Source of the DNA: Elusimicrobia bacterium RIFOXYA2_FULL_47_53
GTDB taxonomy: Bacteria; Elusimicrobiota; Endomicrobiia; Endomicrobiales; XYA2-FULL-47-53
DNA: 64,000 nt
Direction of reading: 5' to 3'
NCBI GenBank assembly: GCA_001800315.1
Contig: MGVE01000020.1
Span: forward strand, 94,641 to 158,640
In this document: piece after piece, positions 1 through 64,000 of the stretch
How positions within the stretch are numbered: the stretch's first letter is position 1
How the letters are laid out: every line of letters begins with the position of its first letter
Program-made: the position numbers and the translations under genes
The notes under the pieces: generated by a model
What the model saw: the letters and a program-made list of their open reading frames with translations, nothing else
The model's database searches: none
Told to the model about the DNA's origin: nothing

Positions 1-1
1 G

Positions 2-1249
2 AATTTCGCCGGAGGATACGAAACATTCCCGTACTATTCCTTCGCGAAAGTTATGTCCGGCGATGTCCCCGCTGAGAAGCTGAGGGGAAAAATTATTCTT
101 GTGGGCGGGACCGCTACTGCGCTTTTTGACCTGAAGGCCACGCCGTTTTCGCCGGTTTTCCCAGGTGTGGAAATCCATGCCAACGCAATGTCAAATATCC
201 TTCGGAAGGATTTTTTAAGGCCCTGGTCTGCCTGGATAACATTCGCCTTGATTGTGGTGTTTTCTCTTTTTACGGGCCTTGCCCTGGGAAGAATAGCGCC
301 GCTCTGGGGCGGAGTTTCGGCCGCGGCGTTGTTTACGGCATATTTTATCGTAACCCTTATTTTGTTTAAAGCCAACATATACGCCGAGTTCACGGCTCCG
401 GCCTTGAGCTTGGGTTTGAGTTTTGTCGGGGTTCTATTCTTCAGGTTTATGACCGAGGAAAAGGAAAAGCGCCGCATAAAGAAAACATTCGGCCAGTATC
501 TTAATCCGCGCGTAATGGAAAAAGTCCTGTCGGACCCGTCCTTTCTTAAACTTGGCGGACAGAGGGAAACTCTGACGGTTCTATTCTCCGATATAAGGAG
601 TTTCACCACCATAACCGAATCCCTTCCGCCCGAAGAGCTGGTGGCGCAGTTAAACGAATACTTAAGTAAAATGGTTGAAGTGGTTTTCAGGTGGGACGGC
701 ACTCTGGACAAATTTATCGGCGACGCGGTAATGGCCTACTGGGGAGCTCCCATACCTCAGAACGACCACCATTTAAAAGGCGTGCTGTGCGCTATTGATA
801 TGCACAAAGAGCTGAAAATACTCCAGGATAAATGGCGCGCCGAGGGAAAGAAAGTATTTGAAATAGGAGTCGGCGTAAACAGCGGGGACATGACCGTCGG
901 CAATGTGGGTTCTACGGGTAAAATGGATTATACCGTAATAGGCGATAATGTCAACCTTGGGGCAAGGCTGGAGAGCGAGACAAAAGCCTATCACGCCAAG
1001 ATAATCATTTCCGAGGCAACTTATCAGGTTGTGAAAGATGTCATTGACGCGAAATATCTTGACGATGTGAAGGTTAAGGGAAAAACAAAATCGGTTCCTA
1101 TTTATGCCGTGCTCGGCAAGAAAGGCGAGGAACCCATTGTTGACGCTTCCACGGTCGGCAAAACTGCGGAGCCGGTCAAAGAGAAAGAGGCGGAGAAGGA
1201 AAAACCCGCGCCGGCAAAAAAGTTTGACCCCGACGCGAGAATGGGATAG
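2..1249 (+). CDS. CHASE2-domain membrane adenylate/guanylate cyclase (5' end outside window)
   Basis: The reading frame is open from base 2, so the gene starts upstream of the window. The first ~75 residues are the end of a CHASE2 extracellular sensor (FPYYSFAKV, GKIILVGGTA, PGVEIHANA). Three hydrophobic segments follow, then a class III nucleotide cyclase domain. Metal-binding Asp residues are seen in FSDIRSFT and FIGDAVMAYWG. The Lys of DKFIGD and the Asp of DYTVIGD are those expected of an adenylate rather than guanylate cyclase, and the Asn/Arg pair lies in NVNLGARLE. A charged Glu/Lys/Pro tail ends the protein. It probably converts ATP to cAMP in response to a periplasmic signal. The next gene starts 2 bases after the stop, so the two are likely co-transcribed. 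Confidence 0.92.
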   Translation, partial: NFAGGYETFPYYSFAKVMSGDVPAEKLRGKIILVGGTATALFDLKATPFSPVFPGVEIHANAMSNILRKDFLRPWSAWITFALIVVFSLFTGLALGRIAPLWGGVSAAALFTAYFIVTLILFKANIYAEFTAPALSLGLSFVGVLFFRFMTEEKEKRRIKKTFGQYLNPRVMEKVLSDPSFLKLGGQRETLTVLFSDIRSFTTITESLPPEELVAQLNEYLSKMVEVVFRWDGTLDKFIGDAVMAYWGAPIPQNDHHLKGVLCAIDMHKELKILQDKWRAEGKKVFEIGVGVNSGDMTVGNVGSTGKMDYTVIGDNVNLGARLESETKAYHAKIIISEATYQVVKDVIDAKYLDDVKVKGKTKSVPIYAVLGKKGEEPIVDASTVGKTAEPVKEKEAEKEKPAPAKKFDPDARMG

Positions 1250-1251
1250 AG

Positions 1252-1950
1252 ATGAATATTTTCTGGCGCCTCGTGCTCGCGCATCTTCTGACGGATTTTA
1301 CCTTGCAGACCAATTTTATCGCCCGCTGGAAAAGAGAAAATATCTGGGGCGGCCTGGTTCATTCCATAATCTTTTTCGTCAGCGGCGCCGCGATATGCTG
1401 GGAAAGCCTGCACAGCATTTGGTTTAACCTCGGAAATGTGGTAATTCTCAACGGCTGGGCGGCCATAGCCATTCTTACTTTCTTTCACTTTCTTGAAGAC
1501 GAATGGCGCGTCTGGACGATAAAAAAGCTGAACTCGCCCGATTCCTTCGTTTTCTTCCTCTGGGACCAATGCATTCACTATGTCCTGATATTCGTATTCT
1601 CCCCGCAATACGCGAACGCGTACCCCGAGAAAATCATCCTCTACGCCATTCTGTTTATACTGACAACCCACTTCACCTCAATATTTGTTTTTTACATGGA
1701 AAAGGGTATTTACGGGCAGGCGATGCTTCCGGGCCGCGAAAAATACTATTCCATTGCCGAGCGGACTGTCGCGGGACTTTTACTGCTGCTGCCCGGTTTG
1801 CAGGCTTTAAACATCCTTTTCCTTGTGCCGATAAGAATAATCGTGCACCGAATATGGAAAGACCATGGTTTTTCATGGGTTAATGTGGTTGTCGGCAGCA
1901 TTATGGGCATTGTTTTCGGGCTTTTCGCGAGGCTGATTTACTACGCCTGA
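1252..1950 (+). CDS. DUF3307 membrane protein
   Basis: 232-residue polytopic membrane protein. The N-terminus has the DUF3307 pattern: HLLTDFTLQ, a W..HS pair (GGLVHSIIFF), FHFLEDEW and the later WDQCIHY. About six hydrophobic stretches are visible. DUF3307 proteins have no established biochemical role. It begins 2 bases after the cyclase stop and probably shares its transcript. The last ~60 residues (LLLLPGLQALNILFLVPIRII and after) form further membrane segments. Family assignment is by motif memory only. Confidence 0.75.
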   Translation: MNIFWRLVLAHLLTDFTLQTNFIARWKRENIWGGLVHSIIFFVSGAAICWESLHSIWFNLGNVVILNGWAAIAILTFFHFLEDEWRVWTIKKLNSPDSFVFFLWDQCIHYVLIFVFSPQYANAYPEKIILYAILFILTTHFTSIFVFYMEKGIYGQAMLPGREKYYSIAERTVAGLLLLLPGLQALNILFLVPIRIIVHRIWKDHGFSWVNVVVGSIMGIVFGLFARLIYYA

Positions 1951-1978
1951 GATTTCGGCTTAATTTTTGTAATAAGCA

Positions 1979-2007
1979 TTGACATTTGAAGTAAATTTAG
2001 TTAACAT
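1979..2007 (+). promoter_or_regulatory. sigma-70-type promoter of the porin gene
   Basis: TTGACA (1979-1984), a 17-base spacer and TAACAT (2002-2007). A strong ribosome site (AAAAGGAGG) stands just before the ATG at 2088, leaving a leader of about 75 bases. Confidence 0.6.
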
Positions 2008-2087
2008 TTAACCAACTTATAAAATATCACCCTGATTTTGCGGGGTATATTGAATATGGAAGTAAAATATCAAAAGGAGGTAGGGTA

Positions 2088-3113
2088 ATGAAATTGAATG
2101 TATTGAAGTTGTCAGTAGTTGCAGCCTGTATGCTCTCTTTTTTGGGGACCGGATTTGCGGCTCCGATTGAGTCAGCATTTGAGAAAACGAAGGTGAACGG
2201 ACTTTTTCAGTTCTGGTACATGCGCACCGACAAAGCTTCTCCTGCTGATGCTTTCAGCATGAAACGCGCCGAGTTAAAGTTTTCAGGTGAAGTAAACCCG
2301 GAAATTCTCTGGAGCGTGTCAATTGACCCCGCAGCCATCAAGGAAGATTCCAAAGTTACCACCACCATGGGAATGGTGACAGCCGTGACAGTCGGAAGAA
2401 AATCACCGCTTCAGGACATCATTCTTACCTTTAAACCTATCCAGAAATTAAGCGTTGATGTCGGACAATACAAGGTTCCGTTCGGTATGGAAAGCCTTGA
2501 TTCATCCGCAAAACTTGATTTCGCGGAACGCGCGCTTTATAATTCAGTGCTTAAATGGGGCGATTATCGCGATATCGGCGTGACATTCAAGAGTAATTTT
2601 AAAGCCGGCGATGTGCCTATTGTGCCCGCTGTCGGTTTCTACAACGGCGAGGGACAGAACACCGCTGAGCTCAACAGCACCAGGTCAATGGTCGCCCGCG
2701 TAACCGCGAAGCCTATAGACACACTTCATGTCGGCTTGGCGTATTATGACGGCAAATCCGGCGTCGCAGAAACCAACAATACCCGCACCGGCGCGGAAGT
2801 CCGCTACATAAAAGACGATGTGACGGCCTACGGCGAGTACATGACAGGTAAAAGCGGAACGGTTAACAGAGCCAGCTACTATGCGACACTCACCTATAAG
2901 TTCGCTTCTGTTTATCAGGCCGCTGCCCGTTATGACTATCTTGATTTAAACACCGATACAAGCGGAGATTCCGGCACCCAGACTTCTCTTGGCATCAACC
3001 GCTTTATTGAGAAGCACAACGCGAAACTCCAGCTCAACTATGTTATGTGCGGCGAAGAAACAACTGCCGTGGATAATGACATAATCCGTTTCGTTGTCCA
3101 GGTTTCGTTCTAA
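2088..3113 (+). CDS. Phosphate-selective porin (OprP/OprO-like) outer-membrane protein
   Basis: 341 residues with a clear signal peptide (residues 1-24, ending GFAA). The mature chain has alternating beta-strand character. It carries features of the porin O/P family: FSMKRAELKFSGEVNP near the N-terminus, the VGQYKVPFGMESL motif and a RALYNSVLKWGDYRDIGV stretch. It ends in QVSF with a terminal Phe, as expected for insertion by the BAM complex. It probably forms an anion-selective channel; phosphate specificity cannot be read from the sequence. It is monocistronic, with its own promoter and a strong terminator downstream. Confidence 0.85.
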   Translation: MKLNVLKLSVVAACMLSFLGTGFAAPIESAFEKTKVNGLFQFWYMRTDKASPADAFSMKRAELKFSGEVNPEILWSVSIDPAAIKEDSKVTTTMGMVTAVTVGRKSPLQDIILTFKPIQKLSVDVGQYKVPFGMESLDSSAKLDFAERALYNSVLKWGDYRDIGVTFKSNFKAGDVPIVPAVGFYNGEGQNTAELNSTRSMVARVTAKPIDTLHVGLAYYDGKSGVAETNNTRTGAEVRYIKDDVTAYGEYMTGKSGTVNRASYYATLTYKFASVYQAAARYDYLDLNTDTSGDSGTQTSLGINRFIEKHNAKLQLNYVMCGEETTAVDNDIIRFVVQVSF

Positions 3114-3133
3114 CAACTAAACAGTTTGTTCTT

Positions 3134-3215
3134 CCCGGGCAGCAGCCGGGAAAATTATTTGAAAGTTTCATAGTGGCTGGTTAAGGGATTACTCTCTTAA
3201 TCAGCCATTTTTTTT
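3134..3215 (+). terminator. Terminator after the porin gene
   Basis: A small hairpin (CCCGG/CCGGG, 3134-3150) is followed by the main hairpin (arms 3174-3188 and 3193-3207, TGGCTG...CAGCCA) and eight T residues. The same terminator, together with the end of the porin gene, recurs near 8150-8246. Confidence 0.85.
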
Positions 3216-3284
3216 GCGTAAGCCTGATTTTGCGATAGAAGAGAGAGCCGGGACAAACGAAGAAATGAATCCGAAAGTGTCGTC

Positions 3285-3439
3285 ATACCAGCGGACAGAC
3301 TGTGTGGCAATGTCATCCTGAGCGTTAGCGAAGGATCGCGAAGTTATTGTTACCGTCGAGATGCTTCACTGCGTTCAGCATGACAACAACTCAAAGCCCT
3401 CGTTAATGGCAGTTATGACACAGTCTGGGAAGCAGGTAT
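3285..3439 (-). repeat. MITE-like element (132 bp) nested in a palindromic repeat, copy B
   Basis: The element at 3296-3427 has terminal inverted repeats CAGACTGTGT / ACACAGTCTG. It is flanked by a 3-bp direct repeat (GGA on this strand). Outside these lie the two arms of a palindrome (ATACCAGC at 3285-3292, GCAGGTAT at 3432-3439). It is the reverse complement of the copy at 46927-47058, with about five differences over 132 bases by eye. Confidence 0.8.
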
Positions 3440-3694
3440 CCAGAGGTTTTTTTGTGTAGTCATCCCAGAGGTAGTAGTCTGGGATCCACTTCTTAAAGTC
3501 ATTAACAAAATGTCATTGTCCTGGATTGTATAGGGATGATAGACTCCTAATATTAAGGAACTTTTTGCTTTCCATACCCCCTTCCGTGCCGATTACCGCA
3601 TCAACCCACCTTTGCGCTTTCACAAATATTTCACATTTATGCCACAGATATTTCAACCGTTGAGCGTAATATTTTCTCACGAACGGTAATTCCT
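3440..3694. other. Intergenic stretch with repeat remnants
   Basis: The left part continues the palindromic repeat family (GTGTAGTCATCCCAGAGG, then a CCCAGA.../TCTGGGA hairpin at about 3463-3484). Bases 3500-3694 hold no gene, and no convincing promoter was recognised before the small membrane protein at 3695. Confidence 0.5.
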
Positions 3695-4276
3695 ATGAAT
3701 ATAGCAATAAGGATTCTATTAATTCTAATGTTGTTTTTTCAGGCCCAGTCTTCGGCTCTGAGGGCTTTTGGCCAGTTTATGGCGCAAGAGCAGCTCTACG
3801 GGGCTTTGTCAGTAGAAAAAATAGGCGGTATCGCGGGTGTTTTCCTGGTTGTCAATTCCAATGTGGCGGAGCAGGTTAAAAGGCTTGTTCATTTGGCCTT
3901 ACAAGGCCCACAGGCCGCGTTAAGCGACGAAGCTCAGCCTTTCAACGATAACAATAATAGTAAGAGGCGGTGTGCCGATGATACAGTTTACGCAACCACA
4001 TTCTTTGACAGCAGTTCGCTCAGAACAGAACAAGTGAAACAGGAAAACAGGTTTGCCGGCCTCAATCTCAATATATACAATGTGCTAATCGCCATATTTT
4101 TGACGCTTCTGATGTTTTTGTTCGTTGACAGGCTTAAAAAACGCAGTTACTTTTTCCTTCTGCCGCGTTCCGGTGTCTGTGACGCAATAATTATGGCAAT
4201 AAAAATATTTTCCATAAAATCCTCGTTGAAACTCAACGAGGATTTTTTATTTTCTCAAAAGGGGATGATACAATGA
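3695..4276 (+). CDS. Hypothetical membrane protein
   Basis: 193 residues; family not recognised. The N-terminus is a hydrophobic signal or anchor (residues 3-22). A second hydrophobic segment lies at about residues 125-147 (LNIYNVLIAIFLTLLMFLF), with a soluble loop rich in Asn and Gln between them. The last 20 codons run through a perfect terminator hairpin (4218-4249), so the native 3' end is in doubt. The stop overlaps the first possible start (4273) of the following repeat-protein gene, but that gene has a better start at 4366. Confidence 0.5.
   Translation: MNIAIRILLILMLFFQAQSSALRAFGQFMAQEQLYGALSVEKIGGIAGVFLVVNSNVAEQVKRLVHLALQGPQAALSDEAQPFNDNNNSKRRCADDTVYATTFFDSSSLRTEQVKQENRFAGLNLNIYNVLIAIFLTLLMFLFVDRLKKRSYFFLLPRSGVCDAIIMAIKIFSIKSSLKLNEDFLFSQKGMIQ
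4218..4249 (+). terminator. Terminator or attenuator ahead of the repeat-protein gene
   Basis: A perfect 12-bp stem (AATCCTCGTTGA / TCAACGAGGATT) with a 3-base loop, followed by TTTTATTTT. It lies inside the 3' end of the upstream reading frame, about 115 bases before the start at 4366, so it either ends that transcript or attenuates the next gene. Confidence 0.8.
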
Positions 4277-4365
4277 AGGCTCTTAATGTTTCCAGTGAAG
4301 TCAGAGAACAGGCAGTTGTTTTAAACAGCAAAATTGGATTAAATTTAAAAGGGAGGTACACTGCA

Positions 4366-7300
4366 ATGAAGAACCATTTAAAGAAGTTAAGTTCAATTGC
4401 TATCTCTTTGCTGCTAATATCAACCCAGGTTGCCCAGGTTGTTTATTCCGCGGAGGGTTTTGATGCCGCTCCCGCTCCTTCCGGAGAAATGCCTTTAGGC
4501 GAATATTACGGCGGCGCAAAACCGGTTAACCAGATGATAGACCTCAAAAGCATAAAACTTAACAGCAAAAAGGCTGTTGTGCCGGCCGCTAAGAAAGAAA
4601 GCAATAAGCCTGCTAAGCCGCCCGTAAAAAAAATAGAAGCGTCCAGGCCGAAGCCTGTCATACAGCCGGCTCCTGTAAAAGAAAGAGATATAACGGCTGA
4701 AGCAAACAAGCTCATCTCAGATTTTACCGACAAAAATAACAATGTAATGTCAGCGTTGATCGCGGCCGAACTTGAAAAACGCGGAGACGCCGTATTAGCC
4801 GCCAGGGTCATAGCGACATTAGCTGTCGCGGGGCAGGAGGTTGAGGGCCTGATAGGCGCTATAAAAGACACAAAGCTTATTGAAGGAGTAAAGGCGGTCA
4901 TTAACACGGGCAATTTCTGGGGTTCATACACTTTCAAAGACGCTACGGCCGGCATGAGCGCGATCAATAAAGTTGAAAACGCGCTCAACGGTAAAACGGA
5001 AGTTCAAAATACGGCTGTTGCCGCACAGCCCGAAACCACAATTAAGGCCGATCTCAGTAACGATTTGATAACTCCCATCAGTTTTATGACAGCCAAAGCC
5101 CTTATCGCCAAATATACCGGCGCAAATGGTGTTATAAATTACGCGGGCCTTGCTTCCGCGCTTCTACAGAGCAACAATCCCGAACTTGCCGCGAATGTCC
5201 TTTCGCTTATGTACGGCAAAGCCGATGTTTCCAGGCCCTGGCAGAAACAGTCCACATGGCTTATAGCAGCGTTCAAAGTTTCTGACGCTTCATTTATGCT
5301 TAAAGTTCGCGATGTATGCGATAAAAGATCGCTTAAACCGACCGAAGCCGCGAAGTATAAAGCGATTTCACAGGGCATAATGCAGGATGTTTCAAACAAA
5401 ATTATTATGAAAAACGGCAGTAATTCCGCGTCGCTGGCCCAGGATCTTATTAAATTAAACGATTCAAAGCTTGTAACAGCGGTTTTGTTCCAGCTTACAA
5501 AAACAGTTCAGGGAAGCACCGGTCTTCTCATATATACCGCCGCTACCGAGAAGGCGGTAAAAGCGCTTTACGACGCGGGGGCTTCGGGAAAGGCTTTGCT
5601 GACGGCATCAAAAGCCGAACTTGGCAGCATGGTTAACAACAAAGTCGCGACAGCGATATTGAATGTTATAAACAAAATATTTTCAACGGAATTAACTCCC
5701 GCTGGATCGCTCATAGAAAAGTACACCAACGACAATGGAGTGATAGACTATAATGGTCTTGCTGCCGAGCTTGGGAGTACGAACGACAGCGAGTTAACGG
5801 TATCAGTGCTGACAATGTTGAGTAATGGAGGAGATACTACGAAAGCCAAGGCGCTGATAGGAGCGCTGACGCTTGATTCAGCCAATCATTGGCTTGGCGT
5901 GAGAAACCTGCTTGACGCCAAAGCCGCGGAAGTTGGTTTATCGTCAATGTATGGGACGCTTGCGCGCGCTATAGATATCCAGATAGCGACAAAGCTTGTA
6001 GAGAAGAACAGCGATTATCGCGGCATTAACGGCCCGGCGCTCGCGGCCGACCTTGTCAGCCTAAACGACGCCAAAGTCAGTATGGCCCTGTTTACCAAAT
6101 ATTATACGCCGGAAACAATAGGAACGCTTGTTAGCCACCTTATGTCAAAGGGCGAAGCCGGAATAAACCTGCTCAGGGCTGTAAAAGCCGAGCTAAGGAA
6201 ATATGTACGCGTAGACACTACGGTAAACACCGCGGCATTTATTACGGCGATAGACAATGTAATGCATCTTGACGCTGCCGTTCTTCTGGGCGACTACACA
6301 AGCAGTCAGGGTGTTATTGACTATGCCGGGCTGGCCAAAGAGGTTGAGCGCTTAAACAAAAAGGATATTGTCGTGGCGCTTATGGGAAAGCTGACTGCTG
6401 AACAGACGAAATCGCTGCTGAATAATATGAAAAACGCCAAGCTGTTATATTCGGTATTAAATTCAATGCCGCAGGCAGATGTGAATTATGCGGCGGTGGC
6501 AAACCGCGTGATTGCTATTTACAGCGCGAACCCTCAGCAGCTGATAAAGGATAATACGGTTAAGGATGTAATAGTGTATTCCGAGATAGCAAAACAGCTT
6601 GAAAAGCTTGGCAGCGGAGCGCTTGCCGGCAAGGTTCTTGGAGCGCTGGTTTATCAGGACTCATTTGCCCAGATAAGGTATGACCGGGTCAACCTGTTGC
6701 TTGCCCAGATTACAGATGTGGCCCTGCTCACAGAGGCCAGAAACAATGTGGTTTGCGTGTTTCCCCAGGCGGTAGCGCAGGTTCAGACACTGATTGATGC
6801 GCGCATTATGGAGCTTAATAATGCCGATGCGGTACAGCTTATCAAACAGTACACTGACGAGAACGGGGTGATAAATTACGATGGCCTCGCCTCGGCTCTT
6901 GTCAGCGGCAACGACGCGGAACTTGCCGCTAAAGTGCTTGCTACGCTGTCTGCCGGTATTTCCGCCGGTGAGGCCGCCGATAAGGCTAATACCCTTTTAA
7001 GCAAAATATCGCTTAGTAATGCCTCATTCATGCTGAGTGTCCGCAACGCCTGCGAAAGTTTGTCAGCGAAAGCGTCAAGCCCGGTCATAAAAGCCTTGTA
7101 TTCAGGGCTTGCGCAGAAGGTCACGGATTCAGTAGTTCGCAAGATTATTGCAAATAACCCTTACAGCTATGCTGCCGCGGCAGATGATCTGCTTGCACTT
7201 AATGATGCCAGGCTGTCCGTCGCGTACTTAATGACATGTTTAAAAAATTACGGAGGATATGGCCGTGACGAATGGCCGCAGACATTCTTCAGGTTGATGC

Positions 7301-8121
7301 TTGATGCCGGCGGGAAAGAAATGGTTATCGGTATAAATAACGAGCTCAAAAAGATGTCAAGCGACGCTACCGCTAAAACCCTGTTAACCAAAATGTATGA
7401 ACAATATCTCCCCGCTTATCTTGAAAAGGGCTACATTCAGATAAGCTATGACCCGTATGGCAAGGCGTCATACACTATCAATTATGCCGGACTCGCTGAA
7501 GCTATAAAAACTTTCGCGGCCGGTTTTTCAAGTGACGATCAGGGCAGGCTTGTTGGATCATTTAGTGTTTTTATAAGCCTGAGCCGCGGAGGAGTCGCAA
7601 ATGCTAAAAGGCTTGTTGACGCGCTTGCGTATTTAAAGGAAAGCGATTTGCTGGCAACTGCTTACTCCTACCTTAAAGCAAACCCCGGCGCGGCCGGATC
7701 AACACAATACGCTGTTTCTAAAGAGCTTGAGAAATATGTTTTTTCAAAAGCGACAGAATCACTCGTCAACACCTATGTAACCTGGGCGGGCTCGGGATAT
7801 AATGTCAAATACAATGTGGATTACGCGGGCCTTTCAAATGCCATAGCCTCGCTTGGCATTTCTGTAGCGGATAAGGGAATGTTTGCCGCTTCAGTAAGCA
7901 TTTTCATGAGCATGAACCGCGGCGATGCCGGCATAGAGGTTGTAAAAGCCAAACAATTGCTTTCCACGCTATACTCCACAACAAATGACAGAGCTCTTAT
8001 GTTGGCAACGCTAAACGCGCTTAAAGCCTGGCCGGCAACATCCGGAACGATAGAGGATTCTGTGGCGTCCGCGCTTGAAGCGTATGTGTATGGACTCTTG
8101 AATCCTGCTGTCACCTATTAA
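4366..8121 (+). CDS. Large exported repeat protein of unknown function
   Basis: 1251 residues from the ATG at 4366, chosen because AGGGAGG precedes it and a clean signal peptide follows (about 30 residues, ending VVYSAEG). A Lys/Pro-rich linker at about residues 50-100 is followed by degenerate repeats. Each major repeat opens with a motif of the form YT..xGVIxYxGLA (for example KYTGANGVINYAGLA, KYTNDNGVIDYNGLA, DYTSSQGVIDYAGLA, QYTDENGVINYDGLA). About 100-200 helical Ala/Leu/Lys-rich residues separate the motifs. Two C-terminal copies are more diverged (SYTINYAGLAEAI, KYNVDYAGLSNAI). No catalytic motif or membrane anchor is seen. It looks like a secreted alpha-solenoid or surface protein. 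I do not recognise the family. Confidence 0.8.
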   Translation: MKNHLKKLSSIAISLLLISTQVAQVVYSAEGFDAAPAPSGEMPLGEYYGGAKPVNQMIDLKSIKLNSKKAVVPAAKKESNKPAKPPVKKIEASRPKPVIQPAPVKERDITAEANKLISDFTDKNNNVMSALIAAELEKRGDAVLAARVIATLAVAGQEVEGLIGAIKDTKLIEGVKAVINTGNFWGSYTFKDATAGMSAINKVENALNGKTEVQNTAVAAQPETTIKADLSNDLITPISFMTAKALIAKYTGANGVINYAGLASALLQSNNPELAANVLSLMYGKADVSRPWQKQSTWLIAAFKVSDASFMLKVRDVCDKRSLKPTEAAKYKAISQGIMQDVSNKIIMKNGSNSASLAQDLIKLNDSKLVTAVLFQLTKTVQGSTGLLIYTAATEKAVKALYDAGASGKALLTASKAELGSMVNNKVATAILNVINKIFSTELTPAGSLIEKYTNDNGVIDYNGLAAELGSTNDSELTVSVLTMLSNGGDTTKAKALIGALTLDSANHWLGVRNLLDAKAAEVGLSSMYGTLARAIDIQIATKLVEKNSDYRGINGPALAADLVSLNDAKVSMALFTKYYTPETIGTLVSHLMSKGEAGINLLRAVKAELRKYVRVDTTVNTAAFITAIDNVMHLDAAVLLGDYTSSQGVIDYAGLAKEVERLNKKDIVVALMGKLTAEQTKSLLNNMKNAKLLYSVLNSMPQADVNYAAVANRVIAIYSANPQQLIKDNTVKDVIVYSEIAKQLEKLGSGALAGKVLGALVYQDSFAQIRYDRVNLLLAQITDVALLTEARNNVVCVFPQAVAQVQTLIDARIMELNNADAVQLIKQYTDENGVINYDGLASALVSGNDAELAAKVLATLSAGISAGEAADKANTLLSKISLSNASFMLSVRNACESLSAKASSPVIKALYSGLAQKVTDSVVRKIIANNPYSYAAAADDLLALNDARLSVAYLMTCLKNYGGYGRDEWPQTFFRLMLDAGGKEMVIGINNELKKMSSDATAKTLLTKMYEQYLPAYLEKGYIQISYDPYGKASYTINYAGLAEAIKTFAAGFSSDDQGRLVGSFSVFISLSRGGVANAKRLVDALAYLKESDLLATAYSYLKANPGAAGSTQYAVSKELEKYVFSKATESLVNTYVTWAGSGYNVKYNVDYAGLSNAIASLGISVADKGMFAASVSIFMSMNRGDAGIEVVKAKQLLSTLYSTTNDRALMLATLNALKAWPATSGTIEDSVASALEAYVYGLLNPAVTY

Positions 8122-8147
8122 GCAGGCGCAGAATTGTCAGATTGCTC

Positions 8148-8246
8148 TTTCGTTCTAACAACCAAACGAAGTGGCGGCTGGGCAGCCAGGTTAAAAGTTT
8201 TATAGTGGCTGGTTAAGGGATTACTCTCTTAACCAGCCATTTTTTT
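8148..8246 (+). terminator. Terminator of the repeat-protein gene, a copy of the porin 3' region
   Basis: The hairpin (8206-8220 with 8225-8239) plus seven T residues is nearly identical to the porin terminator at 3174-3215. The similarity extends upstream to TTTCGTTCTAACAAC at 8148, which in the porin gene encodes the last residues and stop codon. It therefore looks like a transplanted porin 3' end. Confidence 0.85.
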
Positions 8247-8251
8247 GCGTA

Positions 8252-8280
8252 TTGACAAAACGCGCCATGTATATTAGAAT
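8252..8280 (+). promoter_or_regulatory. Strong sigma-70 promoter
   Basis: TTGACA (8252-8257), a 17-base spacer and TAGAAT (8275-8280). The predicted start is near 8287. The first thing downstream is not a gene but a terminator at 8334-8375. Confidence 0.75.
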
Positions 8281-8286
8281 ATCCTT

Positions 8287-8372
8287 GTAAAGAGTTGTTG
8301 ACAGCCGCATTCATAAAAAGCATTGAAGCTTACAAACTTACATCTCACCGCGGAGATAGTAAGTTTTTTATT
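8287..8372 (+). ncRNA. Candidate small RNA or attenuated leader
   Basis: About 85 bases lie between a strong promoter and an intrinsic terminator. The terminator is a 13-bp stem (AAACTTACATCTC with GAGAT-A-GTAAGTTT, 8334-8366) followed by TTTATTTTT. No open reading frame of note lies inside. It could be a free small RNA or a leader that controls read-through into the activator gene at 8552. Confidence 0.5.
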
Positions 8373-8378
8373 TTTCAA

Positions 8379-8537
8379 CCCGAATTTTGCAATAGAAGCG
8401 AGTACCGAGGCGAGCGAGGCCGAGGCTTTTGTGACGGAAAAAGTGAAAGCGATGCAGGGACATCGGTTGAGCTTTTTGCGGATACAAAAGTCCGACATCG
8501 CTCGACGAATACCGCCCTCTATTGCATAATCCGGGTT
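8379..8537. repeat. Palindromic MITE-like element upstream of the activator gene
   Basis: The outer arms are imperfect inverted repeats (CCCGAATTTTGCAATAGA at the left, TCTATTGCATAATCCGGG at the right). An inner pair is also visible (GCGATG...CATCGC). The left arm resembles bases 3228-3245 downstream of the porin terminator. No transposase is present. Confidence 0.55.
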
Positions 8538-8551
8538 TAAGGGAGTTTTCC

Positions 8552-10105
8552 ATGAAAAGAGAAAATGAAACAAAAGCCGTGAACAGCGCTGGCGAGCTTT
8601 CGCTCTTATTTGATATCAGTAAGGCGCTTAGCCTCAGCCTGGATGTAAAGGAAGTCTTAGGGCCGGTACTAAAGGTCATGGCCGAACACCTGGGTTTGCT
8701 GCGCGGAACTCTTACGATACTCAACCGGGAGACAGGCGAGATATCCATTGAGGAAGCCTGCGGTTTGTCCAACGAGCAGAGGGCCAAAGGGCGGTATAAA
8801 ATCGGGGAGGGAATAACCGGTAAGGTCGTTGAAAGCGGCAAACCGGCCGTCATACCCCGCATTTCGGAAGAGCCGCTGTTTCTTGACAGGACCCAGGCGC
8901 GCAGTAGAATTAATAAAAAGGAAATATCATTTATTTGCGTGCCGATTAAAAACGGCAGGGAAGTTATGGGTGCGCTGAGCGCGGACATGGTTTATGAAGA
9001 AAAGAAATCGTTTGAAGAGCATGTCAGGCTGCTAACGGTAATATCTTCCATGATAGCGCAGGCTGTCAGGCTCAGGCAGTCGGCCCAGGAGGAGATGCAA
9101 AAACTCCAGGAAGAAAACACCCGCTTAAATGAAGAGCTCAGGGATAAGTTTCGTCCGGCAAGCATCATCGGAAATTCCCACGGAATGCGGCAGGTGTACG
9201 GGCTTATAAATAAGGTTTCCAAAAGTGACGCTACGGTTCTAATCCTTGGGGAAAGCGGTGTCGGCAAAGAATTGGTGGCGCAGGCGATTCACTATAACAG
9301 CTTGCGGGCCGGCAAGCCATTTATTCAGATTAACGCGGCTGCCCTGCCGGGAGATATAATAGAGAGCGAGCTGTTCGGCCACGAGAAGGGGGCGTTCACC
9401 GGAGCGGCTTCAATGAGGAAGGGACGGTTTGAACTCGCTGACGGCGGAACGCTGTTCATTGACGAGGTTGGCGATATGCCTGTAAATATCCAGGTAAAAT
9501 TACTGCGGGTGCTTCAGGAGAAATGTTTTGAGAGGGTTGGCGGCAGCGAGCCCATAAAGGTGGATGTGCGGATAGTAGCCGCCACAAATCGCAAACTTGA
9601 CGAACTGGTCGCGCGGGGAGGTTTCCGGGAGGATTTATTTTACAGGCTGAATGTTTTTCCCATAGTCGTGCCGCCCCTGCGGGAACGAAAGACCGATATT
9701 CTTCTTCTGGCGGATCACTTCGTCGCAAAATACTCAAAGAAGAACCGAAAGGCGGTCAAGCGCATATCAACTCCGGCCATAGACATGCTTATGAGCTATC
9801 ACTGGCCAGGCAATGTGCGTGAGCTGGAAAACTGTGTTGAGCGCGCGGTTATCTTAAGCAGCGACGGAGTAATTCACGGTTACCACCTTCCCCCGAGCCT
9901 CCAGACGGCGGAAGAAAGCAAAACAGCCGCCGGCGGAACTTTGAGCTCGGCTCTTGAGAGCCTTGAAAAAGAGATGATAAGCGAGGCGCTTAAATCGGCA
10001 AAGGGAAATATGGCTCGGGCGGCGCGCGAACTGGGGCTGAGTGAACGCATTATGGGGCTGCGAGTCGGGAAATACAAAATATCTTATAAGCGGTTCAGGG
10101 AGTAG
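8552..10105 (+). CDS. NifA-like sigma-54-dependent activator (GAF - AAA+ - Fis HTH)
   Basis: 517 residues from the ATG at 8552, preceded by AAGGGAG. An N-terminal GAF domain (about 10-175) has a NifA-like stretch (KIGEGITGKVVESGKPAV, then ISFICVPIKNG). A coiled linker leads to the AAA+ domain: Walker A GESGVGKE, the sigma-54 contact loop GAFTGA, Walker B TLFIDEVGDM and the arginine finger region FREDLFYRLNVF. The C-terminus is a Fis-type helix-turn-helix (MARAARELGLSERIMGLRV). The protein would remodel sigma-54 holoenzyme at -24/-12 promoters. Its neighbours (rpoN-like gene 2 bases on, then Amt and PII) support a nitrogen role. Whether it is a true NifA needs a nif locus elsewhere. Confidence 0.9.
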   Translation: MKRENETKAVNSAGELSLLFDISKALSLSLDVKEVLGPVLKVMAEHLGLLRGTLTILNRETGEISIEEACGLSNEQRAKGRYKIGEGITGKVVESGKPAVIPRISEEPLFLDRTQARSRINKKEISFICVPIKNGREVMGALSADMVYEEKKSFEEHVRLLTVISSMIAQAVRLRQSAQEEMQKLQEENTRLNEELRDKFRPASIIGNSHGMRQVYGLINKVSKSDATVLILGESGVGKELVAQAIHYNSLRAGKPFIQINAAALPGDIIESELFGHEKGAFTGAASMRKGRFELADGGTLFIDEVGDMPVNIQVKLLRVLQEKCFERVGGSEPIKVDVRIVAATNRKLDELVARGGFREDLFYRLNVFPIVVPPLRERKTDILLLADHFVAKYSKKNRKAVKRISTPAIDMLMSYHWPGNVRELENCVERAVILSSDGVIHGYHLPPSLQTAEESKTAAGGTLSSALESLEKEMISEALKSAKGNMARAARELGLSERIMGLRVGKYKISYKRFRE

Positions 10106-10107
10106 CG

Positions 10108-11244
10108 GTGAGAAAAATATTCGCTCAGCGGCAGACCCAAAAAAACTCCTGCGCGTTTCAAACGCGTTTCGCCGGTTTTCTTGAACTGCCGGAGGATGAC
10201 TACGCGCGGCTTATCCGGGACATAGAATCGGACCCGCTTTTTATCAGGCTCAAGTACGCTCAAAGCGACGCGGAAAGGGCTATTCGCGCCCGCTGCCTGC
10301 GTCAGACAGGCCTTTCAAACAAGTTCTTTGAGTTCAAGGAAGAATTTAACGCCTGTTCCGGAGCCGATGGAGCTGAAGTGGATAAACTTCTGGCTGACAA
10401 AGAGAAACTGGTGCGAACAATAAGAAAAATCGGGGAAGCGGATTTCGTAAAATATTTTATTCATAACGAAGACGGGCATTCACTCAGCGATATAGCCCGT
10501 TTTTGCGGCCTTAAACCGGCCGAGGCCGGGGAAATCCTTGAGCTGATTAACACCGTGGATATTTACGGTGAATTCTTTGTCGCCTCGGAGCGGCCTCAGG
10601 AAAACAATTTTTCGTGCAGAAAAATCGCGGTAATCGCGAAAACGCCGGAGGGTTTTAAAATTGAATTTTTGTCGGCTCACTGGGCGCGCGGGTTATACGA
10701 GGTGGATTATGAAAAGCTTGCGAGGATGTCGGATAAGGGGAAGTTATCGGAAAGGGAGCGCGCGGGACTTAAGAAACTGCTGGAAAGAATAGAACTGATA
10801 AATCTTCGTAAATCGCTTATGCACTCTGTCATTTCAGGGGTGTTAAAAAAACAGTCGGGATATTTTAATTCCGGCGGGGAAAAGCGCCCTCTTCCCTTTC
10901 GTCAAATTGAATTGGCGGAGGAAATCAAGGTCCATCCGAGCGCCGTCTCCCGCGCGATAGCCGGCCGTTCAATTGAAACTCCCTGGGGCGAAGAGAAACC
11001 GCTTAAGTTATTTTTTTCTTCGGGTAAGGCTGAGCAAAGGGAGAAGGTTCTGCTCCTCATGGAAAGAATATTTGATGAAGAAAAGACAAAACTGATGAAA
11101 GGGGAGCTTCAAAGGCCCCTCAGTGACAGCGCGATAGCCGTTATACTGAATAATAAACATAATATCGCAATATCGGGAAGAACCGTCACAAAATACCGCG
11201 AAATATCCGGCATACCGGGAGCCTTTTCCCGCGCAAAGATTTAA
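10108..11244 (+). CDS. rpoN: Divergent RNA polymerase sigma-54 factor (copy 1)
   Basis: 378 residues, GTG start 2 bases after the activator stop. It is recognised by the C-terminal RpoN box (SGRTVTKYREISGIPGA) and by the DNA-binding region before it (IKVHPSAVSRAIAGRSIETPWG). An N-terminal segment (FAGFLELPEDDYARLIRDIESDPLF) matches the usual core-binding start. It is shorter than typical RpoN (about 430-500 residues), and the Gln-rich activator-interacting region I is reduced to about 20 residues with few Gln. It should direct polymerase to -24/-12 promoters with the adjacent activator. A paralogue lies at 48975-50087. Confidence 0.85.
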   Translation: MRKIFAQRQTQKNSCAFQTRFAGFLELPEDDYARLIRDIESDPLFIRLKYAQSDAERAIRARCLRQTGLSNKFFEFKEEFNACSGADGAEVDKLLADKEKLVRTIRKIGEADFVKYFIHNEDGHSLSDIARFCGLKPAEAGEILELINTVDIYGEFFVASERPQENNFSCRKIAVIAKTPEGFKIEFLSAHWARGLYEVDYEKLARMSDKGKLSERERAGLKKLLERIELINLRKSLMHSVISGVLKKQSGYFNSGGEKRPLPFRQIELAEEIKVHPSAVSRAIAGRSIETPWGEEKPLKLFFSSGKAEQREKVLLLMERIFDEEKTKLMKGELQRPLSDSAIAVILNNKHNIAISGRTVTKYREISGIPGAFSRAKI

Positions 11245-11290
11245 TCGCCCCTCACCCCCGTTCAATAAATCATAAAATATCCGGTGAAAC

Positions 11291-11341
11291 ATACAATTTG
11301 GTAGCTTTGTTGCCACAAAGTTACCCGGGTGTATTTTTTTT
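11291..11341 (+). terminator. Terminator after rpoN copy 1
   Basis: Nested stem: ATACA/TGTAT outside and GGTAGCTTTGT/ACAAAGTTACC inside (11300-11325, one G-U pair), loop TGCC, then eight T residues. A -24/-12-like match (GG at 11300, GC at 11312) sits inside this hairpin and may be coincidental. Confidence 0.75.
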
Positions 11342-11385
11342 GTTTTGCGCGTAAACGCAATAATGCGCTCAAGGAACAATAGGTT

Positions 11386-11413
11386 TTGACATTTTATCGC
11401 ATTATTGAATAAT
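11386..11413 (+). promoter_or_regulatory. Promoter of the TorF-amt-PII operon
   Basis: TTGACA (11386-11391), a 16-base spacer and AATAAT (11408-11413). The leader of about 140 bases before the ATG at 11560 holds no other recognised signal. Confidence 0.55.
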
Positions 11414-11559
11414 TTCGCATGCGGATTGCAGGAAGTAATAGCGTAGACAAAAAACGGATCCAGGACATGGAAGTCCATTCAGGCAAAGAAGCCGCTCGTT
11501 AAGGCGAAGCTCGGCCGTTTGTTTCCGCGGAGAGCTTCAAAAATCATAAAGGAGAATAT

Positions 11560-12288
11560 ATGAGAATGAAATTTTCAGGTATCGTGGTTGCATTGCTTAT
11601 TTTAACCGGCCAGATTGTCAGCGCCGGGCCTTTGCTGGAAAACTCCGGTGTCGCGCTGAGCGGCACTGTGGATTATTACTCTTCGTATCTGTGGAGAGGC
11701 CAGGCGCTTGATAAGGATCCCGTGGTTCAGCCCGGTTTTACCGTAGGCTATATGGGTTTCAGCGCGGGATTCTGGAGCAGTATGGGCGTATCAGATAAGG
11801 ATTCGGCCGGAGGCTCCAATGAAGTGGATATGACGGTTTCGTACGGCAGGAGTTTTGGCAATATCGGGTTGAGCGTGGGGCACATTTCTTACGAGTTCCC
11901 GGGCACAGCCTATGCCGGCACGAAGGAAGTTTTTGCCGGAGCCTCGGTCAACGGACTGCCGTTCTCGCTTGGTGTAACTTATTACAGCGACTATGACAGC
12001 GCGGACGGAGTCAGCGGGAGTTTTTCATTGCTGAGTCTTGGCAAAGAGGTCGGTAAACTGTCCGGCTATCCGGTTAATATGTCGCTGAGTTACGGAATTT
12101 ACGGTGACTACGGCGCCTTCAAAAACGGTTCCGTCGCGACGGTCGGCTTTGGCTCATCAATGGCATTGACGGAGAAACTCTCCCTTACGCCTTCGGTTAG
12201 CTATGTGTCCACATCAGGGGACATGGCTGACGAAGCGATAGGCAATCAAAAGGGCGGTATCTACGGCGGCTTCAGCTTAGGTTTCTAA
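11560..12288 (+). CDS. TorF-like putative porin (Gcw_chp family)
   Basis: 242 residues with a signal peptide (residues 1-24, ending VSAG) and beta-barrel composition. The conserved YYSSYLWRGQ motif, with paired DKDPVVQPG after it, is typical of the Gcw_chp/TorF family. It ends in GGFSLGF with a terminal Phe. A nearby Amt gene 19 bases downstream, preceded by AAAAGGAGG, suggests one operon. It may let ammonium or a related solute cross the outer membrane; the substrate is inferred only from context. Confidence 0.8.
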   Translation: MRMKFSGIVVALLILTGQIVSAGPLLENSGVALSGTVDYYSSYLWRGQALDKDPVVQPGFTVGYMGFSAGFWSSMGVSDKDSAGGSNEVDMTVSYGRSFGNIGLSVGHISYEFPGTAYAGTKEVFAGASVNGLPFSLGVTYYSDYDSADGVSGSFSLLSLGKEVGKLSGYPVNMSLSYGIYGDYGAFKNGSVATVGFGSSMALTEKLSLTPSVSYVSTSGDMADEAIGNQKGGIYGGFSLGF

Positions 12289-12307
12289 CTTCAAAAGGAG
12301 GATTTAA

Positions 12308-13804
12308 ATGTTTACCAGAGAACGAATAACAAAAGCTTTAAAATACACAATGTTCAGTCTTCTATGTGCGGCAGTATATTTAGCGGTGCCGCATCTGTTC
12401 GCGGATCAGCCTGCCGCGCCGGTTGAGGCCGCGGCTGTCGTTGCCGCGGTTCCTGCCGCGGCTCCGGCGGCTCCACAGTTTACTCAGGAAATAGCCGATA
12501 CCGTAATGAACGGCAAAATCGCCCTTGATACGGTGTGGGTGTTGATCACGGCATTCCTTGTGTTTTTTATGAATCTTGGTTTCGCCATGGTTGAAACCGG
12601 ACTCTGCCGATCCAAGAACGCGGTAAACATACTGGCGAAAAACTTCATCGTGTTCGGTATATCATCGCTCGCGTTTTACATACTGGGATGGGGCCTGATG
12701 TTCGGAGACGGTAACGGTTTCATGGGCTTGAACGGTTTACTATTTTCTGCCGGCGCCGATAATAGCCCGGCTATGGGTTCTGCCTATCAGGGAGTATACG
12801 GTTCCATCAGCTGGACCGGCGTGCCATTCTGGGCCAAGTTCTTTTTCCAGATGGTTTTCGCCGGAACCGCCGCCACTATAGTATCGGGCGCGGTGGCCGA
12901 GAGAATAAAATTTGGAGCTTTCATCGCTTTCTCTTTTATCATAGTGGGCTTAATGTACCCGATAACGGGCCACTGGATATGGGGCGGAGGATGGCTTCAA
13001 AAGCTGGGAATGTGGGATTTTGCGGGTTCAACCGTGGTCCACTCGGTCGGAGGCTGGTCGGCGCTGGCGGGCATTATCCTGCTTGGCCCCCGCATAGGCA
13101 AATACCGCTCTGACGGTTCGGTCAACCCGATACCCGGGCATAGCATGGCGCTTGCCACTCTGGGTGTGCTTGTGCTCTGGTTCGGATGGTTTGGTTTTAA
13201 TCCGGGTTCAACCATGGCCGCGGCTTTCAGCGATATCAGCCGCATAGTCGTCACGACCAACAGTGCCGCTGCCGCCGCCGCGCTTAGCGCGACTCTTGTG
13301 GCGTGGGCTCTGCTCGGCAAGCCGGATCTTTCAATGATACTAAACGGCTGTCTCGCCGGACTGGTGGCCATTACGGCGCCCTGCGCGTTTGTCACCGTGC
13401 CGGCCTCAATTGTAATTGGGCTTATAGCCGGCGTGCTTGTCGTGCTTTCGGTCCTGTTTTTTGACATGATTAAAATAGATGACCCGGTAGGAGCGCTTTC
13501 GGTTCATCTCGCGAACGGTGTATTCGGAACCCTCGCCGTCGGCCTCTTCGCGAAAGATTCCGTAATGCCCAACACGACGGGGAACGGCCTGTTTTACGGC
13601 GGCGGATTTAAACTGCTTATAGCCCAGGCAACCGGTGTCGCGGTGGTCGCTGTCTTTACCTTCGTTGTCGCCTTCGCGGCCTGGTACCTGATAAAGAAAG
13701 TGATCGGCATGCGCGTCACCCGCGAGGAAGAGATCGGCGGCCTTGATGTCGGCGAGCACGGGATGGAAGCTTACCCTGATTTCCAGGGATTCTTGACAAA
13801 ATAA
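12308..13804 (+). CDS. amt: Ammonium transporter (Amt family)
   Basis: 498 residues. An N-terminal signal-like segment (to about residue 32) and an Ala/Pro/Val-rich linker precede 11 transmembrane helices. Characteristic Amt stretches are AMVETGLCRSKNA, FAGTAATIVSGAVAERI, GHWIWGGGWL, VHSVGGWSALAG and FGWFGFNPGS. The twin pore histidines are expected in VHSVGG and VHLANGVFGTLAVGL. It moves ammonium into the cytoplasm. The PII gene follows 12 bases after its stop, the classic amtB-glnK pairing in which PII plugs the channel when nitrogen is plentiful. Confidence 0.95.
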   Translation: MFTRERITKALKYTMFSLLCAAVYLAVPHLFADQPAAPVEAAAVVAAVPAAAPAAPQFTQEIADTVMNGKIALDTVWVLITAFLVFFMNLGFAMVETGLCRSKNAVNILAKNFIVFGISSLAFYILGWGLMFGDGNGFMGLNGLLFSAGADNSPAMGSAYQGVYGSISWTGVPFWAKFFFQMVFAGTAATIVSGAVAERIKFGAFIAFSFIIVGLMYPITGHWIWGGGWLQKLGMWDFAGSTVVHSVGGWSALAGIILLGPRIGKYRSDGSVNPIPGHSMALATLGVLVLWFGWFGFNPGSTMAAAFSDISRIVVTTNSAAAAAALSATLVAWALLGKPDLSMILNGCLAGLVAITAPCAFVTVPASIVIGLIAGVLVVLSVLFFDMIKIDDPVGALSVHLANGVFGTLAVGLFAKDSVMPNTTGNGLFYGGGFKLLIAQATGVAVVAVFTFVVAFAAWYLIKKVIGMRVTREEEIGGLDVGEHGMEAYPDFQGFLTK

Positions 13805-13816
13805 TCGGAGGAAAAT

Positions 13817-14158
13817 ATGAAATTAATCACAGCCATAATCCAGCCGGAAAAACTTCCGGATGTAAAAGACGCACTCTTTAAAGCCGATGTCTGCAAAATG
13901 ACGGTGTCAAATGTGATAGGCGCCGGCCAGCAGATGGGTTATAAGGAGACTTACAGGGGCGCCATTACCGAGATAATCCTTCTGAAAAAGGTTAGGTTAG
14001 ACATAGCCGTCAACGAGGATTTTGTTAAACGCACCGTTGATGCTATAGTCTCGGCAGCCCGCACCGGAAAAATAGGCGACGGAAAGATATTTATTACCGA
14101 TCTTCCCGAGTGCATAAGAATAAGAACCGGCGAGACCGGAAAGGCAGCCATAGGATAA
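13817..14158 (+). CDS. glnK: PII nitrogen regulatory protein
   Basis: 113 residues, full family length. The T-loop has [15 protein letters not shown] with the Tyr in the uridylylation position (YRGA). The C-terminal [15 protein letters not shown] stretch is the conserved nucleotide-binding B-loop region. It senses ATP/ADP and 2-oxoglutarate and should regulate the adjacent Amt. GlnK rather than GlnB is chosen only because it is linked to amt. Confidence 0.93.
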
Positions 14159-14195
14159 TATCGGAGCGCATAACCCGCCTCCTCGGAAAATCTAC

Positions 14196-14231
14196 CCGCC
14201 CCTTGCGCGCCCGAGCGCGACGGGGGCGGGA
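14196..14231 (+). terminator. GC-rich hairpin after the PII gene
   Basis: CCCGCCCC and GGGGCGGG arms enclose a GC-rich loop. There is no T tract, so it may be an mRNA stability element rather than a true terminator. Confidence 0.4.
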
Positions 14232-14257
14232 GATGCCCGAAAATAAAGGTAAATCAA

Positions 14258-15310
14258 ATGCTTGAAATAAGCCTGTTAACGATATTGCTTGCTGTTCTGG
14301 TTTTGCCCGTTTCCCTGCATGCGGTAGAAAAAAATATTGAAGCTTTTCTTCTTGCCATGGGAGCGGCGGCGGTGACGGTTTCGCACTACTTTGGGCCGGA
14401 GCGGCTATGGTCTGTTCATCTCGCGGGCGAGATTTTCAGGGAACCCGTGCTGATAACTGCCGTGGTATTCGCGGCCGGTTTTTTGATTTTGTTTTTCAAA
14501 GATAAAATAACGAAATACATTCTTAAGGCGGAAGAATTGCTCGGCAAGAAACTGTTTAGCTTCGCGCTGATTGTCCTGCTGGGTTTTTCGTCAAGCGTCA
14601 TTACGGCCATAATGGCCGCGATTCTCCTTGTGGAAATAGTAAGCGCCCTGCGTTACGACAGGGAACATGAAATAAAACTTGTGGTCCTGGGATGTTTCTC
14701 AATCGGCCTCGGCGCGGTGCTCACTCCGGTAGGGGAGCCTTTATCAACTATCTGTATAGCCAAACTCAGGGGGGCTCCTTATAACGCCGACTTCTTTTTT
14801 TTGCTGAAACATCTTAGCGCTTATGTCGTGCCCGGTATTGTTCTCTGCGGCGCCGTTGGGGCTATGATCGCGCCAAAGGGCCGTTCCGACGCGAAAACGC
14901 TCGGGGAAAAGGAAACCGAAAATATCAGGGATGTGTTTATCAGGGCAGGGAAAGTCTATATTTTTATTATGGCCCTGATTCTTCTTGGAACGGGATTTAA
15001 GCCCATAATAGATCAATACATTATAAAACTTTCAAGCTCCTCGCTTTACTGGATAAATTCTTTGTCGGCCGTAATGGACAACGCGACGCTTGCTTCCGCT
15101 GAAATAAGCCCCAAGATGGAGCTCGTCAAGATTCAATTCATTTTGCTCGGGTTGCTAATCGCCGGAGGCATGCTTGTTCCGGGCAATATCCCGAATATAA
15201 TTTCAGCCGGAAGGTTAAAGATAAAAAGCAAAGAATGGGCTAAAATGGGACTGCCTTTCGGCTTTGTAATGATGGGCGCGTATTTTGCCGTGTTAAGATA
15301 TATTTTGTAG
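14258..15310 (+). CDS. DUF1646 family putative cation transporter
   Basis: 350 residues with about ten membrane segments. Recognised by conserved stretches of the DUF1646 branch of the ion transporter superfamily: GAVLTPVGEPLSTI, AVMDNATLASAEISP and AGGMLVPGNIPNIISAG. The family is related to NhaD/ArsB-type antiporters; its ion is not established. It follows the PII gene by 99 bases and could be co-transcribed with it, although a GC hairpin lies between. Confidence 0.8.
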   Translation: MLEISLLTILLAVLVLPVSLHAVEKNIEAFLLAMGAAAVTVSHYFGPERLWSVHLAGEIFREPVLITAVVFAAGFLILFFKDKITKYILKAEELLGKKLFSFALIVLLGFSSSVITAIMAAILLVEIVSALRYDREHEIKLVVLGCFSIGLGAVLTPVGEPLSTICIAKLRGAPYNADFFFLLKHLSAYVVPGIVLCGAVGAMIAPKGRSDAKTLGEKETENIRDVFIRAGKVYIFIMALILLGTGFKPIIDQYIIKLSSSSLYWINSLSAVMDNATLASAEISPKMELVKIQFILLGLLIAGGMLVPGNIPNIISAGRLKIKSKEWAKMGLPFGFVMMGAYFAVLRYIL

Positions 15311-15408
15311 CGCTTTAACTTTTGCCGGATAATATTCGCAGGACACTCGCGGTTTCCTCCCGCGAGCCAGAGAAGCAATCCCGCTCGTGCCCGATCGGGA
15401 AGAAGTGT

Positions 15409-15451
15409 CTGCCTGCCGGGATCAGTGATTGATCCTTGCAGGCAGAATTTT
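15409..15451 (+). terminator. Terminator after the DUF1646 gene
   Basis: Outer arms CTGCCTGC/GCAGGCAG with inner GGATCA/TGATCC, followed by AATTTTGAT. Confidence 0.55.
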
Positions 15452-15514
15452 GATGGTACTGCTCCGATAGATTTTCCACGCCACCCCTCCTCCCGCCTCC
15501 GCAGTTAAGTTATC

Positions 15515-15543
15515 TTGAACAGTATTCAATAAAGAGATACAAT
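15515..15543 (+). promoter_or_regulatory. Promoter of the pyruvate kinase gene
   Basis: TTGAAC (15515-15520), a 17-base spacer and TACAAT (15538-15543), 40 bases before the ATG at 15583. Confidence 0.6.
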
Positions 15544-15582
15544 TAAGGCGTTGAAATACATCTCAAAACAGGATAATAAATT

Positions 15583-16611
15583 ATGGTAAAAACCAAAATT
15601 GTAGCGACGATCGGGCCCGCGAGCGGCGACAAGCCTATGCTCAGGAAAATGATGTTTGCCGGCATGGATTTAGCGCGCCTTAATTTTTCCCACGGCACGC
15701 ACGCCGAGCATTTAAAAAGAATTGAGCTGATACGCTCCCTGAACAAAACTCATAGAAGGAAAATAAAGATACTTCAGGATCTGGAGGGGTACAGGATAAG
15801 AATAGGCGATCTAAAGAACAGCATCGTCTTAAAAAAGAAGCAGATTCTACTGCTTTCAAATATAAATGGCAGGTTGCCCCGGGAAGCCGTGCCCTTTGAT
15901 TATTCCGGAGATGTATTAGACATAAAAACCGGGACGGACATATTCATTGACGACGGCAACATCTGCCTTGTCGCCAGGGGGCACCGCCCCGGCTGTGTTG
16001 TTACGGAGGTAGTCGTCCCGGGAACTTTAAAAAAACATAAAGGCATAAACATCCCGGATATGAAATTAAAATTTAAGGGAATTACCGCCAAAGACTTAAG
16101 AGACATTGAGTTTGGCATTCATAATAAAGTGGATTATATCGCGCAGTCGTTTGTAAGGGACAGAAACGATATCCTGCCGCTCAAAAAAATTGTCCGCAAA
16201 AAACTGCCCGCGTGCAAAATAATAGCGAAAATAGAAAACCGCCAGGGCATAGATAATATAGGCGAGATTTTAAGCGCCAGCGACGGCGTAATGGTAGCGC
16301 GCGGAGACATGGGCGTATCCATACCTGTTTACGAGGTGCCGGTCGTTCAGAAAGAAATAATACGAAAATGCAAAAAGGCCGGAAAAATCGTCATTACCGC
16401 GACCCAGATGCTTGAAAGCATGACCGAAAACCTGCGCCCGACGAGAGCCGAGGTCTCCGACATAGCCAACGCGGTTTTAGACGGCACTGACATGGTAATG
16501 CTCTCAGCCGAGACCGCGGCCGGCAGGTACCCGGAGGAATCCATTAAGATGATGAACAGCATTCTTAAATACACCGAAGCGTACCTCAAGTCCGGCGGGG
16601 GTAGAAAATAA
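15583..16611 (+). CDS. pyk: Pyruvate kinase, short form lacking the C-terminal domain
   Basis: 342 residues against about 470 for the usual enzyme. The catalytic barrel is recognisable: [18 protein letters not shown], the Lys in [23 protein letters not shown] and TATQMLESM. The usual DLKGPEIR site is DLEGYRIR here, a notable change. The allosteric C-terminal domain is missing and the chain stops soon after [11 protein letters not shown]. It should convert phosphoenolpyruvate and ADP to pyruvate and ATP but lack the usual effector control. A nuclease gene starts 1 base after the stop. Confidence 0.85.
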
Positions 16612-16612
16612 A

Positions 16613-17377
16613 ATGTCCGAATACTATAACGCGAAGCGCAGCAGGAATTTATACAAACCCGGAGCCGGCGACCCTTTCAAAATAAGCCGCTCAAAAATAG
16701 AGCTCTTTATTGAGTGCCCGCGCTGTTTCTATCTGGATAGAAGGCTCGGCGTGGGAAGGCCGCCTGGATTCCCGTTTAATTTAAACAGCGCCGTGGATAA
16801 ACTGCTTAAAAAAGAGTTTGATATCGTAAGAAAAAGCGGCGACACGCATCCGTTAATTGAAAAATACGGGGTTGACGCCGTGCCCGCGGCCCATGCCATG
16901 CTGGACGAGTGGCGCGAGAACTTTAAGGGTGTTCAGTATTTCCATGAGCCGACAAACCTTATTATTACGGGAGCCATAGACGACTTGTGGCAAAGTTCAA
17001 AGGGCGAATATATAGTAGTGGATTACAAGTCCACCAGCAAAGAAGAAGAGATAATCGCCCTGGATAAAGCCTGGCAGGACGGCTACAAAAGACAGATGGA
17101 GATATACCAGTGGCTTTTGCGCCACAACGGCCTGAAAGTCTCCGATACGGGCTATTTTGTTTACTGCAACGGCAAAACCGATATGGCGGAATTCAACGCC
17201 AAGCTGGAGTTCGCGATAACGCTTATTCCCTACACAGGCAAAGATAACTGGGTTGAAAAAACCATAATGGACCTGCATAAATGCCTCAACTCGGGCGATT
17301 TGCCCCAGGCCTCCGTAAATTGCGATTACTGCTCCTACAGATCCGCTGCTGAAACCGCCCGCCCGGCCCTGCCTTAA
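16613..17377 (+). CDS. PD-(D/E)XK nuclease of the Cas4/RecB type
   Basis: 254 residues. ISRSKIELFIECPRCFYL at the start has the Ser/Cys pattern of RecB/AddB/Cas4 nucleases. The core is GAIDDLW (Asp), VVDYKST (Asp-X-Lys) and KRQMEIYQWLL. A C-terminal CDYCSYR completes a possible four-Cys iron-sulphur site (two Cys in ECPRC, two in CDYC). No cas genes are nearby, so it is a stand-alone family member, probably acting on DNA ends. It is translationally close to pyk, 1 base apart. Confidence 0.8.
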   Translation: MSEYYNAKRSRNLYKPGAGDPFKISRSKIELFIECPRCFYLDRRLGVGRPPGFPFNLNSAVDKLLKKEFDIVRKSGDTHPLIEKYGVDAVPAAHAMLDEWRENFKGVQYFHEPTNLIITGAIDDLWQSSKGEYIVVDYKSTSKEEEIIALDKAWQDGYKRQMEIYQWLLRHNGLKVSDTGYFVYCNGKTDMAEFNAKLEFAITLIPYTGKDNWVEKTIMDLHKCLNSGDLPQASVNCDYCSYRSAAETARPALP

Positions 17378-17444
17378 GGATTAGGCGCCTTAATTGCGCA
17401 TCTCGCGGGATTATCAGGAAGCGCTCCGCTATTATATTTACACA

Positions 17445-17493
17445 TTGAAAATTACTCAAAGCATTGAGTATAATTACTCAATTCATTGAGTAA
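17445..17493 (+). promoter_or_regulatory. Orphan promoter with two palindromic operators
   Basis: TTGAAA (17445-17450), an 18-base spacer and TATAAT (17469-17474). Two palindromes overlap or follow it: TTACTCAA/TTGAGTAT (17452-17471) and TTACTCAA/TTGAGTAA (17474-17493). A half site TACTCAAT lies at 17511. No gene starts within 170 bases, so the regulated gene may have been lost. Confidence 0.6.
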
Positions 17494-17608
17494 ATTGTAT
17501 GGATTGAATGTACTCAATAACAAAAATAACTCATAGTCCGTGGCTTGACCGACGACACTAATCATATACTGACATTCCTAATGGCTCTGCAAATCAATAT
17601 TTAATCCA

Positions 17609-17637
17609 TTGACAAATACACATATATGTATTATTAT
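17609..17637 (+). promoter_or_regulatory. Promoter of the AbiE operon with palindromic spacer
   Basis: TTGACA (17609-17614), a 17-base spacer and TATTAT (17632-17637). The spacer contains ATACA...TGTAT, a possible binding site for the AbiEi antitoxin. The ATG follows at 17666. Confidence 0.65.
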
Positions 17638-17665
17638 TTAGTAAACACTAAACAAAAGGACATAT

Positions 17666-18442
17666 ATGAACCACTACAACAGTCTTCAAATCCGCGAAAT
17701 ATTCCATGTAGAATTTCTCCGTTGGTTTTCACGAAAATTTAAGCCCGAGGTCTATGCGTTAAAGGGTGGGGTTAATATTCGTCTTTTCTTCAAAAGTAGG
17801 AGATATTCGGAAGACATGGACCTGGATGTTAAATCGGTAAGTGTAGTAACGCTAAGGGATTCTGTCATGAAAATACTGACATCCCCGGTATTCGCGAAAG
17901 ACCTGAAACCTTACGGTATTGAAGAAGTGCAACCGCCTGACATTACCAAGGCAAAACAGACAGGTACTACTCAAAGGTTCAAGCTTCACCTCATTACCCA
18001 GAACAATGAAGATCTCTTCACGAAAATTGAATTTTCAAGAAGAGAGGGAAAGGGTATCTCAATAGTTGAATCAATTCCTGACACTGTTTTGCGTCCATAC
18101 AAAACTTCGCCGTTCGTAATTAGCCATTACGATGTTAATACCGCAGTTTCGCAGAAGATTGGGGCGCTGGCCGGCCGCAGTGTAGTCCAGGCAAGAGATA
18201 TCTTTGACCTATATACATTATCAACCCAGTATGAATCATCAAATAGTAAAAAAGCGTTAAATGACCAAAACACCATTGATAAAGCCGTTGATAATTTGTT
18301 TTCGGTTGATTTTAATCAGTTTAGAGACACAGTTGTTGCATATTTGACCGATGAAGATAGATCTGTGTACAACAGTCCTGAAACCTGGGACGAGATTAAG
18401 TTAAAAGTGAGCGAACTAATATGCCAGAAAAAGCCCCGTTAA
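17666..18442 (+). CDS. abiEii: AbiEii/AbiGii family nucleotidyltransferase toxin
   Basis: 258 residues. The nucleotidyltransferase signature is YALKGGVNIRLFF followed by RYSEDMDLDV (Ser-x-Asp-x-Asp metal site). A middle TKIEFSRRE and a later VQARDIFDLYTL are typical of the family. AbiE type IV toxins modify nucleic-acid targets (tRNA in the studied MenT relatives) and stop growth on phage attack. It overlaps the antitoxin gene by 22 bases. The toxin is upstream here, the opposite of the classic abiEi-abiEii order. Confidence 0.88.
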   Translation: MNHYNSLQIREIFHVEFLRWFSRKFKPEVYALKGGVNIRLFFKSRRYSEDMDLDVKSVSVVTLRDSVMKILTSPVFAKDLKPYGIEEVQPPDITKAKQTGTTQRFKLHLITQNNEDLFTKIEFSRREGKGISIVESIPDTVLRPYKTSPFVISHYDVNTAVSQKIGALAGRSVVQARDIFDLYTLSTQYESSNSKKALNDQNTIDKAVDNLFSVDFNQFRDTVVAYLTDEDRSVYNSPETWDEIKLKVSELICQKKPR

Positions 18443-19053
18443 TCACATATATAAAAAAAACAAACAACCCCATATTTACAACCCGCGAGCTATCCTATAT
18501 TTCGCATAAATCGGTTTCTGCGGTTACTCAGGCCTTGAATACCCTTGAAAGGCAAGGCGTTGTAGATAAATTATATAGAGGAATATGGTCCGAGAAAACT
18601 CATAAGCCAGTCAGTCCATACATGCTTGTGCCGCATCTTATAAAATCTAGCAGGATATATGTATCGTTTTTGAGCGCCTTGCATTTACATGGAATTATAG
18701 AGCAAATACCTCAGACGATTACACTGGCAGCCACTACGCATACAAAAAAAATACAAACAAAGCTTGCAACCTTTCAAATACACCAGATATCTCCGGATTA
18801 TTTATTTGGATTTGACTGGTATAAAGAATCAGGCAGTTTTCTTATAGCGGAACCCGAGAAAGCCTTTGCGGATTGCCTCTATTTATTCACAAAAAAGAAA
18901 AAACAATACGGATACTTCCCGGAGCTCAATCTTTCAAAACCCTTTGATATTAAGAAAGCCGAGTCATATATTCTAAAAATTCATGATAGTAGAGCAAGAG
19001 CGCTTGCCCTGAAAAGGTTTAAAGAAATTATTGAATTGAAGGTCTTGAAATAA
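18421..19053 (+). CDS. abiEi: AbiEi family antitoxin / transcriptional regulator
   Basis: 210 residues. The N-terminus is a winged helix (TTRELSYISHKSVSAVTQALNTLERQG), followed by the AbiEi body with AEPEKAFADCLYL, a conserved stretch of the family. It should repress the operon by binding repeats in the promoter region and neutralise AbiEii. It starts inside the toxin gene. Confidence 0.85.
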   Translation: MPEKAPLITYIKKTNNPIFTTRELSYISHKSVSAVTQALNTLERQGVVDKLYRGIWSEKTHKPVSPYMLVPHLIKSSRIYVSFLSALHLHGIIEQIPQTITLAATTHTKKIQTKLATFQIHQISPDYLFGFDWYKESGSFLIAEPEKAFADCLYLFTKKKKQYGYFPELNLSKPFDIKKAESYILKIHDSRARALALKRFKEIIELKVLK

Positions 19054-19300
19054 GGCTATATTCTTTTATAGTATCTTGACAAATACGATTGTATAATTAA
19101 TTGTACATACGAATAATATATTATACAAATGTGTGTAATATTATCTGCAGCGAATTAAATAAATGTCTCGTTTATACCTGTCGTTCCTAAAAGTGCTGTA
19201 AATCAGACCGTACCATTTTGCATTGTACTGCAAATTGGTACTGATTATTGTTTTATGTTGATTTCCAGCTCTTGGCGTACTCTAAAACATCATATTTAAC
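19054..19300. other. Intergenic region with operator-like palindromes
   Basis: TTGTATAAT and ATTATACAA form a 9-bp inverted repeat around 19089-19128, just after TTGACAAATAC (identical to the start of the AbiE promoter). No gene follows until 19370, so this may be a second orphan control region. Confidence 0.45.
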
Positions 19301-19350
19301 TTGCAATGACATTGCAATATAAGTATAATAATACAGCAATGGCGTTGCAA
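19301..19350 (+). promoter_or_regulatory. Promoter and palindromic operators of the DUF4143 ATPase gene
   Basis: TTGCAA (19301-19306), a 17-base spacer and TATAAT (19324-19329). The -35 box is part of a perfect palindrome TTGCAATG-A-CATTGCAA (19301-19317). A related site GCAATGGCGTTGCAA lies just downstream of the -10 box. The layout suggests tight repression. Confidence 0.7.
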
Positions 19351-19369
19351 GGCATATAAGGGAAAGAAA

Positions 19370-20641
19370 ATGAATAAAGAACTATTGTTGCAGGTAATCA
19401 AAGACCAGAGAAAAGTATCATTGATTGAAAACATGGTCAAACGCGAAAAGCTCAAAGATATAGAAAGATACAAGAAGACAAAGCATATAGTGGTTATAAG
19501 CGGCTTACGGCGCTGCGGTAAATCCACATTACTTGATCAAGTAAGAAGCTCCGAAAAACAGCGTGACTATTACATTAATTTTGACGATGACAGGCTTATT
19601 GATTTTCAAGTAGCGGATTTTCAAATGATGTTTGAAGTGTTCATAGAGCAGTTCGGTGAGCAGGATATATTCTATTTTGATGAAATACAAAATATAAAAG
19701 GGTGGGAACGGTTTGTCCGTAGGCTATATGATAGTGGCAAAAAAGTGTATGTTACCGGCTCAAATGCTTCCATGCTGAGCAGGGAACTTGGAACACATTT
19801 AACAGGAAGGTATGCTCAAGTTGAGCTTTACCCTTTCTCATTCGGAGAGTTCCTGCATTTTCATAAACTACCCTATAATCTAAAGCAGGGGCTCAGCAGT
19901 TCCGAAAGAAGTGTTATTAAAAAGAATTTCTTATTGTATTCTAATACCGGCGGGATCCCCGAATATGTAAGCACTGGACAAGTAGATTATATCAAGATGT
20001 TGTTTGACAATATTATCTACAGGGACATTTTTGCGCGATACCATGTTTCAAACGAGAAGCAATTCAGAGAAATGGTGTATTTTGTAGCAAGCAATATAGG
20101 AAAGGACATAAGCTTTGTTTCAATAAAAAATATGGTGGGTCTCGGAAGCTCCAATACAGTGCGGGAATACCTCCACTATCTTGAAAACTCATATTTGATA
20201 TTTTTGGTAACAAAGTATGAAAGATCGGTAAAGAAGCAGCTGTACGGTAACAAGAAAGCGTACATGGTTGATAATGCTCTGGCAAAATTGGTGGGTTTTA
20301 GATATGAGGACGAAAAAAGCAGAATGCTGGAAAATACCGTGTTTATTGAATTGAAGCGCCGCGGAAAGGAAATATATTTTTTTAGAAATAACAGAGAATG
20401 CGATTTTTTGATTAAACAAGAGAATAATATAGTGGAAGCCATCCAGGTATGCTTTGTTTTGCGTGACGAGCAGACAAAGGAAAGAGAAGTTGAAGGCCTG
20501 ATAGAAGCAATGCAAGACTGTTCTCTAACAACAGGGACCATTCTGACTAATGACGAAGAAGATACGCTGACAGTTAAACGGGATAAAACATATCAGATAA
20601 AAATACAACCGGTCTGGAAATGGCTGCTGAAAACCACTTAA
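19370..20641 (+). CDS. AAA_14 / DUF4143 family ATPase
   Basis: 423 residues. Walker A is SGLRRCGKSTLL, Walker B is DIFYFDEIQNI, and sensor 1 is KVYVTGSNASML. The middle GRYAQVELYPFSFGEFL is the family hallmark. The C-terminal DUF4143 part ends in a PD-(D/E)XK-like segment (ENTVFIELKRRG, CDFLIKQ). Such proteins are common in archaea and uncultivated bacteria, are highly mobile and have no settled role. It is a single gene with its own operator. Confidence 0.88.
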   Translation: MNKELLLQVIKDQRKVSLIENMVKREKLKDIERYKKTKHIVVISGLRRCGKSTLLDQVRSSEKQRDYYINFDDDRLIDFQVADFQMMFEVFIEQFGEQDIFYFDEIQNIKGWERFVRRLYDSGKKVYVTGSNASMLSRELGTHLTGRYAQVELYPFSFGEFLHFHKLPYNLKQGLSSSERSVIKKNFLLYSNTGGIPEYVSTGQVDYIKMLFDNIIYRDIFARYHVSNEKQFREMVYFVASNIGKDISFVSIKNMVGLGSSNTVREYLHYLENSYLIFLVTKYERSVKKQLYGNKKAYMVDNALAKLVGFRYEDEKSRMLENTVFIELKRRGKEIYFFRNNRECDFLIKQENNIVEAIQVCFVLRDEQTKEREVEGLIEAMQDCSLTTGTILTNDEEDTLTVKRDKTYQIKIQPVWKWLLKTT

Positions 20642-20977
20642 TGTCAAAAATTAATGTGCAACTAGGCTATGGCCTTCCACCATGTTATGTACCAGTGTTA
20701 GGTAGAGTCATTAGTGCCAATTTTTTCAACTTACAAGTGGTTTAGTTTTTGGGGGCAGGTCACATTCATATAGGACATTTTACTGTGACATACTGCGACT
20801 TCGTTCCCTTGAGAAATACTTTTTTAAAAGATAAAATAAACAAGTAATGCAGAATACAGTTTCTGTGTAAAAGGTGAAAAAAGTGACCTGGGGTGAAATA
20901 ATTCAATTCAACAAGTGAACCATTCTGCGCAGTAAGGACAGGGTGGTTTTTTTGATTTATTATAAGGATGGTAAAAC
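20642..20977. other. Intergenic region with mobile-element remnant
   Basis: CAGGTCAC at 20756-20763 and GTGACCTG at 20883-20890 form an inverted repeat about 135 bases across, in a context (GGGGGCAGGTCACA) seen at REP-like or insertion-sequence ends. No open frame survives between them. No gene was found here. Confidence 0.4.
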
Positions 20978-21325
20978 ATGAGCGAAATCAATGTCATGAT
21001 AACCAAAATTAGGAAATTTCGTGATGAACGTGACTGGATGCAGTTTCATGACCCAAAGAACATGGCAATTTCAATAATTTTAGAGGCCTCAGAGTTACTT
21101 GAGCATTTTCAATGGAAAGCAAAACAGGAAGTTGAGGAATATGTAAAAGCTAATAAAGGGCAAATTCAAGATGAAATAGCTGATATCGCCATGTATTTGT
21201 TTGAGTTGGCAGATAATATGGGGATTGACCTGATCAAAGCAATGGATAAAAAACTAAAGAAGAACTCTACAAAATACCCAGTTCACAAAGCTAAAGGTAA
21301 ACATACTAAATACAACAAATTATGA
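20978..21325 (+). CDS. MazG-like nucleotide pyrophosphohydrolase
   Basis: 115 residues. The MazG/dCTPase-type motif is visible: ILEASELLEHFQW, then DEIADIAMYLFELAD (the E-x-x-E and D-E-x-x-D metal ligands). The N-terminal RDERDWMQFHDPKNMA is also typical of this small family. Members hydrolyse nucleoside triphosphates to monophosphates and pyrophosphate. The stop overlaps the ATG of the next gene (ATGA), so the two are translationally coupled. Confidence 0.85.
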   Translation: MSEINVMITKIRKFRDERDWMQFHDPKNMAISIILEASELLEHFQWKAKQEVEEYVKANKGQIQDEIADIAMYLFELADNMGIDLIKAMDKKLKKNSTKYPVHKAKGKHTKYNKL

Positions 21326-22434
21326 CCCCTTTTGACTTAACTCCATCATTAACCACCAAAGGCTTTTTCCGGTTTACCGGCCCTCCGGAACATTGGCTAA
21401 CAGCAGTAAAATATATGACTTGGGGTTTAGAAGAAAAACATAGGAAGGGTTGGGAAAGAATACGGTCGGGAGATGTTTTCTTTATTCATAGTACACATAA
21501 CTCATTTTTCAATAATGCCAAATCCGGTATTATTGGTATTGGTGTGGTTGGTTCAAATTTTTCTATTAAGAACAATCATTTGTGGCTTTATGAACATCAA
21601 CATCACGAGAATAGGTGGCCTCTTTTAGTGCCTCTGTCGGAAATATATTTATTTAGTCAGTTGCCAGATACTTCCAGTTGGGAATCACCAAATATTGATA
21701 ACAAAAGCCAAAGTGAAAAACTAATAAGCCAATTACTAAAAAACTATATACCGCTTTCAAATGTAAAAGGATTCCCTCAAATGGGAAGCTTCTCTGCAGT
21801 TTCAAAAGAAGTTGCAAACCAGATTCTTTTTGATAAACGGCCATTGTATGAGTATAGCGATGAATCAAGCATAGAAGGCGACATTGAAGCATTAAGGCCA
21901 ACCAAACTTGAAAAGGTCAATAATATTTCGGAATCCTTTAGATATGCCGATACCTTAAAGGTGTTTGATAGTATTAAACAACGAATAGTAAGCGAAACTC
22001 CCGGTTTATATAGTAAAAATAATGAATTATTGGCAAAAGCTGAAGAGGCTCATTGTAATATACTTCAGCAATTACTCGAGATATTTAAGCAAAAAGGTTA
22101 TGATGTCAGAAGTAATCCCCATGTTGACCTTTTTGCACATGATGGTAGTAGGGCATTCCTTATAGAAGTAAAAAGTACTGAAAACAGAAATTTCCGTACA
22201 CAAGCAAGAAAAGGTCTTGCCCAGCTTCTTGAATATGATTATTTTGAAGTAAACAGATTTGTAAGTGAAGAAAATTTACATTTAAAAGATAAATATAGAA
22301 TACTCGTACCATCGCAATCACCAAAAGATAATAACTACATAGAATTTCTAAATAATTTAAATATTGGCGTGGGAATCGTAAATAGGGATGTTATTAAGCC
22401 TGTAGGGGAAGATTTCGGATTTTCTAAGTTATAA
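21322..22434 (+). CDS. EVE/PUA-like domain fused to a PD-(D/E)XK nuclease domain
   Basis: 370 residues. The N-terminal ~125 residues look like an EVE/PUA-type modified-base reader: [20 protein letters not shown], then [24 protein letters not shown] and LVPLSEIY. The C-terminal part (about 245-340) has a nuclease pattern: [12 protein letters not shown] (Asp), AFLIEVKST (Glu-X-Lys) and [15 protein letters not shown]. The middle is low in motifs. The arrangement suggests a modification-sensing restriction nuclease. It overlaps the MazG-like gene by 4 bases and is 31 bases from the DUF2075 gene. Domain calls are by eye. Confidence 0.6.
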
Positions 22435-22465
22435 ATACTACTTTAGCCAAACTTCAAGGAATAAC

Positions 22466-24442
22466 ATGTCAAGAGCATATTACACTGATTCCATCGCAAA
22501 TTTTATTAAGGCTAAATCCGAAGAGATAATCGGAAAGCTGACAATGAGCAATGTTTTTAATTTAGAACAATCCCAGCGCGATGCCTGGGTTGAGGAAATT
22601 GCAATATTGCAATCCGTGCTTACCGAACATACAGGGTCGGTCTATTTTGAATACTCGATCCCCAGGATGGGGAAAAGGATTGATGTAGTATTGCTCATTG
22701 GACCGGTAATCTTTGTGCTTGAATTTAAAATCGGAGAGCATGTATTCACCTCATATGCTACCGATCAGGTTTGGGACTATGCTTTAGATTTGAAGAATTT
22801 TCATGAAACGAGCCACAACGTATATATTTCACCAATTTTAATTGCATCTAAGGCAAAAACTGGTGAATACATGGCAGTGGCGACACCACACAACGACAAA
22901 ATCCTCGTTCCGATCAAGATTAATACGGAGCAGCTTGGGGAGGCAATTAATGGTGTTTTGCGTTTTGCCAAAGGTGATGTAATAGACAATGCTAATTGGG
23001 AAAGTGGTAGGTATTGCCCTACGCCGACAATTATAGAGGCAGCTATGGCTCTATATAATAGCCATTCCGTAGCAGATATATCTCGTAGCGATGCAAGCGC
23101 AATTAATCTAAGTCAAACATCCGATGCAATTTCGAAAATTATTCACATGTCTAAAGAAAAAAGTCAAAAATCAATTTGTTTTGTAACAGGTGTTCCGGGC
23201 GCCGGCAAAACACTGGTTGGGCTTAATATCGCAACAACACATTTTGATAAAACAAATGAATTGTATAGTGTTTATTTGTCAGGGAATGGACCTCTTGTTG
23301 CTATCTTGCGCGAAGCGTTGGCTCGCGATAAGGTACGTCGTTCAAAAGATAAAGGTGATAAATGCAAGAAAGGTGAAGCAATGAGTGAGGTTAAGATGTT
23401 TGTTCAAAATGTTCATCATTTTCGTGATGAATGCTTGATCGATCCGAAAGCTCCTCCAGTAGAGCATGTTGCATTATTTGATGAAGCACAGCGGGCCTGG
23501 AATAAAGAGCAAACTGTTAATTTCATGCGACGAAAGAAAAATACGCCCAATTTTGACAGTTCCGAGCCTGAGTTTCTGATATCATGTCTCAATCGTCATC
23601 TCGATTGGGCAGTCATAGTATGCCTTGTGGGTGGTGGACAGGAGATTAATACCGGTGAAGCAGGTATAATTGAGTGGATTGATTCGTTGAACCGATCATT
23701 CCCGGATTGGCACGTATATATATCTTCGCGGCTTAATGATAGTGAGTATGGAGCAGCTGAGGTAATAAATAAATTGAAATCACGTATAAATGTTGTAGAC
23801 AATAAAGCTTTACACCTTTCAGTTTCGATGCGTTCATTTCGTACCGAACATGTCTCTCTACTAGTCAAGCAATTACTTGATCGTAACGCTGACGATGCAC
23901 GACAGACACTTAAAAATGTCGAAAATAAATATCCAATAGTTATCACACGCAATCTTTCAACAGCGAAAAGCTGGTTAAAGTCTCAAGCGCGTGGATCTGA
24001 ACGATATGGTATAGTAGCTTCTTCTCAGGCAGAAAGATTGAAGCCACAAGCTATTAATGTAAAATCTCCGATGGATCCAATTCATTGGTTTCTTGATGGC
24101 AAGGAAGATGTAAGATCATCGTACTATTTAGAAGATGTTGCCACGGAATTCCATATTCAAGGACTTGAACTTGATTGGGCCTGTGTAGCGTGGGACGCCG
24201 ACTTCAGATATACTGCCGCTGGTTGGGAGCATAGATCATTTTGCGGTGATAGTTGGAATCATATTAGGAAAAGCGAACGCAAAACATATCTCCATAATGC
24301 CTACCGAGTGCTTCTTACACGTGCCAGGCAAGGTATGGTGATCGTTGTACCATCCGGAGATGAAAATGACCCAACGCGCAACCCCAAATATTACGACCCA
24401 ACATTTGAGTATTTAAAGGAAATAGGGTTCAAAATAATTTAG
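22466..24442 (+). CDS. DUF2075 helicase/ATPase with N-terminal nuclease-like domain
   Basis: 658 residues. Residues about 40-110 have a PD-(D/E)XK-like core ([12 protein letters not shown] with Asp, FVLEFKIGE with Glu-x-Lys). The helicase part has Walker [14 protein letters not shown], Walker [14 protein letters not shown], a [14 protein letters not shown] motif III region and C-terminal [16 protein letters not shown] plus [14 protein letters not shown] (motif VI). This is the DUF2075 (Schlafen group 3-like) arrangement. It probably acts on nucleic acid using ATP. It lies 31 bases after the EVE-nuclease gene and most likely shares its operon. Confidence 0.8.
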
Positions 24443-24634
24443 CTTATAAAACTGCTGAATTTGGACTTGAGATGCAAATTTACGCAAAACAGCTACGATT
24501 GAGTTAGAATAATTCCAAAAGCTAGTCAGTATGAGGCTTGCAAAACTTTTGGCTTTAACTATTAAATAAATGAGGCATTAGAATTTCGTCTATTAAGTTA
24601 TTGCGTATAATAACTGTTAGGTGGTGAAAATAAA
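24443..24634. other. Intergenic region ending in the first cassette boundary
   Basis: No gene. At 24616-24622 stands GTTAGGT, a perfect GTTRRRY integron crossover sequence, with AGTTAT...ATAACT as an inverted repeat just upstream. The next gene starts 12 bases later, as in an integron cassette. It may be the remnant of an attI site or of a lost cassette's attC. Confidence 0.5.
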
Positions 24635-26083
24635 ATGAAAATAAGCAAAATATTTAGACTAAATAAAACTCAGTTAGAACTTGATTTTATTGATATTGAT
24701 TTAGGGAAGGATATCCCCCTTTTTATTGACCCTTATTACCTAGGTAAAAGAGTTGATTTATGGTCAATTAATGCTAATCGTACCGTTAGAGACTTCTTTC
24801 AAACATTCATAGATCAAGTCAGAGCCGGAAACCATGTGCAGGCAAAGGAATTATTTCTTTATTTGCATGAACCAAATGAAACTCGATTGGGATTATCTAG
24901 AAAGGAACCTATGGGTAAAGGCATAGGGACTATAGATGCAGAAAAGATTTTTAAAAGTTTATCTCAAAGCAAGGCAGTTAAAACAGGTTTGATTCAAGAT
25001 ATAGAAGATTGTAGAATCTTTATAGAAGGAATAGACAGAGATAAAGTTTCAGATATGACTACAAACATTATTAAGCAACATCTTATAGAGTATACGCAAT
25101 CGCAATGTAAGCTTTGGGGTATTCCATTAACATCTAATATACAGTCAGGTGATTTTTGGGATAAAGTAACTCATTCATGGGACAATATACTTACAGATAT
25201 GTTAGTAGTTAGAGGTGAAAAAATATTATTGGTTCCAAAGAGTGTTGTTTCTTTTAAAACAGACTATACACCACAACAATATTATCGTCATTTTGTTTTA
25301 AACTTTTTACAAAATGAACATTTAAGATTGCATACCCATTTAGTGCAAAAGCATGAATATAAAAATGGAGAGACTAGAGAATTTGTAACAAAAAAAAGCA
25401 TCATGGAAAGAGATTCTCCATATTCAAAAGAATTTGTTATTTCTTTTACGCAAAAGCATCCTGAAATATTTAGGAATTTTAAGAAAAACCCTACAATTAA
25501 ATTGAAACCTCATAAAACGCTTTATACTTCCGAACCAAAACTAGTTGAAATAATTGACCACTTAGTTAAAGAATTAAAAAATATTCCTTCTGGTCCGGAA
25601 AATGCAACAAAATATCATAGAGCAATCACGGGAATACTTGAATTAATATTTCATCCTCAATTAACAAGTCCTCAAATTGAGAAAGAAATTAACGACGGAA
25701 GAAAAAGAATTGATATAACATTTGACAATGCGGCTACTTTTGGTTTTTTTCATTACCTTCCAACCACGCATGGAATAACTTCTATATTCATTTTAGTAGA
25801 GTGTAAAAACTATTCAAGAGACATAAATAATCCAGAATTAGACCAGATGGCAGGAAGATTTTCTCCTAATAGAGGTAAGTTTGGTTTTGTTGTGTGCAGG
25901 AAGATAGATAATTTAAAATTGTTTATTCAAGGGTGTAATGATACTTATAAAGAAAACCGAGGAGTAATAATCCCTCTTGTAGATGATGATTTAATAAATA
26001 TTTTAGAAAACATAAAAAATGGAGTTGCGGGCTTTGCTGAAAATCTCATTAAGGATAGATTTCGAGAAATAGCAATAAACTAA
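24635..26083 (+). CDS. Cassette-borne putative PD-(D/E)XK nuclease, family unknown
   Basis: 482 residues, AT-rich. Residues about 370-440 hold a nuclease-like core: DGRKRIDITF (Asp), IFILVECKNYSRD (Glu-x-Lys), then LDQMAGRFSPNRGKFGFVV, which resembles the Gln/Met-containing helix of restriction-type folds. The N-terminal 130 residues (LELDFIDIDLGKDIPLFID, KEPMGKGIG) and the middle (SVVSFKTDYTPQQYYRHF) are not recognised. It lies between a GTTAGGT boundary and an attC site, so it is one mobile cassette of about 1.5 kb. A defence role is inferred from fold and context only. Confidence 0.6.
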   Translation: MKISKIFRLNKTQLELDFIDIDLGKDIPLFIDPYYLGKRVDLWSINANRTVRDFFQTFIDQVRAGNHVQAKELFLYLHEPNETRLGLSRKEPMGKGIGTIDAEKIFKSLSQSKAVKTGLIQDIEDCRIFIEGIDRDKVSDMTTNIIKQHLIEYTQSQCKLWGIPLTSNIQSGDFWDKVTHSWDNILTDMLVVRGEKILLVPKSVVSFKTDYTPQQYYRHFVLNFLQNEHLRLHTHLVQKHEYKNGETREFVTKKSIMERDSPYSKEFVISFTQKHPEIFRNFKKNPTIKLKPHKTLYTSEPKLVEIIDHLVKELKNIPSGPENATKYHRAITGILELIFHPQLTSPQIEKEINDGRKRIDITFDNAATFGFFHYLPTTHGITSIFILVECKNYSRDINNPELDQMAGRFSPNRGKFGFVVCRKIDNLKLFIQGCNDTYKENRGVIIPLVDDDLINILENIKNGVAGFAENLIKDRFREIAIN

Positions 26084-26084
26084 A

Positions 26085-26142
26085 TATCAACAAAGCGCTC
26101 CAGCCTACCGCGTACCGCGGTAGCGGAGCTTGAATGTTAGAT
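26085..26142 (+). repeat. attC recombination site 1
   Basis: 58 bases. R'' ends in AAC (26089-26091) and R' is GTTAGAT (26136-26142), matching GTTRRRY. Between them the arms CTCC/GGAG and CTACCGCG/CGCGGTAG fold back almost perfectly. This is the standard attC layout of an integron cassette. Confidence 0.85.
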
Positions 26143-26284
26143 TGAGTCTATAGCTATATTGGGGCGTTGGTCTGTTGTCTTTAAAGCTGTTTTTTATTTT
26201 TTTATTCGTATTGATGATTATATCAACAATACTAAAATAAGGGGACACAATACTAATTAATTTTAATAAAACGATTACAACGAC
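26143..26284 (+). other. Short cassette without a convincing gene
   Basis: The cassette between attC1 and attC2 is about 155 bases in total and very AT-rich. I see no plausible coding frame on the + strand. It may carry a promoter or an RNA, or be a decayed cassette. Confidence 0.45.
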
Positions 26285-26344
26285 ATCTAACAAGTCAATC
26301 CAGCTGACCGTGCTCCGCACGGCAGCTGATTTCGGATGTTATGC
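26285..26344 (+). repeat. attC recombination site 2
   Basis: 60 bases. R'' is ATCTAAC (perfect RYYYAAC, 26285-26291) and R' is GTTATGC (26338-26344). The inner arms CAGCTG-A-CCGTGC and GCACGG-C-AGCTG pair with small bulges, as expected of the folded bottom strand. Confidence 0.85.
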
Positions 26345-26378
26345 CCGCAAATAATTGGATATTACAACGAGCAATAGA

Positions 26379-27035
26379 ATGAAATGCATTTCGCTGGTTT
26401 GTACGGTACATGAAGAGAATGGCCTCGCGAATGTCTCGGGATTGTACGCAATCCTGGAGCGAATTCAGCCGGAAGTTATTTTTATCGAGGCCCTTCCTGA
26501 TGCGCTCGATCAATTCCTTGCCGCTTGCACCAACAACAAGCTGGAATCAGCCGCAGTAAGGCGATATCGCGAGAACAGCATCGTTGAACTCGTTCCGGTT
26601 GATCTTCCAACGCCGAAAAGCCGCTTCTTTAGCGACTATAGATACTTGCAAGAGATGATTGAAGGTAAGAGCCCGGCTTCCCGACGCTTGATAATGTGGA
26701 ATAAAAATTACGTGCGCGACCACGGATTCGCCTATCTGAATAGCGAACATTGCAGCAAAATGTGGACCGAGATTTATGCGGACGAACGTGCTGTAATTGT
26801 GAAAATTAAGGACCAACGACTTACTGAAATTTCCGAAATATGGAATAAAACAATAGAGTTGCGTGAAAATGAGATGATGAAAAACATCCTGAAGTATTGC
26901 GACGAAAATTCGTTCGAACGGGGTGTATTTCTTATTGGTGCTGCGCACAGGCAGTCCATCATCGAAAAAACGAAAGAGTGGTCTGAGAAATATCCGAACC
27001 TCATTCAGTGGGATTTTACTTGTGGAAAAAATTGA
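26379..27035 (+). CDS. Cassette-borne hypothetical protein, possibly TraB/ChaN-like
   Basis: 218 residues from the ATG at 26379 (an in-frame TTG lies at 26355). VHEENGLANVSGLYAILERI, then EVIFIEALPDALDQF near the N-terminus, and GVFLIGAAHRQSIIEK near the C-terminus, have the spacing of TraB/PrgY-like proteins (early His/Glu motif, later GAAH). The match is weak and no function is claimed. The codon use is less AT-rich than cassette 1, which fits independent origins of cassettes. It lies between attC2 and attC3. Confidence 0.55.
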   Translation: MKCISLVCTVHEENGLANVSGLYAILERIQPEVIFIEALPDALDQFLAACTNNKLESAAVRRYRENSIVELVPVDLPTPKSRFFSDYRYLQEMIEGKSPASRRLIMWNKNYVRDHGFAYLNSEHCSKMWTEIYADERAVIVKIKDQRLTEISEIWNKTIELRENEMMKNILKYCDENSFERGVFLIGAAHRQSIIEKTKEWSEKYPNLIQWDFTCGKN

Positions 27036-27050
27036 ATAAATGAAAGGCGG

Positions 27051-27108
27051 TCATAACAAGGCGCTTCAGCTGACCGCGGTCCGCGGCAGTTGAGCTTAGG
27101 TGTTAGCA
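27051..27108 (+). repeat. attC recombination site 3
   Basis: 58 bases. TAACA at the left and TGTTA at the right pair. Inside, CTTCAGCTG / CAGTTGAGC and CCGCGG / CCGCGG fold back with bulges. R' is GTTAGCA (27102-27108). The overall shape is close to the common 59-base element. Confidence 0.88.
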
Positions 27109-27118
27109 CTTCAATAAA

Positions 27119-27352
27119 ATGAAAACAACCGCATTGAACCAACTATTTGACAAATGGATACTGACTTATCCAGACCACGACTATGGATTTCATCGGGATG
27201 GGATTATCCTTGAAGACCAGTTCAATAAGGAGCGCCACCGAATCCTGTTCGTAATGAAAGAGCCTAATAGCAGTGATGGGGCATTCAATCACTTCATAGG
27301 TATGGACCTGCGGGAGTTGTTTGGACAGAAACTGCACAATAAAACTCATTGA
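27119..27352 (+). pseudogene. Truncated fourth cassette gene
   Basis: 77 residues, starting 10 bases after attC3. The sequence RHRILFVMKEPNSSDGAFNH resembles the start of a larger uracil-DNA-glycosylase-like or hypothetical cassette protein. The frame ends in TGA made of a T plus the first bases of a REP-like repeat (GAACGGTGCCTGGC at 27351). No attC follows. The gene is therefore a fragment cut off by the repeat. Confidence 0.6.
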
Positions 27353-27388
27353 ACGGTGCCTGGCTTCACTAACTTCACTAAAAATAAA
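27350..27388 (+). repeat. REP-like direct repeat, left copy
   Basis: TGAACGGTGCC followed by TGGCTTCACTAACTTCAC and AAAAATAAA. The last 28 bases recur at 28729-28756 downstream of the cupin gene. Confidence 0.75.
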
Positions 27389-27407
27389 TATGTAGTTTCT
27401 GGGAAGA

Positions 27408-27433
27408 ATAATGGGGGCGGTCCCCATTATTAT
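27408..27433 (+). promoter_or_regulatory. Hairpin next to the ribosome site of the MBL gene
   Basis: AATAATGGGG and CCCCATTATT form a 10-bp stem with a 5-base loop. The ribosome site AAGGAGC follows within four bases. It could end an upstream transcript or limit access to the start. Confidence 0.5.
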
Positions 27434-27446
27434 AAGGAGCTAGTGA

Positions 27447-28187
27447 ATGCTTAAGAAAGTTTTGGTTCGAGTCGCGGTGGTTTTGGGTGTTTTGATTTTG
27501 GGTGCCGGTGGTTTTGCCGGGTGGTTCTTTTATCAAGTGAGGGAGATGCATCCCTTGGAAACCGGGAAGATATCTGATTCGGTCTATGCGATCAAGGGCG
27601 ATATGGGCAATATGTTCATAGTTAAAAATAAGGATGTCTATATTGCTTTTGATGCCAGCGACAATGTTGGAAAAATTAAAAGCGGGTGCGAATCGCTTTC
27701 TATTGATCCAAATCTTGTGCGGGCAGTTTTCCTGACTCATTCGGACGCCGACCATGTTGACGGGTTGCCGGCCTTCCCGAATGCAAAGGTATATATCTCA
27801 AAAGACGAAGAGCCGCTTCTTAAGGAAAAGACACACCGGCATTTCATGGGTATGGCGCACATGAACAAGCTGCCGGTCAGTGAATACATTACGCTCTCGG
27901 ACGGCGATTCCGTAAATGTTGACGGCATAACCGTTAACGCTGTATCTACGCCGGGGCATACGCTGGGTTCTATGTGCTACAGGGTCGGCGATGCTTTGTT
28001 CGTAGGCGATCTGTGCATGATCGTAAATGATACCGTGCGCCCTATGATAAAGATTTTCACGGAAGATATGGCGACCGACGCGGAATCAATAAAAAAGATA
28101 GCAAAGTTAAATAATTTTAGCCGCATATATACCGCTCACTCCGGCTACACGCGCGACCTGGAGAAGGCCCTGAAGGACTGGCGCTAA
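27447..28187 (+). CDS. MBL-fold metallo-hydrolase, membrane anchored
   Basis: 246 residues with an N-terminal hydrophobic anchor (about 7-30). The metal site is THSDADHVDG (first motif), STPGHTLGSM (second His), FVGDLCM (Asp) and YTAHSG (last His). The chain length and spacing fit the metallo-beta-lactamase superfamily. The substrate is unknown. It precedes a secreted cupin by 58 bases. The gene pair is bracketed by direct REP-like repeats. Confidence 0.85.
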   Translation: MLKKVLVRVAVVLGVLILGAGGFAGWFFYQVREMHPLETGKISDSVYAIKGDMGNMFIVKNKDVYIAFDASDNVGKIKSGCESLSIDPNLVRAVFLTHSDADHVDGLPAFPNAKVYISKDEEPLLKEKTHRHFMGMAHMNKLPVSEYITLSDGDSVNVDGITVNAVSTPGHTLGSMCYRVGDALFVGDLCMIVNDTVRPMIKIFTEDMATDAESIKKIAKLNNFSRIYTAHSGYTRDLEKALKDWR

Positions 28188-28245
28188 TTAATGCGAATAT
28201 TTTAAAAATACGGGTCGGCGCGATTACTCTGGGAGAAAATATAAT

Positions 28246-28716
28246 ATGTTAGAGATAAATAAAAAACCGGTTTTGGCGAGATGGGCCTTGCTATTATTTC
28301 TTGCGTCCGGGTTTGGCGTTCAGTCCACGCAGTGCGGCGATAACGCTTATAACGCCGGGGTTGAAAGCAGACAGGTTATGCGCTGCACGCAAACCGCTAT
28401 AGGGCAGGACCTAAAATATCCCGCAGCCAAAAGTCCCGAGGTAACTTGTCTTGAGGTCACTGTTCATCCAGGGCAGGAAACGGGGTGGCATACCCATTCG
28501 GTGCCGGGTTACGCATACATTGTTTCCGGTGAATTGACACTGGAATATCCGGGAAATATTTCCAAAGTATTTAAGGCAGGCGAGGCGTTCGCCGAGGTTG
28601 TAGATACTAAGCATAACGGTGTAAACTACGGGAAGAACGATGTCGTGCTTGTAGCATTTTTTACAGGTGACCGTGGCGTACCGTTCACAAAGAAGTTGGA
28701 TGACAAGGCAAAATAA
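28246..28716 (+). CDS. Exported cupin-domain protein
   Basis: 156 residues with a signal sequence or anchor (about 10-27). The cupin core is HPGQETGWHTHSVPGYAYIVSG (His-x-His motif 1) and a motif 2 around GEAFAEVVDTKHNGVN with His. The domain is a small metal-binding barrel. The role is unknown; it probably sits in the periplasm beside the MBL-fold protein. Confidence 0.8.
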   Translation: MLEINKKPVLARWALLLFLASGFGVQSTQCGDNAYNAGVESRQVMRCTQTAIGQDLKYPAAKSPEVTCLEVTVHPGQETGWHTHSVPGYAYIVSGELTLEYPGNISKVFKAGEAFAEVVDTKHNGVNYGKNDVVLVAFFTGDRGVPFTKKLDDKAK

Positions 28717-28718
28717 GT

Positions 28719-28792
28719 TTCGGCGCCAGGCTTCACTAACTTCACTAAAAATAAAGTGAACGGTGCCAGGCATGACTTATGTGACTTATTAA
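28719..28792 (+). repeat. REP-like direct repeat, right copy (two units)
   Basis: CGGCGCCAGGC plus the 28-base block shared with 27361-27388, followed at once by a second unit, GTGAACGGTGCCAGGC. Confidence 0.75.
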
Positions 28793-28866
28793 AATAGCAG
28801 GTTGGGGTCTTGCAATACGACAAGCGTGGTTCGTGGTCAGCACCGTACTCAAAAATAGGGGGATAA

Positions 28867-29307
28867 ATGCTTAAAAAAGAAGTTGGGATTTTAGTGTTGA
28901 TATTGTCAATGATGTTTGCATTTGGTTGTGGGAAGAAAGAGCCGGCAAAGGCTCAAGCCGATAGTAATGCGGCAACAAACGAGACGCAAACGACTGAGGA
29001 ATCAACAAGTATCGGAAGCATAGGCGCAATGAACGAAGATAAATATGTTGAACTTACCGCCGAAGAGTATTTGCTGATAAAACAAATGACAGATAGAAAA
29101 GTGAGCGGTAAATACACAATTAGCGATAAAACATTTGAAGATGAATATAATAAAACTATGAACAAAAAATCCGCCTCGCTTGGCGTAACGATGGATGAGT
29201 ATAGTAATTATAAAACATCTTTAACATCTGCTAAAGAGAATGAATTGATTGATAAAATAGCTGCAAGGTATGATGAGAAAATGATAGAAGTAATGAAAGT
29301 CAAATAG
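28867..29307 (+). CDS. Putative lipoprotein
   Basis: 146 residues. The signal ends in the lipobox FAFGC (Cys at residue 21). A Thr/Ser/Glu-rich linker follows, then a helical, charged domain with VELTAEEYLLIKQM. I do not recognise a family. It should be attached to the inner leaflet of the outer membrane or the outer face of the inner membrane. Confidence 0.65.
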   Translation: MLKKEVGILVLILSMMFAFGCGKKEPAKAQADSNAATNETQTTEESTSIGSIGAMNEDKYVELTAEEYLLIKQMTDRKVSGKYTISDKTFEDEYNKTMNKKSASLGVTMDEYSNYKTSLTSAKENELIDKIAARYDEKMIEVMKVK

Positions 29308-29356
29308 GTTTCCCCGTGTCATATTAACAGCAATACTTCCATTTAATTTTCGATGA

Positions 29357-29596
29357 AGAAATATAGAAACGATTGGTGAGATTGTTGAGGCAACGGAAAC
29401 ACTAAACAGCAGGGTGTCAAAAAATGCGCATAAATACCATGGTTAGGTTTTAGATGCCAGTTTATCAGGCGTTTTTAAGATGTCCGTAATAGCCACAGAT
29501 TTTAAAAATCAGCTCAGGGAAGCAGTAGGTGACCGGTATGTTACAATGATTAATGAAAAAAACCAGCTGCCGGCAAATGGAAACCAAGAAAATTAG
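29357..29596 (+). pseudogene. Remnant of a short coding frame with an in-frame stop
   Basis: One frame reads IETIGEIVEATETLN..KYHG, then TAG, then VLDASLSGVFKMSVIATDF and on to a stop at 29594. The amino acid mix looks coding (amphipathic helices), but there is an internal stop and no good start. The portion after the stop could be a separate 38-residue gene from the ATG at 29480. Family unknown. Confidence 0.35.
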
Positions 29597-29634
29597 TTTA
29601 ATGTCTGAAACTTTGGTTAATTAAGGAGTATTAA

Positions 29635-30177
29635 GTGGCTGAAATGATGCTCACGCTTGAAGGGCGGCACTTTAGAAGAAACTACCTTCTTTATATTATC
29701 GAAATTACGCATGGGAATGATAAGCATTTTTATATAGGGCAGACAGGCGATCACAAATATGTAACTGCACGACCGGCATATAGAAGATTGGCAGGACATC
29801 TGTCAGATGTTGGGAAAAGTACGGAAAATCAGGTTTATCGCTATTTGGTTGAAAAAGTGATCGGGTTTAAAGAAGCAATTGGAAATAAAAATAAGTTCAG
29901 CGATGAGGTAAAGAAGGCAGTTGAAGATTACCTTGTTAATTCTACGGTGAAAATGTATATTTATCCCTTACAGGATTTTAAACCCGGTATTGATCAGGCC
30001 AATCACCTGCAAAATGTTAGAAAAGTAACACTTTTTGAAAAAATGGTAACAAAATTGTTTGTGGGCAATTCAATAGAGATAGCAAACAAAAAAATAACTA
30101 AACCTAAACTTGGTGTTGAATGTCCATATCCTATGGTTTTAGATGAAATAGTATCAGATTTTAACCTAAAGCAATGA
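29635..30177 (+). CDS. GIY-YIG-like putative nuclease
   Basis: 180 residues, GTG start behind TAAGGAG. The N-terminal third has the order of the GIY-YIG fold: YLLYIIEI, then HFYIGQTGD, then RPAYRRLAGHLSD (Arg/His). The catalytic Glu would lie in the C-terminal half (TLFEKMV is one candidate). The rest is not recognised. It is the last gene of the AT-rich island before tRNA-Arg. Confidence 0.5.
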   Translation: MAEMMLTLEGRHFRRNYLLYIIEITHGNDKHFYIGQTGDHKYVTARPAYRRLAGHLSDVGKSTENQVYRYLVEKVIGFKEAIGNKNKFSDEVKKAVEDYLVNSTVKMYIYPLQDFKPGIDQANHLQNVRKVTLFEKMVTKLFVGNSIEIANKKITKPKLGVECPYPMVLDEIVSDFNLKQ

Positions 30178-30201
30178 TTGAGTGTTCCTTGGTGATAATC
30201 G

Positions 30202-30230
30202 TTGATTTTTACCCCTCGTTTAGGTATAAT
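30202..30230 (+). promoter_or_regulatory. Promoter upstream of tRNA-Arg
   Basis: TTGATT (30202-30207), a 17-base spacer and TATAAT (30225-30230). The tRNA lies 286 bases further on. A hairpin (CACATTCGA/TCGATGTG, about 30252-30277) sits in between, so a separate small RNA is also possible. Confidence 0.45.
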
Positions 30231-30392
30231 ACCACAAGAGGACAGGAAAACCACATTCGATAAATGTTCGATGTGTATGGTGAAATAGGCTCATTTTTTG
30301 GCTTTTCAGGAGTTGTCAGGAAATAGCACAATTAGCAGGTGCTTTTTTAATTTACCGACGACATAATTGTAAATAAATACTTTAAGACGGCA

Positions 30393-30482
30393 ATGCGCCC
30401 ATAGCGAAACTAGCCACTGTGCGACGAATAAGGAGCACAAGCCCAGTGGCCCGCGCGAGACAGTGAGCGCGGAAATATAGAA
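30393..30482 (+). repeat. tRNA-Arg 5' fragment followed by a two-hairpin repeat
   Basis: AATGCGCCCATAGC repeats the first bases of the tRNA-Arg at 30516. Two hairpins follow: CCACTG/CAGTGG enclosing TGCGACGAATAAGGAGCACAAGC, then CCGCGC/GCGCGG. The same two-hairpin design is found at 37172-37231. Confidence 0.55.
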
Positions 30483-30515
30483 ACCTGAACTCACAAAATA
30501 GAAAGCAAATTTAAT

Positions 30516-30589
30516 GCGCCCATAGCTCAACTGGATAGAGCGTTTGACTACGAATCAAAAGGCTAGAGGTTCAACTCCTCTTGGGCGCG
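30516..30589 (+). tRNA. tRNA-Arg (anticodon ACG)
   Basis: The acceptor GCGCCCA pairs with TGGGCGC. The D arm is GCTC/GAGC, the anticodon arm TTTGA-CTACGAA-TCAAA and the T arm AGAGG-TTCAACT-CCTCT. The discriminator is G and no CCA is encoded. Confidence 0.95.
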
Positions 30590-30590
30590 T

Positions 30591-30880
30591 GTATTTAACA
30601 AAACCACCTCCAATTCTACTGCAAAACAAAAATTTGGGTTACGCCTTCGTCAAACTCACCTTATGTAGCTTTGCTACACTGCGGTTCGTCATCCTTGGCT
30701 CACTCCAAATCTTTGTTTTTCGTTACGAATAGAGGTGGCTTTGTTAAATACCTTTGAAAAACAAAGCATTAGAGACGGGTTAGGTGGGGAAGTACAATTT
30801 GAAAGTCAAAAACGGAGTTATGTTTTTCGCTACGAATAGAGGTGGTTTTGTTAAATACCTTTGAAATGCAAAGTCATCAA
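30591..30880. repeat. Palindromic repeat cluster after tRNA-Arg
   Basis: GTATTTAACAAAACCACCTC (30591-30610) is inverted at 30732-30751. AAACAAAAATTTGG and CCAAATCTTTGTTT give a second inner pair. A direct copy of the right arm (TACGAATAGAGGTGG and after) recurs at about 30824-30877. No gene is present. Confidence 0.75.
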
Positions 30881-30908
30881 CATTGTGAAGTACAAAAGGC
30901 GGAGTAAC

Positions 30909-31379
30909 TTGTCAAAAATAAACATCAAAACCGACGAATACTATCTTAAGGAAGCTATAAAAGAGGCTAAAAAGGCCGCTAAAATTGACGAGGTGCCGGT
31001 AGGGGCGGTCGTAGTCTGCGACAACAGGATAATAGGCAGAGGATATAACCAAAATATAAAGCTCAACGACCCGACGGCGCACGCCGAAGTGGCGGCGATA
31101 AAAAAAGCCGCTAAACACCTTGGCAATTACAGGTTAAATAATTGTAAAATATATGTTACTATAGAGCCGTGCGCCATGTGCGCCGGAGCTATAGTCTGGG
31201 CCAGAATTTCCGAAGTCATTTTCGGCGCTTATGACGAAAAGGCCGGAGCCTGCGGCTCCATATTCAATGTTGTTGAAAACAAAAAGCTAAACCACAGGGC
31301 AAAAGTAGTGTCGGGAATTCTTGAAAAGGAATGCCGGGCTCTGCTGCAGGATTTCTTTAGAAAAAAAAGAAAAAGATAA
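30909..31379 (+). CDS. tadA: tRNA-specific adenosine deaminase
   Basis: 156 residues from the TTG at 30909, chosen because GGCGGAG precedes it; a longer frame would start inside the repeat. The zinc site is TAHAEVAAI and EPCAMCAGAIVWARI. VPVGAVVV and GACGSIFNVV are also family features. It converts A34 to inosine in tRNA-Arg(ACG), and the ACG tRNA gene lies just upstream, so the enzyme and its substrate are neighbours here. Confidence 0.92.
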   Translation: MSKINIKTDEYYLKEAIKEAKKAAKIDEVPVGAVVVCDNRIIGRGYNQNIKLNDPTAHAEVAAIKKAAKHLGNYRLNNCKIYVTIEPCAMCAGAIVWARISEVIFGAYDEKAGACGSIFNVVENKKLNHRAKVVSGILEKECRALLQDFFRKKRKR

Positions 31380-31439
31380 GCGGCTTTCAGGTTGTTGGGC
31401 ACAAAGGTTCATTGTTTCCGGGCGCCTCCGCGGCGCCCA

Positions 31440-31498
31440 CTCCTCACCGACGGGCAATTTTGTCTGGTAAACAGACAGTTTTGCCATCCGATGAGGAG
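31440..31498 (+). other. Long hairpin abutting the tmRNA 5' end
   Basis: CTCCTCA (31440-31446) pairs with TGAGGAG (31492-31498). Inner pairs TGTCTG/CAGACA and GGCAA.../TTGCC continue the stem. It overlaps the first base of tmRNA and could be a processing signal in the precursor. Confidence 0.5.
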
Positions 31499-31960
31499 GG
31501 GATGAACAGGCTTCGACGGGAGTGAGTAGGTACAGGTGGCAGGCCCGAGTTGGCCGAAGGCTCGGATTCCTGGGAACCAGTATTGAGTGCTGGAACAGAG
31601 ACGGAAAAGATGAAAGTATTTTTGAAGAAAATACAAACATGTTTTACGGCGAATTCCGCAGGCAATACTGGTTCCCAGGATGATAAATCGGCCAAACAAT
31701 AAACGCTAACGAAAACTTAGCTTTAGCTGCTTAACGCGGCTACGTTTGCTCCCTGATACCTATTAGGGGAGGCCAAACGCCAAGAGTAGGTTAGTTGCCT
31801 GCGGCGCGTTTCGTCCGCAGACAATGAAACAACAACGAAACTGGCTTCGGGATGATCCCGCCGCAGAGCAGTTCCGAAGCGAGAACTAATTGCGGACAAG
31901 CCTGTAGGGACCTGGCTAATACACTTTCGGACGCGGGTTCAATTCCCGCCATCTCCACCA
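31498..31960 (+). ncRNA. ssrA: Transfer-messenger RNA with an enlarged PK1 region
   Basis: The 5' GGGGATG pairs with CATCTCC at the 3' end, and CCA is encoded. The T arm is GCGGG-TTCAATT-CCCGC. The tag frame starts at the GCT at 31705 and reads ANENLALAA, then TAA at 31732. PK1 stem 1 is CCGAG (31545-31549) with CTCGG (31561-31565). Its loop TTGGCC (31550-31555) is complementary to GGCCAA (31690-31695), nine bases before the resume codon. A 113-base insert between these two parts is closed by a perfect 18-bp inverted repeat (31568-31585 and 31663-31680). The total, 463 bases, is longer than the common 350-400. Confidence 0.93.
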
Positions 31961-31965
31961 ATTTT

Positions 31966-33681
31966 ATGAAGCTAAAAGCACTGACAAGAACAATCTCGGG
32001 GTTGGCGCTGCCGCTCGCGGCAGGCGTCGTTTTTTTGTTTTCCACGCCGCTTTTTGCCGCGGGTAAAACCATTGAGGCGGTAAACGACGGCAAAATCGTG
32101 GCCGGCATCAAGATTTATGATTATTCCGGAGACGCTCATTTCGCCCTAAAACAGGTTGCCAGGCTTTACGGCGCCAAGATGGTGTGGCACCCGATAACCG
32201 GCAAGGCTTCGCTGTTAAGGAATAACCGCAAGCTGGATATCTACATTAAAAGCAGTAAATATATTATGGACGGCAAAAAACACAGGCTGAATATTCCTTC
32301 AAGGTTTGCCTCCGGAGAAGTTTTCGTGCCCGTTGAGCTTCTGCTGGCGGAAAATTTCGCGGATTTTACCGAAAGCGATACATCGTGGAACCACGAGTCC
32401 CAAATACTTAATATTGAACCGAGACGGAATATACTATCGCCGAGATTTTATTCAAAAGAAGACAAGACCCAGATAATAATTGAGCTCGCGGAAAATCTTA
32501 AATACGACATATCGTCCAAAAAGCCCGGGAAGATAGTCGTTTCATTTCCGCGCGGCCGCGTTGCCGAAGAGAGCATCGGAATTGATGACGGCGTTGTTAA
32601 ACAGATAAGCTGCAAAAATGACGGCAGAATGGCGCTTGCCGTGATCTCGCTTACCGAGGCCGCCGGAAGGCCGGAAACCATTTTCATCGCCAACCCGCCG
32701 AAGCTGATAATAGAAATTCCAAGAACCGGCCTGGCCGATAAATTGTCCTTAAAAGAGCCGCCGCCGGCTATAGTTAAAGCCGAAAAAAAAGAAGCCGCGC
32801 TTAAGCCCGAACCGTCGTCCGTGGAAGAGGTTAAACACTCATCGGTCCCGGCGCTGTCACAGGAAGAGGCCGCCGCGCCCGCAAAAGAGGCTGTATCGGC
32901 TCCGGAGGCGGTAACGCCGGCCGAAGTTAAACAGCCGGAGTCTCAGAGGGTTGTCAGCATCAGAAGCAGAAAGCCGGTGCTTGTGCTTGACGCCGGACAC
33001 GGCGGCGATGACCCCGGAGCGGTGGGCAGGAACGGCACGAAGGAAAAAGATGTTAACCTGCAGATCGTGCTTGAGCTGGGAAAGCTGTTCCGTGAAAGCG
33101 GCAAATATGACATTTATCTGACGAGGCAGGACGATACTTTTATCCCTCTGGTGGACAGGACAAACATCGCCAACGAAAAAATGGCGGATATGTTTATTTC
33201 TATTCACTGCAACGCATCCATGAACAAAAATTCCGGCGGGTTTGAAGTTTACTTCTTAAACGAGAACGCTTCGGACTCCGAGGCCGCGGCTACCGCGGTT
33301 TTGGAAAACTCCGTGGTAAATTTAGAAAAGAGGCCCAACAAGAAACAGCAGAAACTCCAGATGCTTCTTTGGTCGCTGGTGGTAAATGAGTTCATCAACG
33401 AATCTTCGGAATTATGCTGTTTTATCGCCGAGGATGTCACGAAGAGAATAAAAATAGAGAACAGGGGCGTCAAGCAGGCCGGCTTTTATGTGTTAAGGGG
33501 CGCGCAGATGCCCGCTGTGCTGGTTGAGTGCGCGTTTATAAGCCACGCAGGCGAAGAGTCAAAGCTGAAATCAAGAAACTTCCAGAGAAAAATCGCGGAT
33601 TCAATATTTACCGCGGTCAATAAATATGAGGCGCGAAAAGACGAAAAAAATTCAGCGAAAAGGTGCGTAACCGGTGAATAA
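31966..33681 (+). CDS. amiC: N-acetylmuramoyl-L-alanine amidase with copper-amine-oxidase-like and AMIN-like N-terminal domains
   Basis: 571 residues from the ATG at 31966, just after the tmRNA; a signal peptide follows (ending FAAG). Residues about 35-150 resemble a copper amine oxidase N-terminal domain (KLDIYIKSSKYIMDGKKHR, VPVELLL). Residues about 155-250 look like an AMIN domain. A Pro/Ala/Glu linker leads to the Amidase_3 catalytic domain: LDAGHGGDDPGA (zinc His), LTRQDDTFIPL, FISIHCNAS (His) and VLVECAFIS (Glu). It cleaves the bond between muramic acid and the peptide stem during cell separation. Its end overlaps the start of murI by 8 bases. Confidence 0.88.
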   Translation: MKLKALTRTISGLALPLAAGVVFLFSTPLFAAGKTIEAVNDGKIVAGIKIYDYSGDAHFALKQVARLYGAKMVWHPITGKASLLRNNRKLDIYIKSSKYIMDGKKHRLNIPSRFASGEVFVPVELLLAENFADFTESDTSWNHESQILNIEPRRNILSPRFYSKEDKTQIIIELAENLKYDISSKKPGKIVVSFPRGRVAEESIGIDDGVVKQISCKNDGRMALAVISLTEAAGRPETIFIANPPKLIIEIPRTGLADKLSLKEPPPAIVKAEKKEAALKPEPSSVEEVKHSSVPALSQEEAAAPAKEAVSAPEAVTPAEVKQPESQRVVSIRSRKPVLVLDAGHGGDDPGAVGRNGTKEKDVNLQIVLELGKLFRESGKYDIYLTRQDDTFIPLVDRTNIANEKMADMFISIHCNASMNKNSGGFEVYFLNENASDSEAAATAVLENSVVNLEKRPNKKQQKLQMLLWSLVVNEFINESSELCCFIAEDVTKRIKIENRGVKQAGFYVLRGAQMPAVLVECAFISHAGEESKLKSRNFQRKIADSIFTAVNKYEARKDEKNSAKRCVTGE

Positions 33682-34477
33682 AAATCCGATAGGCATATTT
33701 GATTCGGGTCTTGGCGGCCTTACCGTGATGTCGGAAATTATACGCCTGATGCCCAAGGAAGATATAGTATATTTCGGCGACACGGCTCGGGTTCCCTACG
33801 GCTCAAAATCAAAGGAAGCCGTCACGAGATTTTCGCTTGAGATAGCTGACTTTCTGATAAAACAGAAGGTCAAAATAATCGTTGTCGCCTGCAATACCGC
33901 CTCGGCTTTCGCGCTTGCGGCGCTTCAGAAGAAATTAAATATTCCGGTCATAGGGGTTATAGTGCCCGGCGCCAGAGCCGCGCTTGCCCGCAGTAAAAAT
34001 CTGAGGATAGGCGTCATAGGGACCGAGGGAACTATAAAAAGCGAATCTTACGCCGGAGAGCTGATGAACAACAACTCCCGGGTCAGGGTTTTCGCGAGGC
34101 CCTGCCCGCTTTTTGTGCCGCTGGTTGAGGAAGGCTGGCTCAACCATGCCGTCACGCGCGATATCGCGGAGGAATACCTTAAACCCTTTTCCAAAAATAA
34201 TATTGACACGCTGGTTTTAGGATGCACACACTACCCGCTGCTGAAAAATGTAATAGGCAAGGTGCTTGGCAAAAAGGCCGCCCTTATTGATTCGGCGACG
34301 GCCACGGCGGTTGAAGTAAAAAATATCCTGTCCGCTTCCGGACAGGAGGGAAAATCAAAGGGAAGCTACAGGTTTTTCGTAAGCGACTCGCCGGAAAAAT
34401 TCAAGAAAATAGGGCAGAGATTCCTGAAACATAAAATAAAAACCGTTAAAAAAATTGAACTGACGGGGGTGCTATGA
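33674..34477 (+). CDS. murI: Glutamate racemase
   Basis: 267 residues, GTG start overlapping the amidase. The two catalytic Cys are in VVACNTASAF and LGCTHYPLL. GIFDSGLGGLTV and VYFGDTARVPYGSKS are hallmark stretches. It supplies D-glutamate for peptidoglycan. The gene overlaps queD by 4 bases, so a cell-wall gene and queuosine genes are coupled. Confidence 0.95.
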   Translation: MNKNPIGIFDSGLGGLTVMSEIIRLMPKEDIVYFGDTARVPYGSKSKEAVTRFSLEIADFLIKQKVKIIVVACNTASAFALAALQKKLNIPVIGVIVPGARAALARSKNLRIGVIGTEGTIKSESYAGELMNNNSRVRVFARPCPLFVPLVEEGWLNHAVTRDIAEEYLKPFSKNNIDTLVLGCTHYPLLKNVIGKVLGKKAALIDSATATAVEVKNILSASGQEGKSKGSYRFFVSDSPEKFKKIGQRFLKHKIKTVKKIELTGVL

Positions 34478-34854
34478 GATACAACGCTTGTGTTGAGAAA
34501 ACATTTTCAGCGGCCCACGCGCTAAGAGGCTACAAAGGCAAGTGCGAACGCCTGCACGGGCACACCTGGAAAGTGCGGGCCTGCGTATCGGGCGAACAGT
34601 TAAATAAACTCGGTATGCTCGTTGATTTTCACGACCTTAAAGCCTGGCTGGGCCTGGCTGTGTCCGAGCTTGATCATGCGTATATAAACAAGGAAAAGCA
34701 TTTTGTCAAAATAAATCCCACGGCCGAGAATATCGCGGCCTATATTTTCGGGAACATGAAAAAGCGTCTCGCGGAGTTTATAAAAAACGGCGGCGCGCTG
34801 GAATATGTGGAAGTCTGGGAAAGCGAGTCGTCAAGCGCGAGGGTTACGGAATAA
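34474..34854 (+). CDS. queD: 6-carboxy-tetrahydropterin synthase
   Basis: 126 residues. Zinc ligands are in FSAAHAL and the HGHTWKV pair. The catalytic Cys is in GKCERLHGHTW, and LDHAYIN plus VWESESS complete the site. It makes the second intermediate of the queuosine pathway from 7,8-dihydroneopterin triphosphate. The stop overlaps the queC start by one base. Confidence 0.93.
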   Translation: MRYNACVEKTFSAAHALRGYKGKCERLHGHTWKVRACVSGEQLNKLGMLVDFHDLKAWLGLAVSELDHAYINKEKHFVKINPTAENIAAYIFGNMKKRLAEFIKNGGALEYVEVWESESSSARVTE

Positions 34855-35486
34855 TGCGCCGCGAAAAGGCAGTTGTACTCCTTTCGGGCGGCCTTGATTC
34901 CGCGACGGTCCTGCGGATCGCTCTGCGGAAATACGAATGCTTCTGCGTTATTTTTGATTACGGCCAGAAACACAGGGTAGAACTTAAATCAGCCGTAAAA
35001 ATCGCCCGTTCGGCCGGCTGCGGTTACGATATTATAAAAATCAATCTTCCCTGGGGCGGAAGCTCGCTGCTTAAGAAAAAAACAAACCTTCCCGAAAAAA
35101 ATAAACTCCCCTTAACTTATGTGCCCGGCAGAAACACGATATTTCTTTCCTTCGCTCTTTCGCTGGCGGAGGCGCGGAAAGCTTCCGCAATTTTTATCGG
35201 AGCCAACGCGTTGGATTATCCCGGTTACCCGGACTGCAGGCCTAAATACATTGAACAGTGGAACAGGCTCATAAAATCGCTGGGCCTGAAAATTAAAGTT
35301 TTTGCCCCGCTGGTTAAACTCTCAAAAAAGCAGATAATCAGGCTCGGCGTAAAGCTTGGCGTGCCTTACGAACTGACCTGGTCGTGCTACGCCGGAGGCA
35401 AAAAGCCCTGCCTTAAATGCGACTCCTGCCGTTTCAGGCAGAAGGGTTTTGCCGAGGCGGGGCTTAAAGACCCGGCTCTGGGTTAA
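34854..35486 (+). CDS. queC: 7-cyano-7-deazaguanine synthase
   Basis: 210 residues. The PP-loop is LLSGGLDSATVL. The C-terminal zinc Cys cluster is SCYAGGKKPCLKCDSCRFR. TYVPGRNTIFLSFA and GANALDYPGYPDCRP are conserved. It converts 7-carboxy-7-deazaguanine to preQ0 with ATP and ammonia. Confidence 0.95.
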   Translation: MRREKAVVLLSGGLDSATVLRIALRKYECFCVIFDYGQKHRVELKSAVKIARSAGCGYDIIKINLPWGGSSLLKKKTNLPEKNKLPLTYVPGRNTIFLSFALSLAEARKASAIFIGANALDYPGYPDCRPKYIEQWNRLIKSLGLKIKVFAPLVKLSKKQIIRLGVKLGVPYELTWSCYAGGKKPCLKCDSCRFRQKGFAEAGLKDPALG

Positions 35487-35491
35487 TAGCC

Positions 35492-36208
35492 ATGAAACTA
35501 AAACCGGAATCCTCAGCGAAAATATCTGAAATTTTCTTTTCCTTCCAGGGCGAAGGTCTTTTCGCCGGAAAACCGCAGGTCTTTGTCAGGTTTTCGGGAT
35601 GCAATTTAAGCTGTTCCTACTGCGATACCTACCACAAATCCGGAAAAGACATGACACCTCGTGCCGCGCTTTTAGAGATTCTGGGGCTTATCAGAAACCA
35701 TTTTAAATCAAATAATAAAATATTTAAACCTTCGGTCGCGTTCACGGGCGGCGAGCCGCTTCTGCGCGCGGATTTTCTTTCCGCGGTTTTGCCGGAACTT
35801 AAAAAAGCCGGCGTGAAAGTTTATCTTGAGACAAACGGAATTTTGTTTAAAGAGTACGCGCGCGTAAGCGGGTATGTTGATGTTGTCGCCATGGATATAA
35901 AGCTTATGCCCGACTGCAAAAACAGCTCTCTTGCTTTGCATCGGCAATTTTTAAAAGCCTGCCGCAAAAAAGCGTTTGTCAAAATTGTGCTCACGGATAA
36001 AACTGCCCGGGCAGAGTTTGTGAAAGCCCTTTCGCTTATCGCCGGAATATCAAAAAAAGTATCTCTTGTGCTTCAGCCGGCGACGGGGCAAAACGGCCGT
36101 TTAGGCATAAAGCCCGCGAGGTTATATGAATTTACCCGCCTCGCGCGCGAGAAACTAAATAATGTGTATGTTTTGCCTCAGATGCATAAGATATGGAATA
36201 TAAGATAA
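35492..36208 (+). CDS. queE: 7-carboxy-7-deazaguanine synthase (radical SAM)
   Basis: 238 residues. FFSFQGEGLFAGKPQVFVRF leads to the cluster motif CNLSCSYCDT (CxxxCxxC). GGEPLL and METNG-type (LETNG) stretches follow. It forms the deazaguanine ring in the queuosine pathway. It is 5 bases from queC. queF is not in the window. Confidence 0.93.
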   Translation: MKLKPESSAKISEIFFSFQGEGLFAGKPQVFVRFSGCNLSCSYCDTYHKSGKDMTPRAALLEILGLIRNHFKSNNKIFKPSVAFTGGEPLLRADFLSAVLPELKKAGVKVYLETNGILFKEYARVSGYVDVVAMDIKLMPDCKNSSLALHRQFLKACRKKAFVKIVLTDKTARAEFVKALSLIAGISKKVSLVLQPATGQNGRLGIKPARLYEFTRLAREKLNNVYVLPQMHKIWNIR

Positions 36209-36282
36209 GCAAAATGGTGTCATCGCCGTGCCGGACTGTGCGGGGTGACGACAATAGAACTAAGAGAACACAGGGAGATTAG

Positions 36283-37083
36283 ATGGACGGCATAACGATA
36301 ATTAAAGCGGTTATTTTAGGGGTCGTTGAGGGACTGACGGAGTTTTTGCCCGTCTCTTCCACGGGACACCTGATTTTAGCAGGCGACATGCTTTCAGTCG
36401 CGGGCGAGAAGGCAAAACTGTTTGAGGTTTTCATTCAGCTCGGAGCTATCCTTGCCGTTGTCTGGGTATACAGAATAAAACTTATTGAGATAGTAGCGGG
36501 ATTAAAAAACAATCCACAATCCCGACGCCTCTTTTACGGCATAACAGTCGCGTTTTTTCCGGCGGCCCTCGTGGGGCTTGTTACGCATAAATACATTAAG
36601 CAGTATCTTTTCAGCCCCGTGACGGTCTCGGTGGCGTTGATCGCGGGCGGCGCGGCAATAATACTAATAGAAAAGATGAACCACAAAAAAACTTTCAGTG
36701 CTCTTGAACAGGTCGGGGTGAAACCGGCTTTCTGGGTCGGCGTGGCTCAGATAGCCGCGCTGTTCCCGGGAATTTCGCGTTCCGGCGCCACTATAATGGG
36801 CGGCCTTCTCGCCGGGCTTGACAGAAAAACAGCCGCCGAGTTTTCCTTTTTTCTTGCCATACCCACCATGTTCGCGGCCACGGTTTTTGACCTTTCAAAA
36901 AGCGCCGGCCTGCTCAGCGCCGGGGATTTAAAGGTCCTCCTTACGGGTTTTGCCGCGGCTTTCATCTCGTCAATCTTTGTGGTCCGCTGGCTTATCAGGT
37001 TTATTTCCCACCACAATTTTATTCCTTTCGCTTACTACAGAATAATATTCGGTTCTATACTCCTCGCGGTTTACCTCTTCTGA
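36283..37083 (+). CDS. uppP: Undecaprenyl-diphosphatase
   Basis: 266 residues, about eight helices. The active-site stretches are EGLTEFLPVSSTGHLIL and FPGISRSGATI, followed by GLDRKTAAEFSFFLAIPTM. It recycles the undecaprenyl carrier lipid for peptidoglycan synthesis and gives bacitracin tolerance. It lies 74 bases after queE, in a separate unit or at the end of the same one. Confidence 0.96.
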   Translation: MDGITIIKAVILGVVEGLTEFLPVSSTGHLILAGDMLSVAGEKAKLFEVFIQLGAILAVVWVYRIKLIEIVAGLKNNPQSRRLFYGITVAFFPAALVGLVTHKYIKQYLFSPVTVSVALIAGGAAIILIEKMNHKKTFSALEQVGVKPAFWVGVAQIAALFPGISRSGATIMGGLLAGLDRKTAAEFSFFLAIPTMFAATVFDLSKSAGLLSAGDLKVLLTGFAAAFISSIFVVRWLIRFISHHNFIPFAYYRIIFGSILLAVYLF

Positions 37084-37158
37084 AAACATAATCCCTAAGC
37101 TGAGGCGAAAACTCCGGCTGACTTTTGTCTTACTGCATTGCTGCGCTTTCCATAAAGT

Positions 37159-37290
37159 TTGTCATTCCTGCAGTTGCAGTGCGGCGAATAAGCCGCACAA
37201 GCTTGCAACGGGTGCGAGATGTGAGCACACGCAGGAATCCAGAAAAACCTCTGGATACCAGCTTCCGCTGGTATGACTACACGAAGAGCT
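37159..37290. repeat. Cloverleaf-like and palindromic repeat, empty MITE site
   Basis: An outer stem TTCCTGC/GCAGGAA holds two hairpins (GTTGC..GCGGC-GAATAA-GCCGC..GCAAC, and GTGC/GCAC). Next comes the palindrome ATACCAGC-TTCC-GCTGGTAT (37255-37274), the uninterrupted form of the sites occupied by the 132-bp element elsewhere. No gene lies between 37084 and 37307. Confidence 0.75.
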
Positions 37291-37307
37291 TTTTTAACTG
37301 ATTCAGT

Positions 37308-38627
37308 TTATTTGTCTGTTTTTGGGGATTCTTTCTGCGGAGAGGCCGGGGTGTTGTTTGAGGGCGCGGCTGTCGCGGTTGAGGCCGCCACGCTTTCCGA
37401 GGCGATCCTGTTTTTTTCCTCTAACTCAAGCTGTTTTTTGGATTTTTCGTAAAACTTGGAATTTTCTTTTGGCTTAAGCGCGTCCTTAGTGTACACGGCC
37501 CGCGGATTCCAAAGCAGCCACTCTCCAATGTCGCAGTCGTAAGTAGCCTGGATCTGATCCCTTACTTCTTTAGCCCCGTAGCGGTGACCCATCGTAAAGT
37601 CCTGCAAGTAGGGCCTGAGCTTACTTCCCATTTCGCCCATTCTTTTCTTTGCCCCCGAGAGGCTTAAAAATACTATTCTATAAGGTTCTTTGTTTGGTTC
37701 GGCTATCCCGTATTCTCCCGGCGCGTAGTGGGAAGGATAAACCATGGGACAGACATAGTCAACCCATTTTGCCATCTCAAGAATTTTCTGGCCTATGCCC
37801 ATGTCATGAGTCACCGTTGTGGTTAACCCGAATACATCAATTGAAGTATACACGCCTTTTGGTTTTAACCTGACGGAGGCTTCTTCAAGGAAAGCGTTTA
37901 TCGTTTTTGAAGCCGAGTATGAACTTTTGCGCACGGAGTAGCGGCAGTCTTTCATGTCGCCGTCCGAGGGGAACCTTATGTAATCAAACTGTATTTCGTC
38001 AAAACCGATGTCGGCGGCATGCTCGGCTATTTCCAGATTGTAGTTCCAGGAGAATTTGCTGTAAGGATCCAGCCAGGTATTGCCCCTGAAATCTCTCCAT
38101 ATCGCTCCCGAGGAATTTCTTACGGCGTACTCGGGTTTCTTTTTTGTTATAAGGTTGTCTTTAAAAACCACGATGCGCGCTATGGTGTAAACGCCGCGCT
38201 CCTTAAGAGTTGCCAAATACTGCTTTAAGTCCGGCACCGCCGGAACATAAGTTTTGTAAAGCTCGGCGCTTTTTACTCCGGGCAGGTAAACTTCGCCCTC
38301 GTATTCCTTCAAATCTATGACTACGCAGTTAAGTTCGGTGGTTTCCAGCAGCTGGTCTACCTGCGCGCGCATCTTCTTTGACCCCGCGGCCCACGCGGTA
38401 AGGTGCACGCCTCTTACATAGGCGGGTTTTGACGGCCTTGCAGGTTCAAGGGGCGCGGCGGGTTCAGCCTGAGGCGCGACAGCCGCGGGTTTCGGCATTT
38501 CGTCAGAGGAAAAAATAAACCTGCTGCCGAACCAGGCTATGGTTAATATAACCGCGAGGCCGCCAACAAGTGGCAAAAATATTTTCCTGTTATCAGCCGG
38601 CTTAAATTTTCTTTTGGGATTCTTCAT
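37308..38627 (-). CDS. DUF4015 putative glycoside hydrolase, membrane anchored
   Basis: 439 residues. An N-terminal transmembrane anchor (about 17-36) and an Ala/Pro linker precede a TIM-barrel domain: RGVHLTAWAAG, then VIDLKEYEGEV, IARIVVFKD, WLDPYSKFSWNYNLEIA, DEIQFDYIRFP and MVYPSHYAPGEYG. These are features of the DUF4015 family, thought to be polysaccharide hydrolases. The Asp in DEIQFDYIRFP is a likely catalytic residue. The last 40 residues are a Ser/Thr/Pro tail. It is the only gene on the minus strand in the window. Confidence 0.85.
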   Translation of the reverse strand: MKNPKRKFKPADNRKIFLPLVGGLAVILTIAWFGSRFIFSSDEMPKPAAVAPQAEPAAPLEPARPSKPAYVRGVHLTAWAAGSKKMRAQVDQLLETTELNCVVIDLKEYEGEVYLPGVKSAELYKTYVPAVPDLKQYLATLKERGVYTIARIVVFKDNLITKKKPEYAVRNSSGAIWRDFRGNTWLDPYSKFSWNYNLEIAEHAADIGFDEIQFDYIRFPSDGDMKDCRYSVRKSSYSASKTINAFLEEASVRLKPKGVYTSIDVFGLTTTVTHDMGIGQKILEMAKWVDYVCPMVYPSHYAPGEYGIAEPNKEPYRIVFLSLSGAKKRMGEMGSKLRPYLQDFTMGHRYGAKEVRDQIQATYDCDIGEWLLWNPRAVYTKDALKPKENSKFYEKSKKQLELEEKNRIASESVAASTATAAPSNNTPASPQKESPKTDK

Positions 38628-38710
38628 ATAATTCCGCTTATTTTATGTTAATTGCCGCCAGTTTGTCAAGTTGACTTTTCGGCAATAAATAGATAAAATC
38701 ACTTTGAAAT

Positions 38711-38913
38711 TTGAGTCAATTGGAAAAGCCTGTTTCAGGCCGTCTTTGCCTGTCAGCCAAAGCTTTTGTGGAGGGCGAGGAGTGCAACGACGCGTCAGCC
38801 CGCCAGAGGTTCAGTGGCGGGGCAATCTCGTCGTTCCCTACGGAAAAGCGAGATTGCTTCACCCTGCGGGTTCGCAATGACGGGGCCTTATTAAGGTTTT
38901 TCAACTGACTCAA
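38711..38913. repeat. MITE-like element with terminal inverted repeats
   Basis: TTGAGTCAATTGGAAAAGCC at the left pairs, with about four mismatches, with the right end GGTTTTTCAACTGACTCAA. Inside lies a GCAATCTCG...CGAGATTGC palindrome of the widespread GTCATTGCGA type. Both strands are open by chance; no gene is claimed. The rest of 38628-38951 holds no other recognised feature. Confidence 0.6.
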
Positions 38914-38951
38914 TCTATAGTAATTTTAATATTTTCACGGAGAACGATAAT

Positions 38952-40031
38952 ATGTCATACAGAGGATTGATAGAGCATTACAGAAAATATCTGCCCGTAA
39001 CAGACAAAACGCCGGTAATAAGCCTGCTTGAGGGAAATACTCCGCTTATCCCGGCAGAGAAGCTGGCAAAAGCCATCGGCTTTCCGGGAAAAATATTTCT
39101 AAAGTATGAAGGTTTAAATCCGACGGGATCGTTTAAGGACCGCGGAATGACGATGGCCATTTCAAAGGCCGTTGAGGACGGAAGCAGGGCTGTGATATGC
39201 GCTTCCACGGGAAACACTTCGGCTTCCGCGGCTGCCTACGCGGCGCGCGCGGGGATTAAATGCGTCGTGCTTATCCCCGAAGGCAAAATAGCTCTCGGAA
39301 AGCTTTCACAGGCGCTTATTCATAACGCCGCGGTGCTTTCCATAGACGGAAATTTTGACGCGGCTTTAAATCTCGTCAAAGAGATGAGCCAGAAATATCC
39401 GCTCACGCTTGTCAATTCCCTTAACCCGTTCAGGATAGAGGGCCAGAAAACCGGCGCCTTTGAGATCTGCGATGTTCTCGGTCAGTCGCCGGATTACCAG
39501 TTTATGCCCGTGGGTAACGCCGGAAACATTACGGCCTACTGGAAGGGGTACAGGGAATACGCTTCCGAATTTCCGGCTTACGGAAAACCCGTTATGATGG
39601 GATTTCAGGCGGCAGGCTCGGCTCCGATTGTCCACGGACACCCGATAGAAAAACCAGAAACCATCGCGACGGCTATCCGCATAGGCAATCCCGCCTCATG
39701 GAAAAGCGCCGAGGCCGCGCGCGACGAGTCCGGCGGCGTGATAGACACCGTCACGGATGACGAAATTCTTGACGCGTATAAACTGCTTGCTTCTCTGGAA
39801 GGCGTGTTCTGCGAGCCCGCTTCGGCCGCTTCGGTCGCGGGGCTTATGAAATATTCAAGGAACAGATTTTTTGACGGCAAGGCAGGCAAATCCTCAAGCA
39901 AAACGCTTAAGGCCGTATGCATTCTCACCGGCCACGGACTAAAAGACCCGGACCGCGCGATAAGCTCTGTCTCCAAACCGGTGAGCGTGAAGTCTGATTT
40001 AAAGGCAATATTAAAAGCCATTGGCCTTTGA
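38952..40031 (+). CDS. thrC: Threonine synthase
   Basis: 359 residues, the short form of the enzyme. The PLP Lys is in NPTGSFKDRGMT. CASTGNTSASAAAYAARAG, PVGNAGNITAYWKGY and VFCEPASAASVAGL are conserved. It converts O-phosphohomoserine to threonine. It starts a run of closely spaced same-strand genes reaching to 46635. No thrA or thrB is near. Confidence 0.95.
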   Translation: MSYRGLIEHYRKYLPVTDKTPVISLLEGNTPLIPAEKLAKAIGFPGKIFLKYEGLNPTGSFKDRGMTMAISKAVEDGSRAVICASTGNTSASAAAYAARAGIKCVVLIPEGKIALGKLSQALIHNAAVLSIDGNFDAALNLVKEMSQKYPLTLVNSLNPFRIEGQKTGAFEICDVLGQSPDYQFMPVGNAGNITAYWKGYREYASEFPAYGKPVMMGFQAAGSAPIVHGHPIEKPETIATAIRIGNPASWKSAEAARDESGGVIDTVTDDEILDAYKLLASLEGVFCEPASAASVAGLMKYSRNRFFDGKAGKSSSKTLKAVCILTGHGLKDPDRAISSVSKPVSVKSDLKAILKAIGL

Positions 40032-40055
40032 ATATAAATACTATCGGAGAATAAA

Positions 40056-40355
40056 ATGGAAGAACAAAAAAAACCCGACATTCAAATTGAAATTGACGAA
40101 GCCACGGCTCAGGGCGTATACTCAAATCTTGCCATGATAGGTCATTCCGAGAATGAGGTCGTGCTGGATTTTATTTTCCTTCAGCCCCAGGCGCCCAAGG
40201 CGAAAGTCAGGAGCAGGGTTATAACTTCTCCCGCTCACGCCAAAAGGCTGCTCGCGGCTCTTCAGGACAACATAGCGAAATACGAGGCAAAGTTTGGCCC
40301 GATTAAGGCCGCGCAGCAGAAAGCGGACGACAATAAAATAGGTTTTTACCATTAA
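40056..40355 (+). CDS. DUF3467 protein
   Basis: 99 residues. EATAQGVYSNLAMIGHSENEVVLDFIF, then KVRSRVITSPAHAKRLL, is the conserved core of DUF3467. Function is unknown; the family is found across many bacteria as a stand-alone small protein. It is 24 bases from thrC and 17 from cinA. Confidence 0.82.
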   Translation: MEEQKKPDIQIEIDEATAQGVYSNLAMIGHSENEVVLDFIFLQPQAPKAKVRSRVITSPAHAKRLLAALQDNIAKYEAKFGPIKAAQQKADDNKIGFYH

Positions 40356-40372
40356 TCCCACCAGGGAAAACA

Positions 40373-41653
40373 ATGAGAGTTGAGTTAATCTGCGCAGGCA
40401 CCGAACTTCTTACCGGAAAACTAAACACTAATATTTCCTATATTGGAGAAAGGCTCAGTTCTTTGGGCCTTGACCTTACCACGGCCGTTACGGTCGGAGA
40501 CAACCGCGAGCTGCTGCTTGAGGCATTCAATAATTCCCTGAAAAACAACAAAATAATAATTGTTACCGGCGGGCTGGGCCCAACTTTTGACGATTTAACC
40601 CGTTCTGTGCTCGCGGAGGCGCTGGGAAAAAAACTTGTGTTAAACCGGGAGGCCCTTTCCGAGATATCGGAATATTTCGCCTCAAAAAACATAAAGATGC
40701 CCAAGAATAACGAGTCCCAGGCCTACACCATAGACGGAGCGAAAATTCTGCGAAATAAGCTTGGCACGGCGCCCGGCCAGCTGATAGAAACCCACCACGC
40801 GAAAAACATGGCAGGGAGCCTTATATTCCTGCTTCCCGGCCCTCCCCGCGAAATGCAGAGAATGTTTGAAGACGAAGTTTATCCTTTGATAAAAAAATAC
40901 GAGACCAAGGTTAAGAAAAGCGCCACTCTCCATATTTGCGGTCTGGGCGAGTCCCAGGTGGATGAAATAATAAGGCCGGTGGTGGAGGCTGAGCGCAAAC
41001 TTGATTTCGGCCTTGTGGATTTTACCATTCTTGCCCACCAGATGATCGTTGACATAAAGGTCAGCGTTTCCGGAAAAGACGAGATGCTTGTGGACGAAAT
41101 GCTGCACAATATAAAAAAAGAGCTCATAGACCTTCTGGGCGGCAATATTTACGGGCAGGACAGCCAGACCCTTGAAAGCATAATAGGCGAAACGCTGGCG
41201 CGGGCGAAAAAAACTATTTCAACCGCCGAGTCCTGCACGGGCGGCCTGCTGGCAAAAAGAATAACCGATATCGCGGGCAGTTCCATGTATTTCAGGCAGG
41301 GGTTTGTGGTTTACTCCAACGAAGCCAAAGAAAAGACGCTTGGGGTATCCAAAGAAACCTTAAAGAGCTACGGGGCGGTTTCCGAACAAACCGCGGCCGA
41401 GATGGCGAGGCGTTCCCGAGAAATATCCGGTTCCGATTACGCGGTTTCAATTACAGGCATAGCCGGGCCCTCGGGAGCCACGGCGGAAAAACCGCTCGGC
41501 CTTGTTTTTATCGGGCTATGCGGGCCGAAATCCGAGGAGGTTTATAAATTAAGCCTCTCGGGAGCCAGGGCCGATGTAAGACAGCGCGCGGCAAATCAGG
41601 CGCTTGACCTTTTGCGCCGCCGTCTGGCCTTAGACATTAAACCGAAAAAATAA
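40373..41653 (+). CDS. cinA: CinA family protein (MoCF domain plus nicotinamide-nucleotide amidase)
   Basis: 426 residues. The N-terminal MoCF-like domain has VELICAGTELLTG and IVTGGLGPTFDDLTR. The C-terminal PncC domain has STAESCTGGLLAKRIT, FVVYSNEAK and SITGIAGPSG. It deamidates NMN and may act on ADP-ribose. Its stop overlaps the thpR start (TAATG). Confidence 0.95.
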   Translation: MRVELICAGTELLTGKLNTNISYIGERLSSLGLDLTTAVTVGDNRELLLEAFNNSLKNNKIIIVTGGLGPTFDDLTRSVLAEALGKKLVLNREALSEISEYFASKNIKMPKNNESQAYTIDGAKILRNKLGTAPGQLIETHHAKNMAGSLIFLLPGPPREMQRMFEDEVYPLIKKYETKVKKSATLHICGLGESQVDEIIRPVVEAERKLDFGLVDFTILAHQMIVDIKVSVSGKDEMLVDEMLHNIKKELIDLLGGNIYGQDSQTLESIIGETLARAKKTISTAESCTGGLLAKRITDIAGSSMYFRQGFVVYSNEAKEKTLGVSKETLKSYGAVSEQTAAEMARRSREISGSDYAVSITGIAGPSGATAEKPLGLVFIGLCGPKSEEVYKLSLSGARADVRQRAANQALDLLRRRLALDIKPKK

Positions 41654-42210
41654 TGCGTTGTTTTATAGCCGTAAATATACCCCTCGGCATTAAGGAAAAA
41701 GCCGCGCTTGCGCGGAAAAAACTCTCGGACGGCGGAACCGCCGTTAAATGGGTTGAGAAAGAAAACCTGCATATAACGCTGAAATTTCTCGGAGAGATAA
41801 AGGAAAATACCGCCGGAGATATCGGTGGAAAACTTAAAGCCGCCGCGCGGGGATTCGGTTCTTTTAAAGTTTCATTGGGCGGGCTCGGGGCTTATCCGGC
41901 AACAGATTGCCCGCAAATAGTCTGGGCAGGCATAGGTTCGGGCCGCGAAAATCTTGAGCTTTTGGCTTTTTTGTGCGAAGATGCCGCGGCAGAGTGCGGA
42001 GTAAAGCGCGAGGCCAGGCCGTTTTCGGCGCACCTTACGCTGGGCAGAGTGAAAAACAGGAAACATTCCTCTCTTATAGCGGAGAAATTAAAAAGCGCGC
42101 CGGCGGAAGATCTCGGTTCGTTTGAAGTAAACAGCATAGACCTGATGGAGAGCGTTCTTAAGGACAGCGGGCCGGAATATAAATGTTTAGAATCAATTTC
42201 AATTTTGTAG
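41653..42210 (+). CDS. thpR: RNA 2',3'-cyclic phosphodiesterase
   Basis: 185 residues. The two HxT motifs of the 2H family are HITLKFLGE and HLTLGRVKN. RCFIAVNIP opens the protein as usual. It acts on 2',3'-cyclic RNA ends. The gene overlaps cinA by one base and the deacetylase gene by 28 bases. Confidence 0.93.
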   Translation: MRCFIAVNIPLGIKEKAALARKKLSDGGTAVKWVEKENLHITLKFLGEIKENTAGDIGGKLKAAARGFGSFKVSLGGLGAYPATDCPQIVWAGIGSGRENLELLAFLCEDAAAECGVKREARPFSAHLTLGRVKNRKHSSLIAEKLKSAPAEDLGSFEVNSIDLMESVLKDSGPEYKCLESISIL

Positions 42211-42950
42211 TCTACCGTTACGAAGCCATTCTTGCCATCGCGGCGCTTATACTGGCGGGCAGTTTTGTGGTTTCCGCCAGAGATTCGGAATACGCTTTCG
42301 CCTCGCAGGGCTACTATCCCTATACGATAGCCCTGACTTTTGACGACGGCCCGCACAAAATTTATACCGATAAGATACTGGATATTCTCGCCGGCGAGCG
42401 TGTGCCCGCGACCTTCTTTCTGGTGGGCTCCCGCATTGTTGAGAATCCGTCCCTGGTGCGCAAAATATCAGACCTGGGTTTTGAAATAGACGCCCATACC
42501 TATTCGCACAGGAATATGTCAAAGCTTTCTGACGGCGAAATTGCCGACGAGCTTCTGCTGACCAGAAACCTGATTAAATCTTTTTCGGGGCAGGAAAGCG
42601 CGTATTTCAGGCCGCCGGGGGGCCAGTACAACGAGAGGGTCCTTTCAATAGCGGGGAACCTTAAATTCTCAATGGTCTTATGGACTGTCTTCACAAAAGA
42701 CCACGAGGAAGAGAATCCAGGTATAATTGTAAAAAAGGTCCTTGCTCAGGCCAACAACGGCGGAGTCGTGCTTCTGCATTCGGGGCGCCTTCCCACCATA
42801 GAGGCTCTGCCCGAAATTATCCGTGAACTGCGTTCCCGCGGGTACAGGTTCGTGACGATTTCCGAGCTGGAACATTCGGATGATTCGGCAAATACGCCTT
42901 GGCTGAAAAACGCCCTGACGCTCGCGGCAAAAAAAGGAATAAATGGATAG
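42183..42950 (+). CDS. Polysaccharide deacetylase, exported
   Basis: 255 residues. A signal anchor (about 13-32) is followed by the NodB domain: IALTFDDGPHKIYT (catalytic Asp pair), EIDAHTYSHRNMSKL (His metal ligands), YFRPPGGQYN and VLLHSG. It removes acetyl groups from a surface or cell-wall polymer. It starts inside thpR and ends 8 bases into ruvX. Confidence 0.93.
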   Translation: MFRINFNFVVYRYEAILAIAALILAGSFVVSARDSEYAFASQGYYPYTIALTFDDGPHKIYTDKILDILAGERVPATFFLVGSRIVENPSLVRKISDLGFEIDAHTYSHRNMSKLSDGEIADELLLTRNLIKSFSGQESAYFRPPGGQYNERVLSIAGNLKFSMVLWTVFTKDHEEENPGIIVKKVLAQANNGGVVLLHSGRLPTIEALPEIIRELRSRGYRFVTISELEHSDDSANTPWLKNALTLAAKKGING

Positions 42951-43362
42951 GATTATAGGAATTGATTACGGATATAAGAGGATCGGCATAGCTCTGTCAG
43001 ACCCGCTTGGCTATACGGCCCAGCCCATCAAGGTTATTGAGTCAAAGGGCCTTAACAAAGATACCGACGAAATAGCCGCCCTTATAGCCGCAAGTTCCGT
43101 GACGAAAATTGTCATCGGCCTTCCGCTTAACATGGACGGAACCGACGGAAACATTATGGAAGATGTCAAGGCGTTCGGCGCCAGGCTCACGGAGAAAACC
43201 GGCATCCCTGCCGAATATTACGACGAGCGCCTTTCCACGGCCATGGTAGACAAAATGCTCACCGATGAAGCCGATATTTCAAGGGAAAAACGCAAAAAGG
43301 TGAGGGATAAACTCTCGGCCTGCATAATACTTCAGTCATACTTAGACAGCAAATCCCTTTAA
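42943..43362 (+). CDS. ruvX: YqgF/RuvX Holliday-junction resolvase-like nuclease
   Basis: 139 residues. The RNase H-like core is IIGIDYGYKRIGIALSD, then VIGLPLNMDG and YDERLSTAMVDKML. It processes the 5' end of pre-16S rRNA in Escherichia coli and is essential there. It overlaps the deacetylase gene by 8 bases and is 2 bases from mltG, the usual ruvX-mltG pairing. Confidence 0.95.
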   Translation: MDRIIGIDYGYKRIGIALSDPLGYTAQPIKVIESKGLNKDTDEIAALIAASSVTKIVIGLPLNMDGTDGNIMEDVKAFGARLTEKTGIPAEYYDERLSTAMVDKMLTDEADISREKRKKVRDKLSACIILQSYLDSKSL

Positions 43363-43364
43363 TC

Positions 43365-44336
43365 ATGACAGCAAAATTAAGCAAGTTTCTAATCTCGGCC
43401 GTTCTATTGTCGTTTATCGCGGCGCTGGTAATCTGGTGGGCCTCGCTTCCGGATAAAAAGATAGCCGTCACAATACCGCAGGGAGCTTCCGCGGGACAGA
43501 TCGCCGCTATTTTGAGCGACGCGAAAATTATTCAGAGCCGGGTTTTGTTTCGCTCCCTTGTGTATATAAGTTCCAATTCGGGGAAACTCAAGGCCGGCAC
43601 CTATTTTTTCTCCCAGAGAAACAGCGTTTTTGAAGTCCTGCGCAAGCTGGCCTCCGGGCAATCCAGTTTCGTAAAAATCACCATACCGGAGGGTTTTACC
43701 TCGGAGCAGATCGCCCAGCGGCTTGAAAAAAACGGGGTATGCGCCGCGCCGGAGTTTTTAGCTGCCGCGAGAAAATCAAAGAGCGAGGGCTATCTTTTTC
43801 CCGAGACATATTTTTTTGAGCCCAATACCAGCCCGGAGAAAATAATTGAGGTCATGAGAGCTCAGTTTGATAAAAATTTCCCGCCGGATTTTGAAAAAAG
43901 GCTTGAAGAGCTTAAAATGACAAAAAACTCTGTCGTCACTCTGGCCTCCATTATTGAGAAAGAAGCGGTGTTGCCGGAGGAAAGGCCTGTAATATCGTCG
44001 GTGTTTCACAACCGGCTTAAAAAACACTGGTATTTAGAGTCCTGCGCCACGGTTTTATACGCGCTGGGCCAACACAAGGAGAAACTCACCTACAAAGATC
44101 TCAGGGTGGATTCTCCTTATAATACCTACCGGCATTTTGGCCTGCCTCCGGGCCCTATCTGCAGTCCGGGGCTCGGCTCTCTGCGGGCCGCGCTTTACCC
44201 TCAGAAGACGGACGACATGTTTTTTGTGGTATCCAGTTCCGGTTCGCACGCCTTTTCAAGGTATCTTGAAGAACATATAAAAAACAAGGCGCTTAAGAAA
44301 AAAGCCGACAGGCTAAAAAGAAACGCGGGGAAATAA
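43365..44336 (+). CDS. mltG: Endolytic murein transglycosylase
   Basis: 323 residues. An N-terminal anchor (about 9-26) and a LysM-like region (VTIPQGASAGQIAAIL) precede the catalytic domain with the Glu of LASIIEKEAVLPEE, FHNRL and YNTYRHFGLPPGPICSPG. It trims nascent glycan strands and sets their length. Confidence 0.95.
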   Translation: MTAKLSKFLISAVLLSFIAALVIWWASLPDKKIAVTIPQGASAGQIAAILSDAKIIQSRVLFRSLVYISSNSGKLKAGTYFFSQRNSVFEVLRKLASGQSSFVKITIPEGFTSEQIAQRLEKNGVCAAPEFLAAARKSKSEGYLFPETYFFEPNTSPEKIIEVMRAQFDKNFPPDFEKRLEELKMTKNSVVTLASIIEKEAVLPEERPVISSVFHNRLKKHWYLESCATVLYALGQHKEKLTYKDLRVDSPYNTYRHFGLPPGPICSPGLGSLRAALYPQKTDDMFFVVSSSGSHAFSRYLEEHIKNKALKKKADRLKRNAGK

Positions 44337-44338
44337 AC

Positions 44339-45553
44339 ATGAAAAAAAGAATAGTTTACGCTGACCATAACGCCACGACGCCGCTGAGCCCGGAAGCGCT
44401 TGAGGCCATGGGGCCGTATTTAAAAACCGTATACGGCAACGCTTCAAGCCTGCATGTTTTCGGCCAGGAGTCAAAAAAGGCCCTTGAAGATGCCCGGGAG
44501 GCGATAGCGGGGCTTATTAACGCCGAGAAACCCGAAGAGATAATTTTTACTTCCGGCGGCACCGAGTCCGACAATATGGCGATAAAAGGGCTGGCTCTTT
44601 CAAGCCTTAACAAGGGAAAACATATAATCACAACGCAGGTGGAGCACCACGCGGTGCTAACGACCTGCGAGTATCTCGCCGCGAACGGTTTTAAGGCCGA
44701 TTTCGTGGGCGTGGATAAATTCTGCCGCGTTAATCCGAAAGATATTATTAATGCCGTAAAGCCCGACACTTTTCTTGTAAGCGTTATGCACGCGAACAAC
44801 GAAGTCGGAGTCATTGAGCCGATCGCCGAAATAGCGAAACTGCTGAATATTGAAAATGAAAAAAGGCGCTCCGCGGGGCATCCGAAAATATATTTTCACA
44901 CCGACGCGGTTCAGTCGGCGGGAAAACTAAAGCTTGATGTCGCGGCGCTCGGCGTGGACATGCTTTCCATTTCGGCGCACAAGTTTTACGGCCCTAAGGG
45001 CGTGGGCGCGATTTATGTCAAAAGGGGAACCCCGGTAGAGCCTATACTTCACGGCGGCCACCATGAGCGCAACCTGCGCGCCGGCACCGAGAATATAGCC
45101 GGCATCAAAGGCATGGCAAAAGCCCTTGAGGCCGCGTGCCGCGAGCGGGAAAAGGAACAGCCGCGGCTGTATTTCTTAAGAGACAGGCTTGAAAAAGGAA
45201 TCGTTGAGAAAATCCCCGAAACAACGGTCAACGGCCACTATCTTGAGAGAATTTCCGGCACGCTCAATGTCAGCTTTAAATATGTGGAAGGCGAGAGCCT
45301 GATGCTTTCATTAGACCTTGAAGGGATAGCGGCTTCTACCGGCTCGGCGTGCGCCTCAGGCAGTTCCGAGCCCTCCCATGTTTTAAAGGCCATGGGCGCC
45401 GATCCGGCCACGGCGCAGGGAGCCCTGCGTTTTTCGTTCGGGCACCAGAATACAGACGAGGATATTGACTATATACTTGAGGTCCTGCCTCGGATCGTGA
45501 GCCGCCTGAGGGCGATGTCGCCCTGGTGGGCAAAAGAGCATCCGCAGCAATAG
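44339..45553 (+). CDS. nifS: Cysteine desulfurase (NifS/IscS family)
   Basis: 404 residues. YADHNATTPLSPEALEAM opens the protein. The PLP Lys is in SISAHKFYGPKG and the catalytic Cys is in STGSACASGSSEPSHVL. It supplies sulphur, here most likely to the adjacent MnmA for tRNA thiolation. It starts 2 bases after mltG and ends 5 bases before mnmA. No IscU partner is beside it. Confidence 0.95.
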   Translation: MKKRIVYADHNATTPLSPEALEAMGPYLKTVYGNASSLHVFGQESKKALEDAREAIAGLINAEKPEEIIFTSGGTESDNMAIKGLALSSLNKGKHIITTQVEHHAVLTTCEYLAANGFKADFVGVDKFCRVNPKDIINAVKPDTFLVSVMHANNEVGVIEPIAEIAKLLNIENEKRRSAGHPKIYFHTDAVQSAGKLKLDVAALGVDMLSISAHKFYGPKGVGAIYVKRGTPVEPILHGGHHERNLRAGTENIAGIKGMAKALEAACREREKEQPRLYFLRDRLEKGIVEKIPETTVNGHYLERISGTLNVSFKYVEGESLMLSLDLEGIAASTGSACASGSSEPSHVLKAMGADPATAQGALRFSFGHQNTDEDIDYILEVLPRIVSRLRAMSPWWAKEHPQQ

Positions 45554-45558
45554 GTTCT

Positions 45559-46635
45559 ATGATGAATGATAAAAAAAATATCATGGTCGCTATGTCCGGC
45601 GGCGTGGATTCTTCCACGGCCGCTTTTCTGCTTAAAGAGCAGGGCTACGAAACGGTCGGAGTAACTCTTAAGCTCTGGCATTCCAACGACGACAAGCGCC
45701 GTCCCGGAGGCTGCTGCTCAACGGAAGATATTTCCGACGCGAGAAGGGTATGCAACTTTCTGGGCATCAGGCACTATGTTTTAAATATGGAAGAGGAATT
45801 TAAGTCCTGCGTGGTGGATAATTTCGCCGGCGAATATCTTTCTGGACGCACGCCGAACCCCTGTATAGTGTGCAACGAGAAAATTAAGTTCGGGCTTCTC
45901 ATGCAAAAAGCCGGCCAGATGAATTTTGATTATTTCGCGACCGGGCATTACGCGAGAGTTGAAAGGGAAGCCGGTTCCTTTGTCCTTAAAAAAGGCCTGG
46001 ATCAGCATAAGGACCAGTCCTATGTGCTCTACAGGCTGGGACAGAGCGAGCTTTCAAAACTTGTTCTGCCGCTTGGAGCCATGAAAAAACCCGAGGTCCG
46101 TGAGATTGCCCAAAAAAACAATATTCCCGCGGCGCACAAACCGGAGAGCCAGGAGATATGTTTTGTGGACGACGATTACGCCGATTTTCTTTCCTCGTAT
46201 ATTAAGGATTTCGGCTCTAAGGTAAAGCCGGGCGAAGTTGTTAACTCGGAAGGCAAAGTGCTTGGAAAACACAAAGGGCTTGTGTACTATACGGTGGGCC
46301 AGAGAAGCGGGCTTGGTATTTCTTACGAGTACCCTTTGTATGTCGTTAAGCTGGACACCAAAAACAACAGTCTTGTAGTCGGCAGGAAGCAGGAGGTTTA
46401 CTCCCGTGACATGGAAGTAGAATATGTTTCCTGGGTTTCAGGCAAAGAGCCCGCGCTGCCTCTGGAGTGCGATGTCAAGATAAGGTATCTGCATAGGCAG
46501 GCGCCGGCGGTTGTTTCGTCCTGCGAAAACGGCGTTAAGGTAAATTTCAAAGAGCCTCAGATGGCGATAACTCCCGGGCAGTCGGCTGTATTTTATCGCG
46601 GTGAAACGGCGCTTGGCGGCGGTTTGATTAAATAG
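45559..46635 (+). CDS. mnmA: tRNA-specific 2-thiouridylase
   Basis: 358 residues from the ATG at 45559, the first Met after the nifS stop. The PP-loop is AMSGGVDSSTAAFLL. The catalytic Cys pair lies in NPCIVCNEKIKFG and SQEICFVDDDY, and GHYARVER and DQSYVLYRL are typical. It thiolates U34 of Lys, Glu and Gln tRNAs with sulphur passed from the desulfurase. Confidence 0.95.
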   Translation: MMNDKKNIMVAMSGGVDSSTAAFLLKEQGYETVGVTLKLWHSNDDKRRPGGCCSTEDISDARRVCNFLGIRHYVLNMEEEFKSCVVDNFAGEYLSGRTPNPCIVCNEKIKFGLLMQKAGQMNFDYFATGHYARVEREAGSFVLKKGLDQHKDQSYVLYRLGQSELSKLVLPLGAMKKPEVREIAQKNNIPAAHKPESQEICFVDDDYADFLSSYIKDFGSKVKPGEVVNSEGKVLGKHKGLVYYTVGQRSGLGISYEYPLYVVKLDTKNNSLVVGRKQEVYSRDMEVEYVSWVSGKEPALPLECDVKIRYLHRQAPAVVSSCENGVKVNFKEPQMAITPGQSAVFYRGETALGGGLIK

Positions 46636-46649
46636 CCGGCCCGGCCGTC

Positions 46650-47200
46650 ATTCCGGAAATGTTCTGTCCGGAATCCACAAAGGCCTGTCATCCCTGAGAA
46701 ACACGGATCCAGTTAAACCACTGGATACCAGCTTCCGCTGGTATGACTACACAGAAAAAGTCTGCGAGGAACGAAGCAATCTCGCAGTAAAATGGTTTTG
46801 TAGCTGCGCAGCTTGCTGCGCGTTCCGTAAAGCGTCGTCATTCCGGAGAGTTTCTATCTGGAATCCACAAAGGCCTGTCATCCCTGAGAAACACGGATCC
46901 AGTTAAACCACTGGATACCAGCTTCCCAGACTGTGTCGTAACTGCCATTAACGAGGGCTTTGAGCTGTTGTCATGCTGAACGCAGTGAAGCATCTCGACG
47001 GTAACAATAACTTCGCGATCCTTCGCTAACGCTTAGGATGACATTGTGACACAGTCTGTCCGCTGGTATGACTACACGAAGAAGTTAACCGTTCACTTAA
47101 AACTTAATACTTACAACTTATAACTTAAAATATAACGAGACCCTTCACTTCGTTCAGGGTGACTTGATGTGTCTGTGAAAATCTTTCACAGCCAGGCCGC
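46650..47200. repeat. Repeat-rich intergenic region with a nested MITE-like element
   Basis: Units of the GTCATTCC...GGAATCC type are tandemly arranged. An empty palindrome ATACCAGC-TTCC-GCTGGTAT stands at 46725-46744. An occupied copy begins at 46915. About 75 bases before the empty and occupied palindromes are almost identical. A 32-base block, AACGAGACCCTTCACTTCGT and on (47134-47165), recurs at 52472-52503. No gene is found between 46636 and 47333. Confidence 0.8.
46927..47058 (+). mobile_element. MITE-like element (132 bp) with 3-bp target duplication, copy A
   Basis: Terminal inverted repeats CAGACTGTGTC / GACACAGTCTG. TCC precedes (46924-46926) and follows (47059-47061) the element. 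Removing the element plus one TCC restores the palindrome seen intact at 46725-46744 and 37255-37274. There is no coding capacity. Confidence 0.85.
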
Positions 47201-47214
47201 GCGTTTAGAAACGA

Positions 47215-47243
47215 TTTACATTTCTGACGAAATATAGTATATT
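47215..47243 (+). promoter_or_regulatory. Promoter of the enolase gene
   Basis: TTTACA (47215-47220), a 17-base spacer and TATATT (47238-47243), about 90 bases before the ATG at 47334. Confidence 0.6.
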
Positions 47244-47324
47244 AAGACACAGCGTAAAATAAAATCTGCCTTCCTAAAGCCCAAAAAAATCAACAGGCTA
47301 ATATATTAGGAGTGAGCAAAATAA

Positions 47325-48635
<1,311 letters not shown>

Positions 48636-48675
48636 GCTTCGCCGTTCCGATGCGGGTTTGGAACAGGAAAATATA

Positions 48676-48945
48676 ATGAAGATTCCCGGCCGCACAGCCT
48701 ATATTATCGGTGGGGCGATAGTTCTGCTGATTTTATTCGGAAACTCAGGTTTCCGCAGGCTTGTGCGGCGCTACTGGGAAATAAACAAGCTCCAGGGTAT
48801 GATAGTACAGCTTAAGAAGGAAAATGTCCTTTTAAGAAAAGAAGTTTACCTGCTTGAAAAAGATCCGTCCTATATAGAGCATATCGCGCGGCGGGAGCTT
48901 GGTTTTGTGGCCCGCGGCGAGGTTGAATACCGTTTCAAAAAGTAG
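48676..48945 (+). CDS. ftsB: FtsB/DivIC-type septum formation initiator
   Basis: About 90 residues from the ATG at 48676, with AGGAAA upstream. One transmembrane segment (about 7-24) is followed by a coiled coil (LQGMIVQLKKENVLLRKEV) and the family end YIEHIARRELGFVARGE. It would bridge FtsL and FtsQ in the divisome. The position after enolase is a common bacterial arrangement. Confidence 0.9.
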   Translation: MKIPGRTAYIIGGAIVLLILFGNSGFRRLVRRYWEINKLQGMIVQLKKENVLLRKEVYLLEKDPSYIEHIARRELGFVARGEVEYRFKK

Positions 48946-48974
48946 TTCATTCCGAAGCCCCTCCTCTCATAAAA

Positions 48975-50087
48975 ATGGAACAGAAACTTAAGGCCGTTTA
49001 CAACACTTCCGGGAAGCAAAAGGCAAAACTTGCCGCGAGGGCTCGTTTTGCTTCGTTCATGGAGATGTCCGAGCAGAAATTCGGGCACCTTATAATTGAA
49101 ACGGAAAAGGACCCGCTCTTTAAAAAATTTCTTTTTGCCGGCGGGCGCGGCGCCAGGCTGCTCAAGTATTCCAGGTTTCCCGGGGCCTCGTTTTCGTCTT
49201 CAACGATAGAGTTTAACGACGCGCTTGCCTGCGGAGGACAGCCGCTGGATGTGGAAGGTTTCAGCGAGGAAAGGGCAGGGGCGGTGGCAAGCGTCAGAAA
49301 GATAGGTCTTGAAAAATTCAGAAAATATTTCCTTGACAGCGAAGAGGCTTTGGAACCTGCTAAGCTGTGCTCAATATGCGGCATTTCCGAGCACGAACTC
49401 GCTTTGGTCATAGGGCTGGTCAACGATATAGCGGTACGAGGGGAGTTTTACCATCCTTCAGGCCTTAACCAGGAGGCCGAAAGCAATTATTTCAAGATAG
49501 CCTCTGTTGCTTATGATTCCGAGGGCTTTCCACTTATAAGTTTTTATTCCCCGAAATACGCCCAGGGCAGATATATTATTAACCGCGACACGCTTGAAGA
49601 TCTTAAGCGCTCGGGATATTTCAGCGAGGCGGAATTGCCGGGGATAGAAGCGCTTGTTAACAGGCTTGAAAAAATTAACTTAAGGAAATCCACAATATTC
49701 CAGGCAGTTTCAAATATCGCTCTCCGGCAAAAGGATTATATCACTTCGGGCAATGAATGCCGGCTCGTGGAGTTCACGCAGAAAGCGCTAAGCGCCGTAA
49801 TAGGGGTTGACAGCAGTATCGTCAGCAGGGCGATATACAAAAAAAGCGTTGAACTGCCGGACGGTACCGAGAAACCCATCAGCTTTTTCTTCCCGTCCAA
49901 ACAAGACCTATGCTCATTTATGATCAGGGATCTTATAGGCGGCGAAACAAGCGCTCTCAGCGACGACAGGATACGCAAAATACTGGCCGGCAGGCATAAC
50001 TTTGTGGTTTCAAGGAGAACCGTGGCGCTTTGCAGGAAAGAAAGCGGAATAGATACATACATTGTAAGAAGAAAAGCCAGAAAATAG
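48975..50087 (+). CDS. Divergent RNA polymerase sigma-54 factor (copy 2)
   Basis: 370 residues, clearly homologous in layout to the copy at 10108. The N-terminal FASFMEMSEQKFGHLIIETEKDPLF aligns with the core-binding start of copy 1. KINLRKSTIFQAV matches INLRKSLMHSV in copy 1. The DNA-binding part is GVDSSIVSRAIYKKSVELPDG, and the RpoN box is SRRTVALCRKESGI, altered at the usual Lys-Tyr. It lacks a Gln-rich region I. A -24/-12 promoter lies 110 bases after its stop, in front of a two-component operon. It may recognise a distinct promoter subset. Confidence 0.75.
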   Translation: MEQKLKAVYNTSGKQKAKLAARARFASFMEMSEQKFGHLIIETEKDPLFKKFLFAGGRGARLLKYSRFPGASFSSSTIEFNDALACGGQPLDVEGFSEERAGAVASVRKIGLEKFRKYFLDSEEALEPAKLCSICGISEHELALVIGLVNDIAVRGEFYHPSGLNQEAESNYFKIASVAYDSEGFPLISFYSPKYAQGRYIINRDTLEDLKRSGYFSEAELPGIEALVNRLEKINLRKSTIFQAVSNIALRQKDYITSGNECRLVEFTQKALSAVIGVDSSIVSRAIYKKSVELPDGTEKPISFFFPSKQDLCSFMIRDLIGGETSALSDDRIRKILAGRHNFVVSRRTVALCRKESGIDTYIVRRKARK

Positions 50088-50194
50088 GCTGTTATCCGGT
50101 TTGACGCGTTATGCACAGTATTATGTGCTATACCGCTTTGTGTCACCGGTAACAGCTATTGTTTTGCCTAAAAAACGCTCAACCGCTCGCGATC

Positions 50195-50211
50195 TGGCAT
50201 GGTTTTTGCTC
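50195..50211 (+). promoter_or_regulatory. Sigma-54 (-24/-12) promoter
   Basis: CTGGCATGGTTTTTGCT: GG at 50196-50197 and GC at 50208-50209 with exactly ten bases between. It is close to the consensus TGGCAC-N5-TTGCA. The expected start is near 50221, 34 bases before the ATG at 50255. Confidence 0.8.
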
Positions 50212-50254
50212 TACCCATTAAAGCGGGGCATGTAATAATACGGGCGGTGCTTAC

Positions 50255-50788
50255 ATGGTTAAGACTATCAACAAAAAAGAGATCCTGGTCGTTGACGACG
50301 AAAAAGAAATATGCAGGATGCTGGAAAAGGCTCTTAAAAATAATTACGCTGTTTCAAGCGTCGGCAACGGCGAGGACGCCATTGAATTTGTCAGCAAAAG
50401 AAAACCCAGGCTTGTGATACTTGATTTAAAACTGCCGGGTAAAAACGGAGCGGAGACATTAAGCGAGCTAAAGAAAAAAAGCGATTCTTTGCCGGTTATT
50501 TTGATATCCGGAATAAACGGAGCCAGCGCTGACGGATCCAGAGAGGCCGGCGCCGACGGTTTTATGGCAAAGCCCCTTGATATGAACAAACTTTCAAAAC
50601 TCGTGAGCCGGCTGGTTGGCGGCGATGTGGATTCTGTCTCCGGCCTGCCTTTGGCGATGGAGCCTTTTCTAAAAAGCGCGCTTAACGATATAGAGGATAA
50701 AAAAGTGGATTTAAACGGCGCGGTTAACAGGGTTATGAACAAATATATTAATTACCTGATCAGGAAATATAACAAAAACATTCATTGA
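50255..50788 (+). CDS. Response regulator with short C-terminal helical domain
   Basis: 177 residues. The receiver domain has ILVVDDEKEICRML, the phospho-Asp in LVILDLKLPGKNG, the Ser of VILISGING and the Lys of GFMAKPLD. The last ~50 residues (MEPFLKSALNDIEDKKVDLN) are helical, with no DNA-binding motif. It is the first gene behind the sigma-54 promoter, and its stop lies just before the hybrid kinase gene. Confidence 0.85.
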   Translation: MVKTINKKEILVVDDEKEICRMLEKALKNNYAVSSVGNGEDAIEFVSKRKPRLVILDLKLPGKNGAETLSELKKKSDSLPVILISGINGASADGSREAGADGFMAKPLDMNKLSKLVSRLVGGDVDSVSGLPLAMEPFLKSALNDIEDKKVDLNGAVNRVMNKYINYLIRKYNKNIH

Positions 50789-50808
50789 AACGCAAGGGGC
50801 CGCGTATC

Positions 50809-52389
50809 ATGGAAAAAGCTAAAATTATTGTAATAGACGACGATGAATCTATCTGTCGCCTCTGCCAGAAAATATTTGAGCGCGAAGGCTATGCGGCCGC
50901 GTTTTTTACTCAAAGCCTTGATGCTGTGGACCGCCTTAAGAAAGAACACTTTGATGTCGCCCTGATTGATCTCAGTATGCCCGGTAAAAATGGAATTGAA
51001 GTTATAAAAGATATTAAGGTGATATCGGAAGACACTTCGGTTCTTGTTATGTCGGCGTTTCCCACCGTTGAGAGCGTCGTGGAAAGCATGAAGCTTGGAG
51101 TCTGCGACTACATTTCAAAGCCCTTTGAGATTCAAGACCTCTCCGAAAAAGTGAGGCAGTGCCTTCAGGAGCACAAATTCACCTGCGATATCCGCGATAC
51201 CCAGGACCTGACCCGCCTCTACGAACTCAGCAGGGCGGTGGGCTCTTCCATGGAACCGTCCGAACTGCTGGATCATGTTTTAAATATCGCCATAAAATCG
51301 GTGGGGGCCGACGGCGGATTAATTTTGCTTGTAAACGAGAACAGCGCAAAACTTGAGCTGGGGCATATCGTGAAAGTGGATAACAAAGCCGCCGAAAAGA
51401 TAAGGAAAATCGGCATAGAAAAGATGGGAAAGTATGATTCCTACCGTGATGAATTTTACTTTATTATTCAGGACAGGGATTTAGAGAAAAATCACTCAAT
51501 AAAGAACCTGCTGACACTCCCGCTTAAGATCGGCGACGAGATCGTGGGCCTGATGTGCCTTGCGGTGGGATGCTGCGAGCGGATAATAAATAAAAGAGAC
51601 CTCCGCTTTCTGTCTATCTTCGCGGCGAATCTGGGGGTCACCGTCAAAGAGCTGCGGCTCCGCGGAAAAATCAAGGAAGTGGAAAAGATTAAATCCGAGT
51701 TTCTCAATAATGTCACCCATGAACTATGGACTCCTTTAACAGCTTTGCAGGGTGGGGTTGAACTGATGTTTGAGGGTGTGGGCGGCGCGCTGAACGATAA
51801 AGGAAGGGCGCTTGCTGAAATCTGCCGCAGAAACACATCAAAAATAGTTTCTCTTGTGTCGGATATTGTGGAATTTTCAAAGATTCAGTCCGGCTCCGAG
51901 AAGTACGACAACAGAAAATTGTCCTTAAACGATCTTATCTACGAAATACTTGACGAACTTAAGGATTTCGCCAAAGAAAAAAGTATTGATATCAACAGGC
52001 GCTTACACGATAAGCTTCCTTTCCTTGACGCTGACCCCGGTAAAATAAAAACGGCGCTGATTAATGTCATAGGCAACGCGATAAAGTTCACTCCCAAAGG
52101 CGGGGTTGTGGAAATAGTATCAAAGCCCGGGGCTGAAGATGATATACATATAACTGTAACCGATTCCGGGGCCAGGATACCGGAACGCGAGAGAGCCAGA
52201 GTTTTTGAGTCATTCTATCAGGTAGACGGCAGCGCCAGCCGTGAACATTGCGGGCTTGGCATCGGGCTTGCCGTTACAAAGACGATAGTGGAAAAGCACA
52301 ACGGCAAAATATGGCTTGAATCCGGAGCCGATTCCGGCAACAGTTTCCACATTTCCCTGCCTTTCATCAACAAAGAAGCTCTGCAATAA
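50809..52389 (+). CDS. Receiver-GAF-histidine kinase
   Basis: 526 residues from the ATG at 50809, with AAGGGG ahead of it. The order is receiver (IIVIDDDESICRL, ALIDLSMPGKNG, KPFE), then GAF (about 130-290: TRLYELSRAVGSSM), then HisKA with the phospho-His in NNVTHELWTPLTAL, then ATPase (NVIGNAIKFTPKGG, HCGLGIGLAVTKTIVE). The receiver at the N-terminus suggests it acts downstream of another kinase. It pairs with the small regulator upstream. Confidence 0.9.
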   Translation: MEKAKIIVIDDDESICRLCQKIFEREGYAAAFFTQSLDAVDRLKKEHFDVALIDLSMPGKNGIEVIKDIKVISEDTSVLVMSAFPTVESVVESMKLGVCDYISKPFEIQDLSEKVRQCLQEHKFTCDIRDTQDLTRLYELSRAVGSSMEPSELLDHVLNIAIKSVGADGGLILLVNENSAKLELGHIVKVDNKAAEKIRKIGIEKMGKYDSYRDEFYFIIQDRDLEKNHSIKNLLTLPLKIGDEIVGLMCLAVGCCERIINKRDLRFLSIFAANLGVTVKELRLRGKIKEVEKIKSEFLNNVTHELWTPLTALQGGVELMFEGVGGALNDKGRALAEICRRNTSKIVSLVSDIVEFSKIQSGSEKYDNRKLSLNDLIYEILDELKDFAKEKSIDINRRLHDKLPFLDADPGKIKTALINVIGNAIKFTPKGGVVEIVSKPGAEDDIHITVTDSGARIPERERARVFESFYQVDGSASREHCGLGIGLAVTKTIVEKHNGKIWLESGADSGNSFHISLPFINKEALQ

Positions 52390-52568
52390 CCACGGCCAAT
52401 AATCCTCCAACAATGCAACGCGGTCGTTCCGATTTCCCGCAGGGAGAGAAGAATATCGTCGTTGGATGAGAAACGAGACCCTTCACTTCGTTCAGGGTGA
52501 CTTTACATGTTCGGTGCAATCTTCACCGTCACGCCCCGGGCACTACCTGATGCCGGTTATTCCCGCGA
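52390..52568. repeat. Intergenic repeat block
   Basis: The 32 bases at 52472-52503 are identical to 47134-47165, and the following 40 bases look like a diverged continuation. There is no gene. Confidence 0.6.
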
Positions 52569-52597
52569 TTGACAAAAACCTTCCATTGTTCTATAAT
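52569..52597 (+). promoter_or_regulatory. Strong promoter of the membrane pyrophosphatase gene
   Basis: TTGACA (52569-52574), a 17-base spacer and TATAAT (52592-52597), both boxes consensus. A leader of about 140 bases precedes the ATG at 52745; I see no known riboswitch in it. Confidence 0.85.
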
Positions 52598-52744
52598 CTA
52601 CCCACATTCCTGGCTGAAACGCTTCCAGAATAAATCTGAAAACAATATCAAGAAGCGGTGTTACGGGCTGATTTTTTTACCTATTTGTTTATAGCGATGA
52701 AAATTGCCGCCCGGGCTTAGCAGGAGACTAAAAGGAGAGAAGTC

Positions 52745-55132
52745 ATGTTGAAAGTAAGAAGTTTGTTGTTTGGTATTTCTGCCATGCTTTTGGGATCAAC
52801 AGCTTTTGCCGGTGAATCAGACCTGATCCTTCCGGACTTAAGCTCGGTCAGTTTTCTCGGCGGCGTCAGCGGAGCGGCACTGCTTAAATGGGGCATCTTC
52901 ATTTGCGTTTTCGGCCTCCTGTTCGGGCTTTACCAGTTCTTAAGCATCAAAAGGCTTCCGGTGCATAAATCAATGAAAGAAATATCGGAGCTGATTTATG
53001 AGACCTGCAAAACCTATCTTATTACGCAGGGTAAGTTCATCCTTATGCTTGAGGGTATGCTTGCCGCGATTATAATAATATATTTCGGTTACCTCAGGCA
53101 TTTTGACGCCATGACCGTGGCCATAATCATAGCGTGCAGTTTAATCGGCATCATGGGAAGCTACGCCGTGGCCTGGTTCGGCATGAGGATAAACACCTAC
53201 GCCAACTCGCGCACGGCTTTCGCCAGCCTTAAGGGCATGCCGTTCAAAGTTTACGAAATTCCGCTCCAGTCCGGCATAAGCATCGGAATGCTTCTTATAA
53301 GCATTGAACTGCTTGTCATGCTCGGGATACTGCTCTTCATAGATCCGTCTTACGCAGGCCCCTGCTTTATCGGTTTTGCTATCGGCGAATCCCTCGGCGC
53401 CTCGGTTCTGCGTATCGCCGGAGGAATTTTCACGAAAATAGCGGATATCGGCTCCGATCTCATGAAAATTGTGTTCAATATTAAAGAAGACGATGCCAGA
53501 AATCCCGGAGTTATAGCTGACTGCACCGGCGACAATGCCGGCGACTCTGTTGGTCCCACGGCCGACGGTTTTGAAACATACGGAGTCACGGGCGTCGCGC
53601 TTATATCTTTTATCGTGCTCGCCGTCAAAGACCCTGTGCTTCAGGTTCAGCTGCTGGTCTGGATATTCGCCATGAGGCTCGCTATGCTTATCGCCAGCGC
53701 GGTTTCCTACTGGATTAACTCGTTTATCGCCAAGATTCGTTTTGAGAAAGCCGAGGTTATGAACTTTGAATCTCCTCTCACATCTCTGGTTTGGATTACC
53801 TCAATTGTTTCAGTCGGCCTGACCTATTTCCTTTCCTATATGCTGATTCCGGGGCTTGGCGACGGAACGCTGTGGTGGAAACTTTCATCAATTATTACCT
53901 GCGGAACAATAGCGGGCGCCGTAATACCGGAACTGGTTAAGATATTCACCTCCACGGAAAGCGCGTTTGTCAAAAATGTAGTAAACTCCTCGCGCCACGG
54001 CGGAGCATCGTTGAATATCCTCGCCGGTCTTACCGCGGGAAACTTCAGCGCCTACTGGATGGGGCTTGCCATAATGGGCCTTATGTCTATCGCCTACCTG
54101 GTCAGCCTCGCGGGCCTCGGTTCCATAATGCTCGCTCCGGCCGTGTTCTCGTTCGGCCTTGTGGCTTTCGGTTTCCTTGGCATGGGCCCTGTTACCATAG
54201 CCGTTGACTCTTACGGCCCGGTCACCGACAACGCCCAGTCTATTTACGAACTCTCGCTCATTGAAACCATACCTAACATCAAAGAAGAAATTAAAAAGGA
54301 CTTCGGATTTGAGCCCAACTTTGACAAATCCAAGCACAACCTTGAGGCAAACGACGGCGCCGGCAACACTTTCAAGGCTACCGCGAAACCGGTTCTTATC
54401 GGCACCGCGGTTGTGGGCGCGACAACGATGATTTTCTCCATCATTGTTATGCTTACCACCGGCCTTGATCCGGCTAAGGTCGCCAACCTCTCTATTCTTC
54501 ATCCCCCGTTCCTGCTCGGCCTTATTATGGGTGGAGCCGTGATATACTGGTTTACCGGCGCCGCGAATCACGCGGTTGCCAGCGGCGCTTATAAAGCCGT
54601 TGAATTCATCAAGGCCAATATGAAACTTGACGGAGTGGTTAAAGCCTCTATAGAAGACAGCAAGAAGGTCGTGGAAATCTGCACCGTTTACGCGCAGAAG
54701 GGAATGCTGAACCTTTTCCTTGTGATATTCTTCAGCACTCTCGCTTTTGCCTGCCTTGAGCCGTATTTCTTCATAGGCTACCTGATTTCAATAGCGCTCT
54801 TCGGGCTTTTCCAGGCTATATTTATGGCCAACGCCGGCGGCGCATGGGATAACGCGAAAAAGGTTGTAGAAGTTGATATGAAGGAAAAAGGAAGCGAGCT
54901 TCATAAAGCTACCGTTATCGGCGACACTGTCGGCGATCCTTTCAAGGATACCTCTTCGGTCGCCATGAACCCGATAATCAAGTTCACGACGCTTTTCGGT
55001 ATGCTTGCCCTTGAACTGGCGGTTGTAGTCAACTCTACAAACAGGCCTCTGACTCTCGCGCTCTCGGCCGTATTTTTCGCCGTTTCGCTTGTTTTCGTGG
55101 TCAGGTCCTTCACGCAGATGAGAATAAAATAA
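52745..55132 (+). CDS. hppA: Membrane-bound ion-translocating pyrophosphatase
   Basis: 795 residues, about 16 helices. The N-terminus looks like a signal sequence (to FAGESD). The active-site stretch is EDDARNPGVIADCTGDNAGDSVGPTADGFETYGV (split here: EDDARNPGVIAD, then DCTGDNAGDSVG), and the C-terminal matching stretch is GGAWDNAKKVVE with KATVIGDTVGDPFKDTSS. GNTFKA has Lys where potassium-dependent enzymes have Ala, so it is probably potassium-independent. It couples pyrophosphate hydrolysis to proton (or sodium) export; ion choice is not certain by eye. A strong terminator follows. Confidence 0.93.
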   Translation: MLKVRSLLFGISAMLLGSTAFAGESDLILPDLSSVSFLGGVSGAALLKWGIFICVFGLLFGLYQFLSIKRLPVHKSMKEISELIYETCKTYLITQGKFILMLEGMLAAIIIIYFGYLRHFDAMTVAIIIACSLIGIMGSYAVAWFGMRINTYANSRTAFASLKGMPFKVYEIPLQSGISIGMLLISIELLVMLGILLFIDPSYAGPCFIGFAIGESLGASVLRIAGGIFTKIADIGSDLMKIVFNIKEDDARNPGVIADCTGDNAGDSVGPTADGFETYGVTGVALISFIVLAVKDPVLQVQLLVWIFAMRLAMLIASAVSYWINSFIAKIRFEKAEVMNFESPLTSLVWITSIVSVGLTYFLSYMLIPGLGDGTLWWKLSSIITCGTIAGAVIPELVKIFTSTESAFVKNVVNSSRHGGASLNILAGLTAGNFSAYWMGLAIMGLMSIAYLVSLAGLGSIMLAPAVFSFGLVAFGFLGMGPVTIAVDSYGPVTDNAQSIYELSLIETIPNIKEEIKKDFGFEPNFDKSKHNLEANDGAGNTFKATAKPVLIGTAVVGATTMIFSIIVMLTTGLDPAKVANLSILHPPFLLGLIMGGAVIYWFTGAANHAVASGAYKAVEFIKANMKLDGVVKASIEDSKKVVEICTVYAQKGMLNLFLVIFFSTLAFACLEPYFFIGYLISIALFGLFQAIFMANAGGAWDNAKKVVEVDMKEKGSELHKATVIGDTVGDPFKDTSSVAMNPIIKFTTLFGMLALELAVVVNSTNRPLTLALSAVFFAVSLVFVVRSFTQMRIK

Positions 55133-55155
55133 GCCGTAAATCGCAAATTTAATTT

Positions 55156-55195
55156 AAAAAAGGAGGCCTTTTTTTAAGGCCTCCTTTTTTATTTT
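55156..55195. terminator. Terminator after hppA
   Basis: AAAAAAGGAGGCCTT and AAGGCCTCCTTTTTT form a long perfect stem, flanked by A and T runs, so it can act in both directions. Confidence 0.93.
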
Positions 55196-55201
55196 CAGCT
55201 A

Positions 55202-55230
55202 TTGAATAGAACTGCTAATTATGTTATATT
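55202..55230 (+). promoter_or_regulatory. Promoter of the PhnD-like / hybrid kinase operon
   Basis: TTGAAT (55202-55207), a 17-base spacer and TATATT (55225-55230). A small hairpin (CCCTGTT/AACAGGG) follows before the ATG at 55284. Confidence 0.6.
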
Positions 55231-55283
55231 TACCCTGTTGCTAAACAGGGCAAATAACGGTTTTTGAATATCTTGGAGGCGCG

Positions 55284-56216
55284 ATGGCAAGGAAAACATT
55301 TCTTAATTTGTTTTGTTTTAGCCTGGCCGTTTTTTTATTTTACGGATGCGGCGAGCGCGAAGTAAACAAGATAAGTTTTGAGAAAAGAGAAAAAACCGAT
55401 GTAATAAAAAAGCCGGATAACGGCAAAGAGCCGATTACGGTTGCCGTAGGCGGAATGATAACCCCCAAAGAGGGATACATATTTTACAGGGATTTTGTTG
55501 ATTTTGTTGGAAAGATGGCAGGCCGGCCCATTAAATACATTGATGCCGGAACATACGAGGAACTCAACAGCAAATTGAAGCACCGGAAGGTGGATCTGGC
55601 GTTTGTCTGCGCCGGGCCGTATGTTGAAGGCCACTCCGATTTTGGTTTGGAGCTTTTGGCGGCCCCTCAGGTAAAGGGCAAAAGCGTTTATTATGCCTAT
55701 ATTATTGTGCCAAAGAACAGCCATGCCAGGAGCCTCAGGGCTTTAAGAGGCAAGAAATTCGCGTTTACGGACCCTTCGTCCAATACTGGGAAAATAGTGC
55801 CTGAATACATGCTCAGGCAGATGAAAGAGACCCCCGAGTCGTTTTTCGGCAAAGTCATTTACACTTACGGGCATGATAAATCAATAGAAGCCGTTGCCGA
55901 CGGCCTTGTGGACGGGGCCTCCGTTGACAGCCTTATATGGGAATATATGGACAAAAAAAGCAAAGGAGAGATATCCGCGAAAACACGCATTGTTGAAAAG
56001 TCCCAGCCTTACGGAATACCTCCGCTTGTGGTCAGGAAAGGGATAGATCCGGAGCTCAAGGCAAAAATAAAGGGCATATTTTTAAACGCTCACAATTATC
56101 CCGAATGCGAGAAACTGCTTGAAGGTATGATGATAGAAAAATTCATTGATATTGACGACAGCGCCTACGATTCGGTCCGCGACATTAAAAAATTTATAGA
56201 AAAAAATAAAAAATGA
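55284..56216 (+). CDS. PhnD-like solute-binding lipoprotein
   Basis: 310 residues. The lipobox is LFYGC (Cys about residue 22). The PhnD/phosphonate-binding-like core has ITVAVGGMITPKEGY, KVDLAFVCAGPYVEG, ALRGKKFAFTDPSSNTG and PYGIPPLVVRKG. No permease or ATPase genes are adjacent. Instead its stop overlaps the ATG of a hybrid sensor kinase by 4 bases, so it likely serves as a sensory ligand-binding subunit. The ligand is unknown. Confidence 0.85.
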   Translation: MARKTFLNLFCFSLAVFLFYGCGEREVNKISFEKREKTDVIKKPDNGKEPITVAVGGMITPKEGYIFYRDFVDFVGKMAGRPIKYIDAGTYEELNSKLKHRKVDLAFVCAGPYVEGHSDFGLELLAAPQVKGKSVYYAYIIVPKNSHARSLRALRGKKFAFTDPSSNTGKIVPEYMLRQMKETPESFFGKVIYTYGHDKSIEAVADGLVDGASVDSLIWEYMDKKSKGEISAKTRIVEKSQPYGIPPLVVRKGIDPELKAKIKGIFLNAHNYPECEKLLEGMMIEKFIDIDDSAYDSVRDIKKFIEKNKK

Positions 56217-58465
56217 TAAGAAAACTTATCGCCTCAATAAACTTAAGAAGCAAAATAATGATCGCGAACATAGGGCTCATTGTGCTCATGGGCGCGATCG
56301 TTATCGGTTTTGTCAGGACAGCTGTGGCCGACAAACTGCTCGGGGAAGTGCAGAAGAGGGGTATTTCCGTCTCCCTTGACCTGGCTGACGAGTCCATAAA
56401 CTTCCTGCTTGCCGATAAACTGGACCAGCTCCAGCTTTTATTTGAATCAAGGCGGCAGAGACAGCCGGATATTGAATATATCTTTCTGGCTGACGGGCGA
56501 AATGCCGTAAGCGTACACACCTTTAAAGACGGTTTTCCCTCCGCCTTGAAAGACACAAACACCCCGAAAGATTTACTTAAGGATTATCAGTTAGAGCAGT
56601 TGGAGGCCGACGGCAACAGAATAATAGATGTCGCGGTTCCACTTTTCAGAGGGGAAATAGGGGTTTTGCGTGTCGGAATATCTCTGAGATCCATCAATGA
56701 AACGGTTTCGCGCATAACCGGGGTGCTGGAGCTGATCGTTTTAATAGTTGTAATCGCGGCTATTCTGGCCGCGGTCGTGCTGTCAAATGTTATCACCAGG
56801 CCCGTTTATGAGTTTATCAGAGTTACGAAAGGGATCGGTGAGGGAAAACGCGAAAAAGTTGTAATGGACAGAAATGACGAACTCGGCCGGCTCGGCGCGG
56901 CGTTTAATAATATGATAGACGACCTGAACCAGACCACCATATCAAAAAATTATTTCAGCAGCATTATTTCCAATATGATGGATACCCTTATCGTGACCGA
57001 CGCCAGCGGCAGAATAGAGGTTGCCAATAAGGCGCTTCTGGGCCTATTGGGTTATTCCGAAAAGGAACTTTGCGGAAAGAATATTGAGATCATAGACGGC
57101 GATGACCCTGAGAAACGCGCGAAAGGGCTCAGGAAACTTATAAGCTCCGGTTCTGTTTTCGGTGAAGAAAAGATTTACCTCGCCAAAGACGGCACCAAAA
57201 TCCCGGTTTCGCAGGCGGCCTCAGTTATGTTTGGCGGGCAAATGTCGGTGAGCGGGATAATATACGCGGCCCAGGACCTGCGGGAGAGAAAACGCTCGGA
57301 TAAGGAAAAAGAGAGAATGGCTCAGCAGCTGATAGAGTCCGAAAAGATGTCGGCGATAGGCAGGCTGTCCGGAGGTATCGCCCATGATTTCAATAATCTT
57401 TTGACCGCTATTCAGGGGTATGTTGAACTGCTCCTGATAAAAACCACCCAGGATAACCCGATATACCCGGAACTGCACGAGATTCATCAGGCGGCGATCA
57501 GGGCCACAAGCCTTACTAAAAGGCTTCTTGTGTTCAGCCGCAATAAGCCGTTTCATGCAAAGCTCGTCAACCTCAACGACTCCATTGCTAACATGAAGTA
57601 TATGATTGAGCGGATAATAGGCGAAAATATTAAAATATCCACGGAACTTCAGGGCGATCTTATGCCGGTACTCGTGGATGAAGATAATGTGACCCAGATA
57701 TTGATGAATTTGTCCGCGAACGCCAAGGATGCCATGCCCAGCGGAGGAGAAATAACCATAAGAACCGAGAATGTAAAACTAAATGAAGAAGAGTCGCTTT
57801 CCATTCCGGGCTCATCAGTCGGCAGCTTCGTAAGGCTTTCAGTTGAGGATACGGGAAGCGGCATTGACGGGGAGACGCTAAAGCATATTTTTGAACCGTT
57901 TTTTACGACCAAGGCGACCGGCAAGGGAACCGGGCTGGGGCTTTCCGTTGTTTACGGTATTGTCAAACAGCACAACGGCTGGATAAATGTTTACAGCACC
58001 CCGGACTGCGGCACGATCTTTAAAATTTATTTTCCCGCGAGTGAGGGAGTCGCCGCGACAAAGGAGCCGGTAGTTCCCGCGGAGTCTTCGGCGGGGGCCA
58101 GGGGGAAAAAAATACTTCTGGTTGAGGATGAAAAAGTGGTTAAGGATTTTGCCGTCAAAGTTCTTAAGAAATACGGTTTTCAGGTGGTTGAGGCATCCTC
58201 AAAAATGGAGGCGCTGGAGGTTTTTAACAGGGAAAACGGAAAATTTGATTTAATTTTCAGCGATTCGGTTCTCCCCGACGGGACCGGCGTTGAGCTCATT
58301 GAGTACATAAAGGCAAGCCACCCCTGGATACCGGTTCTCTTGACGAGCGGGTACTTTGACAAAAAGTCGCAGTGGGATACCGTCAACAAAAAGGAATACC
58401 GGTTTGTTCAGAAACCCTACACCATAGATGCTTTGCTCAAAGCCCTTGACATATTGCTTCCCTGA
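56213..58465 (+). CDS. Hybrid sensor histidine kinase (HAMP-PAS-HisKA-ATPase-receiver)
   Basis: 750 residues. Two membrane segments (about 15-36 and 170-196) bound a periplasmic domain of about 130 residues. HAMP follows, then PAS (about 245-360: VTDASGRIEVANKALLGLLG), the HisKA phospho-His in GGIAHDFNNLLTAI, and the ATPase domain (NLSANAKDAMPSGG, GKGTGLGLSVVYGIVKQHNG). A C-terminal receiver has LIFSDSVLPDGTG and KPY. It is coupled to the PhnD-like lipoprotein by a 4-base overlap. The output partner is not in the immediate operon. Confidence 0.92.
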   Translation: MIRKLIASINLRSKIMIANIGLIVLMGAIVIGFVRTAVADKLLGEVQKRGISVSLDLADESINFLLADKLDQLQLLFESRRQRQPDIEYIFLADGRNAVSVHTFKDGFPSALKDTNTPKDLLKDYQLEQLEADGNRIIDVAVPLFRGEIGVLRVGISLRSINETVSRITGVLELIVLIVVIAAILAAVVLSNVITRPVYEFIRVTKGIGEGKREKVVMDRNDELGRLGAAFNNMIDDLNQTTISKNYFSSIISNMMDTLIVTDASGRIEVANKALLGLLGYSEKELCGKNIEIIDGDDPEKRAKGLRKLISSGSVFGEEKIYLAKDGTKIPVSQAASVMFGGQMSVSGIIYAAQDLRERKRSDKEKERMAQQLIESEKMSAIGRLSGGIAHDFNNLLTAIQGYVELLLIKTTQDNPIYPELHEIHQAAIRATSLTKRLLVFSRNKPFHAKLVNLNDSIANMKYMIERIIGENIKISTELQGDLMPVLVDEDNVTQILMNLSANAKDAMPSGGEITIRTENVKLNEEESLSIPGSSVGSFVRLSVEDTGSGIDGETLKHIFEPFFTTKATGKGTGLGLSVVYGIVKQHNGWINVYSTPDCGTIFKIYFPASEGVAATKEPVVPAESSAGARGKKILLVEDEKVVKDFAVKVLKKYGFQVVEASSKMEALEVFNRENGKFDLIFSDSVLPDGTGVELIEYIKASHPWIPVLLTSGYFDKKSQWDTVNKKEYRFVQKPYTIDALLKALDILLP

Positions 58466-58569
58466 CAAATTTCGCGTATTTGATTTAAAAGCCGTCTTTT
58501 TTGTATCATAAGGGCAACACGGGCAGCCGACAGAATAACAAAGGTTTTTAGAAAAGGAGAAAGTTTAAA

Positions 58570-59319
58570 ATGTACAAGCTTGTATTGATCAGGCACGGTG
58601 AAAGCGTTTGGAATAAGGAAAACAGGTTTACCGGATGGACCGATGTGGATCTCTCGGAAAAAGGCATTCAGGAGGCAGGGAAAGCCGGGCGCTACCTGAA
58701 AAAAGAGGGGTATACTTTTGACATCGCGTTTACTTCGGTTTTAAAAAGAGCTATCCGCACGCTCTGGATAATATTGGACGAGATGGATTTAATGTGGATT
58801 CCTCAGGTCCGTTCCTGGCGCCTTAACGAGAGGCATTACGGCAGCCTGCAGGGCTTAAACAAGTCTGAGACCGCCGCGAAATACGGCGACGACCAGGTCC
58901 TGATCTGGAGAAGGGCTTACGATATCGCTCCACCTCCTCTTGAGGCGAATGACGAGCGTTACCCGGGCAACGATCCCAAATACAAAGATTTAAGCAGGAA
59001 AGAATTGCCGCTGACCGAGTGCCTTAAAGATACCGTTGACCGTTTCCTGCCGTTCTGGCACGAACAGATTGCCCCCGCGGTTAAATCCGGGAAAAAAGTG
59101 GTGGTTGCGGCTCACGGGAACAGCTTAAGAGCACTGGTAAAATATCTGGACAATATTTCTGACGATCAGATAATAAAGCTGAACATTCCTACCGGCATGC
59201 CGCTTGTCTACGAGCTTGACGATAACCTTAAACCGATAAAAAGCTATTATATCGGCGACCCGGAAGAAGTTAAAAAAGCCATGGAAGCCGTGGCAAACCA
59301 GGGCAAGGCAAAGAAATAA
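58570..59319 (+). CDS. gpmA: 2,3-bisphosphoglycerate-dependent phosphoglycerate mutase
   Basis: 249 residues. [18 protein letters not shown] holds the phospho-His, and [13 protein letters not shown] and [16 protein letters not shown] complete the site. A strong ribosome site (AAAAGGAGAAAG) precedes it. It interconverts 3- and 2-phosphoglycerate, one step before the enolase encoded at 47334. Confidence 0.96.
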
Positions 59320-59340
59320 TTATAGTATCGGGAGCATTCA

Positions 59341-59769
59341 ATGAGGACATTTATCCGCCACCCTTCAGATATACCGCTTGAGATCCATTTTGATCCTGCC
59401 CTGCAGAAAAGCCTTAACTACATCAGGAATATCAGCTCCAGCGGCGTCTGTTTTTCTTCAAGCGAACCGCTCAAGGAAGGGGCGGTTATAACGGTAAAAA
59501 TACCGGTCATCAAGCCTCCCTTTGAGACGCTGGCAAAAGTGGTCTGGTGCCGTCCCGACGGCAACAAGTACGATGTTGGCGTTGAGTTTATTGGCGGCGA
59601 CGATATGTTTAAAGTTAAAATGGTGGAACAGGTCTGCCATATAGAACACTACAGGCAGGAAGTCTTAAGGAAGGAAGGCAGGGCGATTTCCGGCACGGAA
59701 GCGGCCGCGGAGTGGATAAGCAAATTTGCCGAAAACTTCCTTGAAGAAGAACTGAAAAAAATAGGCTGA
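59341..59769 (+). CDS. PilZ-domain protein
   Basis: 142 residues. FIRHPSDIPLEI followed by NISSSGVCFSS matches the PilZ pattern (an Arg motif, then N-x-S-x-x-G), and DVGVEFIG is the usual later strand. The Arg motif is RHPSD, so the second Arg of RxxxR is missing and c-di-GMP binding may be weak or lost. The C-terminus is helical. It lies 21 bases after gpmA. Confidence 0.8.
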   Translation: MRTFIRHPSDIPLEIHFDPALQKSLNYIRNISSSGVCFSSSEPLKEGAVITVKIPVIKPPFETLAKVVWCRPDGNKYDVGVEFIGGDDMFKVKMVEQVCHIEHYRQEVLRKEGRAISGTEAAAEWISKFAENFLEEELKKIG

Positions 59770-59772
59770 AAA

Positions 59773-60132
59773 ATGCTTGTAAGAAAACTCAATAGCTGCA
59801 AAGAATTCATCGCGGGCGACAATACCATCCTGCGAGAGATGCTCCATCCACGCAAAGAAAACCTCAAGCTCCGCTACAGCCTGGCCCACGCGGTTGTTCC
59901 CAAAGGCAAGACAACCTATCTGCATAAGCTTAAAACTTCGGAAGTGTATTTTATCCTGAAAGGACGCGGCAAGATGTTTATTAACGGGAAGTCCGCGCCT
60001 GTCCGGGAAGGAGACACTGTCTATATTCCTCCCAATGCCCGTCAATGCATAAGAAATACCGGCAGAGCGGCTCTTAAGTTCATCTGTATTGTTGACCCAG
60101 CCTGGAGAAAAGCTGATGAGAAAGTCCTTTAG
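59773..60132 (+). CDS. Cupin-domain protein
   Basis: 119 residues. The cupin core is KTTYLHKLKTSEVYFILKGRG and REGDTVYIPPNARQCIRNTG. It is a small beta-barrel, probably a mannose-6-phosphate-isomerase-like or sugar/metal-binding cupin. It starts 3 bases after the PilZ gene and is 14 bases before the next gene. Function is unknown. Confidence 0.8.
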   Translation: MLVRKLNSCKEFIAGDNTILREMLHPRKENLKLRYSLAHAVVPKGKTTYLHKLKTSEVYFILKGRGKMFINGKSAPVREGDTVYIPPNARQCIRNTGRAALKFICIVDPAWRKADEKVL

Positions 60133-60146
60133 GCCATGAACTCTCA

Positions 60147-60932
60147 ATGAAGAATATTTTTGCGGTTGCCCTTATATTTCTGAGCGGAACCCTTTTTGCG
60201 AGTCCGGGCATGATGGATGTCTCGCGCCTGCCAGACAGGTTCGCGAAAGCCGATGTGGCTTTTCTTGACAGGGTTAACAGCGGCAAAGCTATTGAGGCCC
60301 TTGAACTTTACAGGGCGATATATTCCAGGATTCCCAAAGATTCGGAGGCGGCCTGGCGGGTTTCAATGGCCTGTTATTTCGTCGGGTTTAATATATCCAG
60401 AAACAAGGATGAAAGAATAAAACTTTTTGCCGAGGGAAGGGACGCGGGGCTCGCCGCGGCAGAGTATAACCCGATTTCTACCGAGGCGCATTTCTGGGCC
60501 GCTGTAAATATGGCCCTTTACGGCCAGGAAGTTGGCGTGCTTAAGATGCTTTTTACTCTCGGTGCCATAAAAGAGCACCTTGAAAAAAGCCTGGAGTTAG
60601 ACCCGAAATACGCGTACGGCGGAGCAAGCAGAATATTGGGTAAAATAGACGAAAGCCTTCCCGAGGTATTGGGAGGCAGCAAAGAAAGGGCCAGGCGCTA
60701 CTATGAAAAGGCCATTGGCTACGCGCCCGATGAGCCGCTTAATTATCTGTTTCTCGCCAGGATACTCAAGGAGCATTTTAAAGACAAGCCCCGCGCGATA
60801 AAAGTCGCTTCCGCCGGGCTGGACTGCAAAATAGAAGAGCCCTACCGCTTTGAATCCTTTGAGGCTTTGCGGCTTTTAAAAGAGTTTCTGGGCGACGCCG
60901 GCACGGTGCCGGAAAAATATCTTAAAAATTGA
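60147..60932 (+). CDS. Exported TatT-like tetratricopeptide protein
   Basis: 261 residues with a signal peptide (ending LFASPG). The central YAYGGASRILGKIDESLPEVLGG and the TPR-like helices before and after resemble the TatT family of TRAP-transporter-associated periplasmic proteins. AIEALELYRAIYSRIPKDSEAAW is a repeat unit. No TRAP transporter genes are near. The partner is unknown. Confidence 0.7.
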   Translation: MKNIFAVALIFLSGTLFASPGMMDVSRLPDRFAKADVAFLDRVNSGKAIEALELYRAIYSRIPKDSEAAWRVSMACYFVGFNISRNKDERIKLFAEGRDAGLAAAEYNPISTEAHFWAAVNMALYGQEVGVLKMLFTLGAIKEHLEKSLELDPKYAYGGASRILGKIDESLPEVLGGSKERARRYYEKAIGYAPDEPLNYLFLARILKEHFKDKPRAIKVASAGLDCKIEEPYRFESFEALRLLKEFLGDAGTVPEKYLKN

Positions 60933-61003
60933 TCCTGCCGCGCGGTATATAGTATAATGAAAGAGAGGGGAAACAGCCAATCTTTTCAGGACGGGAGGGT
61001 GCC

Positions 61004-61363
61004 ATGCCTGTTCAAATTATTGTCTATCAGGGCAAGAAGATCCTGTATGCCAATTACGAGGGCCTGAAATCGGCCGAAAAGGTCATGGAGACGCTGGCTG
61101 AGTTTGAAAGTGTTTTAAAGAGTCAGAAAGAAAAGATTCTTGTGCTTGCCAATTACAAGGATACATTTGTCTCGCCCGCGTTTATTAATCAGATGAAATC
61201 GTTGAGCAAAACCGTTTTTCCGGAAAAAGTGGAAAAATCCGCTGTTTTTGGGCTGGATGGAATGAAAAAAATGCTTTTCCAGGCTTATCTGGTTGTCACG
61301 CGCGACAGCATGAAAGCTTTTGGCAGCGAAGAGGAAGCAAAAAAGTATTTAATCGGATCATGA
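61004..61363 (+). CDS. STAS/SpoIIAA-like small protein
   Basis: 119 residues. It has the alternating beta/alpha pattern of an SpoIIAA-like domain (KKILYANYEGL, KILVLANYKDTFVSPAFINQMK, VFGLDGMKKMLFQAYL). No catalytic residues are seen. It lies next to a single-domain response regulator, which suggests a signalling role. Family call is tentative. Confidence 0.5.
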   Translation: MPVQIIVYQGKKILYANYEGLKSAEKVMETLAEFESVLKSQKEKILVLANYKDTFVSPAFINQMKSLSKTVFPEKVEKSAVFGLDGMKKMLFQAYLVVTRDSMKAFGSEEEAKKYLIGS

Positions 61364-61419
61364 ATCGCGCCATAATGTAAAGCCGGGCAGATAGGGGGCA
61401 GGGCCAAGGGGACGGTTAT

Positions 61420-61785
61420 ATGAGAAAGATTTTAATAGTTGACGACGATGCCATTCTGGGCGAGCTTCTGGGAAACATGCTGGAGAGCAACGGGTACAGC
61501 GTAGATTGCGCCCTAACAGGCACCGAGGGCCTGAACTATGCCAAAAGAAATATGCCGGCCCTGATAGTCCTTGATATTGAACTGCCGGATATAAACGGAA
61601 TAGATGTGTTGAAAGAATTGAAGTCCGCGGATGAAACAAAGAACATTCCCGTGCTGATGAGCTCGGCAAGCGATCTTTCGTCGGCTTTAGAGGCGGCAAA
61701 AAATATCGGGGCTGCCGGATATATCACAAAACCCTTCAAGAAAGAAATAATACTGCACAAAATCGTAGAACTCGTAGGCAAATAG
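61420..61785 (+). CDS. Single-domain response regulator
   Basis: 121 residues, a receiver only. ILIVDDDAILGELL, phospho-Asp in LIVLDIELPDING, the Ser of VLMSSASD and the Lys of YITKPFKKE are all present. With no output domain it works through protein contact, in the manner of CheY or Spo0F. No kinase is adjacent. Confidence 0.93.
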   Translation: MRKILIVDDDAILGELLGNMLESNGYSVDCALTGTEGLNYAKRNMPALIVLDIELPDINGIDVLKELKSADETKNIPVLMSSASDLSSALEAAKNIGAAGYITKPFKKEIILHKIVELVGK

Positions 61786-61793
61786 ACGAAAGT

Positions 61794-61823
61794 TTGACCG
61801 TAACTAAAAACATATTGTATAAT
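61794..61823 (+). promoter_or_regulatory. Promoter of tRNA-Leu
   Basis: TTGACC (61794-61799), an 18-base spacer and TATAAT (61818-61823), 18 bases before the tRNA. Confidence 0.75.
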
Positions 61824-61841
61824 AAACAGAATTTTATTATT

Positions 61842-61927
61842 GCCGAGGTGGCGGAACTGGCAGACGCACAGGACTTAAAATCCTGAGCTCCTCCGGGGGC
61901 GTGTGGGTTCAATTCCCACCCTCGGCA
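61842..61927 (+). tRNA. tRNA-Leu (anticodon TAA)
   Basis: The acceptor GCCGAGG pairs with CCTCGGC. The anticodon arm is CAGGA-CTTAAAA-TCCTG. A long variable arm (CTCCTCCGGGGGCG) and the T arm GTGGG-TTCAATT-CCCAC are present. The discriminator is A and no CCA is encoded. Confidence 0.95.
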
Positions 61928-61978
61928 ATTGTTTTATGACGATAAAAGCCAAATTTATAAGCAGATGTAACTTTAACC

Positions 61979-62031
61979 AATTTTAGCGAATTTTAACGAT
62001 TTTGAACCTCAAATGGACACTTTTTGGACAC
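61979..62031. repeat. Short direct repeats next to the tRNA-Ser fragment
   Basis: Three tandem near-copies of a 10-base unit (AATTTTAGCG, AATTTTAACG, ATTTTGAAC) are followed by two copies of TGGACAC eleven bases apart. Such repeats resemble integrase arm-binding sites beside an attachment site. Confidence 0.45.
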
Positions 62032-62112
62032 TAATAATCAGGCATTAATCTTTCAGTGTTGTGCTAAATTTAGGAAGCTACCTGATTAGGCTATATCTAT
62101 ATAGTTGATGAT

Positions 62113-62174
62113 GCTGGTCTCGAAAACCGGGGTACCCCTTTCGGGTACCGTGGGTTCAAATCCCACCCTCTCCG
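62113..62174 (+). other. 3' fragment of tRNA-Ser (anticodon CGA), probable attachment-site scar
   Basis: From the anticodon stem onward the tRNA is intact: CTGGT-CTCGAAA-ACCGG, the long variable arm GGTACCC/GGGTACC, the T arm GTGGG-TTCAAAT-CCCAC and the acceptor strand CCTCTCC plus G. The matching 5' acceptor strand (GGAGAGG) and the D arm are missing. It is not a functional tRNA. Confidence 0.85.
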
Positions 62175-62271
62175 TTGATTTTTCATATTTTACCCGACAT
62201 TCCAGCATTTGTGGCAGATTTGTGATACATACAATTCATTTAATTTGAAAATATTTGTGTAAGGAAAAATT

Positions 62272-63462
62272 ATGCTATTGTCAAAAAGAGCTCTAGGTAT
62301 CTTACCTTCCGCGACTCTCGCTATCGATGCGAAAGCAAAAGCGTTAAAAGCTCAAGGAATTGATGTGATAAGTTTCGGTACTGGAGAACCTGATTTTGAC
62401 ACGCCTGAAAATATAAAAGAAGCTGCAAAAAAGGCGATTGATGAAGGCTTTACAAAGTATTGCCCAGTAGGTGGAACTCCTGACCTAAAAGACGCGATTA
62501 TCGCTAAATTTAAAAATGATAATAACCTTGAATACACAGCTGACCAGATAATAGTTTCGTGCGGTGCCAAGCATTCACTATATAACCTCTTTCAGGCAGT
62601 CCTTAATCCTGGTGACCAGATAATCATCCCTGCGCCTTATTGGGTATCATATCCCGATATGGCAAAGCTTGCCGGCGCGAAAGCCAAGATCGTGAAAACG
62701 AATGAATATTCAGGTTTTAAAATGACGGTCGAACAGCTCAAGAAAGCCGTTGGCAAGAAAACAAAAGCAGTGATAATCAATTCTCCATCAAACCCAACTG
62801 GTGCGGCTTATACGCCTGAAGAGCTTAAAAAACTTGCTCAAGTGTGTCTTGAAAACAATCTTCTTATAATTGCGGACGATATTTATGAAAAGCTTGTCTA
62901 TGGAGGTTTTAAGTTTTCGTCTATCGCAACCGTTTCACCCGAAGTCAAAGCCATAACTGCAGTCGTTAATGGTGTTTCTAAATCATACTCGATGACAGGA
63001 TGGCGAATAGGTTACACTGCTGGCCCGAAAGAAATAATAACAGCTATGACTAATATTCAGAGTCAGTCCACTTCTAACCCTACATCAATAGCTCTTAGGG
63101 CTTCGGCTGAAGCCCTTAAGGGACCGCAGGAAAGCGTTGAGATGATGAGAAAGGAATTTGAGGCTCGCAGAAATTACATTTACAGCAGACTTAATTCGAT
63201 ACGAGGGGTCAAGTGCTTCAATCCGGAAGGTGCTTTCTACGTTTTTCCTAACATAAAAAAACTCCTCGGTAAATCCTACTCTGGCAAAACTATTATGACC
63301 GCTACCGAATTTGCCGAATATCTGCTTGAGAAAGCCCGTATAGCAGTTGTTCCTGGAGACCCTTTCGGTGCACCTGGTTACATAAGGCTTTCTTACGCGA
63401 CTTCCATGAGCAATATTAAAAACGGATTGGATAGATTTGAATTAGCTATAAGCGATAAATAG
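62272..63462 (+). CDS. aspC: Aspartate/aromatic aminotransferase, class I
   Basis: 396 residues. FGTGEPDFDTPENIKEAA, INSPSNPTGAAYT, IADDIYEKLVYGG and the PLP Lys in NGVSKSYSMTGWRIGY are typical of family I-gamma aspartate aminotransferases. Arg in YIRLSYATS binds the carboxylate. It moves amino groups between aspartate and 2-oxoglutarate. Codon use is more AT-rich than in the block left of the tRNA-Ser fragment, consistent with different ancestry. A terminator follows. Confidence 0.93.
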   Translation: MLLSKRALGILPSATLAIDAKAKALKAQGIDVISFGTGEPDFDTPENIKEAAKKAIDEGFTKYCPVGGTPDLKDAIIAKFKNDNNLEYTADQIIVSCGAKHSLYNLFQAVLNPGDQIIIPAPYWVSYPDMAKLAGAKAKIVKTNEYSGFKMTVEQLKKAVGKKTKAVIINSPSNPTGAAYTPEELKKLAQVCLENNLLIIADDIYEKLVYGGFKFSSIATVSPEVKAITAVVNGVSKSYSMTGWRIGYTAGPKEIITAMTNIQSQSTSNPTSIALRASAEALKGPQESVEMMRKEFEARRNYIYSRLNSIRGVKCFNPEGAFYVFPNIKKLLGKSYSGKTIMTATEFAEYLLEKARIAVVPGDPFGAPGYIRLSYATSMSNIKNGLDRFELAISDK

Positions 63463-63591
63463 GAGTTGATTAACGACTGAAAGTCCTATTATCTATCCTT
63501 GTCTTTTGCTTGAAATATCTACGAAAAAGAGTTACAATCAGCATGTTATGGCACTAGATACAATTTGGGGGATAAATCCTATTTAAATTAT

Positions 63592-63629
63592 AAACCACAT
63601 TGTTCTAAATAAACGATGTGGTTTTGTTA
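63592..63629 (+). terminator. Terminator after aspC
   Basis: AAACCACAT (63592-63600) pairs with ATGTGGTTT (63616-63624), followed by a T-rich stretch. Confidence 0.7.
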
Positions 63630-63657
63630 TTTATTGATAGTAGGACTGGAATAATCT

Positions 63658-64000
63658 ATGACAAATAAAAAAGAACTATCAGAAAGAGACATCTGCACTA
63701 AGTTCATTCTGCCCGCTCTTGTAAAAGCCGGATGGGATGTTGAAAAACAAATCAGAGAGGAAGTTTCCTTCACTGCCGGCCGAATATTCGTTAAAGGCAA
63801 TAAGACAGTAAGGGGAGAAGGCAAACGGGCTGATTTTATCCTTTATCTTAAGCCGAATATTCCAATAGCAATAATTGAGGCAAAAGATAACAATTATCCG
63901 ATAGGCGCTGGTTTACAGCAGGCGCTTAACTACGCAAAGATTTTGGATATACCAATAGCATTCAGTTCAAATGGCGATGGTTTTGTGCAGCACGATTGCT
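63658..64000 (+). CDS. hsdR: Type I restriction enzyme HsdR subunit, N-terminal part (runs off window)
   Basis: 114 residues are visible and the frame is open at the right edge. LSERDICTKFILPALVKAGW is a common HsdR start. The nuclease core follows: RADFILYL (Asp) and IAIIEAKDNNYPIGAGLQQALNYA (Glu-x-Lys, then the Gln motif). In a complete type I system it would be the ATP-driven cutting subunit, with HsdM and HsdS beyond the window. Confidence 0.8.
   Translation, partial: MTNKKELSERDICTKFILPALVKAGWDVEKQIREEVSFTAGRIFVKGNKTVRGEGKRADFILYLKPNIPIAIIEAKDNNYPIGAGLQQALNYAKILDIPIAFSSNGDGFVQHDC

Follow-up and report, generated by a model that had tools for sequence, protein, structure and literature searches.

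The window analysed here is a stretch of 64,000 nucleotides from Elusimicrobia bacterium RIFOXYA2_FULL_47_53 which carries, within an island of low GC content, three intact open reading frames on one strand (Table 1). ORF1 and ORF2 overlap by the four bases ATGA and ORF3 follows ORF2 at a spacing of 31 bases on the same strand, in agreement with the layout given in an earlier note on this DNA. The domain assignments made in that note also hold, with ORF1 in the MazG-like family PF12643, ORF2 combining a match to the EVE profile with a nuclease motif, and ORF3 in PF09848 with an N-terminal nuclease-like domain. The island is bounded by a phosphotransfer and housekeeping region on one side and by a tRNA-Arg/tmRNA pair on the other, and the presence in it of AbiE, PDC-S01, and PDC-M36A genes bears out the defence-island setting that had been proposed. 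The operon had been placed between a toxin–antitoxin pair and an integron array. Both flanks are present, in the form of the AbiE pair and three attC sites, although the AAA_14/DUF4143 gene and the PDC-M36A-like gene intervene between them and the operon. No methyltransferase family was matched by the ten island proteins covered by the Pfam scan (smaller open reading frames lie outside it), and neither McrB GTPase nor McrC nuclease genes were found by Pfam or PADLOC among ORF1–3 or their neighbours. The low GC content of the island, together with the lack of a full-length ORF2 relative in 59 related genomes, points to horizontal acquisition.

Table 1. Features of the low-GC island and their positions in the window.
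Feature	Position	Strand	Description
Low-GC island carrying ORF1–3	17378-30515 (~13 kb)	.	GC 0.30-0.46 vs flanks 0.46-0.51
AbiE pair (AbiEii/AbiEi)	17666-19053		In island
AAA_14/DUF4143 ATPase gene	19370-20641		PADLOC PDC-S01; between AbiE pair and ORF1
ORF1	20978-21325	+	MazG-like, 115 aa, intact
ORF2	21322-22434	+	EVE + PD-(D/E)XK-like, 370 aa, intact
ORF3	22466-24442	+	SLFN-g3 (DUF2075) helicase, 658 aa, intact
PDC-M36A-like gene	24635-26083	+	482 aa; between ORF3 and first attC; PADLOC PDC-M36A, 141 bits
attC site 1	26084-26147		DNA fold z-score -4.3
attC site 2	26284-26346		DNA fold z-score -4.1
Cassette gene	26355-27035		Between attC sites 2 and 3
attC site 3	27051-27111		DNA fold z-score -1.9

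Immediately downstream of the tRNA-Arg gene (30591-30873), a repeat of about 47-53 bases is present in both inverted and direct copies, possibly remnants of a mobile element. A 35-base direct repeat, 94% identical between its two copies (27354-27388 and 28721-28755), is found near metallo-hydrolase-like and cupin-like genes, with a shorter related copy at 28761. Elsewhere in the window, two paralogues that by eye resemble the C-terminal part of sigma-54, with RpoN-box-like ends, are located at 8522-11244 and 48975-50087, one of them directly 3' of a GAF-AAA-HTH activator-like gene (also by eye).

Since no protein anywhere in the genome scores above the TIGR02249 cut-off for an integron integrase, the attC cluster looks like one without an integrase. 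Folding typical of attC is absent at the candidate stretches 20655 and 24490-24625, the sites being present only from 26084 on. The possibility that ORF3 is an integron cassette was rejected, as no attC lies at its borders and none is shared in the flanks of its homologues. The PDC-M36A-like gene starts 192 bases after ORF3, has an attC site directly behind it, and encodes a protein with a C-terminal RID..ECK nuclease-like motif. In another genome of the same phylum (G128, locus L159) the order MazG, SLFN-g3 helicase, PDC-M36A-like gene is that of the window minus ORF2; there the last gene lies at 2024-3472 on the minus strand and its product is 41% identical to the window protein over 484 columns. 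The gene is therefore a possible fourth member of the operon. Its membership is uncertain because of the 192-base spacing, the attC site behind it, and a 53% identical homologue that occurs in genome G190 without MazG or helicase.

ORF1 matches PF12643 with an E-value of 5e-21 and, among solved structures, a pyrophosphatase (4qgp, E 1e-24) and human dCTP pyrophosphatase 1 (DCTPP1; 6sqw, E 9e-20). The closest solved relatives include the human and mouse enzymes (DCTPP1/RS21-C6), and homology to the former extends over nearly the whole length of ORF1, although the human protein is a eukaryotic housekeeping enzyme with no operon link. A metal-site motif of the EExxE..ExxD type is present (E36-x2-E39 ... 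E66-x2-D69), and its residues E36, E39, E66, and D69 are invariant in nine relatives drawn from restriction or helicase neighbourhoods. ORF1 is thus predicted from its sequence to be a (d)NTP pyrophosphatase of the DCTPP1/RS21-C6 type. Human DCTPP1 hydrolyses 5-methyl-, 5-formyl-, and 5-halo-dCTP, and a house-cleaning role has been proposed for this enzyme (PMC7162842, PMC4491611); unmodified dCTP is also hydrolysed by enzymes of this type (PMC7162842). The MazG protein closest to ORF1 in the phylum (67% identity; L161, 4137-4475) adjoins open reading frames resembling a C5-cytosine methyltransferase and a Vsr-type endonuclease.

No Pfam family matches ORF2 above its cut-off. A profile built from the N-terminal region of ORF2 and four relatives matches EVE/UPF0310 structures (2p5d, E 6e-9; 1wmm, E 3e-7), and two of these five proteins, both relatives of ORF2, pass the Pfam EVE cut-off alone. 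The N-terminus of ORF2 (about residues 10-115) is accordingly an EVE domain. Toward the C-terminus, a nuclease-like domain (about residues 225-350) contains D269, E282, K284, Q294, and R296, and the pattern D-x12-E-x-K followed by Q-x-R is invariant in six sequences, that is, ORF2 and five other proteins. The best PDB matches of this domain, XisH and the Hjc resolvase, are both non-significant. Structure prediction of ORF2, advised in the earlier note, was run with AF2 from the single sequence and was uninformative (pLDDT 33), the model being untrustworthy because too few relatives exist. For these reasons the C-terminal domain is assigned by motif as a putative PD-(D/E)XK-like nuclease. ORF2 is very rare. 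A tblastn search recovered one homologue that matches over the full length, carried by a Halosegnis plasmid. McrB-like AAA ATPase genes from other haloarchaea matched the N-terminal domain, which in them precedes the AAA module; 294 genomes sampled from the phylum gave only partial matches to the nuclease domain. No full-length homologue was found in two other phyla, in surveys that had no positive control, nor any viral homologue among the viral sequences searched.

ORF3 is a PF09848 Schlafen-group-3 (SLFN-g3) helicase (E 3e-84) and corresponds over residues 1-656 to the PADLOC single-gene candidate PDC-S41 (961 bits). Among 29 homologues, the N-terminal residues D73, E86, and K88 are invariant, as are the Walker A motif (242-249), DEAQR (339-343), and GGGQE (389-393). 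ORF3 is therefore an SF1-type helicase with an N-terminal PD-(D/E)XK-like domain. Its AF2 model (pLDDT 72) matches the RecD, Hef, and SLFN14 helicases, and McrC over 157 columns; since the TM-scores are low (0.15-0.29), the model supports the fold class only. With Schlafen proteins ORF3 shares only the group-3 helicase domain: the N-terminal Schlafen core (AlbA-type RNase) of Schlafen proteins proper was not found, the domain at this end of ORF3 being of the PD-(D/E)XK-like type.

The earlier note had also put forward this exact combination of three genes as a candidate new defence operon. In the 80 best ORF3 homologue loci, from many phyla and at 63-76% identity, ORF2 is never present and MazG occurs in two (L055 and L063); as some of these contigs are short, the absence of partners is to be read as a lower bound. 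The exact trio was thus rejected as a conserved system. Under the refuting condition set in that note its novelty is weakened, and ORF3 is already covered by PADLOC as the single-gene candidate PDC-S41. The two positive loci are arranged as PDC-S41, MazG, and a GIY-YIG-SLFN-g3 protein, with a four-base overlap (L055), and as MazG, SLFN-g3, and PDC-S41 (L063), so that in both of them MazG accompanies a second SLFN-g3 helicase besides PDC-S41.

On the other hand, the combination recurs when it is considered by function. Plasmids were searched with ORF1 (25 records) and with a DUF2075 protein of Priestia (40 records). The 12 records common to both searches all carry MazG and SLFN-g3 on the same strand, and in seven of the 25 records both genes lie within 1 kb, against 0.55 expected under random placement. 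Among 198 genomes of the window's phylum, PF09848 is found in 11, DCTPP1-type MazG in 16, and both in seven (hypergeometric P 1.5e-6 with the window and 1.2e-5 without it, uncorrected for shared ancestry, which affects the counts). In three of these genomes, that of the window, G018, and G128, the two genes lie next to or very close to each other. In Priestia, a gene coding for an MrcB_N-HNH protein overlaps MazG by four bases and is followed by DUF2075, with a NUDIX gene upstream. In Lactiplantibacillus plantarum, one strand carries NUDIX, a SauUSI-type PLD-helicase-DUF3427 protein, MazG, and SLFN-g3. In Nocardiopsis eucommiae the order is PUA-like-HNH, MazG, and DUF2075, the frames of the last two being broken. 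By their domain content, the loci of Priestia, Lactiplantibacillus, and Nocardiopsis (with its broken frames) are full analogues of the window operon. Partial arrangements exist as well: MazG adjoins PUA-like-HNH in Streptomyces, N. flavescens, and Peribacillus, and an EVE-like-HNH gene in G115, from the window's phylum, while on the Halosegnis plasmid the full-length ORF2 homologue and MazG are placed tail-to-tail, and the 11 kb covered there contain no helicase. Structures matched by the PUA-like-HNH profile are 6yex (E 3e-12), which we take to be the EVE-HNH enzyme VcaM4I, and McrA (6ghc, E 2e-4); between the N-terminal domain of this family and the EVE profile, hhalign gives an alignment probability of 80%. 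Two homologues, in S. albus and R. fascians, have neither partner. The association of MazG, a modification-dependent nuclease, and a Schlafen-type helicase is therefore recurrent and modular at the level of function, which lends support to the idea, put forward in the earlier note, that such a set may act on modified or foreign nucleic acid, as the combination appears in unrelated genomes.

Several known systems resemble parts of this operon. Like the EVE-type modification-dependent endonucleases exemplified by VcaM4I, ORF2 fuses a predicted reader of the EVE superfamily to a putative nuclease, with no methyltransferase partner recognised beside it; this nuclease is however PD-(D/E)XK-like, whereas that of VcaM4I is HNH, and the genes next to ORF2 encode MazG and a Schlafen-group-3 helicase. 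SauUSI-type Type IV enzymes also offer a precedent for a modification-dependent nuclease beside a nucleotide pyrophosphohydrolase, since MutT has been described next to SauUSI homologues (PMC7641849), and in L. plantarum MazG and SLFN-g3 come directly after such an enzyme. Here, by contrast, a DCTPP1-like enzyme would do the sanitising, and two proteins share the roles of reader, nuclease, and helicase. ORF3 matches PDC-S41 end to end, although that model is listed as a single gene and ORF3 comes after MazG and an EVE-nuclease. With McrBC there are two points of contact, as the EVE domain of ORF2 is also N-terminal in haloarchaeal McrB-like ATPases and the modelled N-terminus of ORF3 appears to align with McrC, but the operon contains neither the McrB GTPase nor the McrC gene. 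The EVE/DCD survey does not mention MazG (PMC7641849). In the literature covered, which included few subscription papers and no bioRxiv, no link was described between DUF2075 helicases and MazG or defence, and no description was found of MazG with Type IV restriction or with EVE.

The reading that we prefer, to which we give an even chance of being correct, is that of a Type IV-like modification-dependent restriction operon provided with a guard of the nucleotide pool. We infer the substrates, the cleavage, the order of events, and the antiviral function of ORF1–3 as follows. The EVE domain of ORF2 would read a modified base in incoming DNA, most likely a C5-modified cytosine, and the PD-(D/E)XK domain would cut the modified invader DNA, on which ORF3 could then load in order to unwind or further degrade it. 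ORF1 would hydrolyse modified dCTPs derived from infection or from the breakdown of modified DNA, keeping them out of the host chromosome so that the ORF2 nuclease is not directed against its own cell. A further effect of ORF1 may be to deny the phage its modified precursors. The sanitation step is proposed because of the biochemistry of DCTPP1 and the precedent of MutT in the SauUSI neighbourhood. The presence of MazG beside modification-dependent nucleases in independent lineages counts for restriction. Against it count that the exact trio of subfamilies is unseen elsewhere, that the nearest ORF3 homologues are mostly partnerless, that the nuclease fold of ORF2 is assigned from motifs and sub-threshold matches, and that many MazG genes of the phylum have no recognised restriction neighbour (about 11 of 18 places). 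A broader proposal is more tentative and, in our judgment, rather doubtful: a widespread, unnamed class of modular restriction systems. In these, a DCTPP1-type MazG would purge modified dCTP and prevent self-restriction, while interchangeable reader-nucleases (EVE-PD-(D/E)XK, EVE/PUA-HNH, MrcB_N-HNH, or SauUSI) and an SLFN-g3 helicase would destroy modified invader DNA.

Those same partnerless ORF3 loci (none of the closest 80 with ORF2 and two with MazG) would be expected if the genes were stacked by chance, MazG and the EVE-nuclease forming one unit and ORF3 a separate one, with PDC-M36A and AbiE as further independent units. This explanation, which we regard as unlikely but as the most serious competitor, agrees with the single-gene status of PDC-S41 in PADLOC, with the Halosegnis pair, which has no helicase across the 11 kb covered, and with the mosaic nature of the island. 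Against it speak the repeated presence of DCTPP1-type MazG next to other SLFN-g3 helicases, including the PDC-S41 loci L055 and L063, and the short spacing of 31 bases between ORF2 and the co-oriented ORF3.

Other explanations give MazG a different task. Nucleotide depletion has parallels in defence by dCTP deaminase and dGTPase, and MazG might likewise be the effector, which upon detection of phage DNA would deplete dCTP or other dNTPs and starve replication, the nucleases supplying or amplifying the signal. The hydrolysis of plain dCTP by DCTPP1-type enzymes (PMC7162842) and the inclusion of MazG domains among the uncharacterised predicted defence domains of DefensePredictor (PMC13092281) speak for it, but general starvation would give no reason for MazG to adjoin modification-dependent nucleases in particular, and the NUDIX genes at the Priestia and L. 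plantarum loci fit sanitation better; we consider it improbable. In about 11 of its 18 places in the phylum MazG has no recognised restriction neighbour, and it is therefore not dedicated to restriction. This observation, and the fact that MazG and NUDIX are sanitation enzymes in general, would also suit a host operon for DNA repair or nucleotide hygiene dealing with damaged bases and not mainly with defence. Against such a role speak the sporadic distribution, the low GC content, the plasmid and island locations, and the neighbouring AbiE, PDC-S01, and PDC-M36A genes, and we give it little credence.

The restriction reading with a nucleotide guard is of biological significance because enzymes that attack modified DNA carry a risk of self-poisoning, as nucleotides set free from a modified phage genome can re-enter DNA synthesis and end up in the host chromosome, which then becomes a target. 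If the reading is true, encoding a guard alongside the restriction enzyme would solve this problem directly, the guard would be an immunity factor of a kind new to restriction, and the model makes clear predictions about substrates. A function would likewise follow for the numerous DUF2075/Schlafen-group-3 helicases and MazG-like genes that occur in defence islands.

Follow-up and report, generated by a model that had tools for sequence, protein, structure and literature searches.

Rickettsia palindromic elements (RPE) have been reported within the genes for tmRNA and RNase P RNA (Ogata et al. 2002, as cited in PMC2229807), and the tmRNA of Hydrogenobaculum carries a 78-nt hairpin insertion in its PK4 region (PMC4227106). 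Group I introns in tmRNA are all known from the T-psi-C loop, with an average length of about 290-414 bp, and the authors of the corresponding database of 97,179 sequences pointed out that introns at other tmRNA sites may have been missed (PMC11915505). Outside tmRNA, the Coxiella intervening sequence (IVS), a stem-closed insert in a loop of 23S rRNA, is excised by RNase III, which cuts in the middle of the stem (PMC4990558). As translocation proceeds, the pseudoknot PK1 of tmRNA is drawn between the two subunits of the ribosome (PMC8363625), and E. coli tmRNA still tags when this pseudoknot is cut down to a small hairpin (PMC4236655, PMC3968760), which indicates that PK1 tolerates change.

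We describe here a tmRNA gene (ssrA) of an uncultured bacterium, found in a window of 64 kb (the whole stretch of DNA analysed, 64,000 nucleotides), whose PK1 contains a long hairpin. Its features, in coordinates of the window, are as follows.

31498..31960, + strand: one-piece tmRNA (ssrA), CCA encoded (ARAGORN; Rfam RF00023)
31545..31549, + strand: 5' strand of PK1 helix P3, CCGAG (sequence; comparative parse)
31550..31557, + strand: 5' strand of PK1 helix P4, TTGGCCGA (sequence; Rfam alignment; comparative parse)
31561..31565, + strand: 3' strand of PK1 helix P3, CTCGG (sequence; comparative parse)
31566..31680, + strand: 115-nt insertion in PK1 loop 3, without counterpart in the same-family tmRNA (pairwise alignment with L018)
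31568..31585, + strand: left arm of the perfect 18-bp inverted repeat (repeat searches)
31616..31634, + strand: inner stem at the hairpin tip, GTATTTT 31616-31622 with AAAATAC 31628-31634 (fold)
31663..31680, + strand: right arm of the perfect 18-bp inverted repeat (repeat searches)
31681..31687, + strand: TGATAAA, what remains of the ordinary PK1 loop 3 (TAAAAA or TAATAAA in relatives; comparison)
31688..31695, + strand: 3' strand of PK1 helix P4, TCGGCCAA (sequence; Rfam alignment; comparative parse)
31705..31734, + strand: tag frame ANENLALAA plus stop (ARAGORN, coding part 208-237)

ARAGORN and Rfam concur on a full-length one-piece tmRNA at 31498-31960 with the tag ANENLALAA, the coordinates and the tag being those given in an earlier note on this DNA. 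The RF00023 match (154.7 bits, E 5.8e-61) covers model positions 1-374 in the standard order, which rules out a permuted two-piece tmRNA, and the gene has all that defines the standard one-piece form (tRNA-like domain, tag frame and stop), the tRNA-like domain, the tag frame and the Rfam helices being kept despite the insert. The acceptor stem contains a G3-U pair, the feature expected for alanine charging. SmpB and RNase III are both encoded in the genome, in which no second tmRNA scored above tRNA level. We infer that this tmRNA is active.

The two helices of PK1 lie upstream of the resume codon, GCT, which begins at 31705. The complementary halves TTGGCC (31550-31555) and GGCCAA (31690-31695) noticed earlier are indeed present, and in fact belong to a P4 helix of 8 bp (TTGGCCGA at 31550-31557 with TCGGCCAA at 31688-31695); the nine bases said to separate GGCCAA from the resume codon are there as well (31696-31704). 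P3 and P4 both pair in this tmRNA and in its relatives, with differing sequences, and the comparison agrees with the Rfam alignment on the position of PK1, so that another placement of the pseudoknot, which the earlier note had named as fatal to its reading, did not emerge.

The perfect 18-bp inverted repeat closes a hairpin of 113 nt with a folding energy of -54 kcal/mol (z -8.76 against dinucleotide shuffles); the stem is extended by 7 further base pairs beyond a small internal loop, and the inner stem GTATTTT/AAAATAC described earlier is found at the tip. The repeat is real: 2 matches were obtained against 0.03 expected, no other perfect inverted repeat of at least 18 bp with arms less than 150 nt apart occurs in the 64-kb window, and 20 simulated windows contained none of at least 15 bp. 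The hairpin folds identically within the fold of the whole RNA, and in the modelled structure it is self-contained in the loop, such that P3 and P4 can both form. The "insert" of about 113 bases announced in the earlier note matches this hairpin; the extra segment relative to the same-family tmRNA is slightly longer (115 nt).

Is this segment an insertion or a normal arm of the lineage? Matches to tmRNA (E <= 1e-22) were found in 78 of the 96 genomes of the class. The loop running from the 3' strand of P3 to that of P4 is 122 nt long here; the remaining parsable tmRNAs of the class have loops of 5-9 nt, mostly TAAAAA-like, which refines the claim that the halves of PK1 are normally a few bases apart (these lengths come from an anchored parse and move by 1-2 bases with the assumed helix lengths; one row parsed at 2 nt is taken as a misparse, L116 lies outside the parse but looks normal on inspection, and the weak match L117 was not parsable). 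Those parsed class tmRNAs that exceed 400 nt have ordinary PK1 loops and, mostly, long tags. Within the family, for which the comparison rests on two genomes (this one and L018), the tmRNAs share 278/345 identities (81%) and differ by a single large, cleanly bounded gap, which spans 115 nt (31566-31680) and falls within PK1 loop 3. The gene order tadA-ssrA-amidase is common to the window and L018, which makes the insert-free site orthologous, and the identity outside the insert argues that the tmRNA gene is not decaying. Named relatives sought by way of the adjacent amidase came from distant phyla only. At the level of the phylum, tmRNA matches occur in 275 of 341 genomes, and no further length suggestive of a PK1 arm was seen, outside the long-tag family, in a check that covered about 150 listed matches and 14 weak ones out of the 275. 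A MAFFT alignment of short stretches put the insert in the wrong place and was excluded from the analysis. We thus reject a conserved lineage arm, as the rest of the parsed class tmRNAs lack it, and the insertion reading survives the comparison that could have undone it, the arm occurring in no surveyed relative. Judging from these alignments, the 115-nt segment is an insertion, private to this genome among those surveyed.

The long tags just mentioned belong to a family of the same order (f6; e.g. L044, L043, L048, L102) and mostly have 18-35 residues, reaching 43-47 residues in these four genomes, in frames assigned by a simple script. Their first codon is often Asn, not Ala, and in the tag of L044, NNNLVSMQNFKVFVSGMFLVGLFFGMRKKSKGFENLGAMPVAA, the middle part is hydrophobic and membrane-like; the tag of the window tmRNA is ordinary, unlike these. 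Four other genomes of the order (G010, G018, G019 and G022; 96-100% complete) gave no tmRNA match at E 1e-12, and these could be cases of assembly gaps or of a form missed by the model.

Turning to the source of the insert, we found one copy of it in the 2.41-Mb genome: neither the insert nor its arms matched elsewhere beyond chance, and membership in the genome's own repeat families is accordingly rejected. A search of the 341 genomes of the phylum brought up matches that were all short, mostly to the A-rich middle and never including an arm, so that a relative elsewhere in the phylum is rejected as well. The same holds for a phage or plasmid origin: plasmids gave no match to the insert, the listed phage matches cover only the 3' end of the tmRNA (these are taken to be attachment sites), and viral contigs contain scattered 16-mer matches to the arms, one in each contig and in about the number expected by chance. 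The search for a target-site duplication yielded only GAT, offset by one base. In size and shape (113 nt, 18-bp repeats) the insert falls among palindromic elements of about 100-150 bp with terminal inverted repeats and a stem-loop, and by analogy we infer that it arrived as a MITE/RPE-like element; the several copies expected of such elements were found neither in its own genome nor in the 341 genomes. Of the three origins offered by the earlier note (an expansion arm, an intervening sequence removed by RNase III, a small palindromic mobile element), the first is excluded as a conserved feature of the lineage, as far as surveyed, and the third, taken as a known multicopy mobile family, is not supported, the proposed search of the genome having returned this single copy and the phylum no homologue.

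The genome has other palindromic elements of similar build, unrelated in sequence to the tmRNA insert. About 1.21 Mb (half of the genome) contains just three perfect inverted repeats of at least 18 bp within 260-270 nt, including that of the tmRNA insert. Palindromes of about 150 bp that end in 17-bp inverted repeats (TTGAGTCAATTGAAAAA) form a family found at L159:11719-11866, in many other stretches and at 38711-38913 of the window, with about ten full copies, plus partial ones, in the sampled half of the genome. Single-copy palindromes are also present, for instance a 102-nt element with 18-bp arms. In the window itself, repeated inverted copies of a sequence of about 47 nt (30591-30858) abut the 3' end of a tRNA-Arg gene (30515-30590); the outer arms of this element form a perfect 20-bp repeat, and a partly similar element exists in L200. 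With respect to other structured RNAs, the RNase P RNA of the same genome has a normal length (345 nt) and no insert, and the assembly yielded no 23S rRNA in which an IVS could be looked for.

The reading that we prefer, with a probability of about 0.6, is that of a private palindromic DNA insertion of 115 bp in PK1 loop 3 of a working tmRNA, with RNase III likely cutting in the 18-bp stem. A palindromic segment would have entered loop 3 in the gene of a one-piece tmRNA, and its RNA would fold back as a long hairpin with its base between the two PK1 helices; P3 and P4 could then still pair, the distance between PK1 and the resume codon would be kept, and the insertion would be tolerated because the two helices can still pair. 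RNase III would cut within the 18-bp stem, as it does with the intervening sequences of 23S rRNA, leaving a two-part tmRNA joined by the acceptor stem, helix 2, P4 and the stump of the stem. Given the passage of PK1 between the subunits of the ribosome, a retained arm of about 110 nt may well be costly, making cutting plausible; this presumed cost, together with a stem that looks like a plausible RNase III substrate, leads us to favour cutting, with retention of the arm close behind, and by analogy RNase III probably nicks or removes the arm. More tentatively, its removal would produce a two-strand tmRNA without circular permutation, a rescue RNA that would work although interrupted within PK1, shortly before the resume codon. 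That the arm instead stays uncut in the mature tmRNA, as a neutral or stabilising expansion of PK1, is a serious possibility that we rate as somewhat less likely: a self-contained hairpin leaves both PK1 helices possible, and the hairpin-like extension of 78 nt in Hydrogenobaculum is still compatible with PK4 (PMC4227106), but a perfect 18-bp stem prolonged by 7 bp is a plausible target for the RNase III that the genome encodes, and PK1 has to pass between the ribosomal subunits (PMC8363625).

For the origin of the palindrome, one could also think of template switching or inverted duplication during replication, with no transposition at all, and the single copy, the lack of homologues in 341 genomes and the want of a clear target-site duplication would agree with a local event of this kind. 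We consider it unlikely, as the 77 nt between the arms are likewise without source in the genome and several palindromic elements of like size exist in the same genome. An insert in the pseudoknot that adjoins the resume codon, in a draft assembly of 20 contigs, may finally evoke a pseudogene inactivated by the insertion, or an assembly artefact. Either would be very surprising in our opinion: the remainder of the gene is 81% identical to that of the family relative and keeps the Rfam helices, no other tmRNA above tRNA-level scores is available in the genome, SmpB is present, and the site is far from either end of its 280-kb contig.

Of the tmRNA pseudoknots, PK1 lies closest to the resume codon, and it moves between the subunits of the ribosome. 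A natural tmRNA in which it bears a long arm, or is broken, offers a ready-made test of the need for PK1 continuity, and of how much the ribosome-rescue path tolerates. It would also extend the list of core RNA genes in which a palindromic insertion has survived, as the first such case that we found in PK1.

The comparison with known systems can be summarised as follows. Like the RPEs (105-146 bp), the insert is a palindrome with terminal inverted repeats that forms a long stem-loop within a tmRNA gene; unlike them, it is single-copy, whereas RPEs are repeat families. Its host is a standard one-piece tmRNA gene, and its site there is PK1 loop 3. The Hydrogenobaculum tmRNA offers a similar case: a hairpin restricted to one lineage has been inserted where a pseudoknot forms, and the pseudoknot can still pair, but that insertion measures 78 nt and lies in the PK4 region, against 115 nt in PK1 here. 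The insert equally recalls the intervening sequences of 23S rRNA in Coxiella and Salmonella (PMC4990558), being an insert with complementary ends that closes by a stem in the loop of a structured RNA, is missing from relatives and would leave the other parts of the RNA functional; it differs from them in that the host RNA is tmRNA and not 23S rRNA, that there is no S23p reading frame and that excision by RNase III would here be an analogy. If the arm is cut, this tmRNA would consist of two strands like the permuted two-piece tmRNAs, but with standard gene order and a break that precedes the tag, within PK1. Group I introns are likewise insertions inside tmRNA genes; such an intron can be discarded here, for the insert is 115 nt long and sits in PK1, not in the T-psi-C loop, and no intron family model matched in the window. 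The kind of event is thus already known, and it is the PK1 site that is new among the cases found in the open-access literature.
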